A stretch of DNA of 64,000 nucleotides from assembly GCA_030374765.1 (NCBI GenBank), contig JARGXX010000025.1, positions 62,001 to 126,000 of the forward strand, written 5' to 3'. The DNA comes from Agarophyton chilense. Its lineage: Eukaryota > Rhodophyta > Florideophyceae > Gracilariales > Gracilariaceae. Numbering within the stretch: the first letter of the stretch is position 1; each line of letters opens with the position of its first letter. The notes under the pieces are model-generated. The model searched no databases, had not been told where the DNA came from, and saw only the letters and a list, made by a program, of their open reading frames with translations. Both the position numbers and the translations under genes were made by a program. Shown piece after piece: positions 1 through 64,000 of the stretch.

Positions 1-763
1 AAGGAATCCAGTCATCGAAAGGGCAAATGTCTGAATACAAGCATAAGCTGAACAGACACGGAAGGAGAAATGCTGAGGGCGACCGAACGCAAAAGAAACA
101 AAAAGAAACTCCTAAAAGAGGGAACGCGAAAAGGCAAAGAAAGTGCAAATGCAAACAGAAGGCAGGCAATAAACATAGGCAAAGCTAGACAAAGATAGAA
201 AAAGAAGGCAACGGCGAACGGGCGAATACGCAGAGTGGAGAAAAAGGGTAGTCTACTTAAGGCAGCGTAGAACGGCAACTAGCAAGGACGTAGAGGCAAA
301 GGGCAGGGTGGAACGGGAGTAAACTTCAACTGAGGACTCTAATCCTCCGGCACTGCCGACTCCTTCTATTGTCATAGAAAGATCCCATGGCACACGTATT
401 AGGCGCATCAAAAACTGTATCACACATAAACGGGAAAAAAGAAACCAAACGAGTGGTGTTTTTACCCAAATGATAGAGACACAAACTAGCGTAACTCAGT
501 AGCCTGCACCAAAAAACAAAAGAAATAACCTAACCTTCACCTGTTTAAGATCAAAACTAACAAACTATTTCCATGATGTAGACCATATCAAGATTAAGTT
601 TTGAAAGCGTGTTCTTTTCAGTAGCACATGATCAGATTCGGAGTAATGGTGTAGAATAAATCGTTTACTGCCTTACTCCAATGAATATGTTGTACCGTAA
701 TGTCCTGGGGTGAGTTTTTTTCAAATTTTTCTTCTAAGGGTTTTTTCTGTTTCGTAAGTAAGG
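1..763. other. Left flank without a recognisable gene
   Basis: This is the sequence left of the Ty3 element A long terminal repeat. Open frames here are short and of biased composition (for example a purine-rich plus strand over 60-300), and none matches a family I recognise. It is probably intergenic sequence or degraded repeat. Confidence 0.5.
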
Positions 764-2280
764 TGTCGTACAATCACCTCCGGGGTATGCTACTGTCTTG
801 TCTCGGGAGCGTAGTGACGCTCAACCGTAGAGAGCGTGTTGATGCTCAACCTGAAAAGGTAGACGTAGTAAACCTTGATGGTAACAGGGAACTGTGAAAA
901 CCCGCAAAGGCAAACGGCGTGGGGACTAGCCTATATCGTGTAGGTGTAGAGCAACGCCCAGTTAGGGGATACTCGAAGATGCAACTCATAGACTGAGGGT
1001 TGAACCCTCCGAGGGTTATGACTATGATCTCCTCTAAGGTGTGCTGAGGTGGCACTGTTTTCTGGTTAGAGTTCGCCTATGAAGGGAAGATTCGGATGGC
1101 CCATGGTTGGATTGGCCCCGTGATACACGTGGCTTAATTTCGGCACCGATTTTCGGATATTTGTTAGAACGTTGGACTTTTGGGCCCTGACGATGGGATC
1201 TCCACGTGTATGGCCCTGAGCAGGTGTGCACTACTGTAATTAGTAGAGTTTAGTTAGTGGGCCCTTCTTAGGGAGACGAGATCTGACAGTCCGAAGCTCA
1301 GAATAAATGGGAACCAAGGTTGGTCTTCGATACCTTTAGAGGTTCTTCGTCGCCATCGTTTCGGCCTTACAACCCGGAACGGGCTCTGGTTAGCAACGCC
1401 TGCGTAGGGACACGACTCCACTTGGAGAGTGCCCACGTTTGGGTTCCGTGCATCCACCCCCTTGGGACCGCTCAGACGACCTGCGTGCACGATACCCCGT
1501 GGGGGTTCTGCTTACTTGTTGCGTGCTTTTTGTGTTTCCTTTCGAGGACAGGTTTTCGCCCCTGTATTGGGTTTCTTTTGTTGTTTCGCCCCTTTTCTGG
1601 TTCTCGGGTCCGGTGCCTGTTAGTGCCCGACCCTCGCCCCGTTTTTCCTCTTCGCCGGATTTTCCCCCATTCTTTGGGATACCCATACCCATTCCCGACC
1701 CAACGGGTTCTACCCCTCACCTCCGTCGGTACTGCCGGAATCCCCCGTGGGAGTTACACCCCACACTACGGGTGGAACGGAGGGCTCTGTCTCTGAGTCT
1801 GCCTCCCCCAGGGAGCAAGGCTTCGAACACCTTGAGAGCACTTCCCGTCGCCGGGTTTTGCTCCACAGTAGGTAAACGATGGTAGGCGTCGAAGCGCGGG
1901 AAAGCCTGTGTGGTAGTTGAGAAACAATAAACCAAAAGGTATAGTCGTGACCCAAGTGATGCCTGTCTTTATCATATTAGGATGGGGGAGGTGCAGTTCC
2001 CTATATGCAGTGGACTGCACTCCCCAGATCACCCAAGAGGTGCCAGCAAGGCACGGTCTCTGACCTAGTGTCAGTGACCTGGCCAACACTGGCTACAGTG
2101 CCAGGTGGCCACTCAACTACTGTACAAAAATACATATAATTACAATTTCTATCACTAACAATTACTCAATCAGAAGGTACATGTCAACATTACACGTGGC
2201 TGACAACACCTAGATGGTGGCTCGCCCGGACCTGCGTGGCTGATGATTCCTGGCACCCATCACCTACAAGGTCAGCGTAG
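764..2280 (-). repeat. 3' LTR of Ty3 element A, left portion
   Basis: This aligns by eye with 30811-31350: the same TGTCGTACAATCACCTC start, the shared GGCAAACGGCG and GGTGCAGTTCCCTATATGCA segments, and the same order throughout. It carries an extra block of about 0.9 kb that the other copy lacks. It is interrupted by the DNA transposon and resumes at about 19269. Confidence 0.85.
946..1873. other. Block of about 928 bp present only in the left LTR of element A
   Basis: Both LTR copies share the sequence up to GTGTAGGT and from AACGATGGTAGGCGTCG onward. The left copy has about 928 bp between these points, and the right copy joins them directly. The hexamer GTAGGT occurs at both edges (940-945 and 1868-1873), which suggests a microhomology deletion in the right copy. 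The short open frames inside (such as 1320-1885) look like chance frames in C/T-rich DNA. Confidence 0.7.
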
Positions 2281-2480
2281 TGTATCGTCAGTGTTCTCGG
2301 AATGCTAGTTCAGTTGTCAAAAAAGGACGAATTGAAATGACCGAAAAACCCGTGAATTTATCCAAATTTGGAGGTGTTAATTTCCGAAAATATTTTCATT
2401 CGTTCATTAGTGCTAGTTTGTATGGGAAGGAAAACTAGCACATATCTACAGTTTTTCTAGTTGTGATGGAGGTAAAACTA
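2281..2480 (+). repeat. Left terminal inverted repeat and subterminal repeats
   Basis: The inverted-repeat core lies at 2291-2308, with an outward extension matching the right end (ATCGTC plus one mismatch). Inside it, GCTAGT/ACTAGC/CTAGTT motifs recur near 2303, 2410, 2434, 2457 and 2476. Such motifs are typical transposase-binding subterminal repeats in CACTA-like families. Confidence 0.8.
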
Positions 2481-2800
2481 GCGTGAATCTTTCTGTCGCC
2501 GCAGTTTAAAGGTAAAAGTAGAGAAGTGGTGCAGGAGCAGATTCAATCTTTGTGCGCTCTAGATTGAGAGATTAGTACAAACAACCGGTCCCAAAATGGA
2601 CCTCAAAATAGAAATTGAACATTTAGTACCATCCATATCAATCGCAATAGAATCGCAGCCCGACCTGGCAGACCTCACGTGCCTTGCATTCTATATTGTT
2701 CTCCACCGCCCTCCCCTGTCACGTGCCCTGTGTGCGCCATACTCTCTCTCCGTCTACGCCCCCTACCAACTTCTTTCCCACCACCTCTCCTCCACCCACC

Positions 2801-5800
2801 ATGCCTTCCTGCTGTTTCAACGGTTGCTCCTTCTTCGCCCGAGAAATCCCCGCCCTCCAGTGGCACCAGAGAAGGTGCCCTCATCGCCTCTCCGCCAACA
2901 AGCGCTTCCTCTCCCCTGGCGGAAATGAACCCAGCTTCCCCCCCCGCACAAAACGCCACAAGTCCACCTCACAACTCCCCCCTCATCCTCCTCCCTCACA
3001 TCGCCCTTCCGACAACGTCCCTCTCGCACACCATGATTCCTACCTCCAAGACCAGCTCTCTCTCTCCCTCCACACCCAGGACGCCATCCACGTCGCCACT
3101 GGCCCTCTCGGTTCCCCCTCCTCTCTCGCTCTTTCCCCCCTCCCTCCTTCCACTCCCCCCCTCGACAACCCCCACCTGGAGAAAATGGTCCTCTACATCC
3201 CCTCCATCGCCTCCAAGCTTGGACAACGAAAGGCTGACGAACTCATCACTCTCCTGAATGATCCCCACTTCTCCGAATCAACATTCCGGAACTCAGTCTC
3301 CTCTGCAAAGCAATGCCTCGAGCTCCAGGCAGACCTCTTCCACCAGAGAATCAGGTCCATTGGTTTCGCCCCCTCCACCATCTTCGATCCCCACAAACGC
3401 TTCTCCGCAACCCTCTTCCAAAAAGACGCAATCCATGTCCTCAAACAACAGCTCGCCCTCGCACACTTCAAGAACACCTTTTCCACCCCATCTCCCAAAC
3501 ATCCGCCTCCGGCTCCCCCGCCTTCGCACACCCCATGGCAGCCACCCTCGGCTCAAAAGTCGTCCCCGCACTCAAGACCGCCATCATGCAGTCCAAAAAA
3601 GATAACATCGTCTGGCATCTCCCTCACTCCACCGGTATCGACTCCTTCATCGGCCTCGTCCAAATCTACTCCGACAAGTCCTCTACCTCTCTCAAATCTT
3701 CTTCCATCACCTCCTACCCCCTCCACATCACCCTTCTCAACTTCTCCGACTCTTTTCGCCGCAAATGCATCTCCGACAATCTCACACTCCTCGGCTATCT
3801 TCCCACCTCCTTCACCCCAATCACTCCTTCTCCAGATGCAGATATCATCACTCATTCCTCCTCCATCCACCGCCAAACAAAAATGGAACTCATACAGCAG
3901 ACCATCTCCTCCCTCCTCCAACCTCTCTTCTCTTCCGCCCTCCCCAGTTTCCCCTTCCGCGACGCAGACGGCGTTCTTCGTCAATGCCACCCCATCATCG
4001 CCAGCTACTGCGCAGACATTCCCGAGGCAAAGGATATTCTCGCCATCTCCCACGGCACCCGCCCCCAGCACCCCTGCCACAGATGCTCTGTCCCTCGCTC
4101 ACAACTCCACCAACACTCTCACGCCCATCCCCCTCGATCTCTTCCCCTCACCCTTGCAGCCCGCAACAAACACTTCTCCCTCCTCAAGGACTCCGAAGCA
4201 GCTCTCCTCGCCCGCAAGCCAAGAGTCTCGCGCAACTTCAAGGAACAAGCTCTCCAAGCACTCCACTCCCTCTCCCTCGCAAAATACCCCACCCTCTTCG
4301 AGTCTTACCCCCTTTTCAACATCACCCCCCTCCTCACCCCATACAACATCTTCCCCTTCGAACCCCTCCACAACTTCCACCTCGGCGTTTCCAAACTCAT
4401 CAAGCTCGCCGCCATCGAACGTCTCAGATCAGAACACCTCTTCACCACCATCAGCTCCACAAACTCCCGCCGTTCCTTCCACTCCGTCCGCACCTCCATC
4501 CTCAAGCACTCCAACTTCATCCTCACCGCCATCGAAAAACATTCCCCAGCTACCGGCCTCCACATCGACTTCTCTACTTCCGAAAGCGGGCAGTCCCTCA
4601 ACGGCTTCTTCACAACTGACGGCGTCCGCGGCATGCTAAAAGCAAAAGACTACCGCGCCCTCGACATGGTCTTTCCCTTCATCGGCGCCTTTTTCGACCG
4701 CTGCTGTGACGAAGCCAATTCCGCTCCCATCACAACTGTCTTCTCCAAGTACACAGACCTCCTCCTCACCTCCATGTGCTACAACTCCGTCCTCGAATGG
4801 ACCACTTCTCGTCTTGCCAAACTCACCTCCCAAATCCATTCCTTCAAGCTCAGAGCTGTCGATGTTCTCGGTCCATACCATACCTCCAACCTTGGCACCC
4901 TCAAATTCCACCTCCTCGATCACATCGTAGACGACATTCGACGCTTTGGGGGTCTCCACTTCAACGATGCAGGCATCTTCGAACAAGCCCATACCCTCTT
5001 CAAAGCACATTACTCCCGAACCTCCAAGCGCAGACCCACCGCGCACAACGAAACCATCCGTGCCATCGAACGCTCCGATGCCGTCAACAATTGGATTTCT
5101 CTCTCCGCTGATCCTTCCGTCACCTCATCCTCCCATGCCCCTCCTCCTCCCTTTCAAGCCCGCAAACCAGGTTTCGTCCGTGATGGCAAGCACACCTCCT
5201 TTTCCGATCTCATCACCGCTCAAAAATTCCTTCGAGCAAACCCCCACTCAACAATCTCTTCCCTTCAGGACCTCTTCTCCCCAGACACTATCGCCATCAT
5301 CTCACAGATTGGAACCCTCGCACTCCCCTCCTTCGTCACACTCACACTCGAAACACTAGCTCTCAACCAGGACTCCCCCACTCTCCGCCAAACCCGTCTC
5401 ACATTCGTCAATTCCGCATACGTCGTCGGCGGCTTCACCCCAACCCTAGACGACTACATCGCCGATCGAAACGAGCTCGCCGTCAAAGATCCCCCTCTCC
5501 CACTCATTTAACGTATCTTCGCTGCTCCCTCCTTCGGTCCCTCTAAAACCCCAAAGTTTTCCCACATCCTCGTTGCCGGTTCCAGCTTCTTCAACCCCAC
5601 TCCCACCGCCTGGGTCTGCAAGCTCAACTCTCTTCTTTGCTTCACCACCCCTTCTTCCCCTTCCACTCATAACGAGTTCGCCTTCGTTCAGTTCCTCGAA
5701 CTCGTTCCACCCCAGGATCAAGTCGATGTCTCTCTCAATTGCATCTGCCTCCGATGGGCAACAGACGACGAACAAAACCACACCGCCCACCCCCTTCCTA

Positions 5801-6021
5801 TCTCAAACACTTCCAACTCCGACAACGTCTCCCCCTGGTTCGGCCTCGTACCATCCTCTTCCATTCTCGGCCCCGTTCATGTACTTCGCCAAAACTACCC
5901 CGCACCCCCTTTCACCCCTCGATTGCACTGGCGCTTCCATCGATTTTACCTCAACAGATTCTACCGAGACCCAACTGCCAAGCCCTACTTCTCCAACACC
6001 ACCACTGGGTGGCACCCATAA
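2801..6021 (+). pseudogene. CACTA/Plavaka/KDZ-like transposase, decayed
   Basis: The ATG at 2801 follows a good ACCCACC context. The N-terminus has a C-x4-C-x12-H-x3-C zinc finger (residues 4-26). The frame then shifts by -1 near 3478-3495, consistent with loss of one C, and continues to a TAA at 5509. Past that stop the same frame stays open to the TAA at 6019, and its protein (segments such as PSSSILGPVHVLR) reads as the natural C-terminus. The middle has a DIPE segment, then a PCHRC zinc-knuckle insertion, then HLLDHIVDDIRRFG and a Glu-containing IFEQAH segment. This is the order of catalytic D, Cys insertion and catalytic E in CACTA/KDZ DDE transposases. A 75-nt GT-AG interval (5482-5556) would remove the TAA in frame, so a micro-intron is an alternative to a nonsense change there. 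The subfamily is unresolved. Confidence 0.7.
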
Positions 6022-6130
6022 TAATACCTCCCAAGGCACATGATCCAATAAAATAGTCACCGCTGCTTTTCTTCCATAGCCGACCCCCATCTTGCCCCAC
6101 CTCCTTACCCTCTTATCCCCCCGTACCTTA

Positions 6131-8784
6131 TCACTCTCCCACTCCTTGCCTACTCCCCAACGCTAAGCGCTTGAACCGTGGTTCTTCTGGTCCACATGAC
6201 GCTATATAGCAATCTAACACCGCTCCCAGTCTTCTCGTGAGATTCTCCATGAAAAACTCCTCCCTTATCGCCAGATAGATTTTCTCTCTCGACGGTATCC
6301 ATAGCCCAGCCGTCGCGATTCTCTCCTTATTCCCACTCCCATCTCTACGATTCCCTCCACAGAATCCATCATTCTCAAACGCCTCAGCATACTCATCCTT
6401 CACCATGTTCCAGGCAACCCTCAATATGTCCTCAACAGCCAGTGGCAGAAACCTCCCAAACAGCGTCGAGAACAAAAGTTGCCTTTGGCCTCCCCGCCCA
6501 ACGTCTCTATACATCGTGGTCACCACACATCCAATCCATGCATCAAGTCGCGCAAGATGCATCACCGTCCCATCCACATACTGCCTTTCTCCATTTCTGT
6601 GACTCTCTACCGCGTAGCCCATAAACTCCTCCAACACTTTCAACGACACCTGATTTCGAAAATACATATCTGCCTCACCAAAGTCCTCCAAGTTCTCAGA
6701 CACCTTCGATCCAGAATAAGTAATATCTTCAATCGCCCTCGTTCTCCACGCACACAGCTTACCTCTCCCATCTTCCCCCGACCCCATCAACTTCTCCTGC
6801 GCCTCCTCAATCTGCTTCTTCAACTCCGCCCAAAGCTCCGTCCCTTCAGTCACCTTAGCTCGTTTCGCGATCAAATCATATCCAAGCATGGAAAACAGCT
6901 TATCACGCGCTGCTCGCTTCCGCACCCCAACCACATCGCTCAATGTCTGCTTCATTCTCTGTCTCAAGCACCTATCTGCACTTACATTTTCCACGCACTC
7001 CTCTCTCCTCCCCGCTTCCCTTATCGACTCCCATTTCTCTCCCATTAACTCAGTCTCTACCACGTGCTTCAACAACAAATGGCTCCCGCCCTCTGTCGAC
7101 GGCGTATACGGTCTCATCTCATATGCAACCTCAATTGGACATCTCGGAACCATTTCCTTCTCTCCCACCACAAACATACTTTCCTCCCTACTCTCCCCAA
7201 CCGCCTCACTTCTATTCTTCCAGCTTCGACCCACATTCTCGGTGTCGAAGCAAAGTTCCGATGCCTCCAGTTTTGCATAATGAAGAATCCTATCATACAC
7301 ACGACGTGCAAATCCATAAAAGCATTCCTGCACTCCAATGTCATACTTTCGTCGCCGCGTCACGCCTCCCTCCCCCCTCCCTTCCCCAGCGATTCTACCT
7401 TTCAACGCCTCCCTCAAACTCTCGATCAGCACATTCTGCTGCTTCATTTCCTCCCTCGCCCGATCCAGCTCCGTTTGGGTCATTTTCAAACTCACCATCA
7501 CACTGTAGCTGTCTTCCTTCATACGTCCCATTTGTCCCTTCACCACATTCATCTTCTCAATTAGCATCGACCGCGGCAACAAACCTATGTCATCATCATT
7601 TGCTTCATCTTCCACTTTATGGACGGCGTTCTCCACGACATTTAAATTCGCATTCTCCCCGTTATCATTATTCCTTGTGAATTCAATGTTTCTCCTTACT
7701 CGCATACCTTCCGGCGTCCTTCGCCTTGCGTTCACCTCAAACCCTTCAACTCCCAAACCCACCCCTCTCCTCGGTGGCAAACGCTGGACATCTTCTCCCT
7801 GATGAGAAAGAACTGCTGCTCTTCCATCGCCTTCCTCCCCTGAACCACGTGTTCTCCCTCCACCAAACCCCCTTCTCCCCCCTCACTCACATGCACTTCT
7901 CTGCTTTCCCTTTCGTCTATCGCTCTTCTTCCTGTAACTCGAACACTCCCCATTCTTTCCTTTGCACGCTCTCTCCTTTCTTCCACGTAATCCAAGTTCG
8001 CCTCCTCCCATCTTTCCGCCTGTTCCCCCGCGGTAACTCCAGCACTCTCTCCTTCTGTTCTCTCTCGAACGACTCTTGCGCCCGCGATTAGACCACTACT
8101 GGGTCCACCTATTCTACCCTCCCCACCACGGCTACTCTCTATTCTCCCTTTCTGTATCTCATCATCACCGTCCTCTTCCCTAATACCCGTAAACGATGCC
8201 CCTGCATCTTCAATGCCTCTAAGGCGGGATCCACGTTCTCCGATCATTCTCTCTCCCTCCTTACGCCCCTTCGTCCTCTCATTCGGAATCTCTTCACCTC
8301 CTTCAGGTGCAGAGCATGAATTTACCGGCTCCACATCAGCTGAAGACGTGAGTACAGCACTTGGAGTCCGCTCGGATGCATCCCCTCTCCTTGTCCTCCC
8401 TGGAGCTCTGCTCGCCCTCCCCCGCAATCCACTTCTAGGTACACGCGTGCAGTTGCTTTGCACGCCATCCCGTTTTCCATCGCCGCTCCGCACCATCTCT
8501 CCCGTAGGCGACGTGATTTGCTCCGTAGGCGACGTGATTTGCTCCGCACTCTCCTCCGTCACCGTCTCCTTTGCGCGAACAGCCTTTCCTTTGCCCCCAC
8601 TCGCCTCTCCTTCCCCACCATCTTGCCTTGATCTACCTCTCAGGCGCACGCCTCCCTTCTCTCCACTCGCGCCCTGGAGCCTACGCCCCTTGTCCCTTCC
8701 GCCCTCCGCATCCCCTCCATGCCGCCGTGATTTTGTACCGCGCCCGCTAGTGTTCTCGCTTCTCGATTTGCGCTTCGGAGCCAT
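6131..8784 (-). CDS. Basic/coiled-coil transposon cargo protein, split by a frame change
   Basis: The ATG at 8784 opens a frame (to 7732) that begins with a basic, nuclear-localisation-like run (MAPKRKSRS). It is rich in Arg, Gly, Glu and Lys and contains a direct repeat (EQITSPT twice). The overlapping frame to 6131 has no ATG at its upstream edge and continues the same strand. The two are best explained as one gene of roughly 880 residues with a -1 frame change around 7735-7800. The second half has a predicted coiled coil (SVMVSLKMTQTELDRAREEM onward) and then a mixed globular segment of about 380 residues with no family I recognise. It lies tail-to-tail with the transposase and shares the minus strand with the methyltransferase gene. 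It could be a DNA-binding partner of the transposase. That is a guess, and no function is assigned. Confidence 0.55.
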
Positions 8785-9107
8785 GGTTGAAGAGAGAGAG
8801 AGCGATCGTGGTATAGTCTTCCATGCGTTGCAATGCGATGGATGGGAGAGAAGCTTCGAAACATTCTGCTTCCAAAAATATACCTCTACCCTTTTCGTGT
8901 TCTCAGAAAACCCCCAAACTTTTCAGATATTTAAATATGCGCTCGAACGCACCAGATATTGGGAAAGTCTTCTCCTTCGGTGTACATGACTTTCCTTTAG
9001 CATATGTACTACGTCACGCTTTGACGTTATATGTAGCGACAAACATAGTAAAAGCCCACAATATCTGGTACACTACAATGAAGTAAAGTAACAAAAGCGA
9101 TGCACTT
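8785..9107. other. Intergenic spacer between two minus-strand cargo genes
   Basis: It holds the 5' flank of the coiled-coil gene and the 3' flank of the methyltransferase-SET gene. The sequence is AT-richer than its neighbours. It is a likely promoter/terminator region, but I see no defined motif. Confidence 0.4.
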
Positions 9108-11251
9108 TTAATCGATTACTATGACTGGCGTGTTATTTATACTCCAGATATACTCTGTCCCATAATCCGCGAACAGCTCCTCTCCTATTTCTATATCTCG
9201 AATTGCTTGCACAGAAAGAAATCTATAGTCTCTCAACTGAAATGGGGTCCGCCCCGTCCCGGGAGTTCTGATGACCCGAACATTTGCAGTGCGGCATCTC
9301 ATTAACCCGTCTTCAACCGCATCCCTGTCCCTATCCCCTTCCCCATACTTGGGGTCGTTAATTGCTCCCCCCAAGCAAAATGGAGCAGGGACAATCCACA
9401 CCGGAATAAGAGACATCCCACTAATTCTTCCTGGTAGCTTGTGAAACACTTCCCCTCGGACGCTTATCTCCATCGCGTACTGCCGAAAACGATCAGCAGT
9501 CGCTTTCAATAGCCCCCCTTCGTATGCCTTATGAACTTCCTTCCGCTTTGAAAGATTATGGTACACCAAAGTCCCGTAAAAGTAACAAGCAGTCTCACCT
9601 TGTATCACCTGGCGTGTTTTGTACACACAAACTCCAGCATTCGGGTGCCTTATCGTCGACTTTGCAATCCGACAACCACATACTGTCGCCTCCACTGCCA
9701 GAATAGCATTCCAATCCAACAGTGACATCTTTCCTTGAAAACTTCTTGGCCACTCATACAGGGCCTGCCGTCGCCCAATCTCCGGTATATTCTTATCCTG
9801 CCACATGGAGGAGAGAAAATCCACGATATGGGGTGGAAACATCTGATGCTCGGGAAATCCGGTAGGTGTTTTCCAGGACTTCGAACGCTTTATGACGACG
9901 TCCGGAAACAAGCATGTCACTCGAGTCACAGATTTCCGAACATCTTGCGTTATATGAATGTCCGTCTTGTTGTTCCGCATGCATGACGCAAATTTCACTG
10001 TAGCGGCGTGCTTCGCATGAGCAAAGCACTGCGGATCTGGCTCACACCCTAGAAACTGACGGTTCTTTTCCAGTTCCATGCATGCCATGGCCGTTGAAAA
10101 TGTTCCGGCGAAGAGGTCCACCAATATGTCTCCCGGCTGAGAAAACCTGCTGATGAGCTCCTTCAGCAAAGCGCGTGACTTCTGTTCCGCCCGCACTTTC
10201 TGATACGTAACTGCTCCTTTGGCATTCTTCCTTCTCCATAGAAGTGTTTCACAATTCGACATGGGAGGCACTTGGTCAATCACGCTATGGTAACCCGGAT
10301 ATCGCGATGGTACATAGCTGAAGTTCTCATAGTTCACCATTCCATGTTTTTCGGCGTAGGACAACCCGCTGCGAACTCCATGAATGGCGTACTCTGTTCC
10401 CGGAAACAGGGAGCACGAACTACGTCCGGGATTACGCATCGGATTGCCTTGAGAGCGAATGAAGTGCAGCTGGACCTTGTCCACGACAAACGACCTGCTC
10501 TTCTGTCCATTCTCATCCTTTGCACCGATTCGACCCAACACTTCTTTCCATTCGTTCACCTGCTCAATCGCGCAGAATATAACGAAATGCCCTCCCGGAC
10601 GCAGAAGTTTAGAGATGAGCTTCGCCGTCTTCACCATGTCTTGCCGGTTAAGAACGTCGTACCAGCTGTTTTTCCTGTTCTTCTTCGCACGCATATTATA
10701 CGGCGGGTCCGTGAGAACCAACTGCACTTTCCCTATCGGAGAGACCCCATTGCTGCGCAATGTCCCTTCAATCTCCACCAGGTACAATTGTACATTCGAC
10801 AGTGCTTATCCATCTCCGACTCGCACTTTTGGAGAGACAATATATCATCCAGAGAGGTAAGGTCGTGAGGCGGCAGAATATCCACCGGCTCAGATTCGAC
10901 CGACCTTGGTCCAGCTGTGGAAGAATGCTGACCAACACCCATGTTCTCTTCCTCATTCTCGGTCCCACCCTCCACCGCCGGAGCCTCCGAATCTTTCTCA
11001 GGGGGTACAACTTCTATCTCGTCTTCTTCCATAACCATAGTAGGTTCCGCCTTTGTCGCAGCCACCGCTTCCACCTCCACACTCCCTCGCAGCTTTAGTG
11101 GCGATATGTATTCCGAGATGGTAGAGATAAGAGAGTTCGAGAAGCAGTCGAATCTCTCCGCAAACACGGGGTGTGCTGCGACTTCATCGGTCCACCGATG
11201 AAGTCGCAGGGCACCCCTGTCGGCCGACAAACACGCCATAACATCACGCAT
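9108..11251 (-). CDS. DNA methyltransferase (DPPY type) fused to a SET domain
   Basis: The long frame 9108-10787 has no ATG at its upstream edge. Counting from there, residues 24-33 read VLTDPPYNMR (catalytic motif IV) and residues 222-232 read VDLFAGTFSTA with CEPDP after it (AdoMet motif I). Motif IV before motif I is the beta-class order, and DPPY is typical of N6-adenine rather than N4-cytosine enzymes. Residues about 380-410 (NAGVCVYKTRQVIQGE, then YGTLVYHN) and about 525-547 (VQAIRDIEIGEELFADYG) match the start and end of a SET domain, the fold of protein lysine methyltransferases. A second frame, 10733-11251, supplies an acidic N-terminal extension and joins by a -1 shift or a short intron between about 10790 and 10880. 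The ATG is at 11251 or 11037. The gene is divergent from the dioxygenase gene across the hairpin array. The DNA substrate and the SET target are unknown. Confidence 0.75.
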
Positions 11252-11480
11252 GATGCTTTTCTGAGATGTTGGTCGACTGTCGGCCGACAGAGGTGCGCTC
11301 CGACTTCATCGGGGGTCCCGATGAAATCCCCGCGCACCTCTGTCGGCCGACCAAGTGCACCATGTACACCTGAGCGTTCCAAAAATTACAAAATTATATG
11401 TATTATGTCGGCCGACAGAGGTGCGCGGGGACTTCATCGGGACCCCCGATGAAGTCGGAGCGCACCTCTGTCGGCCGTCA
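11168..11480. repeat. Array of three large hairpins built on TGTCGGCCGACA
   Basis: Hairpin 1 (about 11173-11212) has arms around TGCGACTTCATCGGT with a 2-nt loop. Hairpin 2 (about 11279-11352) and hairpin 3 (about 11407-11477) each have arms of about 35 bp and almost no loop. Hairpin 3 is nearly the exact reverse complement of hairpin 2, so the pair also forms a nested inverted repeat. The 12-bp self-complementary TGTCGGCCGACA is perfect at 11218-11229, 11278-11289 and 11406-11417. One-base variants occur at 11341-11352 and 11469-11480. The array sits between two divergent genes, so it is a candidate operator or binding platform. Part of hairpin 1 overlaps the extended methyltransferase reading frame. 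Confidence 0.9.
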
Positions 11481-11770
11481 GGATATTTTTAATTTTTTAA
11501 TTTTATTTTCTTGTATCGCCTACCAAGCCAATAGGCGTGTTTGTGATGGAAAGTGACAAGGAGTTTCTTGAGTTTGAAACTAAGCGGACGTAGCTCAGGT
11601 TGAAACTAAGCGGACGTAGTTCAGGCTGATTGCAACGAACTGCTCTCGGGAGTGTTCCGGATAGTCGCCACCAAAGGAGCTCGATCTAATACGTCTTAGT
11701 CTGTATACCATAAAAGGCTCAAAGCGCTCTGCGACCGTTTGCAACCTCGACCGACTACGATCCGATTCAA
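11252..11770. promoter_or_regulatory. Divergent intergenic region between methyltransferase-SET and dioxygenase genes
   Basis: The minus-strand methyltransferase frame opens at 11251 or 11037, and the plus-strand dioxygenase gene starts at 11771. This space must therefore hold both 5' flanks. It contains hairpins 2 and 3 of the array, an AT-rich stretch near 11490-11510, and a short direct repeat, AAACTAAGCGGACGTAG, at about 11577 and 11603. Confidence 0.55.
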
Positions 11771-14700
11771 ATGATGACTCGAGGCAAAGCGAAAGCGAGG
11801 GGTACTCCGCGGGGTACTCCACGCGCCACTCCGCGAAAAGCTACATCGGGAAACAATCTGGCTGGTGGGGATAGGGTGGCGTTGTTCCTGGCGGATGGGA
11901 CAGGGAAGAAGAAGGGTACTATGGTTGGCACTGCGGAGTTGAGAGGTGTTGGGGGCAGTGGAGCGGCCGGGAAGGCGCTTTGCAGAGCGATGCATGGCCA
12001 TTCGTTGCGCGAGTCTGCGAAGCCGGGAGAGGACTTGGTGGCCATCTGGAGAACTGAAATTAAGGAGGGGATCAACTCCAAGTATCCGTACTCCTTCAAG
12101 GGAGCAGAGGAGCCGCCGGAGTTGCTGAAGGATATGGTGTCGGCAGGTATATAGGCATGGGATACCTCGATGATGACATGCGTCTCCTCTGTGCTGACTC
12201 CAGGGCCTCCTCGGCCGGAGACTCCCAAAAGCGCGACCCCCTCGAAGGAGTCTGCTACGCCTTTGAGGGGGAAGAGGGCACAGCCAACAACAGTGCCGCC
12301 GGCCATGAAGCAACCCGTCAAGCCGAAAAAGAGGGTGACGATAGTGGATGATTCTGATGAAGATGTTGTGGAGGTGGGGTCAGCGGTGAATGTACGCGGG
12401 GATTCGCACACCGGTCCCGAGTTGGAGTTGTTCGATGACGGCGATGCCGTTCCTTCGCAGGAAGTGGATAGGACTCTCGTGGAAAAGAAGATCTCTTCTT
12501 CAGACTATGACCAGTGCGGCCTGATTGTGGACATAGATGAGATACAAATCCCCGAGAAGACTGTCAGAAGTGTGAATGCAGAACAGAAGGCGGCGACGAT
12601 GGCAAAGTGCAAAACGTTTGGCTGGCTTGCGTCGACAGGGTCGATTGCTGTTGCCGTCGTCGGGGGAATGGAATTAGATTTCAGTGAAATTGTTCACAAT
12701 GGGAGGGTAGTGGTGCCTGTCATACTCATTGACGGTCATCACCGCGTCTTGGTTCTGCGAGATCTGAAGAATGATCCCTCTGAAGGGAGAAAGTGGTTGG
12801 AAATTGTGCGGTCTCTTGATGTCGTTCTTTGGAGACGAAAGGACCGGAAGCCTTTATCGCTGAACGAAGTGCTCGGTCTTGGTAATGTACTCAATGAAAT
12901 GAGTTCAAATGTGTTGAAGATGAGTTTCGCCGACAAGGTTCATTCGACAGTGTCCTTCATTTGCAACTTGATTGACGATAAGAGAACCAAGTTGGCTGAC
13001 CTTACTGCGACATGGATAGCTGGGGCGCTGAAGACGAGCGAAGCTATAGGAATCTACAGCTTGCCCCACATGAATCGCTATGCGACTCTTGGGTTGAAAT
13101 TCGTCAGGAGCGAAGGTCTCCTGGAGTTCTTTGAGAACGTATGCAAGGGGGGTCCAGTGCTAACGCTTGCGCATGTGTCGAGTGACTTGTTGTTAGGACT
13201 CGAAGACGAAATATTCCGTTTCGCAATCCGTTGTTTGCAACTACATGTGAGGGTGAGGATGGGTTCTACGGGGAATATGGGACGTTTCCAGGAGACGCGA
13301 AAGCAGTTCTTCCAATGCGCCATAGGAATGTTCCAACTATGCGAAAGGGCGGGAAAGGAGAAGGGTCTGACGGCGGGGAAGGTTCTAGACAGCACAATTG
13401 TTATGGGAAAGAACGAGGTGTCTTTAAGGGAGTACCTTTGCATGCAAACGGCGAAGATGGAGCTCAGTGGTCCGAAGCGGTTGTGGCCGGGGTTGGTGTC
13501 GAAGAGGATGAAAATCGCACAAAGGCGGATTGAAGGCGGTCTGAAAGTGAGTCTGGCGTCCCCAAGTGCGGAGAAGGATGTGGTGGAGGTGCCACCTTCT
13601 GTGAATGTTCCTTCTTCTAGTGCTGGGGAGTCTGTAGTCCACCAGGAAACCGTGGTTCCCAGACGCATCACACGAACTAGAAAAGGTACTGAGCGCGGGC
13701 TGGATGCTGCGGGTGAGAGGGTGATGGAACCCACACAGAGAAAGGGGAAGAGAAAGGCTGTGGTCATTAGTGATGATGAACGCGAGTATGAACAGCCTTT
13801 AAAGCGGAAGAGGAAGAGGAGAAAGACGGTGGGCACATCTGCGGCTCAAATACCGGCTGACGTGGTGGATGTGTTCAAGAAGATGAGCAGGAAAGAGCTG
13901 AAGCGCTTCTTGAAGGAACATGTACTCAATGTTTTCTCATCGAGTGAGGATGAATTGGATGATGACGGGGGGCAGGGTGCATTTGTAGGGGACGAAGAGG
14001 AGGAAGGTGTGCAAATGCGTGGCTTCGAAGACAATAATCCGGAGGGTGTTCCGAAGGGGCTGAAGAGGGCGGGACCGTATGCGGGGGGGTCGGGTATGTC
14101 GTGGGTGTACTTGGTGAATGCACTTCCGAGCGAGTGGCCGGCGGGTGAAAATGGAGTGAAGCATCAGAATCTCTGGATGCATATGATTTACCTGCGGAAC
14201 AAGCACAGGGCGGAGTGCTTGAGGGTAGAAGACTTGAAAAGTGTGCACCATGCGGTTTATTGGCGCGCTGCTCGTAACAGGCACAAGGAACTGGGTTCCA
14301 CGAAAGTACCGGTTCTTGGGGTGTTTCTACCGACGAAGGACCACCCTGTGAATGCAGAGCAGGCGATATGGATGGCAGCAATGGAGAGGGATGACTTGGC
14401 CCGCGATTACTTCGCGACTAAGAGAAGTGAGCTGATGGAGAAAGGATTTTGTGTGCTGGAAGAGTTTGCCACGGACGAGGGGATGGCGGATGAGGCGAAG
14501 AAGAAGGGGGTAAACTTCGATGGGGATGTGACTGGGACTTTGCTAGAGTTCTTCCAGACGGATTTCTTGAACCAGCCGGACTTGACGATTGAAGGGAATA
14601 GAAAGAAATGGGACCCTATAATCAACGCTGGTGAGGAGAGAGACGCTGGAGATAGAATGAAGGGAGTTGGGCGGTACATTACGACGAAGGTGGGGATTGT

Positions 14701-15457
14701 GGATTCTGTGGAGAGGGACGAGAACAACGTTTTAATGGTGAGGAAAAGGGCATTGTTGAATGCGGGGTTTGGACAGATTGCGGCCGCTCTTCGGTTGTGC
14801 AACAACAGGTTGGGGAAGAAGAGGATGTATGCCCCTGAAACAGGGGGGCGAGTGCTGTGTACGGCGGAGGGCTGTCCAAGGCAGGTGTTACATACGGACT
14901 TTCGAGGACTGACCGATGCCGGGAAGAACGTCGGAGAGGTTCCAGGGTTCTTCATGATGGCGTCGGGAGCGAGTTTGTTTATGCTTTGGGTTTGTGAGAG
15001 GTCACATAACATGTACGTGCCCGACGACAGGAGCTTGAAGCGGCTGTCTCGGACGATGGTAGTGAGGAAGTTCAGGATTCCGCCGTACTCCATTTTTATT
15101 GGAAGAGGAGATGTGTTTCATGCTGGAGCTGGATACGAGGATGCATTGGTTAAGGAAGTTTGCATGAGGTATCACATGTACTTGGTACCGGATTGGTACA
15201 AGCTACCGGACGCAGTGCATAGGCAACCAGCATTTCGGCCTAAGTTCGAAGAGGATGATTCCAACAAGGGTGATGATGAAGACGTCCAGGTAGATGAGGA
15301 TGAGGAGTTGGATGAAGATTATAAAATGGAAGTTGTTGAAAGTGGGGAAGAGGAGTATGAAGAAGAGGATGATGAACCTGGGATGGGTCTCAACTCGGCT
15401 AACACAGATGGAGACTATGAAGACGGCGGTATGATAATGGATGACGACGACGACTAG
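11771..15457 (+). CDS. ParB-like plus 2OG-Fe(II) dioxygenase-like cargo protein, one micro-intron
   Basis: The ATG at 11771 starts a frame with a repeated Thr-Pro-Arg basic N-terminus. An in-frame TAG at 12152 is removed by a 57-nt GT-AG intron (12147-12203), giving about 1209 residues. Residues about 230-320 resemble ParB/Srx N-terminal domains, including IDGHHRV with DGHHR at 302-306. The middle has basic patches (KPLKRKRKRRK type) and acidic runs. The C-terminal fold carries H1022-x-D1024 (VLHTDF), H1098 (GRGDVFHAG) and R1114 (MRYHMYLVP). These are the iron and 2-oxoglutarate ligands of the dioxygenase double-stranded beta-helix. A long acidic tail ends the protein. Enzymes of this fold include TET/JBP and AlkB base oxidases and also prolyl hydroxylases. 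The location beside a DNA methyltransferase favours a DNA-modifying role, by inference. The ParB assignment is weaker than the dioxygenase one. Confidence 0.75.
12147..12203 (+). other. Micro-intron (57 nt) in the dioxygenase gene
   Basis: The donor is GCAG|GTATAT and the acceptor is CTCCAG|GG, with a CTGAC branch-point-like motif just upstream. Length is divisible by three, so both exons share one frame. The only in-frame stop (TAG at 12152) lies inside it. Confidence 0.75.
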
Positions 15458-15538
15458 ATAGTATCTGTTACCTATTGAACAATAAAGAGTACAATTTGAG
15501 GTAATATGTTGAGTAGTCCCCTTTTCTTGTAATAGTGA

Positions 15539-16724
15539 TCAGTCGTCTTTCAGTAGAAACTCCTGAACAACTGGATTGAAACGCGTGAGAGTAGCACTTG
15601 CTTTCACTTTTTCATAGTGAATGACAACTGTCGAAGATATAAAGATTACGACATCCACTGTGTTACCAAGCAGTATAGGAACACCAAGTCCCTCAATGCG
15701 AGAGGTGGAGAAGGCGGTTGAAGAGAGTGCAGCGAAAGTGCATGCCGACAGCCACATACCGAGTAGTCGAAAGGTTACATCCGGACTGGATATGAATAAA
15801 GCCTGTTGAAAAGAGTGGGAGAGGGCGCCAAGCACGAGGTTCATAAAAGAGGTTCTCCGTGGTTCCGGGGTCATTGTGAACTTTGTGTTAAGATAGGACT
15901 CTGGAAAGAAGGATATAGAAACAAGCTGGAGAAGACATGCCAAAGCGCCAACTGCGGCCCCTCCTGTGGAGAAGGCCATACAATTTGTCTTCACGTCTGA
16001 TGAAAGGGTACCGCTGACTGGAATGAAGCGGTGAACGAGGAAAATTATGGCGTGGAGGGGGATGAGTAGAGTAAGGAGTAGAGCCCCGAATTCCAGAAAG
16101 GCTCGTTTCTTCCAGGTATATCGCTGGTTTGGATTGAACGGCGTAGTTTGTAAAGACCCGTATAACGCGTTTATACATTATACGCCTCCTTCGATTATGA
16201 GAATGTGTAGCAGGCTTTGGATAGAACATCTCAATAGCGTTATGAGAATGAACCGAAGGAGAGAGTTGAATCTGAATGGAAGCGTATATTGCAGAGCTGG
16301 GTCTATATCTCCGAAGAGTGTAGTTAGTGTGATTGTGAACGTTAAGGTCGATGTGAAGAGTGCTTGCTAACTGAACATCTTAGTAAAGGCGTTCCGGTTT
16401 GCTAGTCTTCCTTGTACGCTGCACATAGGTAACGATATGATACCGCTCTTTGAACAGTTGTTTCAGAGTATCTTGCTGCTGTAGGGAGTTGCGAGTGGGG
16501 AGCCTCCTGGTGGTCGTACAAATGTCACGAATCTCGTCCATGAGCTCGTTGGTGATATGATTCTGGAACCCTCTGACTTCGACCACATTCTGGGTGGTTG
16601 GAAGTTTGATTTGAAGGACTTCGTCGATGGTGATAACCGTTCGTTGTGGAAAAATATCCACAGCTGCTGAGCATTGGACAGAAGAACCAGGGGGTAGGGA
16701 AAGACGTGCTTCGTAGCGCTGCAT
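15539..16724 (-). CDS. Polytopic membrane protein with predicted micro-introns
   Basis: The C-terminal part is clear: hydrophobic segments near LEFGALLLTLLIPLHAIIFL, GGAAVGALACLLQLVSI, FRLLGMWLSACTFAAL and VVIFISSTVVIHY, ending in FLLKDD before the stop at 15539. Upstream the same frame meets a TAA near 16171. A 60-nt GT-AG interval there is in frame and would remove it, adding a hydrophobic stretch (LLRFILITLL). Further upstream a non-hydrophobic domain, starting at ATG 16724 (MQRYEARLSLPPG), could join through a GTG...TTAG intron of about 58 nt containing a TACTAAG-like branch site. The product would be a soluble N-terminal domain plus five or six membrane spans. No family is recognised. 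Without splicing it would be two or three broken frames. An open frame upstream to 17006 may extend the N-terminus. Confidence 0.5.
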
Positions 16725-17139
16725 GCTTGAGAAGGAGAGGAGAGTGTTGTGTAGAAAGGTATTTGTGAGGGACTGGATACAGTATGTTGAGCGCAATGAA
16801 GTAGGGTGGTCATCGGTGGGTATATATATGTAGTGATCAAAGTAGTTGTTAGGTTGTTGCCGTATTTTTGTTGCGGAGTATGAATAATTGTTATGAATGA
16901 AAACCTTTGATAGGCTGTAGGAGCGGTTATTGGGTACAGAGTTAATTGCAAAGTTGGAAGATTTATGAAGAGTGGTTGTAGTGATGATTTGTGATGTACG
17001 AAGCATTTCTTAATATCGTTTCATATATTCTGACGTGGTGTCGTGCGGATAGCAGTCTTTATCGAGGCAGCGAAGGAGATGGACATATGCTTTAGAAAGG
17101 AGGACTTGTTTTTATTGGAAGGGGTATATGAATGAAGTA

Positions 17140-17964
17140 CTACCCATTGAGGAGGACGTTCAAGAAGTTCGTATGGAAAGGGGCGGGGTCACGGTTTCCA
17201 ATGGATTTTTGGGCGTTAGAAACGTTGTAGAAGTAGACGTTCCGAAACTCAAAGTCTGAGAACGAGGTGGGGAACTGTGTAAGTGTTTTTCCGTGGGCCA
17301 GAAGTTTTTGGAGTGTTTCTGTTGTATTGTAAGCGATTCCTGTTTCGGATGTGGCGATGGCGAGGAGCTCCTTCTTTATGGTTGAAACGACTGTGCGGTG
17401 TTGTACTGCAACTTCGTGCATTGTGATAAAGCCATAAGAGGAGCCAACGAGATTAAAAGCTGATATTCATACGAGTTTTTCGTAGTAAGCGTTAGAGAAG
17501 GAGGGCTGGTCGACGACATGAAAAGTGAGGCCTGCGGTACTGAGGCGATTGGCGAGTGCGGGAGCCCATTTGCCGGTGGCAGTTGTGAGACCATTGGGAC
17601 TGAGGAGGGTGACACCGTCCTCGGGGGGTGCGTTAAGGGAGGGGACGGCGAGGAAGATAACGGCTTTGGTGCAGTTTTGGAGCCCATAGGTTGAAAGAAG
17701 AGGGAGAATGTTTCCGTTCTGAAGGAAGACCAGATCCTCTCTGCGGGAGGAAGGGCAGAATTGAATGACGTCTTCGAGTGAATGATTTCTGCCGCAGAAG
17801 AAAATGGGGCCGTCGGGGATGTATTGCGCGGAGATGAATTCTTGAGTTGAGAGAAGAGCATCTTGTGGGGTGCTGTTGTTGCGAAGCAAAGTGCCGATTC
17901 GGCCTCTGCCGACAATAACAGCTGGGTCGGAGGTGCAAGGGATGGCAGTGAGAGAGTCGGTCAT
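17140..17964 (-). pseudogene. Ketopantoate reductase (ApbA/PanE)-like gene with one nonsense codon
   Basis: The ATG at 17964 begins MTDSLTAIP, followed by a dinucleotide-binding strand with a G-x-G-x-x-G motif (AVIVGRGRIGTLL, residues 15-27). Next come REDLVFLQNG and the EKLV...ISAFNLVGSSYG segment that starts the C-terminal helical domain of this family. The codon after EKLV is TGA (about 17467) where Trp is expected (EKLVWISAFN). The same frame then stays open to 17140. About 274 codons is normal for the family, which reduces ketopantoate or related 2-keto acids with NADPH. It lies among the transposon cargo genes and looks like a captured host metabolic gene. It may be a pseudogene, a sequencing error or, less likely, read through. 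Confidence 0.65.
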
Positions 17965-18535
17965 GTTGATTGCGAAAGGTGTTTGGAGTGCGGTGTGCTT
18001 GGAATTGAAGAAGTGGTGGGGTGGCGAGTGTGGAGATGTGACTAAATAGAGAAGGAGTATGGTTGTGGAGGAATGGTTGTTAGGGGTTTTTGGAAAGGAG
18101 GTTAGATTTATGATATTGAATGGTGTTTATCGTGTTAAAAGTGTAGGAGTGTGTGTTGTTATGGAATTCATAACGGGAAAGAGGGCTTATGAGTAATCGG
18201 CGGTTTGTGTTACGAATGAGTGTGATTTATTATAAATGAGAAGGCTATGAAATTGGGAGTAGTGAGGGAGCGCTGAACATGATAGAAGGTGTAGGAATAT
18301 GGATGGGAGTGTGTGAGTGAGCAATGAGTGGGGTGAAGGGCATCCGGAGCGTAGATGCAGGGGTGTACAAGGGTACTGAAATTGGGCGAGCGCGCGCGAA
18401 AAGCGGGTCAAAAAAAGGAGATAAAAGGCCGGAGGTGGGCGAGAGGATTTTCGAGGCGGGGTGCTGTGTGGGAGGCTGCGGGTACTACTGGCCGCACTAA
18501 GGTGAGTGCGCTTGCGCTTGCGGTGGCTCTTGTCG
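17965..18535. other. Intergenic region between reductase-like and small coiled-coil genes
   Basis: The sequence is G/T-rich on the plus strand and has no supported coding frame. A strong splice-donor-like AG|GTGAGT occurs at about 18500, so the small gene to the right might have an upstream exon within 18355-18500. I cannot confirm it. Confidence 0.35.
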
Positions 18536-19006
18536 ATGGCTTTCGCGGGCTTTGGCGATGTCGAGCGGATCCCCATGGGGCTGGAGATGGGGAAGCTGTG
18601 GAGGGCGAATGAGGAACTGAAGAGGCGTGTGAAGGTGTTGGAAGTGCACATGGAAGGGGTGGGGGAGATTTGGGATGCGCGGAAGGTGTTGAAGGAGGTG
18701 GGAGAGGAGAGGGGGAGAGCGAAAGGGTCGCCGGTGACGCCAGGGAGACGCGGGGAGCCGGCTGGGATGAAGAAGGGGAGAGAAGAATGGAAAGGGGGAG
18801 GAGTTGGAGAGAGTCGGCTGAAGAAGAGGAGGGTCGGTAAGGATGTGGAGAAGAAGGGTGGGAATGTGTGTGTGGTGGGGCAGCCGGGTGTGGGGAACTT
18901 GAGCAGTGGGGAGGTGGACGAGGTTGAGAATGCGGTGGTGGACTTCTTCAACCTCAAATACCCTCCCGGTGGAACGCTGGATCCTAGTAAGCAAAAGGGC
19001 CAGTAA
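18536..19006 (+). CDS. Small basic coiled-coil cargo protein
   Basis: The ATG at 18536 gives MAFAGFGDVERI and about 156 residues. A short leucine/valine heptad stretch (LWRANEELKRRVKVLEVHM) suggests a coiled coil. It is followed by a Lys/Arg/Gly-rich region with a possible nuclear signal (RLKKRR) and a C-terminus ending at SKQKGQ. Base composition (purine-rich coding strand) matches the other cargo genes. The opposite strand is also open over 18187-19062, but its product is a low-complexity Ser/Pro/Leu string and I treat it as a shadow. Function is unknown. A dimerising DNA-binding accessory is possible. Confidence 0.45.
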   Translation: MAFAGFGDVERIPMGLEMGKLWRANEELKRRVKVLEVHMEGVGEIWDARKVLKEVGEERGRAKGSPVTPGRRGEPAGMKKGREEWKGGGVGESRLKKRRVGKDVEKKGGNVCVVGQPGVGNLSSGEVDEVENAVVDFFNLKYPPGGTLDPSKQKGQ

Positions 19007-19139
19007 GGAGGTAGAAGGTACTGACGACTGCCTTGGTATGGATCTCCACCTAGAGCGGTCAAAAGTGACCAGTAAACTGCAAATGCAGATTAAACTGCAT
19101 TAAATGGTCAAAACACTAAGATGCATGGAGTTCTTATTT

Positions 19140-19268
19140 CCAAAAATATTTTTTTCAGGTGCCGAACTAGCGCAATCTGCAAAATTCTTTGATTTTTTGG
19201 CTTTTTATTTACAAAACTAGCTATCTAGCACACTTATCTAGCATTCCGAGAACACAGACGATCGGACA
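19140..19268 (-). repeat. Right subterminal repeats and terminal inverted repeat
   Basis: ACTAGC at about 19166 and 19215, then CTAGC at about 19225 and 19238, lead into the inverted-repeat core at 19238-19255. That core is the exact reverse complement of the left core. GACGAT continues the match outward with one mismatch. ACA at 19266-19268 could be the outer end if the left end is TGT at 2281. Confidence 0.8.
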
Positions 19269-19302
19269 CCTCAAAGGTCAGCCCTTCCGCCACTATACGA
19301 CA
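19269..19302 (-). repeat. Remainder of the 3' LTR of Ty3 element A
   Basis: CCTCAAAGGTCAG...CCGCCACTATACGACA corresponds to CCTCAAGGTCAAATC...CCACTATACGACA at the end of the intact LTR (31362-31396). It is the LTR fragment displaced by the DNA transposon. Confidence 0.85.
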
Positions 19303-19313
19303 GACCCCCTTGC
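19303..19313 (-). other. Polypurine tract of Ty3 element A
   Basis: On the minus strand GCAAGGGGGTC directly precedes the TGTCGTATAG start of the 3' LTR. This is the expected position of the plus-strand primer tract. Confidence 0.65.
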
Positions 19314-20142
19314 TACCCGCGAGGCACGCCCCGTGTCTCCCTTTATCACACCATAGAGTTGTAGCGAGCGACAGCGGCGCGGGTATCGGAGTAGTGTCTG
19401 GGCGCGGCGCTTGGTCCCTTGAGGTTCAGAACCCGGCGCAATTATCGCTTGGGGGAGGGCGCGCGACGAAGTCGGCGCACGAATTGAGCGACAACCACTC
19501 AGGTAGTGACTGTCATGAGGGCGATGCGGTGTACCTGGCACGGTCCCGGACACCTTTTCGGTAGTGGCCCTGCTTGCTTGCGATTCTGCTTCCGCATCGC
19601 CCACTGTCTAACAAAATTGGTATCTCATCCTTCCCGGTTGCTCAAACTTCGGTTTCCTCCTAGATCCCTCCGCGCCCCATCTCGCCTGGTCGTTCCCACG
19701 GCTCGACAACCCTTCAGGTATTGCTGCCCCTAAATGGCGGCGTCGCGACCGTAACCGCGCTGTCCGGCTTTCCCCGAAGGTTTCCTGGCTTCTCGACCTT
19801 TCAGGTTTCGTCTACCTCGTAAGGATTGACTCGGGGCGCCGGTGGGGCTTGAGCCTGTGTCGATACAACCATTGACGTGTTGGCCTGGGTTCGTGGTGGA
19901 AGCTTCCGGTTCTGAAACCTTATTGGTGTTGAGTGGCCCCTTCGGTAATTGCGCGACATTTTTCTGGTTTTGCATTCCAGTTGACCCTCAAGGCGATGAA
20001 AGGATCGCGCCGCCTCCACGCACGCGTTCGAACCCATTCGGTGCCACGTTGGGGCACTTTGCGCAGCATCGTGGACTCGTCACCGATACCTCGAAGGGGT
20101 GGGTCGTCCCCATAAGCAGCACCATCGCTCGAGAGACGTGAG
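19314..20142. other. Non-coding 3' region of Ty3 element A
   Basis: This stretch lies between the polypurine tract and the antisense frame. I see no supported gene. It is probably untranslated element sequence. Confidence 0.4.
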
Positions 20143-22461
20143 ATGCCGGGTACCATTGAGGTTGAAGAAGTCGGCGATTCCGAGGGGATTAATACCCCTG
20201 CAGTTATGCCTTTAAGGTCGGATTGGTCCCGTTTCACGATACCTCAAAGGTCTGGAACTGCTCGTGACCGAACTCCGGCCACTGTTGCATCTGAAAGGTC
20301 GGCGTCGGTACTACCGGAAAGGTTTGATGCGTTGGCCGTCTCCTCAGAACGGACCGAGGAGGCTCCACTTCAGAAGGATGAATACCCGCAGGAGTTCACC
20401 GCGGGGGTGGAGGTCGAGTCATCACCTCGTTCGTCGGGTCGAGCTACGGCTTTCCCAACCATGTCAGGTTGCGGCCCATCGCGTGGCCGTGGACGCGGTG
20501 GTATTACCAAGAGGGTAACTCGCTCGACTTCTCGAACGCCTACCGACATTGGTTTTCGCAGCGTGCCTGTCCCTGCGAAAAAGTTCTCCTCTGGGACTCC
20601 GGCTGACCCGTACCAACGCACTGGTGGACTTCCTCCGACAACACAAACCAATTGGGCCCACAATCTCGCGTTCGGTGCGGCGAACCAGACGACGAGTCAG
20701 TATGGACCGTTTGGTATTACCTTCGACCAGGTGACAAAAAATGACCTGTTGAAGCACGATTGGCCTGTAGCGGTGGGGAATTCGTGATTGCCGGCAGCTC
20801 TTACCAGACCACAATTGGATACCTAAATGGGTTTGTCCCGTTGGGACTGCGAGCGCCTTCGCTCCGTTCCCTTGCTCTTGAAGAAACGGGACCAAGAGTC
20901 TCAACCTCGTCAGGGTCGACTGGAATGTTTCCAGAGTTGGCAGCGTCATACACCTTTGAGGTATTTTATCCCGCCGATATATCCGAGCGACTTGCCATAT
21001 GTGCGAATCGAACCGGAGCTGGATTATTACCGTCGATTGGTGGTGCAAGTGCGCCAGTACCCGTCTATTCCGGAGACTTACCTTCCGGTTTCACCTGACT
21101 TGGTTTCCCTGAATCGGCCTTCCACCACTATCAATTGGGCTGAACGTAAGAGGTGGGGCAAGGATGCAGGGACGGAGAATCGCGTTCGCACTCGCAACTC
21201 TTACACTCGCGTTATGCATATGTTTCATAACGTCGAGTACTTCTCACAACCTACGAAGGGTAGAGGCGGTTGGTACGTGCTTCGACCAGATTGGTGGGAG
21301 TCCGATGAGGTTCCGTTATCGCTGAGCGTGCCCACCCCGCCGGTTTTGGCGTACTTCGGGAGTCAGATTTCCAGGGACCTAGAGCAGTATTACCTCATTT
21401 GGTTGATTGCCCTCTCAGAGTGGACCGTGTTGGTCGCCATCCTGGCTCTGGAGGCCGCCCGTTACGGAATCGATTGGGATTGTCGCAATCCCGACTCTGA
21501 CATATACCGAGATGGTGTTCAACCTGTAGGTAGCATCTTCTTCATACCTCCGGGGGTTGCCCAGGGTATTTTCCGATTTGGTTACGAGAACATCGTGGAG
21601 GGGATCGATTATACCGTGAAGGATTTGGACTCGTATCTCGAGCAGAGCGAGAATTACCACTGGGATTACCATTAAGGTTGGGAGGCTTTAGTTCCCGCAA
21701 CTTGGGATACTGTGCCTCGCCACGCCCAATACTATCCCGCGGAGCCTCCTGTTTATGGAGCTCCCGCGAGCCCCGAACCTTATCACGGTACTGTGGAGAC
21801 ACCAGTTGGTCGTTATGCTGGTCCCTTCCCGTCCGAGCCGTTACCTCAAGGTCGTAAGTCGCCTATCCCTTGGGGTGTGACTCCTCCTCAACCGAGCTCC
21901 TCGCGGGTTGCTGGTCCGGTTCAACCTCTGTTGGCGGGTATTGCTCGTCTTTCGCCTCAACCTATGATGGATTCTCCGGCCGTAGTCGGTTTGCTGGCTC
22001 GACTTCGCCAGTCTTGCGTCACCAACATTCAGAGGGCTGGGCCTACCTCCGTGGTTGCTGCATTAACGCTCCTTGAAGGTTTGCTGCCGCGCCATGCGCA
22101 ATACATGAAGGCGCTGAACCAACTTGGTGAGTTCCGGAATCAGTTCCAGTTGGACATGTACCAACTGGCCACCCGTCAGGTTTCCAATCTGGCAAGCGTC
22201 TCTGCCGCTGCGCCATGTGATCCTTTGACGGATCCCCTTCTAGGTGCAAACTTGAACCCTGCAGTTTTTCAACCTGCTCCGGCGGGTCCGTTCGTTCATC
22301 CTCTTTTGGTTTCGACTCCTCTCCCCAGTGGCGGGGCTACTGCTCCTTCGATACCTCTTAGGTCGATGGCTCCTAGCATTTCCGCGGGTTTTCCTCCGTG
22401 GGTAGTCAATAACCCGGGTATTCCTGATTCCATTGCTCCTAAACCGACAGGTCCTTCTTAA
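20143..22461 (+). pseudogene. Long antisense extra frame of Ty3 element A, three in-frame stops
   Basis: This is one plus-strand reading frame, opposite in direction to gag-pol. It runs from the ATG at 20143 (MPGTIEVEEVGD) to the stop at 22459-22461 and is interrupted only by TGA at 20785, TAA at 20824 and TAA at 21673. The product, about 770 codons, begins with a Ser/Thr/Pro/Arg-rich region including GRGRGG. It continues with an aromatic-rich globular part (GGWYVLRPDWWESDEVP, PVGSIFFIPPGVAQGIF) and ends with a Pro/Ala/Leu-rich tail. No family is recognised. The position between integrase and the 3' LTR is where extra ORFs, including antisense ones, are known in some plant Ty3 elements. The three stops suggest decay with the rest of the element. 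Confidence 0.5.
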
Positions 22462-22819
22462 AGTAAATTGTTATCTCTTCTTGTCTCCTCTACTGTTCCA
22501 TTCGGTTGTTCTTTCGTGTCCTCCCTTGTAGGTAGTCTGACGCATATGTGTCCATCTTCTGCGGAAAAAGACGTCTTTTCTATCCCTTCCTTAGGCCTGA
22601 GTACCACAAAGGTCTAAAGTTAGCCATCTGCAGGCATCGGCTCCTTACGACGGCTCGAATACCTGATACGGAAGTGTGGGGGTATTGCGGCTGGGGTTCG
22701 AAGGTGTCCCCTTCTGGGCCCCAGCTGTACCACCTGACGTTGTACTTCAGACCATTGTAGGTTCGCGTGTGGCCTACCAGACGGTCAACGGGAAATTTCT
22801 CTGAGATCTGGTCCTGATC
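22462..22819. other. Spacer between antisense frame and integrase of element A
   Basis: The antisense frame and the minus-strand pol converge on this gap. I see no supported gene or motif. Confidence 0.4.
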
Positions 22820-25800
22820 TTACGGGGGAACGCTACCTCGAGGGTTCATATGTTCCGAGTTGGGAGCTTCGTGTGTGGGAACCGGGTCGGGAGCTCTCGC
22901 TGTTACCGTATGAGGTTCTATTTCCGTCCCTGTTAGAGGGTTGTAATCCGAATCATCCCGTTGTAATTCATCATTCACCTCCATCGGGGTGGGGTCCTCC
23001 GAGGGTCGAGTGCGCAGAGCTACCGCTCTGGGCTCTCGGGCTGAGGTGCCTGCCTCAATGCGATGTTGAACCGTCTTAGGTGCTACTGTAATACCGTCAA
23101 TTGATATCGTATTCGGTATTTCATCTTGGTCAACTGTAACGGTGTGCTCTGATGTGTTCAATACCTTATAAGGTCCCACTGATTTGGGTAGAAGCTTGGA
23201 ATTGATATCTCTATCAATAGCTTCATTGTCCGCTTCATCACCCGGTCGTGGTCTTTTACCTGAAGGTGGGTTGTCTATGTAGACATATTGTCCCGAAGAT
23301 ACGGAGACCACTTTGGTTACCCTACGGTCGAAGACGGCCTTGTACCGCTTCTGGGCTGCAGTGAGGCGGCTCTCTGCATGTTTGAGAACCCTCATCAACC
23401 TCAAAAGGGTATTTCGCTTGAGTTGGGCAGGGGTCAGTATGCCAGATGCAACGCTGGTGGTATGATCTCTCTGCACCACAATACCTGGGGGGTGTCGCGA
23501 AAGAACCAAATCAAAGGGAGTGGTCTGCGTTGACCGGTGTACCTGAAGGGTATAGGAGTAGGTCAGCGGTTGCACCAGCTCATCCCACCAAGTTTGGTGC
23601 TCTTTCATATAGTGTCGTAGCATTGATACCAATGTGTGGTTAAAGCGCTCGACCTGTCCGTTCGTCTGCGGGTGGTAGGCAGTAGTGAAATAGTGCTTGA
23701 TACCCAAGAGGTTACAGACTGCTTCGAAGAACTTCGATGCCAAGTTTGAACCGTTCTCGGTAAGTAGGTACAGTGGTGCAACATACGGGTAGACCCAATT
23801 GTTGAGGAACGCGATCGCCAGCGTGGTTGACTTCGTCTCCTTTAAAGGTATCGCTCTCGTGAGCTTCGAGAACCTGTCGGTGATCATTAGAATGTGCTGA
23901 TACCCATTCTTGGTCTTGGGAAGTGGTCCTAAAAGGTCTATCTAAACAACCTCCAGTGGACCCGCTGCTGGAAACAGCTTAAGGTACTTTCGATGTTTTC
24001 GAATTTCACCTCGGGTACGAACACAAGATTCGCATTGACCTACAAAGGTATAGACATCATGGGTCATATGAGGCCAATAGAACTATTGCCTCAAGTTGTA
24101 ATACATCCTGGTGGCACTAGGGTGTCCCGATAGTCGCGAGTAGTGCGCGAGATACAAGACTCTCGGGCGTAGTGCCTTCGGAACCACCTTTTGAACGCTA
24201 CCATCCAAGGTTGACATTCTCACGATATACTCATTGTGATCCACATCTTATTGTGATCCTTTGAAACCAATTTGGTCAGCCAGGGTTCTGCAGTACGCAT
24301 CCTGGGCCTGTTCTCGTTGAAATTCCTCTCGGGTTACGGGTATGGCGTTCGTTTCCTCTAGGGTCAGTATCTGCGTTGCCATGTCGGTGTTCTGCAAAGC
24401 ACCTTCTTCAGGTAAGTCCCAACATCCTTCTAGGTGTTCGCTGGTACTATTTTGGTTTGATGACACCGAAAAGCAAGGGATGTCATCGTCCACAGGTTCT
24501 GTCTCTAACCCTGAGGTGTTTTAGCGTGATATAGCATCAGCTATGTTGTGCTCGATACCTGGACGGTTTAGTACGTCGTATTCAAACTCCGACAGTCTCA
24601 ACCTCCAACGGGCGAGTCTACCAGACGCATCTGCGAGTACGAGGATCCACCTTAAGGCGTCGTGGTCTGTGCGCAACGTAAAGCGCTCACCATAAAGGTA
24701 TGGACGGAGCATCAACATGCTCCACACTACTGCTAGACATTCTTTCTCGGTTACCGTGTAGTTCTGCTCCGCCTCATTCATAGCGCAGCTTCAGTACCCT
24801 ATGGGTACTTCGTCTCCGTTGTGCTCTCTTGCATGAGACAACAATCAATTTGGGTATGGGATGCATCTGTATTCAGCGTGTATGGTAGACATGTTTTCGG
24901 TAACGCTAAGATTGGCGGCGACAACAGCGTTCGTTTCAATTCCTCAAAGGTACCCATTTCGTCGTTCGATAGATTCTAAAACCGTTCAGGTTCACTTTTC
25001 TGGAGCTTCTTGTTGAGGGGAGCCGCTGTTTTCGCGAATCCCTTCACAAAGCGACGATAGACGTTGCATAAACCTATAAAGGATCGCACGTCTGTCTGGG
25101 ATCGTGGCACCTTGACCTCCGGTACGGCTCTAATGTTGTTCGGCGCAACCTCTAGGGTACCAGGGCCTATGATGTGGCCCAGGTATTCAACCGTTCTCGT
25201 GAAGAAGACGCATTTGCGTAGCTTCAGCGTCACCCCCGCCTCAGCTAGGAGGGTTAGTACGGTGCGCACGTGAGCAAAATGTTCTTCTACCGATCTGGAG
25301 TATATGATTACATCATCGATGTATACCAAGGCGGTTGTTTACTTAACCTTCGAAAGGATGATGTCCAGCGCCCTTTGAAAGGTGGCTGGAGCATTGCGCA
25401 ACCCGAATGGCATCCGCGTAAAGCGAAACAAACCTGCATGTCACGTGAAGGTCTTTTTGTCTCGATCTTCCTCACCTACAGGTACCTGCCAATAACCACA
25501 ATTGGCATCCAACGTGGTAGATATCTGCGCATCTCCCAATGAGGCGATGCACTCACCCGTTCTAGGTATCGGGTACGAATCCCTGATGGTCACACTATTG
25601 AGCCTCCTGGAGTCCACACAAAACTTCATACGGTTATCCCCTTTCTTCTGAAGCAGAACCACGGGACTAGCCCAATCTGAGTTGGCTGGTTCAATTACCC
25701 CTTCTTGGAGCATTCGCTCCACTTCTTTGAGTTTTATCTCTCTCGCCTTCGGACCTGCTCGATATGGTTGCTGGTAACTCGGCTTCGAGTCAGGGAGGAG

Positions 25801-26790
25801 CTCGATGCGATGCTGTGTGGTCTTCATTTGGCCCAGATGGCCTGACCACATGGTTTCGAACTCCTCCAGAAGGTCGATAATACGGCCTCGCAGTTGGCCG
25901 TTTTCTTCACCGATCTGGACTGTATCTTGCCATTGCCTCTCAGGATCCGGTTCTTCTCCTTTGTATACCGATGCCTTATCGGTTAGCTTCGCTTCCAAGG
26001 TGGTATTTATCGATACCTTTGTGGTTGTGGATGCATTTGCGCACCCCCCTTCCTTACCGAAGGCGACCTCGCCGAGATCAGTGTGAGCTACGGTGAAGAC
26101 CCCTTGTGGTGCCGGTAGTGATATGCCAACATTGGTATTTTTCGGCAACTTCACGTCGTGACTGCTGAAGTTGCTGAGACCCACCTTAAAGGGTTGATTT
26201 GAGATGGTGTCGAAAATCCTGTTGGCCATCAAAGTGAGGTGTCCATGTGCTAACCTCGGATGGTTTTGTAGTATGACCAACCTGGGGGTCGCACACGACA
26301 CCGGTACCAATATTTGGTGCATTGGCGGGATAAAAACCTGTTTGGTAATGCGCACTTTGTTGGAGACCGTTTCGGTGGATATCGTCGTCTTCGGTTTGAC
26401 GAACCATCCCCGTTTGGTTTCTGTATTACCTAAAATAGCAATTCGTCCCCCCTGACGTAGGGCGACGGTATGGGAACCAGGAAGGATTTCTTTGACATGT
26501 CTGTCAATGAAGTTCGTATCTAGTAGGCAGTCTGTTGGTAAACGGTCGACAACAAAGAATTGCAGTCTTACCTTGAGGTGCCCGAGCCGCACCACAGTGG
26601 TGAGCATACCTCGAAGGTTTAATGGGAGCTCATTTGCATCCACCAGCGGGTTATTTTCGGGAGGTCGGCTCAAGTTCCGAAGTACCGCCTCAGGTATGAC
26701 GCGGAGTTCAGGACGTTTGGGCCGGCCCCCGTATCCATCATGCAGGTGACCGGAACCGCCAGGCGCTCGGAGAAACACATTGAAGCACGT
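22820..26790 (-). pseudogene. Pol of Ty3 element A (protease, RT, RNase H, integrase), decayed
   Basis: Reading leftward from about 26790: a retropepsin core with MMDTGAGPNVL near 26735, then a frame change. The frame 25441-26778 covers the rest of protease and the RT start (FCVDSRRLNSVTIRDSYPIP, TTLDANCGYWQVP). Frame 24976-25329 has the RT catalytic YIDDVIIYSRS. Frame 24521-24781 is RNase H (NYTVTEKECLAVVW, LRTDHDALRWIL). Frames 24248-24493 and 22820-23887 give the integrase linker and core (MITDRFSKLTRAIPL, HPQTNGQVERFNHTL). The second catalytic Asp, normally in a DNG motif, reads TENGSN here. Several stops and frame changes separate these pieces, so the protein is not made intact. Confidence 0.85.
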
Positions 26791-27537
26791 ACTTTATAGT
26801 TGTTGTACTTCATATGACAAACCGGAACTGGTTGTGACGTGTTCTATTCCACCCTCAAGGTTCTGGGTATCGATTGGCCTTCCAATTGCAGGTTGGTTTC
26901 GGCTATTACGCCAACCATTCGGTGTTTTCCTCCTGTACGGGAGGGGTTGAGTCCAAATTTGGTGTTTCCTCGATGGTATTGACCTCTACCGGTGTGTAGT
27001 ATTCTACTATGTCGGGGAATCCGATGGGTTGGGTTTTCGCGAAGTCGCGGTTGGAACTCATAAGTGAGTGATATCATCAACATTGTGATATGAAACGGCA
27101 TCCCGCAAAGGATGCCTAGAGGCAGAATGTCTTAGTGGAACACGTGGCGTCATGGGTCGAGTGGCTTGCAACGGCGCATGTAGTGGCGATCCGCGTGGCT
27201 GGTTTTACTACCCTTTGTAGCTAGACGTCCATTAAGGACCATACCCATACAGTGTTTTGGCTAAGTGGCTGACCACTGGGAATTATTTATATATTTATTT
27301 GGGCACTCACCCTGGTACACAGTATATAGTGTACCAGAGGTGAGCGCCGACTCCAAGTAAAGGAGACAACATGGGCATCATGACTATTCTGTTCCTCGCT
27401 TAGGATTCCTTAACCGGAGATCCGGACGAGATATATAGTAGATAGTCAGCCCCCAACCACTTCACGAGCCGTCTCGTACTTACGTTCCGTCAACGTTTTA
27501 CAGTTGCACTGTTCACCCTCGCTGGCGAGTAGTGGCC
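26791..27537 (-). other. Gag-pol linker of Ty3 element A, no intact frame
   Basis: It lies between nucleocapsid and protease on the minus strand. It shows only fragments of open frame, with no domain I can name. Confidence 0.4.
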
Positions 27538-28161
27538 TTACACCCCACTTCCAGCTCGCTGGTGTTGTAGCTCTACCACCCCTTTTCCTTCGCCGCAAGC
27601 GACCCATCGGCAGTCCGAACGCTGTCGCAGGTGTCTGCTCTCTCCGTTAGAGCGGATACTACACGCTGTACGGGGTAGGAACCTATTTGGTGCTTGCGTT
27701 GAAGACCCATAGAGGCAGCATTGGTGATTCTGCATGCGAGCCTGAATCAACTGGTCTCTCATCCTTGGAAATAAGTTAGCGCAATTGTTTGCCAAATGGT
27801 CTGTCGCGAGACAGAACCAGCAAACGAGGCCTCCAGTTTGGGGGTCTCGTGTTACCATTGCGGGGGGCTTCGAAACCTGGTTGGCAGGAGCAATGGCGTA
27901 GGATGTGGGTGGTGAGTTATGGGATCTCGCTCCCTGCATTCTCTGCGAGCTCATCGCACTTGGCGGCGATGGTACCGAGTTTGGTGTACGCGTTGACGAC
28001 CAATTTCCTACCGTCAAAGGTTTCGAGAACCGCCCCTGGGTCGCTACCAAGTGGATAGCGGTCCCTTTAGGTACTCCGAGGTGCGAGCTACCCTCTGAGG
28101 TTGCGGTGTTTTCAATTTCCAAGACCGATCTTTTCGATTTATCCTTCGAGGTTGGGGGCAT
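27538..28161 (-). pseudogene. Nucleocapsid part of Gag, Ty3 element A
   Basis: It contains a CCHC zinc knuckle, C-W-F-C-L-A-T-D-H-L-A-N-N-C (C-x2-C-x4-H-x4-C), typical of Gag nucleocapsid proteins that bind RNA. It is preceded by a Ser/Pro-rich region. It follows the capsid-like frame on the same strand but in a different frame. Confidence 0.75.
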
Positions 28162-28209
28162 GGCTGGTCTCTTTCCCAGCCGAAGGGTATCTCCAAGGCC
28201 CTGGGAGTA

Positions 28210-29418
28210 TCACGCCAGCCCATTGTAGTCTACCTTTCGGTTAGCGGACAGGTAATTGCGTACCTGGGAACGGATCGCTTTGTCGACATTGCCGGCAAAT
28301 AGCGACTTTAACTTAGAGGTAGTGAACACATTACCACAACGGGTTGCCAGATTCCAAAGCGCGAGCGAAAACTCCGAATCGGTTTGCCCAGACCTTTGAT
28401 GGTAAGCGAGGACTTCGGAGTAAGCCTCTTGGATAACCTCATCGGTGGAGTATGTTTTCAAAAGGAAATTGACCACCTCTGGGTATGACTCCAACATTTC
28501 TGTGCCATCCTCATCCATCGCTAAGGTATTGCCGCGGACCCTACCCTGCAGCAAGTAGTATGCTTGTCCTTTAAGGTAAAACTGAAATAGCCACATAACA
28601 GCGCCCTTAGAAAAACCATTTTGGTCACAGGCAATCTTGAACTTCTGTAGAAACTCAATCACCGCAATAGGATCCGTATTTGTGAAGGTTGTGTCACCCA
28701 TTTGGAAGCTGAGCTTCTCGTGGTGCTTAGAAATCTTCTGAGCCGCCCCTTGGGTGTATTCAGAAGACTTGTTGATCAACCGATATGTCCTGTAGTCAAC
28801 CGCTTTGGTGAACATATCGTTCAAGGGTTGGTGCACCTCCAGGTCCATTTTGGTGTCCGACTCAGAGTCGGGCGACTCATTGTATCGCTTTTCACCCTTT
28901 CGGTTCTTTTTTGACGACTTCTTCGTCGACCTGTTCGTTTTCTTCTTCTTCTTACCTTTACGGTCATCATCCGACGATGAACTCGTATCGGAACTGGAGC
29001 CTGACGAGTCGGGGTCTGAATCATCCTCTCGATTCTTTCCGCTCTTCGTCCTCCGCGTCTTCCCTTTTCGGTTTCTTCTTCGCTCACCCAACGAGTCAGA
29101 CCTATCGTCGTTGGGACCACCTCCATGGGTATTCTTTTGAACGAAACCAGTAATTGGTGGCAGGTAAATGTCTTGAGGATCTACCTCCCCCGGGACCACT
29201 TGACTCTGCTTTGGACCTTGTAGGTACTCACTATCAGTAGGTAAGTGTTTGGAATGTGTGGAATGACCCATTTGGAACCCTTGTGGTATGCGCTTTGCGA
29301 TGTTCACCTGTGTAGGTCGGGATTCTGCGAATCCCTCGGAAACCCAAAGGTCCTGCACAGCGCGGTAAACATGCTCCCTAGCATCTGTAAAGAGATACTG
29401 TTTCACCATTTCATGCAT
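28210..29418 (-). pseudogene. Gag capsid part, Ty3 element A
   Basis: The 402-codon frame has an N-terminal part, then a highly charged Ser/Asp/Lys low-complexity stretch (about residues 110-195). A retrotransposon capsid-like domain follows, with DPIAVIEFLQKFKIACDQNG, MWLFQFYLKGQA and SYPEVVNFLLKTYSTD. Element C carries the same blocks (DQIAVIRFLCLFRTACDQNG, SYPQVVQYLLGTYATD), which supports homology. A stop lies just upstream of the first Met. Confidence 0.8.
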
Positions 29419-29439
29419 CCTTTCCGATAGCTATTGAGC

Positions 29440-30390
29440 TGCTCGGTCAACCACAATACGGGTAAATGCATCGACGTCCATTGAGGGCGGAACTGTAGGA
29501 CAATGCCCCCAAGGGGGAAAACCTACGTAGATGTCCGGATCTTCCTCTCACGAGGTAACCGGCGCGGTAGAGCCCTCCCAGGGATCGGCGCGCAATGCCG
29601 GGTGTAAGCCGGAGCCGAACCGTCGCGACGGGCGCAGGGAAGCTGAAAGAAGCCGAGAATATCGGCGTAATGCGGTGCTTGCGTATCCTCTGAGGAGGCA
29701 AAGCCCACGAGAGTGGCGAGCACGACAGGTGTCAGTGCGAGCCGCAAGAGCAGGAATTGCCCAATGAAGGGGAGGAAAAGGGAAGGAAAATGGGAACGGA
29801 GGCAAGAGGGCGAGGTTGACCACGAGTCGCAAGAGGGGACTCGGGAATAGCCGGCACTGCCGGGTGTAGCAAACCGTATACACTGGCGGAACCACGAAAG
29901 TGCGAATAGATACCCAACACACGAAGCCTGCTTGAACGTCCAAGGGGGTTGGGAAGCCGTGCACCACGGGAAATCCCTCCGTAAGGAGTTGTATATCCGC
30001 GCAGGCGGTTCGACCCAGAGCCAAGATCTGGAAGACCAAGATCACCCTTGTTTGGGAGACTTTACTGGACCGGCGGCCGCGAGGCCGGCGGCCTAAGTAC
30101 TGTAGTCACCGTAGAATAGAATAAATAAAGTCTATCCTAAATAGCTAAATGTCCGTCTAACAAAAGGGGCCAATCTGGCGGCCACGTGTCGCGCGGGCGC
30201 TGCGGCCACGTGTATGGCACCCGGTCCCGCCGGTGCATCACCGGCGTTCCGGCCATCGCCGTGAAACGGATTACTCCTACTCATAACGAGGTTGCACGCC
30301 GGAGGCTCCGGAAAAAACTTAAGTCCCCAAAAACCTCCCTGGAGGACGTTGCTCTTCAGGAACTATCCGGGTATCCCACTTCTCCTTTAA
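29440..30390. other. Probable insertion of about 0.9 kb inside gag of element A
   Basis: In element C the blocks matching ERAKALVTLAVENAL and MHEMVKQYLF of element A lie about 70 nt apart. In element A they are separated by about 0.95 kb of unrelated GC-rich DNA with no clear coding frame and AATAAA near 30120. It may be a solo LTR or another small insert. I could not identify its ends or a target duplication. Confidence 0.45.
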
Positions 30391-30735
30391 ATTTAATGCA
30401 TTCTCGACCGCGAGGGTGACGAGCGCTTTCGCTCGCTCTTCGAGCTGAGGACATAGCTCCTCCGCTGCAACCCCAATTGATAATTCCCTTTGAGGTTCCG
30501 TTTCCATAGGCGGCGGACCATGTACCTTTACGGTTTTGTCCCGAGGGTGCCGGAGCAGCTCCTCGGGATTTTCCAGAATCGGTTGAGGCGATGAAGCTCC
30601 TTTAAAATCTTTATGGCTTGGCGGGGCGCTTGCACCACGCGTTTTCCTTTTAGGTCGATCCAGTTGTGACCAAAAGTGGTATCTTGTATTGCTTTGCGGG
30701 ATTTCCTGAAACCAAATAGGTGTACGAGCGTCCAC
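30319..30735 (-). pseudogene. Gag N-terminal fragment, Ty3 element A
   Basis: An open frame of about 138 codons just inside the 5' LTR reads MDARTPIWFQEIPQ. Its end (EELCPQLEERAKALVTLAVE) resembles LRELCSAYVDSIVNMRLA of element C. The frame ends near the presumed insertion that separates it from the rest of gag. Confidence 0.55.
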
Positions 30736-30791
30736 TCCTTCTCGGAATATCGTGTGAACCGTGAAGGTACGACGAAACCTAAAAATACTTT

Positions 30792-30807
30792 CTAAGTCGG
30801 GAGACCA
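30792..30807 (-). other. Primer-binding site of Ty3 element A
   Basis: On the minus strand TGGTCTCCCGACTTAG begins 3 nt after the 5' LTR end. TGG complements a tRNA 3' CCA. Element C has a near-identical TGGTCTCCGGCCTTAG at about 57283, which supports the assignment. Confidence 0.7.
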
Positions 30808-30810
30808 AAA

Positions 30811-31396
30811 TGTCGTACAATCACCTCTGGGGTATGCTACTGTCTTGTCTCGGGAGCGTGGTGACGCTCAACCTTAGAAGGTAGGCGTAATAAACCTCGA
30901 TGGTAACAGGGCATCTTGAAAACCCGCAGGGGCAAACGGCGGGGCAACTAGCCTATACCGTGTAGGTGAACGATGGTAGGCGTCGACGCGCGGGAAAGAC
31001 TGTGTGGTAGTTGAGAAACGATGAACCAAAAGGTATAGTCGTGACTCAAGGGGTGCCTGTCTTTATCAGATTAGGATGGAGGAGGTGCAGTTCCCTATAT
31101 GCAGTGGACTGCACTCTCCAGATCACCCGGGAGGTGCCAGCAAGGCACGGTCTCTGACCTAGTGTCAGAGACCTGGCCTGCACTGGCTACAGTGCCAGGT
31201 GGCCACTTCACTACTGTACTAAAATAAACATAATTACAATTAAAATTACAAACAATTACTCAACGAGAAGGTACATGTCAACACTACACGTGACTGAAAA
31301 CACCTAGATGGTAGCTCGCCCGGAGCTGCATGGCCGATGATACCTCGCATCCATCACCTACAACCTCAAGGTCAAATCTTCTGCCACTATACGACA
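30811..31396 (-). repeat. 5' LTR of Ty3 element A (586 bp)
   Basis: It is bounded by TGTCGTAC and TACGACA. It matches the split left LTR over its whole length except for the block of about 928 bp it lacks and a short difference at the DNA transposon insertion point. It contains the direct-repeat-like GGTCTCTGACCTAGTGTCAG segment in both copies. Confidence 0.9.
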
Positions 31397-31414
31397 AATG
31401 GTGGAGATAAAATT

Positions 31415-31942
31415 TCAAACAGGTCGCGTGACTTTCCATCGATTCATTTGCACTGGACCATTCAGAATCAAGGATACATTTTCCGTTGTCAATTTCGTCG
31501 AATGAACTTTTACAAAGCTTTCCTGCGTGTTACTGTCTGTCACAGTAAAAAGACTCAACGGATTCATTGTGTGAATTTCGTCACCATCCGTGAAAACGTG
31601 CTGCTCTTCATTGTTTGACACTTTATTAGTAAGAGCAGCACAATTCACCTTTACGTTGGAATGGATGGCTTCTTGAGCATTTTTTTGAAACGTGACTCTT
31701 TCCACGGCTTTTACATGGAAAAGTTTGAGAGTGCATATTTTATCGCTACCAAGTAGCCCAAAGTTTATAATGGAAAAAGTGTGTTTCCGATAATTTTTGA
31801 CAAGATCGTTGACTTTTGTGACAGATCCGCTGACCACTTTCGTCTCCCATTTTGTGGCAAAGAAGCGTTTAAAGTCGCTTTCTGATGTGATGAGACGCGC
31901 GAGGGTTTTTACTCTGTTTCCCACTACACGACGGGGATCCAT
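31415..31942 (-). CDS. Hypothetical protein
   Basis: The ATG at 31942 gives MDPRRVVGNRVK and about 175 residues ending KVTRPV, just 19 bp from the Ty3 LTR. The frame is open further upstream to 32071. Composition is ordinary and mixed hydrophobic (FSIINFGLLGSDKICTLKLF), so it looks like a real soluble protein. I see no signal peptide, membrane span or family motif. It is divergent from the CMC2-like gene across about 310 bp. The LTR may have truncated or replaced its 3' flank. Confidence 0.45.
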   Translation of the reverse strand: MDPRRVVGNRVKTLARLITSESDFKRFFATKWETKVVSGSVTKVNDLVKNYRKHTFSIINFGLLGSDKICTLKLFHVKAVERVTFQKNAQEAIHSNVKVNCAALTNKVSNNEEQHVFTDGDEIHTMNPLSLFTVTDSNTQESFVKVHSTKLTTENVSLILNGPVQMNRWKVTRPV

Positions 31943-32252
31943 AGATGATGAAATATTTGATAAATTATGAAAGAATGAATTAAAGATGATGTTGTTTACA
32001 GGTTGTGGACAATCGTTCGTGATCTTTGAGGTTGACGCCAGAGAAGAAGAGTGTTGACAACGTCTAGGCACAAAAATTTAATGAAATTGACAAAGTTTAC
32101 AAAAATTATCGATGTCTTAATTTTGGCCTCATATGAGGCCAGTGGTCGTATAGACACTAGACCTTCACAGCTCGTGCAGCATCATCTGGCGTTACCTTTG
32201 ATATCTTTGGTACGACAAGACGTTTCGATCCATTTCCGAGGCCAAATCCGAC

Positions 32253-32571
32253 ATGCATCCCACTCTTGCTCCACACCTACACCCCATGGTACGCTCGAGC
32301 ACCCCTATAAATATTTTAACCGACGTCGAGAACGTCCGAAAGCTCCTCTGACACATGCAAGCAGTGTCAAGAAGCAATCCGGAATCTGAAACAATGCCAT
32401 TCGGAGCGTCGCTTTGCGAAGTTCCTGGGCGCCTGCAACGATGCAAAAGCGGCCCTCGATAAGTGCTTATCACAGGAATACCTCGTTAAACGAGAGCTCA
32501 ATGCGGCAAAGGCGAAGGTGGAGAAAGATCGTCTTCGTCGAATCTTGGAGGAAGAAAAGCAGTTTCACTAA
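32253..32571 (+). CDS. CMC2: CMC2-like CX9C mitochondrial protein, two exons
   Basis: Exon 1 (32253-32288) reads MHPTLAPHLHPM, the characteristic start of CMC2 proteins. A GT-AG intron (32289 to 32361 or 32364) with a CTCTGAC branch-like motif joins exon 2 in frame, ending at the TAA at 32569-32571. Exon 2 has twin CX9C motifs: CQEAIRNLKQC, then CNDAKAALDKC within the FLGACNDAKAALDKCL block. Total is about 81 residues, the usual size. CMC2 acts in the mitochondrial intermembrane space in cytochrome c oxidase biogenesis, and the paired cysteines form disulfides on import. Its last 74 nt overlap the antisense exchanger gene. Confidence 0.85.
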
Positions 32572-33225
32572 GTCTTGGTGGTGGATCATTTAATTTTTCA
32601 AACGCAGATTTAGCATCCTGCACGTATGTTCGCTTAGGAGTATCCCGCCTATCCTTACTGTCTAAATCAAGAGTCAGCTGGCCCTTATTAACATTAACAA
32701 CAGCCATTTGTATATCCCCTCTTTCTCGTCCATGCGCAGTCAATGCCTCCCCCGGGGGTGGCGAATCTATAGCAGCCGAAGAATCAAGCAAAGACCCCAG
32801 TTCATGCGGCGTAAGACGGTCCACTGCTGATACGGCGAGGGTTTGCTGCGTTCTATTCGTCGCTATCACGCTTCGAGTTGACGATGCCACCAGAGTTGGT
32901 CTGAGCCAGGTTTCATCTAGTCGGGTCAACGGTTGAGCAAACAAACTGGCGAATGATGGGGATTCTTGAATTATTGTTCCGTCCGGAAGTTCACCAGAAC
33001 TCTCGCTGATGTCTTGATCGTCACTGTCTGGCACCTCAGCGGCTTCATCTTCTACTCGAACCAACCTGAGTAAGGGTAGCATACCACCACTCAAAACCAT
33101 TACAGTGAAAAGGACTATCGCTAAAGTTGACGAGATGACCACCCTCCGTGTATCGTCTGAGCCGTTACGGCTAGGTACAGTAGACTGAGAGAAAGCGCCC
33201 ACGCAATTGCTCCGAGTAGGGGCTA
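32498..33225 (-). pseudogene. C-terminal fragment of a Na+/H+ exchanger (CPA1/NHE family)
   Basis: The frame 32498-33202 begins near DDTRRVVISSTL, then a membrane segment, VVISSTLAIVLFTVMVLSGG, and MLPLLRLVRVEDE. This matches the last transmembrane helix and following tail of NHE-type antiporters. The tail has the family-like LTRLDETWLRP and then a disordered acidic/Pro-rich end. Just upstream, one frame over, LLGAIAWALSL matches the preceding GLRGAIAFALSL helix, so a one-base frame change lies near 33185-33195. Nothing earlier in the protein is present (stop codons near 33230). It is a 5'-truncated, frameshifted remnant, or an end mis-joined by rearrangement. Confidence 0.7.
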
Positions 33226-33430
33226 CTAGTAGCCCACTTTTAGCCGAGGAAGAGTCTCTATATGTAAACAGGAGGCCCTATTGTACCGATGGGCATCGTA
33301 GACAAAAACGTAACGGTTTAAATGCGAATGATTCTTGCTGTACCAAGCCGCGAAACAGACTTTAAGCTCTTGTCCAACGGACGGCAACTCTGGTGCTTTG
33401 GAAGCATTTTTTTCGGTTCAGGTAAAGAGA

Positions 33431-33619
33431 ATGTTGGAGCGCAGAAGGAAACACGAGTGCGCACGGGTGTGTGTGACGGCCTGGCGCCACACAGGATGTG
33501 TGGTCAAGAAAGCGGCGCCGTATGGTGTGGTGAGACAAAAAGGGCGATTGTACCGCTGTGAGTTTGCTGAATGGAATGGCACAGCAAAAAGTGGAAAACA
33601 GTTTGTGGAGTTGCAATGA
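33431..33619 (+). CDS. Small basic hypothetical protein
   Basis: The ATG at 33431 reads MLERRRKHECARVCVTAWRH and ends KQFVELQ, about 62 residues, Arg/Lys/Cys-rich. Just upstream a pyrimidine tract ending TTCAG|GTAAAG could be a splice acceptor, so the ATG may be internal to a second exon. No family is recognised. It lies divergent to the exchanger remnant. Confidence 0.35.
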   Translation: MLERRRKHECARVCVTAWRHTGCVVKKAAPYGVVRQKGRLYRCEFAEWNGTAKSGKQFVELQ

Positions 33620-34301
33620 TATTAATGACGAGTGGTTGTAGTTTAAAGGTAGAAGAGCCAGGCGATGACATGGGTATGATATGAATGTGGGACGCTAGGC
33701 TGTGAAGGCGGGTAGTAAGCTAAACCGACGAGGGTTTGTAGTTCTGTACGGGGTGGAAGTACATTGAGTGAAACCCATCTAGAGCAAAAGACGATCTGCC
33801 TTCGTGAATCTAAATCGATAAATCATATAGACGTAGGAAATCAGCGTGCTCGCCATGCACTCTTTACAGCCGCAGTCCGATGGGGTCGTCGCCATTCATA
33901 TAGGTTGAAAGAGGGAACGAGCGAGAGACAATCAGTGCGCGCGACGTAGACAAGAAAGAGGGCGCCAATGGCGCAAGGTCAACGTAGCGGACGCGACAGA
34001 CGCTCGTGGAGCAACAGTGGCGCAGCCCGTGCCGCGTGGCGCAACGGAAAAAAGAGTCACACGCGCGCAGCGGCGCAGTGCGCGCACACAGCGCCACCAG
34101 GCGCTCGTTGTAGACGCGCCAATGGCAGCGCTTCGTTTCGAGCATCGCACGCAGTTCCACGCCACTGTGCGATTCCCCCAGCAGCCTCGGCCTCCCCTCC
34201 ACCCTACCCCCCCCCCCCCCCCCCCCCAACTGCAACCGCACCGCTCCCCCTGCCTCCATCCTTCCCCTTTCCCCCCCCCCGCCGCTATCCTTCCTCGTCA
34301 C
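33620..34301. other. 5' flank of the DENN gene with poly-C tract
   Basis: No supported gene. It includes a run of about 21 C at 34207-34227 and a second C run near 34271-34280. The DENN frame is open through this stretch, but the implied protein is poly-Pro low complexity, so it is more likely leader sequence. Confidence 0.5.
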
Positions 34302-37300
34302 ATGTCTGCCTCGTCAATGCTGCTCCGCGCCACTGCGCCGCCATTGTCGCCCACCCATTCCATCCCGCCTGCGCCACCACCTCCTACACCACCCCCACCT
34401 CGGCCGCGCACGCCTCTGCCCGCCCCCCCCTCCGTCAAGCTTGTCGCTGTCGTGCATCTTCTTAGAGACCCCACACTCGCCCCTTCCCCACACTCTTCCT
34501 CCTCCCCTCCCCTCCACTTCGCCCACACTTACTTTCCCTTCTCCTCAAACGCCACCCAACACGCCTCCGCCAAGAGCGCCCTCCTCGCCGCCGTCCAGTT
34601 CATCTTCCCAACCGACGCCGCCGCCGCAAAATGCCTCTCCGCCCGCCCGGCAACCGCCCCGCCCCCGCGCGTCGCGCCCTCCCTCACTCCATCCCCTTCG
34701 CCGCACCAACAAGCATCGCAACCGCCATCGCAGCCCGCCCTGCACTCACAGCTGCGCTCAGCAAAGGTGCTTCCTCTCTCCGCCACCGCTCTCTTCAACG
34801 CGCTGCACGTCACCAATACCGTTGACGTCCCAGCCCCACCTCCCGCTCCGACCCGCACTCCCGCCCGCATCGCGCGCCACCGACGCAACGTCGCCCGTCA
34901 AACGCCCGACTCTGCCGCGTCGCCGCGCCGCCGTGCAAATAGTTTGCCGCGCCAGCCCTCCTCTAGCCCGCGCTCACGCTCGCGCTCCGCCGGCATTCCG
35001 CCTATCTCGGCCGCTCCCACTCCCTCCCTTCCCCCGCTCGACCTCAATCCCCCGCCGTACCCTACCGATCATACCCCGCATGCACTGCTTCCCTTTTTAA
35101 TGGCTGCGCGCGCGCACGCCTTCGCCGTCACTGCTGGGGACGGCTCGCGTCAATACGCCTTTTGTCGTCCGCTTTCCGCGCTGCATGCGCTCGTCGTGTT
35201 GGCCGACTGCTCGCACACCGCACGCTTCGTGTCCGCGCTTGAGGCCACCGTGGATCGTTTTGCAAGTCTGTTGCTCATTGACGCCCCCGCCCATCGCGGC
35301 TTATATCGTGCGCAGTGTCCGCTGTCGCACTGTTTATCGCCGCCGTTTCGACGCGCCTCTATACTTTGTGCGCCCGATGTGGCGCACTATCTATGTCTCT
35401 CGACAGTGCGCGCGATGGCCAGTCCCCAGGCTAACGGCTCTGAGCCCTGCACAATGCCGCAAGACGAGTCGAAATTAGCGTCGGATGCTCTGCGCATGTC
35501 GCCCTTGTCGGACTTTGCTGCGCACGACTGCAAACCTCTTCAGGATGCGCAGCACACACACGCGTCCAATTCAACATTATGTCTCACTCCTTCGAGTACT
35601 TCGTCGGGTCGAGTCACTCCCGGGTCTGCCCTCTTTCCGGCAGACACCTTAACCGTCGAACAGATCACGTCAAGCGCCGCTGCTGCCACTTTTCCAAGTG
35701 ACGATACGTCAGCTCGTACCCTCGCTCTGTTTAATGAAGTTGCAAATATTGACGACGCGAATAGCGCCGCAACTGAAGACATGCGAGGCCATCTGGCGCA
35801 TCTTGCTGATGCGTATGTACTTTTCTCCAACTTTTCAGTGCGCAGCATTGTTGTAATGATTACCGCACTTCTTGAAGAGCGTCATGTATGTATCGTTGGT
35901 CCATCCAGTTCTCTTGTCTCGCGGGCGGTTCTTGCAGTCAAGGACCTGCTATATCCATTCGAATGGCCTCACATTCTCTCCCCGATACTTCCGTCCCATC
36001 ACCTCCAAGTGCTTGGTGCACCAATCCCATTTCTTGTCGGCATTCTGGACGAATTTTATCCGCAGGCACTGGAACTTCCATTGGTGGAGGGTCTCGTGTT
36101 CGCAAATGTTCAGACTGGTAAGGTCGCGTTCTACCCTGAGGGTCTGGACATATCAAGGCATATTCCACGCCGCTTACGCAATCGGCTTGAGCGTCGTCTC
36201 GCTCGCGTCAAAAGCGCTTGCACGCGATCACGTCTACGTCTCAATCGGTCAGAGACTTCACTTTCCACGTTCATGTCGGCTCTTTCTTCAAACAGCGATC
36301 AATTTGATGATGATGCTTACATCACAGCACCGCCCATGTCCAGACCTGCCACGCTACAACACGAGGACTACCATTTCAAGTCCCAGTCGTCTGCAATGTG
36401 GAGATCTCGCCCCCAAAACAGACTCAACAAGCTCACGGGAACGGGCCAGTCATCATTGGATACGTTCATTAGTACCGAGACTCTCACCGCGCTTCACAAA
36501 GCAATGTGCAAGTTTTTTGCGGAACTGCTAGCTGATTTGCCAGTCATTGAGGGCACGGGCGGAGATCACGAAACGACCACAAATGGAATTGTCTCAAGTC
36601 CCCCGCCGATAGCGTCAATTGTCTTGTCACCTGCTTCGATCAGCAAAAAGGATTCTCGCACACTTCTTCGCTCTTTTGCGCAGACTCAGATGTACATGCA
36701 ATGGGAACGCGACGAAAATCGAGATGCGACGTTCGGCATTATACCGAGCGATGGGACTCGTCATCGACGAAAGCGTGCCGCTGACGCCCGAGATCGTACA
36801 ACGCTTCGCGCTCGTGGCGGCGTCGACGATGCTTCAGATGCAGAAGAGGATGTGTCTCAGTTTGTGCCGAGCTTGGTAGCGAGAAACACACTCCAACTCC
36901 CTCGTTTCAAGAAGACGCGTCCTATCACCGATTTTCTAGACGAAGACGCGGAAGATCCTGGCATACTGTCCGGTTCAGAAACGGTGGCCCATCGCCGCTC
37001 CAACCCGTTTGCGAATATGCGCATACTGCGCCGTCAGCGCAATGAAATGGCCGATGATGATGCCGCCATATTATCGCAGGGAAATCCGCTTTGGTTTGGG
37101 AGGTCGCGAGCCGTCGTGCCGGATGTGACTGAAGCGCTGTTTCAAGATGAAGATCTGGGGGTGATGTCTGGACCGGAACCGCGAATGGTGCGAAAGAGCA
37201 AAAACATAAAAGTCGTACGCAAGTCGAACAGGGCGCGCAGGCGGCGAAACCGTAACGGCCCGCATGTGAATTTTGCTGATGAGATTGTTTCCTCGGTTGA

Positions 37301-37763
37301 TGTTTATGCACAGGAGATGCTGACGGACGCGGAAGTCACTGTCGGTGAGACAGGCGAAGATGATGAAACGCAGCTGCGACACAGTACTGCCAGCACCGAG
37401 CCGGGGCGCAACTCTGATGTTGATATCGGAGTGAGGCGCCCTTGGCTATTCCTTCGGCTTCCGGGGTCGCCCTGGACGTCCACACGAGAGTCGTCCTCAA
37501 GAGATGGCGATTCACGTGGACCCAGTTGCGACAAGACCAGAGTTGAAAGCAGTGACGAAAACGAAGCTGCAAACTCGCTGCACGAGCATGTGGAGAACGA
37601 TATTGTGGATGATGTGGTCGGTGTGCATTCCGTCAAGAAAAAAGCGGGAGAGGTCAAGACCGCCTCTGAGTTGAGTGCGGAGGATGACTTGAACTCTTCT
37701 CCTGGATGGAAGATTGTGCGTCAATGGCAAATGCGTCGATACAAGAATGTTGCTCGCGCGTAA
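34302..37763 (+). CDS. DENN-domain protein (Rab guanine-nucleotide exchange type)
   Basis: I chose the ATG at 34302 (MSASSMLLRAT) because the frame upstream runs through poly-C; an in-frame ATG at 34122 is the alternative. The product is about 1153 residues with no intron needed. uDENN-like parts occur at residues about 45-110 (VKLVAVVHLL...FAHTYFPF) and about 260-345 (HAFAVTAGDGSRQYAFCRP). The core DENN lies at about 500-630, with FSNFSVRSIVVMITALLEER, HVCIVGPSSSLVSRAVLAVK, LLYPFEWPHILSPILP and IPFLVGI. A dDENN-like part (FFAELLADLPVIE, LLRSFAQTQMYMQW) follows at about 735-805. Low-complexity Pro/Ala-rich inserts separate uDENN pieces, and the tail is acidic. DENN proteins activate Rab GTPases in membrane traffic. 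The particular Rab cannot be told from the sequence. Confidence 0.85.
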   Translation: MSASSMLLRATAPPLSPTHSIPPAPPPPTPPPPRPRTPLPAPPSVKLVAVVHLLRDPTLAPSPHSSSSPPLHFAHTYFPFSSNATQHASAKSALLAAVQFIFPTDAAAAKCLSARPATAPPPRVAPSLTPSPSPHQQASQPPSQPALHSQLRSAKVLPLSATALFNALHVTNTVDVPAPPPAPTRTPARIARHRRNVARQTPDSAASPRRRANSLPRQPSSSPRSRSRSAGIPPISAAPTPSLPPLDLNPPPYPTDHTPHALLPFLMAARAHAFAVTAGDGSRQYAFCRPLSALHALVVLADCSHTARFVSALEATVDRFASLLLIDAPAHRGLYRAQCPLSHCLSPPFRRASILCAPDVAHYLCLSTVRAMASPQANGSEPCTMPQDESKLASDALRMSPLSDFAAHDCKPLQDAQHTHASNSTLCLTPSSTSSGRVTPGSALFPADTLTVEQITSSAAAATFPSDDTSARTLALFNEVANIDDANSAATEDMRGHLAHLADAYVLFSNFSVRSIVVMITALLEERHVCIVGPSSSLVSRAVLAVKDLLYPFEWPHILSPILPSHHLQVLGAPIPFLVGILDEFYPQALELPLVEGLVFANVQTGKVAFYPEGLDISRHIPRRLRNRLERRLARVKSACTRSRLRLNRSETSLSTFMSALSSNSDQFDDDAYITAPPMSRPATLQHEDYHFKSQSSAMWRSRPQNRLNKLTGTGQSSLDTFISTETLTALHKAMCKFFAELLADLPVIEGTGGDHETTTNGIVSSPPPIASIVLSPASISKKDSRTLLRSFAQTQMYMQWERDENRDATFGIIPSDGTRHRRKRAADARDRTTLRARGGVDDASDAEEDVSQFVPSLVARNTLQLPRFKKTRPITDFLDEDAEDPGILSGSETVAHRRSNPFANMRILRRQRNEMADDDAAILSQGNPLWFGRSRAVVPDVTEALFQDEDLGVMSGPEPRMVRKSKNIKVVRKSNRARRRRNRNGPHVNFADEIVSSVDVYAQEMLTDAEVTVGETGEDDETQLRHSTASTEPGRNSDVDIGVRRPWLFLRLPGSPWTSTRESSSRDGDSRGPSCDKTRVESSDENEAANSLHEHVENDIVDDVVGVHSVKKKAGEVKTASELSAEDDLNSSPGWKIVRQWQMRRYKNVARA

Positions 37764-38879
37764 GCGTGCTTGTGTATGCAGCACGGCACGCTGTGCAGCA
37801 TAGCATTGGGGATAGACAAACACGGGCCGTTTGACTTACACAACTAGCTAGATGTGGGAACGCTAATGTAGTCTTTGTGAATAACACAATAGAAGCTGTC
37901 TCGAACACATACGACTTGTAAATAGTAAAATCCTCTTGTACAGCGTTAACCTGTGAGCTCCATCACGTTGCTGTCTCGTGTGTGGGTTGGGCGTGACCAA
38001 GGACTTGTCGTGCCTCGAGTCGTCGTGTTGAGTCGAGACTCTCGATGTGAAAGGTGGGTTCACACGCCATGCGGCACAGCATTGGAATGTCAACAGTGGA
38101 GGGATTACCAACAAGGTTACCCAAGGTGTCTGAAGCATTCCAGTCGGTACCCCATGGTGGGCTTCTGCACGCTCTTGGGCGTGAGGCTCATGGCTGTGGT
38201 GAGGCTCATGGCTGTGGTGAGGCTCATGGCTGTGGTGAGGCTCACGGCCTCATGCTCATGGCCTCATGCTCACGGCTTGTGGCTCATGGGGCTCTTAAAC
38301 CATGGGGGTTTCGCTAAGAGAAAACAATGGAGGTTGGTGGAAGTATCGAAGGTAAGAAACGCTGACAGAGACAAATGCGACAAGTGCGCACGGTGTCCCA
38401 TTGGCACCCTTGTTACTGTTGTAGTAAAAGTTAGATATATGACTTGGACGGTAAAAGAAATTATTCCGAAGCGCTGTGTACACCTACACCACCGCCGGTA
38501 TCGGCGCTGCTTCTGTACCTCGCCGCCGTCACCGCCTTTTCGTTCCCACCCCACCCGCCTGTGCTCTCTCCTGCTACTTGTCGGCTTTTGGCTCTCGGGG
38601 AGCACGAGCCCTTGCCTTCTGGAAACATCCAAGGGACCGCGCAGGACGCAACAAAGCGTTGACAACAACAATAAAAACCAACCACAACACTAAAATAATG
38701 CAAAATACAAATGCGACGCGGCGTGTCGCCACACGGCCCGCGCCCCCACCAAGCGCCGCCGCTTGGCCGTTGTGCACGCGACGCCCGGCGGAGAAAAGGC
38801 GCAATCGACGGTGAACAATCGTCTACACGCACTGCCACTCAAAGCGGCCTCGCTCTTGGGCCACCGTTTCCTTCTCAAC
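37764..38879. other. Intergenic region with an 18-bp tandem repeat
   Basis: No supported gene between the DENN stop and the Ser/Arg-rich gene. At 38183-38254 the unit GTGAGGCTCATGGCTGTG repeats about four times and is followed by degenerate GGCTCATGGCCTCAT copies to about 38290. Open frames here are short and overlapping on both strands. Confidence 0.6.
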
Positions 38880-39644
38880 ATGCCGAGCGCGCCTTCCTCC
38901 CCGACTAAGTCCTCCTCGTGCTCCACAACCCCGCCTTCTTCGCCCGTAATCATTCCCTCCATCTCCTCCTCACCTGCATCGTCGCACGCTTCACGTCCAC
39001 CGTCTCCCCCCCTGGCGCCCCTGTTGTCCAAGTCGCCTCCCGCCCCGCCCCGCCCCGCGTCGCGACGCACTGTGTCTCCGCCGCTGTCGCTGTCCAGCCA
39101 CTCGCTTTCCACACACTCACTGTCTAGTCGCTCACTGTCCAGCCGCTCACTGTCCAGCCGCTCACTGTCCAGCCGCTCACTGTCCAGCCGCTCACTGTCC
39201 AGCCGCTCACGGTCGCGCTCCTCGTCGCCGTCCTCCACGTCGCTACGCCTTACTTCGTCGTCTGCCCACGCCTCACAAGCGCGCCCCCTTCCACGCAGCG
39301 TTTTTCTCACCGCAGAAAATTTGTTGTCACAGGCCACGCCGCTCACGCCGTCCCCGCCTCCTCAACCACGCCGTTGCTCAAATTCGCTTGCGCGCCTTTC
39401 CAACGTGGCCAGTCGCCTTAACAACGCCGTCACTGAACTTACAGCGTTGCAGTCGGCCACAGCGATGCTGGCTGCTGACGCCGATGTCAGACTGGCCAAG
39501 AGCCCGTCCAAGAAGGATGTGGCTTCATTGTGTCGCTTGCGCATCACATTGGACCACGTTTCGAAACTGTGCTTGAGAAGAGCTCATCAACTAAGGGATG
39601 AAGCCGTCGAGCATACTCAACAATCGCACAAACATGAATCGTGA
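38880..39644 (+). CDS. Ser/Arg/Pro-rich protein with LSSRS repeats
   Basis: The ATG at 38880 gives MPSAPSSPTKSSS and about 254 residues. The first two thirds are Ser/Pro-rich and low complexity. A 15-bp tandem repeat at about 39075-39212 encodes about six LSSRS units plus variants, resembling SR-type repeats. The C-terminal 90 residues are of normal complexity and helical (SLARLSNVASRLNNAVTELT, LCRLRITLDHVSKLCLRRA), probably a coiled coil. The frame is open upstream without an ATG. It ends tail-to-tail with the Sds3-like gene about 195 bp away. Family and function are unknown. Confidence 0.5.
   Translation: MPSAPSSPTKSSSCSTTPPSSPVIIPSISSSPASSHASRPPSPPLAPLLSKSPPAPPRPASRRTVSPPLSLSSHSLSTHSLSSRSLSSRSLSSRSLSSRSLSSRSLSSRSRSRSSSPSSTSLRLTSSSAHASQARPLPRSVFLTAENLLSQATPLTPSPPPQPRRCSNSLARLSNVASRLNNAVTELTALQSATAMLAADADVRLAKSPSKKDVASLCRLRITLDHVSKLCLRRAHQLRDEAVEHTQQSHKHES
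39075..39212 (+). repeat. 15-bp coding minisatellite
   Basis: CTGTCCAGCCGCTCA repeats in near-perfect tandem from about 39120, with older variants upstream (CTGTCCAGCCACTCG, CTGTCTAGTCGCTCA). It encodes LSSRS units in the Ser/Arg-rich protein. Confidence 0.85.
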
Positions 39645-39839
39645 TCACCGCAACAACGCTTCTCATGTTTACCGTCGCCCGCTTGATACGCGTGCCTGAA
39701 GCGATGGTTGTCGGCAGCACCATCACGCTGCATGTGATAGCAAACTGTACATATATATATAACTTTGTCTACAATCAGTGTAAAACAAAAAAACCAAAAA
39801 GAAGGGTGCAGCAACCAATGTGTTAGGTTATAGGCGCAC

Positions 39840-40856
39840 TTACTTTCGCTTCTTTGACCGTCGTTCGCGATCGTTGCCTTCTTCTCGTTGTCGTTTTTCG
39901 CCTCTCATCTCGGCCAGATCGTCGCTAACCTGATTATCATCCAGTTCGACATTGACCTTGACGCTGTTGGAACGTGTTCGCTTCTTGCGCGCAGGTCGTC
40001 CATCGTCTACTTCGTCATCGATCGCACCTCGACCTCTCAGGGCCATTTCGTGCTTGCGCTGCCAACCGCCCACCACGTCATCCTTGCAGATTCCATAGCG
40101 AAGCTCCTCCACCTGTCTCATCTTTTCTGCGTTTTCAGACAGCATCTTCATCATGGCGGCACGTCGGGCCTGTTCAAACTCATCTAGAATGGCATCGACC
40201 TCCATTTCGTACATAGTGAGAATCACATTTTCGTGGTACAAGCGCCGTTTGTCCGCCTCGTACACCCTAGCGTGGCGTTTCTTCTCCAGCTTCAAGCACT
40301 CGTTGCGATAGTCGTCCAACTCATTGAGCGACACGGACGATGCCACCAGCATGCCATCACAGTGCGGTGCATCCTCATCTCTGCCGCGTTTATTATGCAC
40401 CCCTTTTCTCGGCGACGCAGTTGGAGCGACGCCATTCTTCGCTCGCGTCGGCGGCGGCTGGTGCTGATGCTGTTGCTGCTGCTGCTGCTGCTGCCGCTGC
40501 TGCTTTTGCTGCGACGACAGTGGCGGCGATGACGGTGGCGGCTCTGCAGCAGGGGGCGCGCGCATCGAAACTTGCGCACTGAGTTGAGCAACGCCGTTGG
40601 TGCCATTGGCGGCATGAACACGCGCACCACTCAATTTCACATCGGACTGTCTGTTGCTGCGATCGCCGTCGCAGCCGGATTCCTTGTGTTGCTTGGAGCG
40701 ACGACGCGCATCTGTAGAAGTCCGTTTTGTTACGGTAGCAGCGAGCGTACTGTTTTCACGTTTGGATCGCGCAGCGTCGCGCGCGGTGGTGCTTTCCACG
40801 ACAAGGCGCTGTGAGTGCGACTCGCTGTCAGGCGCGCGTAGCGGGCTGTGCGCCAT
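39840..40856 (-). CDS. Sds3/BRMS1-like coiled-coil nuclear protein (tentative)
   Basis: I chose the ATG at 40856 (MAHSPLRAPDSES). The frame is also open to an ATG at 41357 but through low-complexity Ser/Pro/Arg sequence. The product is about 338 residues with a basic N-terminus and a glutamine tract (QQKQQRQQQQQQQQHQHQ, encoded by a CAG/CTG repeat near 40465-40510). A helical segment of about 100 residues follows (LDDYRNECLKLEKKRHARVY, EMEVDAILDEFEQARRAAMM, KMLSENAEKMRQVEELRYG), ending in basic nuclear-signal-like runs (RPARKKRTR, RRSKKRK). The helical pattern resembles Sds3-family subunits of Rpd3/Sin3 histone deacetylase complexes, but I rely on pattern only. Another nuclear coiled-coil protein is possible. 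Confidence 0.5.
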   Translation of the reverse strand: MAHSPLRAPDSESHSQRLVVESTTARDAARSKRENSTLAATVTKRTSTDARRRSKQHKESGCDGDRSNRQSDVKLSGARVHAANGTNGVAQLSAQVSMRAPPAAEPPPSSPPLSSQQKQQRQQQQQQQQHQHQPPPTRAKNGVAPTASPRKGVHNKRGRDEDAPHCDGMLVASSVSLNELDDYRNECLKLEKKRHARVYEADKRRLYHENVILTMYEMEVDAILDEFEQARRAAMMKMLSENAEKMRQVEELRYGICKDDVVGGWQRKHEMALRGRGAIDDEVDDGRPARKKRTRSNSVKVNVELDDNQVSDDLAEMRGEKRQREEGNDRERRSKKRK

Positions 40857-41865
40857 TTTGAGGGACGAGCGACGGGCAGGCTGCGGGCGGTGGGCGGGGG
40901 CGAGGGCGGAGGCGAGGGCGGGGGCGAGGGAGGGAGGGCGGGGGCGAGGGAGGGAGGGCGAGGGCGAGGGCGAGGGCGAGGGCGTTGTGCGACGGGACAG
41001 GCGAGACGGCACGGGCGGTGCAGGTCGGAATGAAGAGCGACGGAGGGCGACGGAAGGGTGGGAAAGGACGGCGGAGGCGGGCGACAAAAAGGCGACAGAG
41101 GGCGACAGAGGGCAGCAATGAGCGATGAGAGGCGGCTGAGAGAAGGACGGCACGACACGACGGTGCGGCGCTGAAGGCGTGGTAGCTTGCGTGCCGAATT
41201 GGGCGGCAGCGAGACACACGCTGCGCGGCGCGCTCGTGCGTTTGAGAAGCGCGACGCGCAGAGCGCAGTGCGCGGCGCGCATCGCGCACGCGCGTGATGT
41301 GATATTGGCCGCGCCTGTGCCAGCACGCATGCACTCAACATGACGCGCGTGTGCCATTTAGCTCTTTTTCACACGTGTGCGCGTGTGCCCACAAAAACCC
41401 CACAAAAACGTTTTTTCTGTGTAACACTATAAAAAATAGTTACGAAAAACTCTTTTTTTTTACCCCAGTTATCGCAACAGTAACACCAGTACTGCGACCT
41501 AACACGAAAACGCTCATCTACTGCACTGTACGAAGCAACGCAAAGCGAACTGCTATATCCTTTCAGTAGTCCCGGCCGTTTATTACACTATTGCACAGGA
41601 CACGTGGCTTACGTGTGTCTAGTTCACACTTACTTTCTGTCGGGCATGTGTGGCACGCATGCGCCACACGTGTCGACGTAGTGCATAGCGAGCTCGCCGC
41701 CGCTCGCGCCAGATATTTTAGAGGCACGAGAGCGGCGGCGGCTCTGAAGGAAAAAGGAAGGCAACAGTCGGAAGAAAAAGAGAGGGTACGCTTGTCCACA
41801 CAGTCAAGCGCATTTCACTTTTCTTGGTAGCAATTTATAAAAATCGACAAACACAATTTACTTAC
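40857..41865. other. Upstream region of the Sds3-like gene with GGGCGA microsatellite
   Basis: Over 40895-40985 the plus strand is an imperfect GGGCGA/GGAGGGCGGGGGCGA repeat. A possible N-terminal extension of the Sds3-like frame passes through it. From 41360 to 41865 I see no gene. Element B inserted at the right edge (CTTAC duplication at 41861-41865). Confidence 0.5.
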
Positions 41866-42459
41866 TGTGAACGTCATGTCCGTAGATCAGTAAAGGACAC
41901 AACGCGGGTGGCAACAACCAAAAAATACACAAGTAAATAGTAATGCTCTCGAGAGTACCAGCCCTACAGAGAGCAGAAATAGTGTGTCAAAGACGCGGCA
42001 AGAGAAGAAACAAATGCAATTGATGGGTAGAACGTGAACCCAAAAAGATGAAGACAAAGTGGCAGGCAAAAACAAAGATATAAAAGTGATACGAGGATAG
42101 AAAAGGTAAAGGCCTACGCCAAAGGTTGAAACTTTTATTGATGAGGTGGGGTGAGTCGAGGCGACATGACTAGAGTTGGTCGGAGCCGACCGGAGGCCGC
42201 CTTTTCTAGATGATTTTCCGGCCAGCCGGCGCGCGAATTCGCGCGCCGCCCGATACACGACCATGTTCTGGAACCTTATCGACGCAGAACGCACTTGTGT
42301 TGCGCAACAAGCGTGCGGTATCTAATAATTTGTATTTCTACTCTGAAATAAACAGATTATTTCTTTATATCCATCCTTCCATTCAGCTTACGTGCAACGC
42401 GCTTTAATTTGCCAACGATGTTGCACGTACCACGCACCTGCGCCAAAACCGCCACCACA
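41866..42459 (-). repeat. 3' LTR of Ty3 element B
   Basis: It starts TGTGAACGTCATGTC and ends CGCCACCACA on the plus strand. It is nearly identical to 48642-49235. It contains the perfect 20-bp palindrome GGCGCGCGAATTCGCGCGCC (42228-42247). Confidence 0.95.
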
Positions 42460-42470
42460 CACCCCCGTAC

Positions 42471-45400
42471 TCAGTGATCGCTACGCCGGGCGATCGGCAT
42501 TGGTGCGTCAGAGGCCGCTTCCGGGTCGTGCTTCATGAGAAACATGAAAGGGATTTCCATACGGTCGATATGAGGAGTGTAGGCGATCCTGGACACCGGA
42601 ACACGAGGGGTCAGAAATATCTTCGTTTCTTCTAGATACAACTGAGAATCGGGGAGGTGCCCATACTGCGCGACTGCATAATGGTACAGAAATACCGTAA
42701 AGCGGATGTCTAAAACGGTTCCTATTTCGGGGTGGACCCTGTCAGCCATTTCCATAGGAAGATTTCTATGAGAGCCAGTTAGGTACGGCCCATATATCCT
42801 GAACAGTGCGACGTATAGATGGAACAGATTCCAAACGACTTTCTCTAACTGAGGTGGTGGGAGACGAAGTGGAGCCATCCAATCTTGTATATTTGAGCCG
42901 GCGACGATGTGTTGACTGAGGTTATGCCTTGAGACCGGCTGATCAAAATCGACTCTTATAGGAAGCAACGTAATATTTTGCTGCACTGGATGATTCTCTG
43001 CATACTTGTCCTCGTCCAATGTTATGAGAACATCATCAAGAAGATGTCTAGGTCTCCTAGTGTAAGGCTTGAGGTGTCTGGCGTGCACACTCTGTCGAGT
43101 GTATCGTTGGTTCGGTGAGAACAGAACATATTTAGAATGCATGGCCTTTACCACGCGGCACGGCCCATAGAATTTGGACTCGAAAGCAGACCACTTCACA
43201 TTCGGATTCAAGGCTTTTCCATGGATAACCAAAACTTCATCTCCTACTTTGAAATGATGGTTATATTTTGTATCATCTTCTCTTTGCGGCTGCTTGTCAA
43301 CTCTCGCTGCACGAGTGATATTCCCAGCCATAACTTCATGTCTCCGACTGTCTGGCGTGGAGTGGTCGATGGGTGGAAGCGGGTCTTCAATATGTATTCT
43401 AGGCGGTATTCCATACAAAAGCTCAAACGGTGAAGCTCCTCCAATCATCTTGCCGCGCCTGTAGCCAAAAAAACATCCTCCAAAACCTCGTCCCAATCCT
43501 TTTTCTTGTCAAATACCATCTTACCAATTGCTTTCTTGATTGTATCCACCATGCGCTCCGCCCTACCATTCGACATAGGGGCGTATGCCAGAACTGGTCG
43601 AAGAGAGATTCCCTTTTGCTGCATGAATTTCTTGACAATTTCTGCTTTGAACGCAGTGAAATTATCCGATACTATGGTCAACGGTGGTCCAAATGAAGCA
43701 ACAATTTGAGACTGAACGAAATCCAACACGACTGAAGCCGTTTGAGACTTGGTAGCTATGGCGATCAGCCATCCAGTTAGGTGTTCGACGCCAATCAATA
43801 TGAAACGGTTTCCTAGCTTAGACCGAGGCAGTGGACCAGCAAAGTCTATGGAAAACGTTGCGAAAAGACTTGTCAGAGGAGCCCTCTGGTTCGATCGATA
43901 ATGAGGCAATGGAGAAATGCGCTGGCAGCCTTCAGAACTTCGAACGTATCCAACTATATCAGAGAACATCTGGGGCCACCAAAACCGATCACGAATAAAG
44001 TTCTTAGTAGATTCGAGACCCCAGTGCCCAATATCATCATGAAATGATTTCAGAATTCCTCGACGCTCTTCTTCAGGGGGGACAATTCGTAGTCCATTCT
44101 TCGTGCGGCGAAAGAGCTGAGATTTCCAGACATAGAAGTTTTTGGCGTTTCTCTTCACAGTAGCTCGCTGTTTCGGATCACGCTCCCCCAAAGACAGGTT
44201 GGTGAGATAGCGCCCGATGTCCGCACAAAAAGGATCAAGATTGCCGAAAATGTTTTCTTCACTATTGTTTCCAGCAAAATTGCAGTCCAAAACCTCCGGC
44301 GCCTCCCCTTTCGCATATCTTGAGAGATAATCAGCCGCTGCATTGGTCTTTCCGGGCCGATAGACGATCTCAAACTCATACTCGGCCAAGAGATCGAGCC
44401 ATCGGGCCAGGCGTCCATGAATATCTTTCTTTTTGAATGCGTAGCTAAGTGCCTGGTGATCCATAACGAGCTGGAATGGCTTTGCTCCAAGAAGGTAGAA
44501 ACGAAACTTTTTCAAAGCAAAAACAACTGCCAGAGCCTCTTTCTCACATACAGAATAGTTTCGCTCAGCTGCATTCATGGTTCGGCTGGCATACTGAATT
44601 GGGTGAAACATCCCGTCTTCCTTCTTCTGTGCCAATACGGCTCCAAGGGCCAAGCAAGATGCGTCCGTCTCCACTCTAAATGGAGATTCAAAGTCTGGAA
44701 AGGCCAGCACCGGCGGTGATGCGAGCTTCTTTTTCAATGCCGAGAAAGCTTCCATCATTTCTGGGGTTAAGGCCAACTTTGGCTTCCCGGATGTAGCCGC
44801 ATGGAGTGGGGCGGAGGTCTTCGCAAAGTCTTTGACGAACGGGCGGTAGTAGCTGGCCAATCCAAGGAAACTTCGGAGTTCTGTGGTCGTGGTCGGGACT
44901 TGAGCGTCTTGGATCAAAGAAATCTTGATCATATCCACTGAGACTCCTGACTCATCAATGATGTGACCCAAAAGCGAAATACGAGGGCGTGCAAACTCAC
45001 ACTTCGAAATCTTGATCTTCAAGCCATAGCTGGAAATGATCTTGATTACTTCAGAGACGTGCTGAACATGTTCCCCCAATGTTCTAGAGAATATTACAAC
45101 ATCATCAATATAAACCCGAGCGAAGGGGATTTTCCCGAGAACCGAGTCCATCATTCTCTGAAACGTGGCTGGGGCATTCATCAATCCAAAAGGCATGACT
45201 TCAAACTGAAAAGTTCCCTGGCGGCAGATGAAAGTGGTCATTTCTTTGCATTTTGCGGCCATTCGAATCTGCCAATAACCAGAAAACAAGTCCAATGTAG
45301 TAAATAAGCAACATCCACCTAAACGTCAAAGATCTGATCCATATGTGGGAGTGGCCAGCGGTCCGGCTTCATGTTCTGGTTCAGAGTGCGATAGTCCACG

Positions 45401-47448
45401 CAAAACCTCGGGTTCTCATCCTTCCTCATGGCTATTACGACCGGAAAGGCCCATTCAGAAGAGCAGGGGCGGATGATCCCGGCTTCCAACATGCGGTCCA
45501 CTTCCTTCCGAACCACGTCATTGTACTTTGGCGGCAACCTTCTGACGCGAAATTGAATGGGCTTCTCAATTGTTACTTCGAAATCATGCATAATCGGAAC
45601 GTCAGAAGGACGCAAGTCGTGCAAAGACCATGCGATCACATTTGAGTCCAAAAGAATATCGGCAATTTTCATCTGAGGGGGTTCGGTGAGATGAATCAAC
45701 TTCGACAGGACTTTATCACGCGATCCAAGTGTGGAGAGTGCGCGACCCAATAAGCAGCCAACTGATTCTGATTCGCTCTGATTGCTTCTGTCAGCTGACT
45801 TCTGCAAATGTGAAGATCTGCAAAAGGGTTCGTGGGGAATACGATTGCAACTAAGACAGTGGCGTACGAAGCCATGAGAGTCTACTTCTTCTACGTCTGT
45901 CTCCTCCCCGTTTTCCTGTTGTCTATTCTGTCTGTTCTCTTCATCGATTTGCGGGTTTGAACCTTCTAAAAATGCTTCATTTCCAATATCTGGTGGCTCT
46001 TGAACAACGTATTCATCTTGCGGGAGCTCTTCCTCGAACTCAAGAAGATATCCTCCGTCTTCGTCATCATTAATAAGTCCCCTACGTCCTGGTGTTAGTA
46101 TCGAAGGGTCGATCGGGGGTTCATATTCGTGCCGCCTAAGGCGGACTCTAATGTCAACATGTTCTCTTCCGGCTGTTTCATTTTGAGCATGAAGCACAAT
46201 GATCTCGTCGCGTATAGGGATTGTGAGGATAGGGTCGCGGTAAAGTGGGATTCCAACTTCTCCAGCCTCTTCGTCATCTTCACCATCTTCATCGTCTTCA
46301 TCATCATCTTCATTTTCTTCATCGTCTTCATCATCATCTTCATCTTCTTCATCATCATCCGACTGACTGTCGTCACTTGCTTCGACTACTTCTCGTTCAG
46401 GGCTGACGCTGATTGCCGTCTGCCCACTTTGGAAAGAGGACGTATTGGGGCCACTATCCTCGTCACTAGAGGCGTTTTCCTCGGCATCTTCAAATCTGCG
46501 GTCATCATCTCGAACGGGTGACTGAGCCTGGGAGGCTACTTCGTAACTATCATCCGACTGGACTCGAAAAGCCGGACCATTCGGGGCCAAAGCTCGTATG
46601 GGGATTCGGATGAGGATGGGGCCTGTGACGTCATCATTTTGAGGCTCTGCCACACCTTCATGGTCTTCACCTGTACTCTCTTCTGGATCGGGAGGGTTGT
46701 CCTGTGTGGGCGCTTCTTCATCAACTGCAACGAGGGTGACATCTGCGTTTATTTCCGTTGATTGGTCCATGATTATCTCGACAAAGTCTGCGTCTCCCAC
46801 CTCCACCGAATCGGATGGAACCGCATCTGAGTCAGATGTGAAGTCTATGCTATCAGTGTCAGAAAGTGGGGCGTAGGATTCCAGCCCAGCGCGATCGAGG
46901 TCTAGTCCCAGTGTAATTGACTTGTCATCGTAATTCATTGAAACTTCTTGCGCGCCAAGGTCGATGCATGCATGTAACTTCTCTAATGTTGGACAGCCAA
47001 TTATGACGTCCAATGGCGGCTTCTGAATGAGAAGAAAGTCAAGCGGAACTCTCACGTTGTCAAATCGAACGGGCACCTCAGTCAACATGCCGAACACGAC
47101 AGCTATGCTTCCGTCGGCGACTTTGATCTTTCTGTCGGTCGCTCTCGGCTCCAAGGACAACACATCAGCTAATTCTGCGGACATAATGTTAGGTATGGCT
47201 CCAGAGTCTAATAATGCTTGGGTTGTAGTGCCATAGACCTTGATTGACACCACCTTTAGTCTGCGCTCGTCCTTGGGTACCTGGGCTGCATTAACCCTTC
47301 GACGAGAATGTTTTCCTGAAACAATTTTACGGAGGTCTTTCTTCGCCACGTCAGCATCTCCGCGGATCAGTTGTCCAAAGGTCATTCCAGATGGCGCATT
47401 GGCTAATTCTTCCAGAACGTTGTACTTCCCTGTGCGCACCTCAAGCAT
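42471..47448 (-). pseudogene. Pol of Ty3 element B (protease, RT, RNase H, integrase) with two frame breaks
   Basis: The frame 45319-47448 has a retropepsin (ALLDSGAIPNIMS), a long acidic linker (EDEDDDEDDEENEDDD type) and the RT start (FCVDYRTLNQNMKPDRWPLP). One missing base near 45312 separates it from 43445-45295. That frame carries DLFSGYWQIRM, the RT active site VYIDDVVIFSR, RNase H (NYSVCEKEALAVVFALKKF) and integrase (SIDFAGPLP, TIVSDNFTAF, SNGRAERMV). A second one-base loss in a T7 run (about 43468) separates the integrase tail, 42471-43496 (GASPFELLYGIPPRI). Gag precedes it in the -1 frame with a 46-nt overlap, as in Ty3 gag-pol frameshifting. Confidence 0.9.
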
Positions 47449-48653
47449 CGCTTTACTCGAGGGCTTCTTAGAAGACGTTTTCCTTGCTTCTCTGAGCGCT
47501 TGCCTCTACCAGTGACGTCACCCTGGGGCCTGACTGCCCTAGACTGTGGGTTGGAATTCAGAAGGGAGCGGATTCCCATCCGATCTTCCGTTCTGATCTG
47601 TTTCGGGAGGGGAGCCCCCTCCGCGTTTCTCTTTGTCACCGTAACCGGTTCTTCTTGCTCCAGATCGCCCACGGTGACAACTGACACTTGACTCGGTTTC
47701 TGTTGCTCTTCTACAGCAGCCTCCCGGGCCCTATCCCTCCAACGTTCTTCTTGCTGAGATTCACTCTTTGCTCCATCGAATCCAGCTCGCTTGTCCTGGT
47801 TAGGGTTTCGGACCCAACAGTTTACAATTGAATGACCATTCTTGCCGCAGCGTCCGCACCTTGTGTCGCGGTGTGGATTGAGTAGAAAACGGGTGGAATA
47901 ATGGCCAGGCTTCTGGCAATACGTGCAGAGTCGCTCTTCGTCTTTATTGGCTTGGGAAGCGGGCGTCTGCGACTTCTTCACAAATAATGCCAGCTTTGAA
48001 AGCTGTTCTGCAAGCTGGTCTACCTTCTCTTCCATCTGAGGGGCTTCCGGAGTTTTGCTTCTAGAGATCACTTTCTTCGGTGGGGGACTCATGTGGAATG
48101 GGTGATGATCTCCCAAGATCTTCTTTCCAGAAACAAATTCTTTCACAAGCGACTTCAGAGTTCTATAATCGTAAGCTCCACGGAACACCACGAATTGAGC
48201 GAGATCCGCGTACTGCATGACAGCGTTTCTCAGCAGTCCAAATCGAGCCTTCTCGTTGAATCCGGCTCTCTCGAACGAATTGTCCATGCTTTTCATCGAT
48301 CCCAAGAGATGATCGTATGACAAGCGTGCACTAACTGCTTTTCTGATATGTTCCTCGGGCTCTTCCGGTACTCCAAATCGATCCAAGAACACTTTCTTAA
48401 CGATCCCATAATCTCTTGCATCCTCCGTCAAGTCTCCCTCCGAGGCAAACGTCTCATAGTAGAACTCAAATGCAGCACCCTCCAGGAATCCGAGAAATTC
48501 AAGAGCGCGGTCTTCGTCAGATTTTCCACGAGTTGCGACATTCTCATAAAAGAAAAGAAACTTGCGAATATCAACGCCAGATCCATCAAAGTGGCTCAAT
48601 CCAGGAACATCAGAGGAGCTCGGGCCTCCTCGAGAGTACCATGTGAACGTCAT
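47403..48653 (-). CDS. Gag of Ty3 element B
   Basis: This is an intact frame of about 416 residues. The N-terminal half is capsid-like (LDRFGVPEEPEEHIRKAV, FGLLRNAVMQYADLAQFV). Two zinc knuckles follow: CTYCQKPGHYSTRFL, which lacks the final Cys, and the complete CGRCGKNGHSIVNC. The ATG at 48653 lies inside the last 12 nt of the 5' LTR, so the frame crosses the LTR end and reads through the primer-binding site (TWYSRGG). Ty1 also starts its Gag within the LTR. There is no nearby alternative Met. Confidence 0.85.
   Translation of the reverse strand: MTFTWYSRGGPSSSDVPGLSHFDGSGVDIRKFLFFYENVATRGKSDEDRALEFLGFLEGAAFEFYYETFASEGDLTEDARDYGIVKKVFLDRFGVPEEPEEHIRKAVSARLSYDHLLGSMKSMDNSFERAGFNEKARFGLLRNAVMQYADLAQFVVFRGAYDYRTLKSLVKEFVSGKKILGDHHPFHMSPPPKKVISRSKTPEAPQMEEKVDQLAEQLSKLALFVKKSQTPASQANKDEERLCTYCQKPGHYSTRFLLNPHRDTRCGRCGKNGHSIVNCWVRNPNQDKRAGFDGAKSESQQEERWRDRAREAAVEEQQKPSQVSVVTVGDLEQEEPVTVTKRNAEGAPLPKQIRTEDRMGIRSLLNSNPQSRAVRPQGDVTGRGKRSEKQGKRLLRSPRVKRCLRCAQGSTTFWKN
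48625..48641 (-). other. Primer-binding site of Ty3 element B
   Basis: On the minus strand TGGTACTCTCGAGGAGG directly follows the 5' LTR end (TTCACA). It begins with the TGG that pairs with tRNA CCA. It lies within the Gag reading frame. Confidence 0.75.
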
Positions 48654-49235
48654 GTCTGTAGATCAGAAAAGAACACAACGCGGGTGGCAACAACCCAAGT
48701 GGACACAAGTAAATAGTAATGCTCTCGAGAGTACCAGCCCTACAGAGGGCAGAAATAGTGTGTCAAAGACGCGGCAAGAGAAGAAACAAATGCAATTGAT
48801 AGGTAGAACGTGAACCCAAAAAGATGACGACAAGTTGGCAGGCGAAAACAAAGATATAAAAGTGATACGAGGATAGAAAAGGTAAAGGCCTACGCCACAG
48901 GTTGAAACTTTTATTGATGAGGTGGGGTGAGTCGAGGTGACATGACCAGAGTTGGTCGGAGCCGACCGGAGGCCGCCTTTTCTAGATGATTTTCCGGCCA
49001 GCCGGCGCGCGAATTCGCGCGCCGCCCGATACACGACCATGTTCTGGAACCTTATCGACGCAGAACGCACTTGTGTTGCGCAACAAGCGTGTGGTATCTA
49101 ATAATTTGTATTTCTACTCTGAAATAAACAGATTATTTCTTTATATCCATCCTTCCATTCAGCCTACGTGCAACGCGCTTTAATTTGCCAGCGATGTTGC
49201 ACGTGCCACGCTCCCGCGCCAAAACCGCCACCACA
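48642..49235 (-). repeat. 5' LTR of Ty3 element B
   Basis: It is nearly identical to 41866-42459, with the same termini (TGTGAACG...CCACCACA) and the same internal palindrome (49004-49023). An open frame of 135 codons on the minus strand is present in both LTRs but shows no recognisable protein. Confidence 0.95.
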
Positions 49236-49240
49236 CTTAC

Positions 49241-49925
49241 AATTTGTAATTGATGAGATATTGTACTAATAAACACAAATGTTTTTTTATTTTTAGCAAA
49301 CTACCTATGTGTGGTACTACAGTCCGCGAAACAATAATAAAAACATTCCAGGATTGTTGCCGTTCAGGCCACTCTCTGTAGACTGCGTAGTTTCTTTTAC
49401 TTAGAGCAATACAGCTTGAACATTAACGTAACAACCAATGCACTTCTTTCTGAACGCATTATCGTTACAGGTATATATGTTGAATTAAAGCATGAAAAAT
49501 AAAGAAATACGTTTACTTTGTTCCGTTTCCATGACAAATTCAGTACTACGTAACCCATACCCTTAGTCGTTCATACCGGCTAAGAATCGACTTAAGTTGA
49601 CCTGTACTGTTGTGAGATATTGTAAAAGATTAAACATATCTGCTAAGATGGTTTTTATATTTCTTTAAATTAAACAGCGACATCAATTTGATAAAAGCAA
49701 TTGTCAGCCAAAAATTAAAAAGGCAACAGTAAATACATGTTAAAAAACCACCAAACCGAACGTGCGACATAAAACCGAAAACGTTTTGGATTAAAGCAAA
49801 ACAGCAGCAACCTCAAAAGCAATAGAACGTCGCCGCAAAAAAAGACAAACTCACAGATAACAAATTGTTTTGATTGACCTCTTTTTAGTCTATTTTTTAA
49901 CGATTTATGCCTACGCTTTCCATTC
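49241..49925. other. AT-rich intergenic DNA between elements B and the copia element
   Basis: No coding frame longer than about 85 codons and no family recognised. The left edge is the target site of element B. Confidence 0.5.
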
Positions 49926-50106
49926 TTAATATCCGTGCGCCTCATGCAAGACGAAAAAACAGCACGAAGCATGCGTAATTTCTTTTACACATCGCCTCGC
50001 TCCGTAGCTTTCTCTGAAATAAATAAAATGCACGGCCGCCGACAGTGGTCACACCCACCGTCAAAGAAACTAAGGCGAAGAAGGGCTTCAGTGCCCAATT
50101 CCAACA
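49926..50106 (+). repeat. 5' LTR (conserved part) of the copia element
   Basis: It is about 75-80% alike by eye to 56414-56595. It ends CAACA immediately before the primer-binding site at 50107-50120 (TGGTAGCATTTGCC). Confidence 0.75.
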
Positions 50107-50120
50107 TGGTAGCATTTGCC

Positions 50121-51870
50121 TGAGTCTGTGCACAATTGAAGCACCTCTGGTCATTTCCTGGCGCCTGACCTCCGGTGCCTCCTCGGCCTTCCGGCCACCG
50201 CACTTCGTAATCCATCCGATCTCCGCGCATCCTCGGACTTCGGACCCCGCTCTTCATCAACCTACGGCTGCCGCGCTTCCTCAACTTCTGGCCTGCGCGC
50301 TCATAAGTCTTCACGCCTCCCCGCTTTCATGGCTTTCGACCTTCGCGCATTCTCGACATTCTGTCTCAACGCTTCATCAATCTACGTTTTCCGTGCTTCC
50401 TCGGCCTCCCACTTCCGCGCTTTTTCGGCATTCGGCCTCTGCTTTTCATAAAACAACAGCTTCCGCGCTTCATTGACCTCCAGCTTCCGTGCTTTCTTGG
50501 CATTCGGCCTCCGCGCATCTTTGGCCTTCGGTCTTCATCAACCCACGACTTCTGCGCTCCCTAAGCCTTTGTTCTTTGCGCCTTTTGGCGTTCGGCCTCC
50601 GGTCATCATCTGTCTACGGCATACGCGCTTCATGAACCTACTGAATCCGTGTTTGTCTGTCCTCTGGCCTCTGCCTTTCTGCAGCCTTTGGCTTCCGCGA
50701 TTCATAAGCCTTAAGGCCTCAGCGTATCGATTCCTTGGCTTATGCCTCCTCTCTGCGCCTCGGTTTCTCGGCTTGCGTCTCCCTTCTGCGCCTTTGATTC
50801 TCGGCTTGTGCCTCACCTCTGCGCATCGGTTCCTTGGCTTGCGCTTCCCCTTTGCGCCTCGGTTCCTCTGCTTGGGCCTCGCTTCAGCGTATCGGTTCCT
50901 TGGCTTGCGTCTCCCCTTTGCAGCCTCGGTTCGTTGGCTTGCGCCTCCTCTTTGCGCCTTGGTTCCTCGGCTGGGCCCTTTCTCGCTTCGAGAATTGACT
51001 GCCTGGGGCTATCGCATTGCTTAGGGTCTAAAGTTTTATCTCTCGAGGCAGAGAGAGAGAGATGAACTCAATCAACAACATACCTCCGTGCCCTTACAAG
51101 TCGAGAAGCTCCCTACATTCGAATGTTGAGAATGAAGTCTCTCAACCTCCCCGGGAAGCTGCGGCGATATATGAATTAGAGGTGGTGGGAAGTTGCACCA
51201 GTCTCTATTAATGGTCTTAGCGACCAGACTGCTTGAGAGATGTCTTCATAAGTCATTTAACATCATCCCGGTATCCACGCAATCAAAAAGGGTACCTGAG
51301 GCAGCATGGACTTTGTTGGGAGTTTGTGACTGTCATGCTGAGAACCGGATCGGAAATCGATCGGGGACTTGAACTAATCCGGTTGGGATGCATCACACTG
51401 GATAACTAGCTTTGCTGGGGTGTGCTCTGCGGACCTTCGGTGACATGGTATCTCATCGTTCAGTCTCAGTCACAAACAATCATTGGAGCGTAAAGAGAAA
51501 TCTTTTTTAAAGGTCGCGTCTTATTGGTGGGGGGTTGGCTGCTTAATTGCAGGGACCTGTACTGCATCGTTCGCCTAGCTCCCTGGGTTGGGTTTTGATC
51601 ACCTTAAGTTTTAATTACTCCCTCTACACGTAGGGGATGGGCGAAGTTGAAGTCAAAGAAGAAGGAGAAATCGTTGCTACTAAGAAAGTTGCGGAATGCT
51701 TTCCCGCTCAAGCTGGTTGATCACGCGTACTCTTTTCCCGCTCAAACAGGTTGACCTTGCGGACACCTCTCCCGCTTCAGTAGGTAAATCTTATATCCAC
51801 ATCTACAAACAAAGTCGGGTGCTCAAGAGGCTCTCCTCGTAAGGCTACCGAAGCTCAAGGTACCCACATA
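50121..51870 (+). other. Untranslated leader of the copia element with degenerate C/T-rich tandem repeats
   Basis: From 50160 to 50990 the plus strand is a string of degenerate repeats around CTTCCGCGCTTC and, from about 50720, GCCTCGGTTCCTCGGCTTGC units of about 35 bp. A GA microsatellite follows at about 51048-51062. No credible gene precedes the Gag-like frame. Confidence 0.6.
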
Positions 51871-52117
51871 CTACATTCTATGGCGCCGTCGTCTTCTAGC
51901 GTATCTTGGCTGAGACGATGTTTTTCTCAGAGGTTTAGATCCTCGCCCCAAAGGATTCAATCTCAATAACCTTGCAATGAGTTTTTGGTTCGAGAAGTCT
52001 ATGAAAGCCAATAGTACAATCATATTATGCGTCGGTGATTCCGCTCTTGCTCTCGTCCGTACCTTTGTGCACGACGACGACAAAACCGCCAAGGCCCTTT
52101 AGGATGAACTGCAGCGA

Positions 52118-55100
52118 TTGTACACTACATCCAATTCACAAGCTGTTCAGAACATCCGTCATCGCTCTGAAACTCTCGTTTTCAGAGATAGTGAAGACTG
52201 GAACAAGCATGTGTATAAGTTCTTGGACATTGTTGGGGTACTTTCAACCTTTGACGAGCAGCTTTCGGACAAAGAAAAAGTTTCGAAGCTCATCCGAATT
52301 CTTCCAAACTCTTTCGCCCCTTTGGCAATGCATTCCAACCTCACTGACGCCGGATTCGACTCCATCGTGAATTCTGTCGAAGCAGAAGGGGCTCGCTGTA
52401 GGAACGAGAACAACCGGGAACAATCTTCCACCAGTACGCCCTCGTCGTTAACACAACCTAAGGCATACACGGCAAGAAGGAAAGGACGCAGACGACGAAC
52501 CTGGCGAAAAAAAATCATCCTCCAACAGGGATTGTGGTGACAACAACTGATACGACTGCGGTCGTCGCGGTCACTACGCTTGAGACCGCTACAAACAGAA
52601 ACGAGAAATATACAACAACAAACATACTTCTCGAGAATCTGACAGTCTACAAAATTGTCCGAATAATGGTGTTGGTGATAACTCGCAGTACCGACCACAA
52701 TACAACCAAGGTGGAAAACGTCAATCCAACTAAAATTAACGCTTAGCACCAAAGGGAATGGAAATGGAAGTAAAAACTTCAACCCCCAATTGTTCATGGT
52801 GCAAAGGGAGGATGATCCTGTGCCTTCATCTCCATACAACTGTAATGTGGCAAAGTACAGAGGTAATATTGCGTTACTGTCCCAAAATACATTCGATTCG
52901 GCCTATATTGACTCTGGCGCTACCCACCACTTCTTCCATTCGCTTATTTTCTTTATCCGCTACGAGCGCATGGAAATTGAGCTCGTACAAGCCGCCTCCG
53001 GCACTGCTCTTCTTGTTGGGAAATGCCACGTATGGATACCTCTCAACAATGGTACAGTCTTTGAAGCCTACCGCGCTCCGGCTTTTAAGGCCAATATTCT
53101 ATCCGTTGGTGTCCTTAGCGTGGACTTGATGGTGTTATTCACTTCTACATTACGACCATATAAGAAATCCTTCATTATGGACCCCCATCGTAAGTCGGAA
53201 GTCATATGAGAGACACAAATTCACAAAGGGCTCTTCACTATGAATCCCGCTCATCATGAAAAGGACAAACAGGCAATGACGATCCATGTTAGCAACACTA
53301 AACAGGAACTTACTTTGGAATGGTATGCACGCACTGATCACATGCACCCTACGAGATATAATAATCTTTCAAAAGCTTTCGACTTTGTTCCATATTTTCA
53401 ACGCTCTATCTTCGAGTCCCTAACCTGCATTCTTTGCCTAACCGGTAAGGTGAAGCGGAAGCCACTCGTTCTTAAACCCAATTCCATGACAACATCTAAC
53501 CCACTGGACCTGATACACTTGGATGTATCTGGAAAGATTTCGCCTTCATCATCAGAGGCAGTCTATGCTATCGCAATCCTCGACCACCGCACATCAAATT
53601 CTGACGTTTTCTTCACGAAGGACAAGGATGGTCAAACTATTCGTAAGCACGTAGAATGGTACAAACACCTGTCAGAGTTGGAGCTTAACTACTTCTTTCG
53701 CTTGAAAAATTTTCGTCTTGACGGGACAGGCGAGCACAAGAATGAAGAATTGGAAAAATTTTGCTTCAAAAGCAGCAGCAACCTAGAATACTCCTTCGCC
53801 TACGCCTCTGAAAGCATTGGTGCAGCCGAAATGCTCTTTCAAGAACATTGGACCAGGACTCGCGTACTTCTATTCGCAAGCAAGTTACCGATAGCCTTCT
53901 GGGCTTAAGCCATGACCCACACGAACTAGCTCCGAAATCGAGCTCCTTCGTCGAGGATACTGGAAAGAAATCCAATGCTCGAGTGGGACCCAACTAGAAC
54001 AATCGATTTTTCCCACATACCTGACCTTGGCCAATCTGTTTATGCTTTTTCTACCTCTCTCAGACAGTGGCAAACAAAAAGTTCCTCCCACGTACCATAT
54101 TTGCGTACTTTATTGGAATGAAAAGTGACACAACACTTCTTCGTATGTTTGTCCCGGAGAAGAACTCGGATATCACTTGTCGCAGCTTGGACTTCAAAGC
54201 CGTCAACACCTCCTCAATTTCCAGTATATCTACTCATCTGGAAGGAGTAACAAGACAAACGAAGACCGAGAACACAGAACCTTTCGAAAACGATTTGGAC
54301 GGTCCCGACATGGAGGAACATCTGATCAAGGCATTCACCACCATGACTGACAACTTCCCCAACGTTTGGATTTCCAAGAAAACTCTAGACAACCCCACGG
54401 ATCCGAGCAGCTTCAAAGAAGCATGCACTGATGCCAGCTGGCGCCAAGCCATTGATCGTGAAATGAATGCGCACATCCATAGAAAAACATGGGAACTAAT
54501 TCCACGTAAATCTTGGATGAAGCCAGTTCCCTACACTTTGGTGTTCGATGAGAAGATGCTCAATTCGATCGGGAAGAAATTTCTGAGGAAAGCACGCTTC
54601 TGTCTACGTGGGGACATGCAGAAGCCGTCCGTTGACCTCTATCGTTCGAATACATACACTCCTGTGGCCTGTCATGAAGCCCTTCGTATTCTCCTTGCCT
54701 TTGCGGCTGCACACGATCTTGTTTTAGAAGGCGCAGACATTTCCAACGCATACTTGTACGGCAGACTGGATGTGCCGGTCATCATGGAATAGCCAACAAA
54801 CTCCTCTGGGATACTCGAAAAGCCAGATCACGTATGTACACTGCTCAACTCTCTGTATGGAGCAGTACAGGATGGCATAACACAGGGCTCTATTTTCGGA
54901 AACTGTCCTTTCACGGAACTTTGTGGCATCTGCATTAGACTCGAGAGTACTCATGTTTCGGAAAAAAACAAAGTTTATTTATCCTGGCTGTTATCGTTGA
55001 CGATTGTGCGTTCGCTTCAAACAGGTCTGAGCTTCTTAGTAACTTCAAGGAGAAACTTTAGGCAACCTTCGATTTCAAATTATATGGGGAACTCAAGGCA

Positions 55101-55982
55101 TTCATCGGATGGAGCATTCAACGCTCTCCCCACGGCATCAAGGTCTCACAGCATGGAAACGCTCTTCAACTCCTCAAGAAGTTTGGCATGCATAATTCCA
55201 ACCCAGTTGGGTCACCTTTACCAACTGGAACAGATCTTCTACCAACCAAGTAAAACGAGAACACACTCTCTGCAAGTGATCATGCCAACTATCGCTCTGT
55301 AATTGGTGGACTTCTCTACATAGCGGCATCTACTCGCCCGGATCTTTCCTATCTGGTTTAGGCTCTTTCAAAACATTTGCACAACCCCTGTGAACGACAT
55401 TACTATCTATTGAAACGAGTTTTTCGATACTTGGGGGGTACCATTGACCATGGACTTCATTTCCCGTCTGGTCGTTTCATTTCCCCCACTTCTCTTCGTG
55501 CTCTCGCTGACGCCAATTAGGGTGGATGTATTCGGACAAGAAGATCTACATCGCGGTACGTAATCGTCGTCAACGACGCACCGATTTTGTAGAAGTCTAA
55601 GCGACAAACTGTGATTGCACTCTCTTCAGCGGAAGCGGAATATGTCGCGCTTTCTAAATATGTCAAGGGCGTTATTTGGAAAAGAAAACTATTTTGAAAA
55701 TTCGCACACCATCAGCCTTGGAGCGGAGACTTGTGGTACAAGGCTACCAAGGTCCTGATTGTCAGCTCGGCTGCATTGTCCTTAACCACCAACCCGCACA
55801 TATCGGGTCGAAATAAGCATATTATCTTGAAGATGCACCATGTGAGAGAGTTATCTTGTGTAGGAGATGTTAAACTCAAGCATATTTCCCTGAGTCTACA
55901 GATCGCTGACATACTGACAAAGTGTGCGTCCCTCCAAGATGTAAGAAGGATGGTCGCCTTGATGAAACTTGACTCGTTATGA
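52118..55982 (+). pseudogene. Gag-pol of the copia element, decayed
   Basis: A Gag-like frame (52118-52540) has WNKHVYKFLDIVGVLSTFDE. Protease carries YIDSGATHHFF near 52905. The GAG-pre-integrase/integrase part has LIHLDVSGKI near 53510. The copia RT starts near 54400 (SWRQAIDREMNAHIHRKTWE, then EGADISNAYLYGRLDVPVIM) and meets a TAG at 54790. RNase H appears near 55615 (ALSSAEAEYVALSKYVKGVIW region) and 55870-55980 (IADILTKCASLQDV). Zinc-knuckle and complete integrase residues are not visible. Stops and frame changes throughout show the element cannot make Pol. Confidence 0.85.
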
Positions 55983-56413
55983 TGAAGAATTTTGGGCCTT
56001 TATTTTTCTTCTGTATTTCGATTTTACTGCAGGGTATTATTTTGAATAGTGATTTTGGTTTACATTCGAATATTTGTTTTGTTCTTCACAATCCTTCTTC
56101 TTTTTCCCACAGAGAACGCTTAATTTTTGTTCCAAGAGGTTTTCTATGTGTTCTGAGTATTGCAGTTTACTGGTGTGCATGAAATGGTTCCAATGTGTAG
56201 CAGCTACGTGAGCTATTTGTTTTACACTTATTTTGCTATGTTTTTACGATCAACAACATGCCTCTCAGTTCTGAAAAATGCTGTGCAGGGAAGAGACAAT
56301 TCTCGATAAGAGATTTCTAAGTTGTTATGTTTTATTGTTGTCGGATTGATCCTGAGTTCGATCTTCAAAGTGGTGAATGTTGAAGCCTTGGCACTTAGCC
56401 TTTAGAGATGGCG

Positions 56414-56595
56414 TTAATATCCGTGCGCCTCATGCAAAGCGAATGCGCAGCACGACGCACGCATCATTACTTGTACACTGTGCCTTGCTCTGTAGCTTGC
56501 ACTGAAATAAATAAAATACACGGCCGCCGACAGTGGTCACACCCACCGTCCGGGAGTCCAAGGCGAGGAAAGGCTCCAGCGCTCCAATTCCAACA
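56414..56595 (+). repeat. 3' LTR (conserved part) of the copia element
   Basis: It mirrors 49926-50106 in order and ends CCAATTCCAACA. It is preceded by the purine-rich AGAGATGGCG, a weak polypurine tract candidate. Confidence 0.75.
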
Positions 56596-57281
56596 CCCAT
56601 TGCAGAATGATTAATAGATTTGGTCCTAATAGAACCCTATATTTTTCTCAAATTATCCGCGGATAGCTTCTCAGATCTATCCATAGCTGTTGTTGTAAGG
56701 TATGGGATTTATGTTAATAGGATAGAGACGCGAAATCGCACCTCCAGTCCTAGCGAGGTATTGTTGATTAAACGCCAAGGTCGGCATGAGAGCGCATTAT
56801 TAGTGTGATTTCCTAGCAACCACAGCGTTGTGTGAAGGAGAAACGATTACGGTTGAGGTTTGTAAGCCGCCAGGGCCTGAGGTATCTTCCAGACGCCAGG
56901 TGGACTGAGCGACCTCAGCTGGGCATATTTAGATAGTTATTTTATTTTATTTCGTGTCATCGAATAGCCTTAGAATGCAAGGGAGATCCCAAAGCCTCGC
57001 CGTTGATATTTACTTGGTTCGAGTGACGCTTCTCCCTTACAATCGGGTAGGCAGCTCTAGGATACTAAATTACCCCCTTTGGTGCATTACTTTTCACAAC
57101 TGGTCTTAAATCCATCGATTCCATAGCTCCGACTTGTAGGACTACGCAGTAAACGCCGCACATTGCACCAAGTACTGTGGGAGTGCCGCCGTCAAGGATA
57201 TGGACCTTAGGACCCGCTCTAACACGCTACCTCAGATTGAGACCAGTACGCTGACCCACCAGTCATTGCGTTATACTTTGG
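56596..57281. other. Probable 5' LTR/flank of Ty3 element C
   Basis: No gene is seen. Because a primer-binding site follows at about 57283, this stretch should include the 5' LTR of element C. No second copy exists in the window to define its ends. Confidence 0.4.
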
Positions 57282-57400
57282 TCTCCGGCCTTAGAATCTT
57301 TTAGGAATAATCGAGATTACCACTGCAATGAAGAACTATACAGATATTAGCCTTTGGATAAATTCCCCAATGGACCAGAAGTACAGAAGCAACCGCCATC

Positions 57401-59259
57401 ATGGAAGCAGTAAACACACCCAACGAACAAGAGCATAGGGCTCCTACAACAGAACAAGTTGCGACTAAAACGCTGAAATGTTGCATGACCCCCAGGTTGA
57501 AACTGTTAGCAACCACAGAAGAAATAGAAGCCAACCGCAAGAAGTACTTACTCCCCTGGACAACCCTGAAAGGATTCGACGAGAACCCACGGTGGCAGCG
57601 CGTTTACGGGAACGCCTCACCAGAGCCACCTCCAGGCCAGGGACACATCAAGTTGAACCCCGTAAGACCGAAGAAATTGGAGAGAATATTCCCACAGGAC
57701 TTGCCGACCTTCTCTGACCCCGTCTCCGTGAGCTCTGCTCAGCTTATGTGGATTCCATTGTGAACATGCGACTCGCTAAGGCGATCGCGGACCATAAAAA
57801 ATACCTCATTCGGCGAATAGTCTTTCATGAAATGGAGTCTGAATTATTCATAGACCCCCTTTTACAGTCCGTTCAAAGAGCAGTCACTAGCCAGTCAGGC
57901 AATGCAGTCCCTAGGACCACTCCGCCAGTCAACCATCCAGTATCCATGCGGCAACACCCTACCAAACCCCCGAGAGTGGCGGTATTACCCGCCCCTCCCC
58001 GAGAAGACCATCAGAAAAATCCAATTGAAAGACAATCTAGGAGCAGAAGAGAAGCTCCGCGTCTAAAAGAGAGACAGATTGCTCGACCCAGAGTACAATT
58101 TGAGGTACAGCGACCTCAGGGCTCCATCGGATCTGATGGAGAGATCGATCTTTTAGGTCCCCATTCCGCTTGAAGGAAACGAAGTAACCGCAGGAGAAAG
58201 AAGAACAGAAAGAGTATAAGAAGAGACCATTCGGGTACGAGTGATTTCGATTCATACTCAGCCGAGACGACCACCTCGGAAGTGAATGAGGCTGCCATTC
58301 GATGCCTCAAACCACAGAATACAACTAACGAACTTTTTCTTAAGATTCTAGACTACCGTAATTACGGTTTGGCCGACAGGTCTTTGAAAAATTCTGGTTC
58401 GGGGGCTCAAAGAGTCGCCAAAAGGGCCAAACGGATGCAACCAACCATTACGGACACGTTCTCGCGTTCCGATCAAATTGCTGTGATTAGATTTCTTTGT
58501 TTGTTCCGTACGGCCTGTGATCAGAACGGTGTCCACGAAGGCGCCGCTCTGTACCTTTTCCAATTCTTCTTCATGGGACAGCCACGTGACCTAGTGGATT
58601 CCAAGATATCTGGCACAACTACCCTCGTGGATGCTCAAGACCGTAAGCTCCTCAGGTCGTATCCTCAGGTTGTTCAATATCTCTTGGGAACCTATGCCAC
58701 GGATGATGTTATAATTGTTGCCTAGCAGTAAGTGATATCTTTTTGGCAGAGCTCCAACATGGCCGAATCGGCTTTTGCAGACGACCTATGGAAGAGGGCG
58801 TACCTATGTAGTAACGTATCCTCCGAAGAACGGGTCAAATGTCATTTCATCACGGGATTACTCCCTGCCATTCGGACACATGTGCGCAATTACCACAAGG
58901 AAAACCCACAATACTTCTTCCGAAGGCTCGTTACTTATGCCAAAGGTTATGAAAAAACCTACAGGACTTTCAGGCGCAACGCTGATATATCCAGAGGACA
59001 GGCAACTCCATTGCGTAAACCAAACCAAGCCCATTTAGTTAGCACCATCAATTTCAGTGCTCTTTCGCCTGGGTCCCATCATATACCTCCCAGTGAAATA
59101 CAGCGACCACTGGCCCGCTTACAACCAAGTATTCCCCCTTTCCGCCCCGCAAAGACGTTTTCGATCGCTCCCCAAGAGCTTGCTTCCTCTGCCTTTCCAC
59201 GGTTCAACCTTATGACTGCAAGAGGTATCTGCCTGAGAACGCACGCAAAAACCTCCTAG
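57401..59259 (+). pseudogene. Gag of Ty3 element C, decayed
   Basis: Several frames cover it: 57401-57763, 57748-58173, 58282-58725 and 58732-59259. The capsid block DQIAVIRFLCLFRTACDQNG and SYPQVVQYLLGTYATDD match element A. Stops near 58170 and 58724-58730 and a frame change near 57720 break it. Confidence 0.8.
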
Positions 59260-59282
59260 CCTTAAGGAAAGAGAATTAAAGG

Positions 59283-62200
59283 GTGGGACGATCCGAAGGA
59301 ATGTTTAGCAGGGCACAGCAACAAGCCACAGAGACAGCTGGAATCTCACCCTATGCCATGCCTGCGGATACTCCGATCAAAGCCCCACAGGTCCACGCCA
59401 TTGTAGACCCTACGGACGACCCCGACGAGGAATTTTATCCTCAGGAAGAAACGGACACCCCATCGGAAATCTCTTACAGAGGCGACGCGAGGCAAATCCT
59501 TCCTCTTTAGGTTCATGCCTCAACTAATTGGACGGTCAGGAGCCAAGGAGCTCCTATCCTACGAACACAAACCACAACCATTGGACCACTCAGAATGGAT
59601 CAGAATCAGAAGACAGTAACGACCCTGTCTGTCTCCTCAGAAAGTAGAATTATAAAGTTCGCGTAACCATGGAACTACGTTCCAACAGCTCCAGAGTGGC
59701 CACAGACGTATTAGACACAGAAGCTGGTCCCAATTATGGTCCATTCTAAGCTACTCCCATTTGGGTGGCAAAAATTCGTTCAGGCAAGGATGACCCACAG
59801 GATTACAGATGCATCACGTGGACCAATGGACATTAAAGGGATCTTACCACTTTACATACACTTAGGACGGTTTAAAGTTCGCATGGGGTTCCTGGTTTGT
59901 CCTAACTTGGGCGTTGACGCAATCCTAGGGACCTCTTTCTTCGATCGATACATTAAGGCCATTTATCCAGGCCTTAGGAAAGTAGCGTTCTATCGCGCAC
60001 CCTCTATTTCCATAATTGGCTCCACCCCAGGGCCAGAAGCTAACCTCAAAACAGCGATTATCACCAAATATACTAAGTCCAATAAGTTCGCTTATCGAAA
60101 GCCATAACGATACCCCCCAATGACCCAGATCACCGTATCGGTCTATTCCCAGTTCTCAGATCTCTTGGCGGTACAGACCTAACCTAAGACGGTTCTGAAG
60201 CACCTCTCCTTAATGGTCAATGGAGTAGTGGACATCCTCCCCAACAGGCCTTTCTTGGTCACTATCAGCTACTTCCGAGATAAGCCCGTACGGTTACCTA
60301 AAAGTACAGTGTTTGGCTTCACTTTACCCGCCCCTGTGGCCAAAATGGAGGCCCAATTTGGTAACTCCTCCACTATAACTACCAATGAGGACGTCGACTC
60401 TTGGGAGGGGACAGTCGCTATCGGCGCAGAGTTAGAATTGTATAGGCCCCAGGTGATTGATCTCTTCAAGGAATACGAGACCATGCGGTAAGGTAGATTG
60501 GGAAAAATCAAAACCACTACACACAGCATTGACATTCAGGATGATGCTAGACCATAGTTCCAGCACCCATATCGTACAGGCCTTAAAGGTAGGGAAGTTG
60601 TCGCCGACCTGATAGACAAAATCCGCAAAGCTAACGTCAAAGAGCCAGCGTCTCCTAACCAATCCGAATGGACAAGTCCCCTTTCTTCGCCGCGAACAAG
60701 GATGGCTCCGTCAGGTTCTGTGTCGACTATAAGAAGCTGAACGCAGTAACCAAGAGGGGCTTATCCCCGATACCGCGTATGGATGACTCCTTAGATTCCT
60801 TTGGTGAATCAGCCGCATTCACAACATTGGACGCTAATTCTGGATATTGGAAAATCCCTATGGCTGAGAATGCGAGAGCGCTGACAACCTTCACTACCCG
60901 TAAAGGTTTGTTCAGATTTACTCGTATGCTCTTCGGTTTAAAGAATGCCCCAGCAACCTTCCAAAGGCTAATGGACATCAAACTGTCCAGAGACAAATGG
61001 AATTCGCCCTGGTCTATTTAGATGACGTAATAATCTTCTCACGTACCGTAAAGGAACACTTTCGCCATATGCATACAGTGCTAACCATCCTACAGGACGC
61101 CTGAGTAACACTGAAACTTCGCAAATGCGACTTCATACAGGCATCAGTGGACTATCTCAGTCATTCCATTCTCTCAGGAAAGTTTAAGGTAGTAAAACGG
61201 ACCACGAATGCGATCCGCCAGGCTAAAACTCCGAGATCCCACACGGAACTACGATATTTTTTGGGCTTGTGCATTTTCTACCGACGTTTCGTCCAAGGAT
61301 TGGCTAAAATCTCGGCCGCTCTCAGCGCATTGTTGACGAAGAGAACACCTTCGGAGTTTGAGGACATTACTGAGGACCAATAACAGGCATTTCAGACCCT
61401 AAAGGACAAATTTCTGAACCCACCTATAATGGCTTTACCAAAACCCAACAGGCGCTTTTTCTTGGACACAGACGCTTCTGATGTCCAAGTGGGATATGCA
61501 CTGTTACAGGAACAAGATTCAACAAAGGGCTTTGGCATATTGAATACTGGAGCAAAAAGCTCACCAGTGCTGTGCGAAACTACAATACTACCAAAAAACG
61601 ATGTCCTGCCATCGTATCGTCTGTATTAACACTCCGACCATATCTCCAGGGAACGAGGTCCACCACTAGGACAGACCACGATTCACTCTGCTGGTTACTT
61701 AATATGACCGGTGTATCAAATCGCCTCGCTCGTTGGCGCCTTAGGTTGTCAGAGTATGAATATGATATAACCTTTAAGCCAGGCATCTAGCACCAGGCAG
61801 CAGATGCTTTCTCGCGAATCATTACCGACGAAACTGATGACACGCTATTGGACGACCTCATTTCAACTCCCTTCACAGATGATAGACCTCAGGATAATAC
61901 GAAAACGGATTGCTTTATGGATACAGTCAAAGTAGATGATCCTGAGCTAAAGGAGAATAAAGTCTACTTATTGAATTGGGAGACAGTACCACCCACCTCG
62001 AAACCACCTCTTGTTAATGTAATAACCCCAGAGAAAAAAGATTTCCTCCCTATAACTATTGAGGAGCTCTTAAAGGCGCAGGTCGAAGACGAGTACAACA
62101 AGAAAAAGGCCCACTCGGTAGGAACCTCTGGATGCTTATTCGACTACGACCGATTCGGACTACTGTGTCGACGCTCAACACTTGATGATGCACTCCAACG

Positions 62201-62693
62201 GGTAGTACCAAGGTCAATGAGGACGCGATTCCTACACCTCGCCCATTTCCCTGGCTTGTCTGGTCACGCTGGAGGCCGACGAATGTACCAGACCCTAAGG
62301 AAGTTGTTCTACTGGCCACTAATGGCGCAGGACCTATGGTAGACCCCACGGAACTGCACTTCGTGTGCACGAATCCGAGAATCTCGCGCCAACCATCAGG
62401 CCAAATTGAAACTTTTCTACGCTGCAGGCCCGACGAAATTCGTCGCAATAGATATACTTGAAGCTTTGCCCAAGTCGTCCCATGGGAAACGGTTTGTCTT
62501 GGTAATAACCGATAGGTTTACCAAACTTACCCGAGGCCTACCTCTAAGAAAGAGAACAGCCACGGATGTCGCCACCGTATTCTTCTCCTCCTGGGTATAT
62601 CCCTATGGCATGCCACTCGACATATTTAGGGATAATGGCAGCCAGTTTGAATCCCAGTTGTTATCTATTAATCCGTCTGCGAGTCTACAATAG
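59283..62693 (+). pseudogene. Pol of Ty3 element C, decayed and truncated
   Basis: Protease-like region 59736-60107 (LGVDAILGTSFFDRYIKAIY) parallels element A (PTDCLLDTNFIDRHVKEIL). RT spans 60668-61383 (FCVDYKKLNAVTKRGLSPIP, then LDDVIIFSRT in a shifted frame near 61020). RNase H is near 61429-61790 (RRFFLDTDASDVQVGYALLQ, RTDHDSLCWLL). Integrase zinc-binding and core follow (62200-62693: VITDRFTKLTRGLPL, FRDNGSQFE). Stop codons separate all of these. Confidence 0.85.
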
Positions 62694-62774
62694 TAATTAT
62701 GCGGTGTAAGAGTCAATTTTTCTTGTATGCACTCCTCAGGGGAGCATATGGGAACACATTGAATCTTACAAATT
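62694..62774. other. Junction between truncated Ty3 C and the piggyBac-like remnant
   Basis: The integrase frame of element C ends here and unrelated AT-rich DNA begins. No TTAA-flanked inverted repeat could be confirmed. Confidence 0.4.
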
Positions 62775-63916
62775 TTACAGAATACAAGCATAAACCACGC
62801 ACATTGCAAGCAAATAAGTACATACCCTAAAAGACCATTCTTTCACTTCGAATTTCTTTTCCATATTCAGATCATCTTGACATGACCTGTTAGGCACATC
62901 AATTCTGGAACAAAAAGAATAAAACTCCTCGCAAACCTCTGGAATAGCAATAGAAAGCGGATTTTTCTTTTTTGTTCCATCACTTGTCCTCCATTTTTCA
63001 CGAAAAATGGGAGTTTCTGGTTGGGTACTGCTACAAATTCTGATAGAATATCTCCACTGCCGGTTCACTCAGAGAACAGACATTAACATTCGATATAATT
63101 CAGGCAGTTTCGCAACCATTGACACGATTTGAACTCGTGCCGGCATCGTAAGTTCGGAAAGACGTTTCATAAGAATTCTTCTCATGGCTGTTTTTACAAT
63201 CCTAATAAATCACATTCCTTTTTTTTTAGTTGTTCGGCTGTTTAAACAGATGCAAATATGAATCGGCAGAAACGATTCGATCAGCTGCGAACCAATTTTC
63301 AACAAGTCTCATTAAAAACAGCTGTTCCATGCGTATGTCCCGATTCAAAAGGTTCCACATTTGGTAGCGTAGCTCCCATCTTGATTTCTATTTTGAGAAT
63401 AATTCGACTGGTTCCGTAACACATTGTTTTTAACTCCCAACCGTTTTCTGGTTTCCTATCGAGAGCAGTGTAGTGTGAAAATCAAATTTCAATCCAGTTT
63501 CCTCCGAGTACACACCAACGTGGCATACTTCCATCCATGTAAAAAGTGTATGAAGCAATTATTAAAGCTTTTCGATTGTCATTTATAGCTTTTTCTAAGT
63601 CAAAAACGCATGACTACCTGGATTCTTCTGAATTTTGATCGTTTTCATAGCCATTGCAGACGATAAATTGCTGTATGTGTTCAAACCGATTGCGTGACTT
63701 GATCTTTCCGAGCAGCAGAGATTCAGTATATTTTAAGAACTTGCCTTTAGACCGAAGTGATCTTCTATTTGAAAATTGAAAGCGGGTCATTAATACCCTC
63801 AAACCGAAAAACTTCATAATTTCACTGCTTAAAGTCTGATTTACGCCTTTTCCTTCCAGTCGAGAGTTGGTAGATCGAACTATATTTTCCAAATGAGCTC
63901 CACGAAACATCCACAT
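62775..63916 (-). pseudogene. piggyBac-like transposase remnant
   Basis: On the minus strand the N-terminal block (63614-63916) has LSSEIMKFFGLRVLM and SRNRFEHIQQFIVCNGYEND. Then come a MDGSMPRW-like segment (about 63540), KPENGWELKTMCYG (about 63440) and VENWFAADRIVSADSYLHLF (about 63270). The C-terminal block (62775-63068) has IPEVCEEFYSFCSRIDVPNR and W-x-FRVCTYLLAM. This order matches the piggyBac DDE domain (RNRF, DESM, vtaDsyf, GVDxxDQ). At least three stops or frame changes break it, and the usual Asp positions are partly altered. It may continue past the right edge. Confidence 0.65.
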
Positions 63917-64000
63917 GAAGAAATCATATTGAGAGAGTCCCGAGGATGCATAAATGGCGGTGATAAAATCTCCAACAGGTCCCGTGCCTTTTCATTAATG

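Follow-up and report, generated by a model that had tools for sequence, protein, structure and literature searches.

The 64,000-nucleotide stretch of Agarophyton chilense DNA analysed here (the window) raises the question of what a mobile element does with genes that modify DNA and chromatin. A preliminary description had read in it a transposon carrying a DNA-mark writer, an eraser-like enzyme and a histone-methyltransferase-type domain. We ask where this element begins and ends, to which family it belongs, which of these genes it holds, and what they may do for it.

Ends, family and copies of the element

The element had been placed at 2281 to 19268, inserted within a Ty3 LTR and with exact 18-bp inverted ends and subterminal repeats. 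The unit stands, but its limits move inward: the ends of homology in other copies and a 2-bp target duplication put it at 2286–19260, a length of 16,975 bp (18.77 kb in the intact copy C117). Its ends and transposase are as follows.

2284..2285, no strand: left target duplication, AT (flank comparison)
2286..19260, no strand: whole transposon, window copy (ends of homology in copies, 2-bp target duplication)
2286..2314, + strand: left terminal inverted repeat (TIR), with the exact 18-bp core (inverted-repeat comparison)
2651..6063, + strand: Plavaka transposase gene, frameshifted here (Pfam; end estimated from the C117 frame length)
3658..4395, + strand: Plavaka transposase domain PF18759 (Pfam)
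19232..19260, − strand: right TIR (inverted-repeat comparison)
19261..19262, no strand: right target duplication, AT (flank comparison)

Among the matches listed, the left-end match starts exactly at 2286 in 26 of 39 other copies and at most 5 bases from it in all but one, the exception being a match truncated where its contig begins; on the right, most matches end at 19260. The inverted arms are 31 bp long and 90% complementary and enclose the exact 18-bp core, and the subterminal repeats are borne out by CTAG, which occurs five times in each terminal 260 bp versus 13 times in the remaining 16,455 bp. The flanking dinucleotides match in five of the six copies with both ends fetched (AT in the window, then TA, TA, TG and TA) and do not match in the sixth, C13. 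In an empty-site test, the joined flanks aligned over nearly their full length, at 88–94%, with 40 scored places out of 802 candidates; the element therefore sits in a high-copy repeat, putatively the Ty3 LTR named earlier.

The transposase had been called CACTA/KDZ-like. At E up to 0.1, its frame has a single Pfam match, Plavaka (PF18759; E 1e-22, 81.1 bits against a curated cut-off of 26.3), and a frame of 1137 aa is open in copies C117 and C10. In the frame at 3262–5511, CHRC was noticed by eye, and HNFH would be H(2)H. Given the sole Plavaka match and a target duplication of 2 bp, not the 7 or 8 bp stated for Kyakuja–Dileera–Zisupton elements (Kyakuja, Zisupton), we rejected KDZ membership; Plavaka is a relative of CACTA/EnSpm (PMC12730594). 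The profile score and the 2-bp duplication agree with Plavaka, for which the definition gives 2 bp in PlavakaA and 2–3 bp in PlavakaB. The termini, 5'-CGTCA..AGACG-3', are nearer to those of PlavakaB (5'-CATCA..TGATG-3') than to those of PlavakaA (TGT..ACA) (PMC12730594); they nevertheless differ from the former, and we therefore file the element as Plavaka, not PlavakaB.

The search for further copies that the preliminary description proposed was productive, as four probes (left end, methyltransferase–SET gene, second cargo gene and right end) each found at least 38–40 places at 94–100% identity. Among the matches listed, 30 elements have paired TIRs: all 30 hold the Plavaka domain, 16 the methyltransferase, 16 the gene for the second, 1228-aa cargo protein and 13 both, with a SET match in 12 of these 13, while in 11 the transposase was all that was found. 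The TIR-bounded elements C3:1589371-1603382 and C2:1067377-1080405 have a methyltransferase match but no SET match. It had been feared that the inverted repeats might bound only a small part, or that the cargo was there by chance nesting. We rejected chance nesting on the strength of the copies, the target duplications in five of them, the empty site and the cargo within the TIRs of 13 of the 30 elements listed, but the 11 with no cargo match among those listed keep part of the concern in place. The longer copies transpose whole, leaving 2-bp target duplications, and carry the transposase and two long divergent genes. The copies form a star-like burst (median divergence 1.2% from the consensus and 2.3% pairwise over 29 right ends), and the transposon is recently active. 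The window copy is dead, all three of its main genes being broken: the transposase is frameshifted, the methyltransferase–SET gene partly deleted and frameshifted, and the second cargo gene interrupted by a stop; the corresponding frames open in other copies measure 1137, 1043 and 1228 aa.

The methyltransferase–SET fusion and its sister

The interior of the window copy holds the following features.

6131..8922, − strand: two overlapping frames of 583 and 396 aa, possibly one gene, no Pfam match (frames, Pfam)
9108..11167, − strand: remaining part of the methyltransferase–SET gene, 5' part lost and frame broken (against intact 1043-aa copies)
9159..9635, − strand: SET domain, under the cut-off in the window copy (homology with C117)
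10014..10727, − strand: N6_N4 methyltransferase domain PF01555 (Pfam)
11168..11504, no strand: central palindromic array, three hairpins here and about eight in C117, GC-skew minimum at 11389
11771..15457, + strand: gene for the 1228-aa protein, in-frame stop near the 5' end in the window copy (comparison with other copies)
12731..12745, + strand: DGHHR, a weak ParB-like motif (motif reading)
14891..15169, + strand: HTD ... H ... R, a possible 2OG-oxygenase site, without statistical weight by itself (motif reading)
15539..16177, − strand: hydrophobic frame, probably a membrane protein, no Pfam match (frames, Pfam)
17467..18126, − strand: 219-aa frame with a GRGRIG start, no Pfam match (frames, Pfam)

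We take the GRGRIG start of the 219-aa frame to be Rossmann-like; an Rfam search of the window returned nothing.

The reported fusion of a DPPY methyltransferase to a SET domain holds in the intact copy, where both domains exceed their Pfam cut-offs: N6_N4_Mtase (PF01555) reaches E 3e-18 and 66.9 bits against 26.7, and SET (PF00856) 23.4 bits against 22.4 over profile positions 1–105 of 105; the SET domain of the window copy, at 16.3 bits, stays under the cut-off. The methyltransferase is of the DPPY type, with QLVLTDPPYNIRA as the reading of its motif in 23 of the 31 rows of the alignment. We rejected the idea that an intron separates the two methyltransferase frames seen in the window, since in other copies the frame is continuous and the window copy is thus broken. 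The genome holds 113 methyltransferase places, with a SET match downstream at 80 and the 1043-aa frame free of stops at 11. Relatives elsewhere comprise at least 80 viral and 16 prokaryote loci that match only residues 469–762, so that none of the matches listed includes the SET domain, and in titles and abstract starts of the open-licence literature we found no description of a methyltransferase–SET fusion, whether carried by a transposon or located at the chromosome ends of fungi.

A full-length sister protein is 38% identical to that of the element, a value that rises to 54% over the methyltransferase and 44% over the SET domain and falls to 27% and 31% elsewhere; the SET domain of the sister scores 26.1 bits (PF00856, cut-off 22.4). 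The canonical SET motifs are NHSC and DYG; both proteins keep DYG, and the NHSC position reads IND in the element. The SAM motif is FAGTFST in the element versus FAGTGST in the sister, one glycine being replaced by F. The sister has 37 near-identical matches in the genome, mostly near contig ends and in one orientation: on contigs of at least 150 kb, 25 of 31 are no more than 20 kb away from a contig end, versus 2.1 expected, and 30 of 31 point inward. A search for the TTAGGG pattern gave no match, and these ends are contig ends, not proven telomeres. Since the sister family lies outside the transposon setting, transposition need not be what the fusion serves.

The central array and the strand skew

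The two long divergent cargo genes share a palindrome-rich upstream region. GC skew is two-halved over nearly the whole element, from −0.56 to +0.47 per kb; it flips inside the central palindromic array, fades 0.2–0.4 kb inside the ends and is absent from the flanks, and it spans transposase and cargo largely independently of the coding strand. Mutation in inserted copies was rejected as its source, the equilibrium skews (0.27, −0.09 and 0.11) being too small or opposite in comparison with those observed (−0.49, −0.28 and 0.47). The complementary-rate ratios were 0.86–1.15 in the 30-copy middle set, except one of 0.33, and noisier in the 8-copy left set (0.75–2.9) and the 27-copy right set (0.9–1.9); in the last of these, C disappears more quickly than G, which is also the way the skew runs. 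Cytosine deamination on one strand was rejected as well, as AT skew does not follow. The skew across the element suggests a long co-residence of the cargo, which shares the asymmetry and was therefore not acquired immediately before the burst.

Proposed self-marking and its alternatives

As a whole, the locus is best explained as a decayed copy of a large Plavaka-type transposon, belonging to a fungal genome, whose methyltransferase–SET and 1228-aa cargo would serve to tune its own chromatin state, a reading to which we give a probability of roughly 0.55. Its best mechanism, we infer, is self-marking of DNA and chromatin: the methyltransferase domain would mark adenines in the element's DNA and the SET domain the chromatin nearby, the palindromic array would set the expression of both divergent genes, perhaps through binding of the 1228-aa protein, and the element would thereby tune its own chromatin state. 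Catalytic activity, targets, the direction of the effect and the roles of the array and the 1228-aa protein are presumed from the sequence. Against this reading stand the near-neutral changes among copies (given below), the altered SAM and NHSC motifs, the elements with no cargo match (11 of the 30 listed), a 1228-aa protein in which no domain is recognised, and a sister family that does without the transposon.

It is possible, though we say so tentatively, that the 1228-aa protein is instead a 2OG oxygenase paired with the writer and removing or oxidising the marks of the methyltransferase or of the host. The preliminary description had named it a ParB-like/2OG-dioxygenase protein, and its HTD-H-R stands in a context that we assume to resemble 2OG enzymes. 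The pattern HxD-H-R, however, arose in 4174 of 5000 shuffles (83%), and DGx[HN]R in 153 of them. With Pfam at E up to 10, we found no ParB profile and no Tet_JBP or other 2OG profile, a search that would miss a very diverged type; Pfam, NCBIfam, PADLOC and PDB sequence searches of the whole protein and its fragments gave no credible match, PHROG matches were at chance level ("endonuclease", E 0.13), and no viral relatives emerged by the two patterns tried. TET-bearing Plavaka families are known, but HxE in the metal site is the mark of their PE-type TET (PMC12730594), and the motif here is HTD (HxD). Neither label is confirmed, and of the "fuller epigenetic toolkit" the writer fusion has sequence support, whereas the eraser comes down to a pattern without statistical weight.

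Rather doubtful, too, is a broader version of self-marking in which the dual DNA- and chromatin-writing family would be a selfish-DNA module, one branch riding on the giant Plavaka, with the array as promoter and possibly replication origin, hence a skew growing away from it, and the sister branch colonising chromosome ends, both marking their own repeats.

We consider it unlikely that the methyltransferase–SET and 1228-aa genes are captured passengers, useless to the transposon and decaying after each insertion. Changes in the methyltransferase–SET gene within the family are near neutral, with (pN+stop)/pS of 0.89 for singletons, 0.69 for variants in 2–3 copies and 0.74 for those in more, and there is no direct sign of selection among copies; most 1228-aa matches have stops (full-length matches free of them number 8 of 39), and some elements have the transposase only, among the matches listed. 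All this would suit passengers, but several copies came through the last burst with their long frames open, the fusion still has both of its enzymatic domains when compared with a 38%-identical sister, and the shared strand asymmetry places the capture earlier than just before the burst. No more probable is that a host silencing or chromosome-end system came first and the transposon copied the fusion from it, perhaps to interfere: the many inward-pointing sister matches and the canonical FAGTGST of the sister agree with this, but at 38% identity the split is an old one, the contig ends may not be telomeres, and the end family could be selfish too.

The self-marking Plavaka proposed here can be set beside several known systems. 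With the TET+ PlavakaB of Agaricales it shares a Plavaka transposase over the cut-off, a 2-bp target duplication, a long element with an extra gene and similar termini, CGTC[A/T], on the left end one base off the published CATCA; it differs in its amino-methyltransferase–SET cargo with no Tet_JBP match, in HxD versus their HxE, and in the central palindromic array and two-halved skew, which have no mention in the parts of PMC12730594 drawn on. The HarbingerS and MuDR transposons of Phytophthora are likewise DNA transposons carrying a SET methyltransferase gene, but they have another transposase, and the introduction of PMC12730594, which names them, mentions no DNA-methyltransferase fusion. 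N4CMT of bdelloid rotifers also joins a bacterial-type N6_N4 methyltransferase to a eukaryotic chromatin domain and has been proposed to act together with a SET enzyme; it is, however, encoded by the host, reads through a chromodomain and has SPPY, whereas the element has DPPY and SET in one transposon-borne polypeptide (PMC8885841). The subtelomeric RecQ genes of Agaricus bisporus and other fungi are repeated similar or identical genes at chromosome ends, much as the sister family recurs near contig ends, but encode helicases rather than a methyltransferase–SET protein (PMC7473861).

Published examples already exist of transposons that carry a TET-type or a SET gene. One with a DNA methyltransferase–SET cargo would put DNA and histone-type marks under a single mobile gene and would open to direct test whether mobile elements, beyond erasing marks on themselves, write them as well. 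The two-halved asymmetry hints at an unrecognised step in the transposon's replication or movement, and the sister family, with its near-identical members close to contig ends, offers another setting in which this enzyme occurs.

Ends, insertion site and copies

The element under study is a transposon that has inserted into a repeat and duplicated 2 bp of its target, since its copies have sharp ends, matching dinucleotides flank them and the joined flanks occur unbroken elsewhere. It and other features of the window are as follows.

2286–19260, Plavaka-type transposon copy
9108–11167 (−), remnant of the methyltransferase–SET gene, the first cargo gene
11168–11504, central array between two divergent genes, large hairpins with TGTCGGCCGACA ends (280–1123 in L069, another stretch read from this genome)
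11771–15457 (+), the 1228-aa gene, the second cargo gene
43445–47505 and 22820–23941, separate frames with domains of Ty3-type retrotransposons (protease; reverse transcriptase, RNase H, integrase), and a second integrase piece
33909–37763, frame of 1284 aa whose DENN domain scores E 2e-19, probably a host gene, where the DNA is locally rich in C

We searched the genome (135 contigs, 80 Mb), judged to be fungal by its Plavaka, Ty3-type and DENN genes, for copies. The query's first 1,001 bases matched 40 places at 97–100% identity (the best 40 of 159 candidates), and the exact start fell at window base 2286 in 26 of the 39 other matches listed. The last 1,000 bases were matched almost end to end at no fewer than 38 places (94–100% identity), further matches listed being the terminal 687 bases only at two places and one tiny stretch; most matches listed stopped at 19260. 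Judged by these ends, the element placed at 2281–19268 in the preliminary description is real, but was drawn 5 and 8 bases too wide. The same dinucleotide flanked both sides in five of the six copies with both ends fetched and was lacking in the sixth, and the joined flanks, representing the empty site, were present uninterrupted at 40 or more places (88–94% identity). Over 29 right ends, the median distance was 1.2% from the consensus and 2.3% pairwise, and the copies look like one burst. The copies on C69 and C70 (L018 and L016), two different contigs, share 25 bases of right flank, and that of the C60 copy (L028) is the same over the 12 bases compared; identical flanks of this kind could mean that haplotypes or duplicated segments are among the copies.

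Cargo genes across the family

The TIR core, with at most one mismatch, occurred 311 times genome-wide, compared with zero for the reversed pattern. Convergent pairs drawn from 100 of these occurrences numbered 30 (thus at least 30 in the genome) and spanned 3.0 to 18.9 kb, except for two at 26.8 and 39.7 kb, in which nested insertions are probable. All 30 contained the Plavaka domain. Profile and DNA matches combined, which give lower bounds, placed the methyltransferase in at least 16 and the 1228-aa gene in at least 16. The cargo had been described as one unit, and this is borne out in at least 13 pairs enclosing both genes (at least 12 of these also with a SET match), but not in 11 without a cargo match among the matches listed; the family therefore consists of cargo-bearing elements and elements where only the transposase was found. 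Genome-wide, the probes for the two cargo genes each gave at least 40 matches, query included. One short element (C16:982452-986708), its terminal 687 bases 98% identical to the window element, fits a recent internal deletion. Two other TIR-paired elements (C3:1589371-1603382 and C2:1067377-1080405) have Plavaka and methyltransferase matches without SET or 1228-aa matches and are diverged or decayed relatives.

The window copy is itself decayed. Its transposase is frameshifted relative to six of seven other aligned copies, the C13 copy having the same change; its methyltransferase–SET gene, truncated at its 5′ end where it borders the central array, has a frameshift farther inside; and its 1228-aa gene has an in-frame stop. 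The copies on C117, our intact reference, and C10 keep all three frames (1137, 1043 and 1247 residues, the last becoming 1228 from the first ATG). A search with PF01555, the N6_N4 methyltransferase profile, gave 116 rows at 113 distinct places, 80 of them with a SET match downstream; the 1043-aa frame was stop-free at 11 of the 113, and a twelfth of equal length had an internal stop. Eight of 39 matches to the 1228-aa protein were full length without stops.

In the intact copy, a match-free N-terminal region of about 480 residues precedes the N6_N4 methyltransferase (residues 505–742, E 3e-18) and a SET domain (residues 869–1027, 23.4 bits against a cut-off of 22.4). The nearest PDB sequences are DpnA (9e-10), CcrM, RsrI and MboIIA, and viral and prokaryotic relatives among the matches listed align with the methyltransferase part only. 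Counting against activity, the SAM motif has F in place of a glycine, and the copies differ from one another by nearly neutral changes, the latter as expected of copies in decay after a burst. The DPPY motif suggests adenine as the target. PMC8885841, however, cautions that 6mA or 4mC specificity has arisen repeatedly in the N6_N4 domain. Six 165-aa frames with one TAG each and a short N6_N4 methyltransferase fragment (C79:655360, C105:1199179, C71:762401, C128:250771, C68:3647902 and C95:188333) probably represent a further repeat that carries a degenerate piece of a methyltransferase.

The 1228-aa gene is divergent from the methyltransferase–SET gene, its first ATG lying 604 bases right of the window deletion point. 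The proposed ParB-like/2OG-dioxygenase identity of its product was not upheld, as no credible domain was found in any library searched and the HxD-H-R pattern appeared in 4174 of 5000 shuffles; DGx[HN]R appeared in 153 of 5000. The local context FHAG...RYHMYL resembles, in our view, that of 2OG enzymes. We lean slightly toward a 2OG oxygenase and consider a ParB-like fold less likely than not. TET-bearing Plavaka families, in the portion of PMC12730594 available, carry the PE type with HxE, whereas the 1228-aa protein has HxD.

A sister family near contig ends

Twenty of the 116 PF01555 rows were frames of 1130 or 1141 aa, mostly near contig ends. The protein of this sister family read at C25:3300-7600 (L071) aligned over nearly its full length to the element fusion at 38% identity (35% by BLASTP), reaching 54% in the methyltransferase and 44% in SET, with 27% and 31% elsewhere. 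Its DNA matched 37 places including itself (92–100% identity). Contigs of 150 kb or more carried 31 matches, of which 25 lay no farther than 20 kb from a contig end, against 2.1 expected under a uniform spread, and 30 had the 5′ end toward the contig end and are thus transcribed away from it; the other match, 663 kb inside, had the opposite orientation. Shorter contigs showed mixed orientation. Both orientations should appear on large contigs if the sister gene were just a repeat at which the assembly breaks. The TTAGGG pattern gave no match in a search that skips simple repeats, so that a subtelomeric position is likely rather than proven. On C25, none of three listed Plavaka hits adjoins the sister gene.

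Strand asymmetry, the central array and chromatin

GC skew per kilobase from the left end to the array was −0.36, −0.56, −0.51, −0.51, −0.51, −0.54, −0.24, −0.18 and −0.15, and right of it 0.13, 0.23, 0.35, 0.36, 0.27, 0.38, 0.47 and 0.44, compared with 0.04 and −0.01 in the flanks. The cumulative minimum fell at 11389, within the array, and no random flip of 250-base blocks among 2000 reached the skew range. The pattern covers 2651–18900, fading 0.2–0.4 kb inside the TIRs; the outermost stretches lack it (0.13 and 0.14 in 2286–2650; 0.21 and −0.11 in 18901–19260). In the transposase, coding-strand skew at fourfold sites was −0.93 and −0.96; the two left minus-strand frames gave +0.76 and +0.43, methyltransferase–SET gave +0.39 and the 1228-aa gene +0.50. 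The right minus-strand frames gave −0.30 and +0.03, the last breaking the pattern. The skew is thus largely independent of coding strand; the contig-end sister gene gave −0.29. As the skew spans both transposase and cargo, it argues that they have long travelled together.

Mutation of inserted copies does not account for the skew: changes after insertion gave equilibrium values of 0.27, −0.09 and 0.11, the left set comprising 153 changes only, against observed values of −0.49, −0.28 and 0.47, and in the right set C was lost somewhat faster than G. Probably, therefore, either replication or transposition in the active lineage produced the skew, or selection kept it. The array has about eight hairpins in C117 and three in the window. 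The distance between the two cargo genes, measurable in 23 of 29 copies, ranged from 1.98 to 3.34 kb and was 1.07 kb in the window, as if hairpin number changed between copies. CpG sites in element copies showed transitions at 1.3–1.6 times the frequency of other C or G, an excess so small that the copies seem to retain little sign of decay through CpG methylation.

DNA transposons bearing TET and others bearing SET have been published (PMC12730594), and in rotifers an amino-methyltransferase is linked to a chromatin reader (PMC8885841); the element protein has SET instead. No amino-methyltransferase–SET fusion, whether transposon-borne or at the chromosome ends of fungi, emerged from the literature searched, and a prior mention may exist. 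We infer the activity of the fusion, its targets and the sign of its effect, together with the roles of the array and the 1228-aa protein. The best reading is self-control: the transposon would regulate its own chromatin by means of a dual writer, the methyltransferase–SET protein, and the central array would set the expression of the cargo genes.
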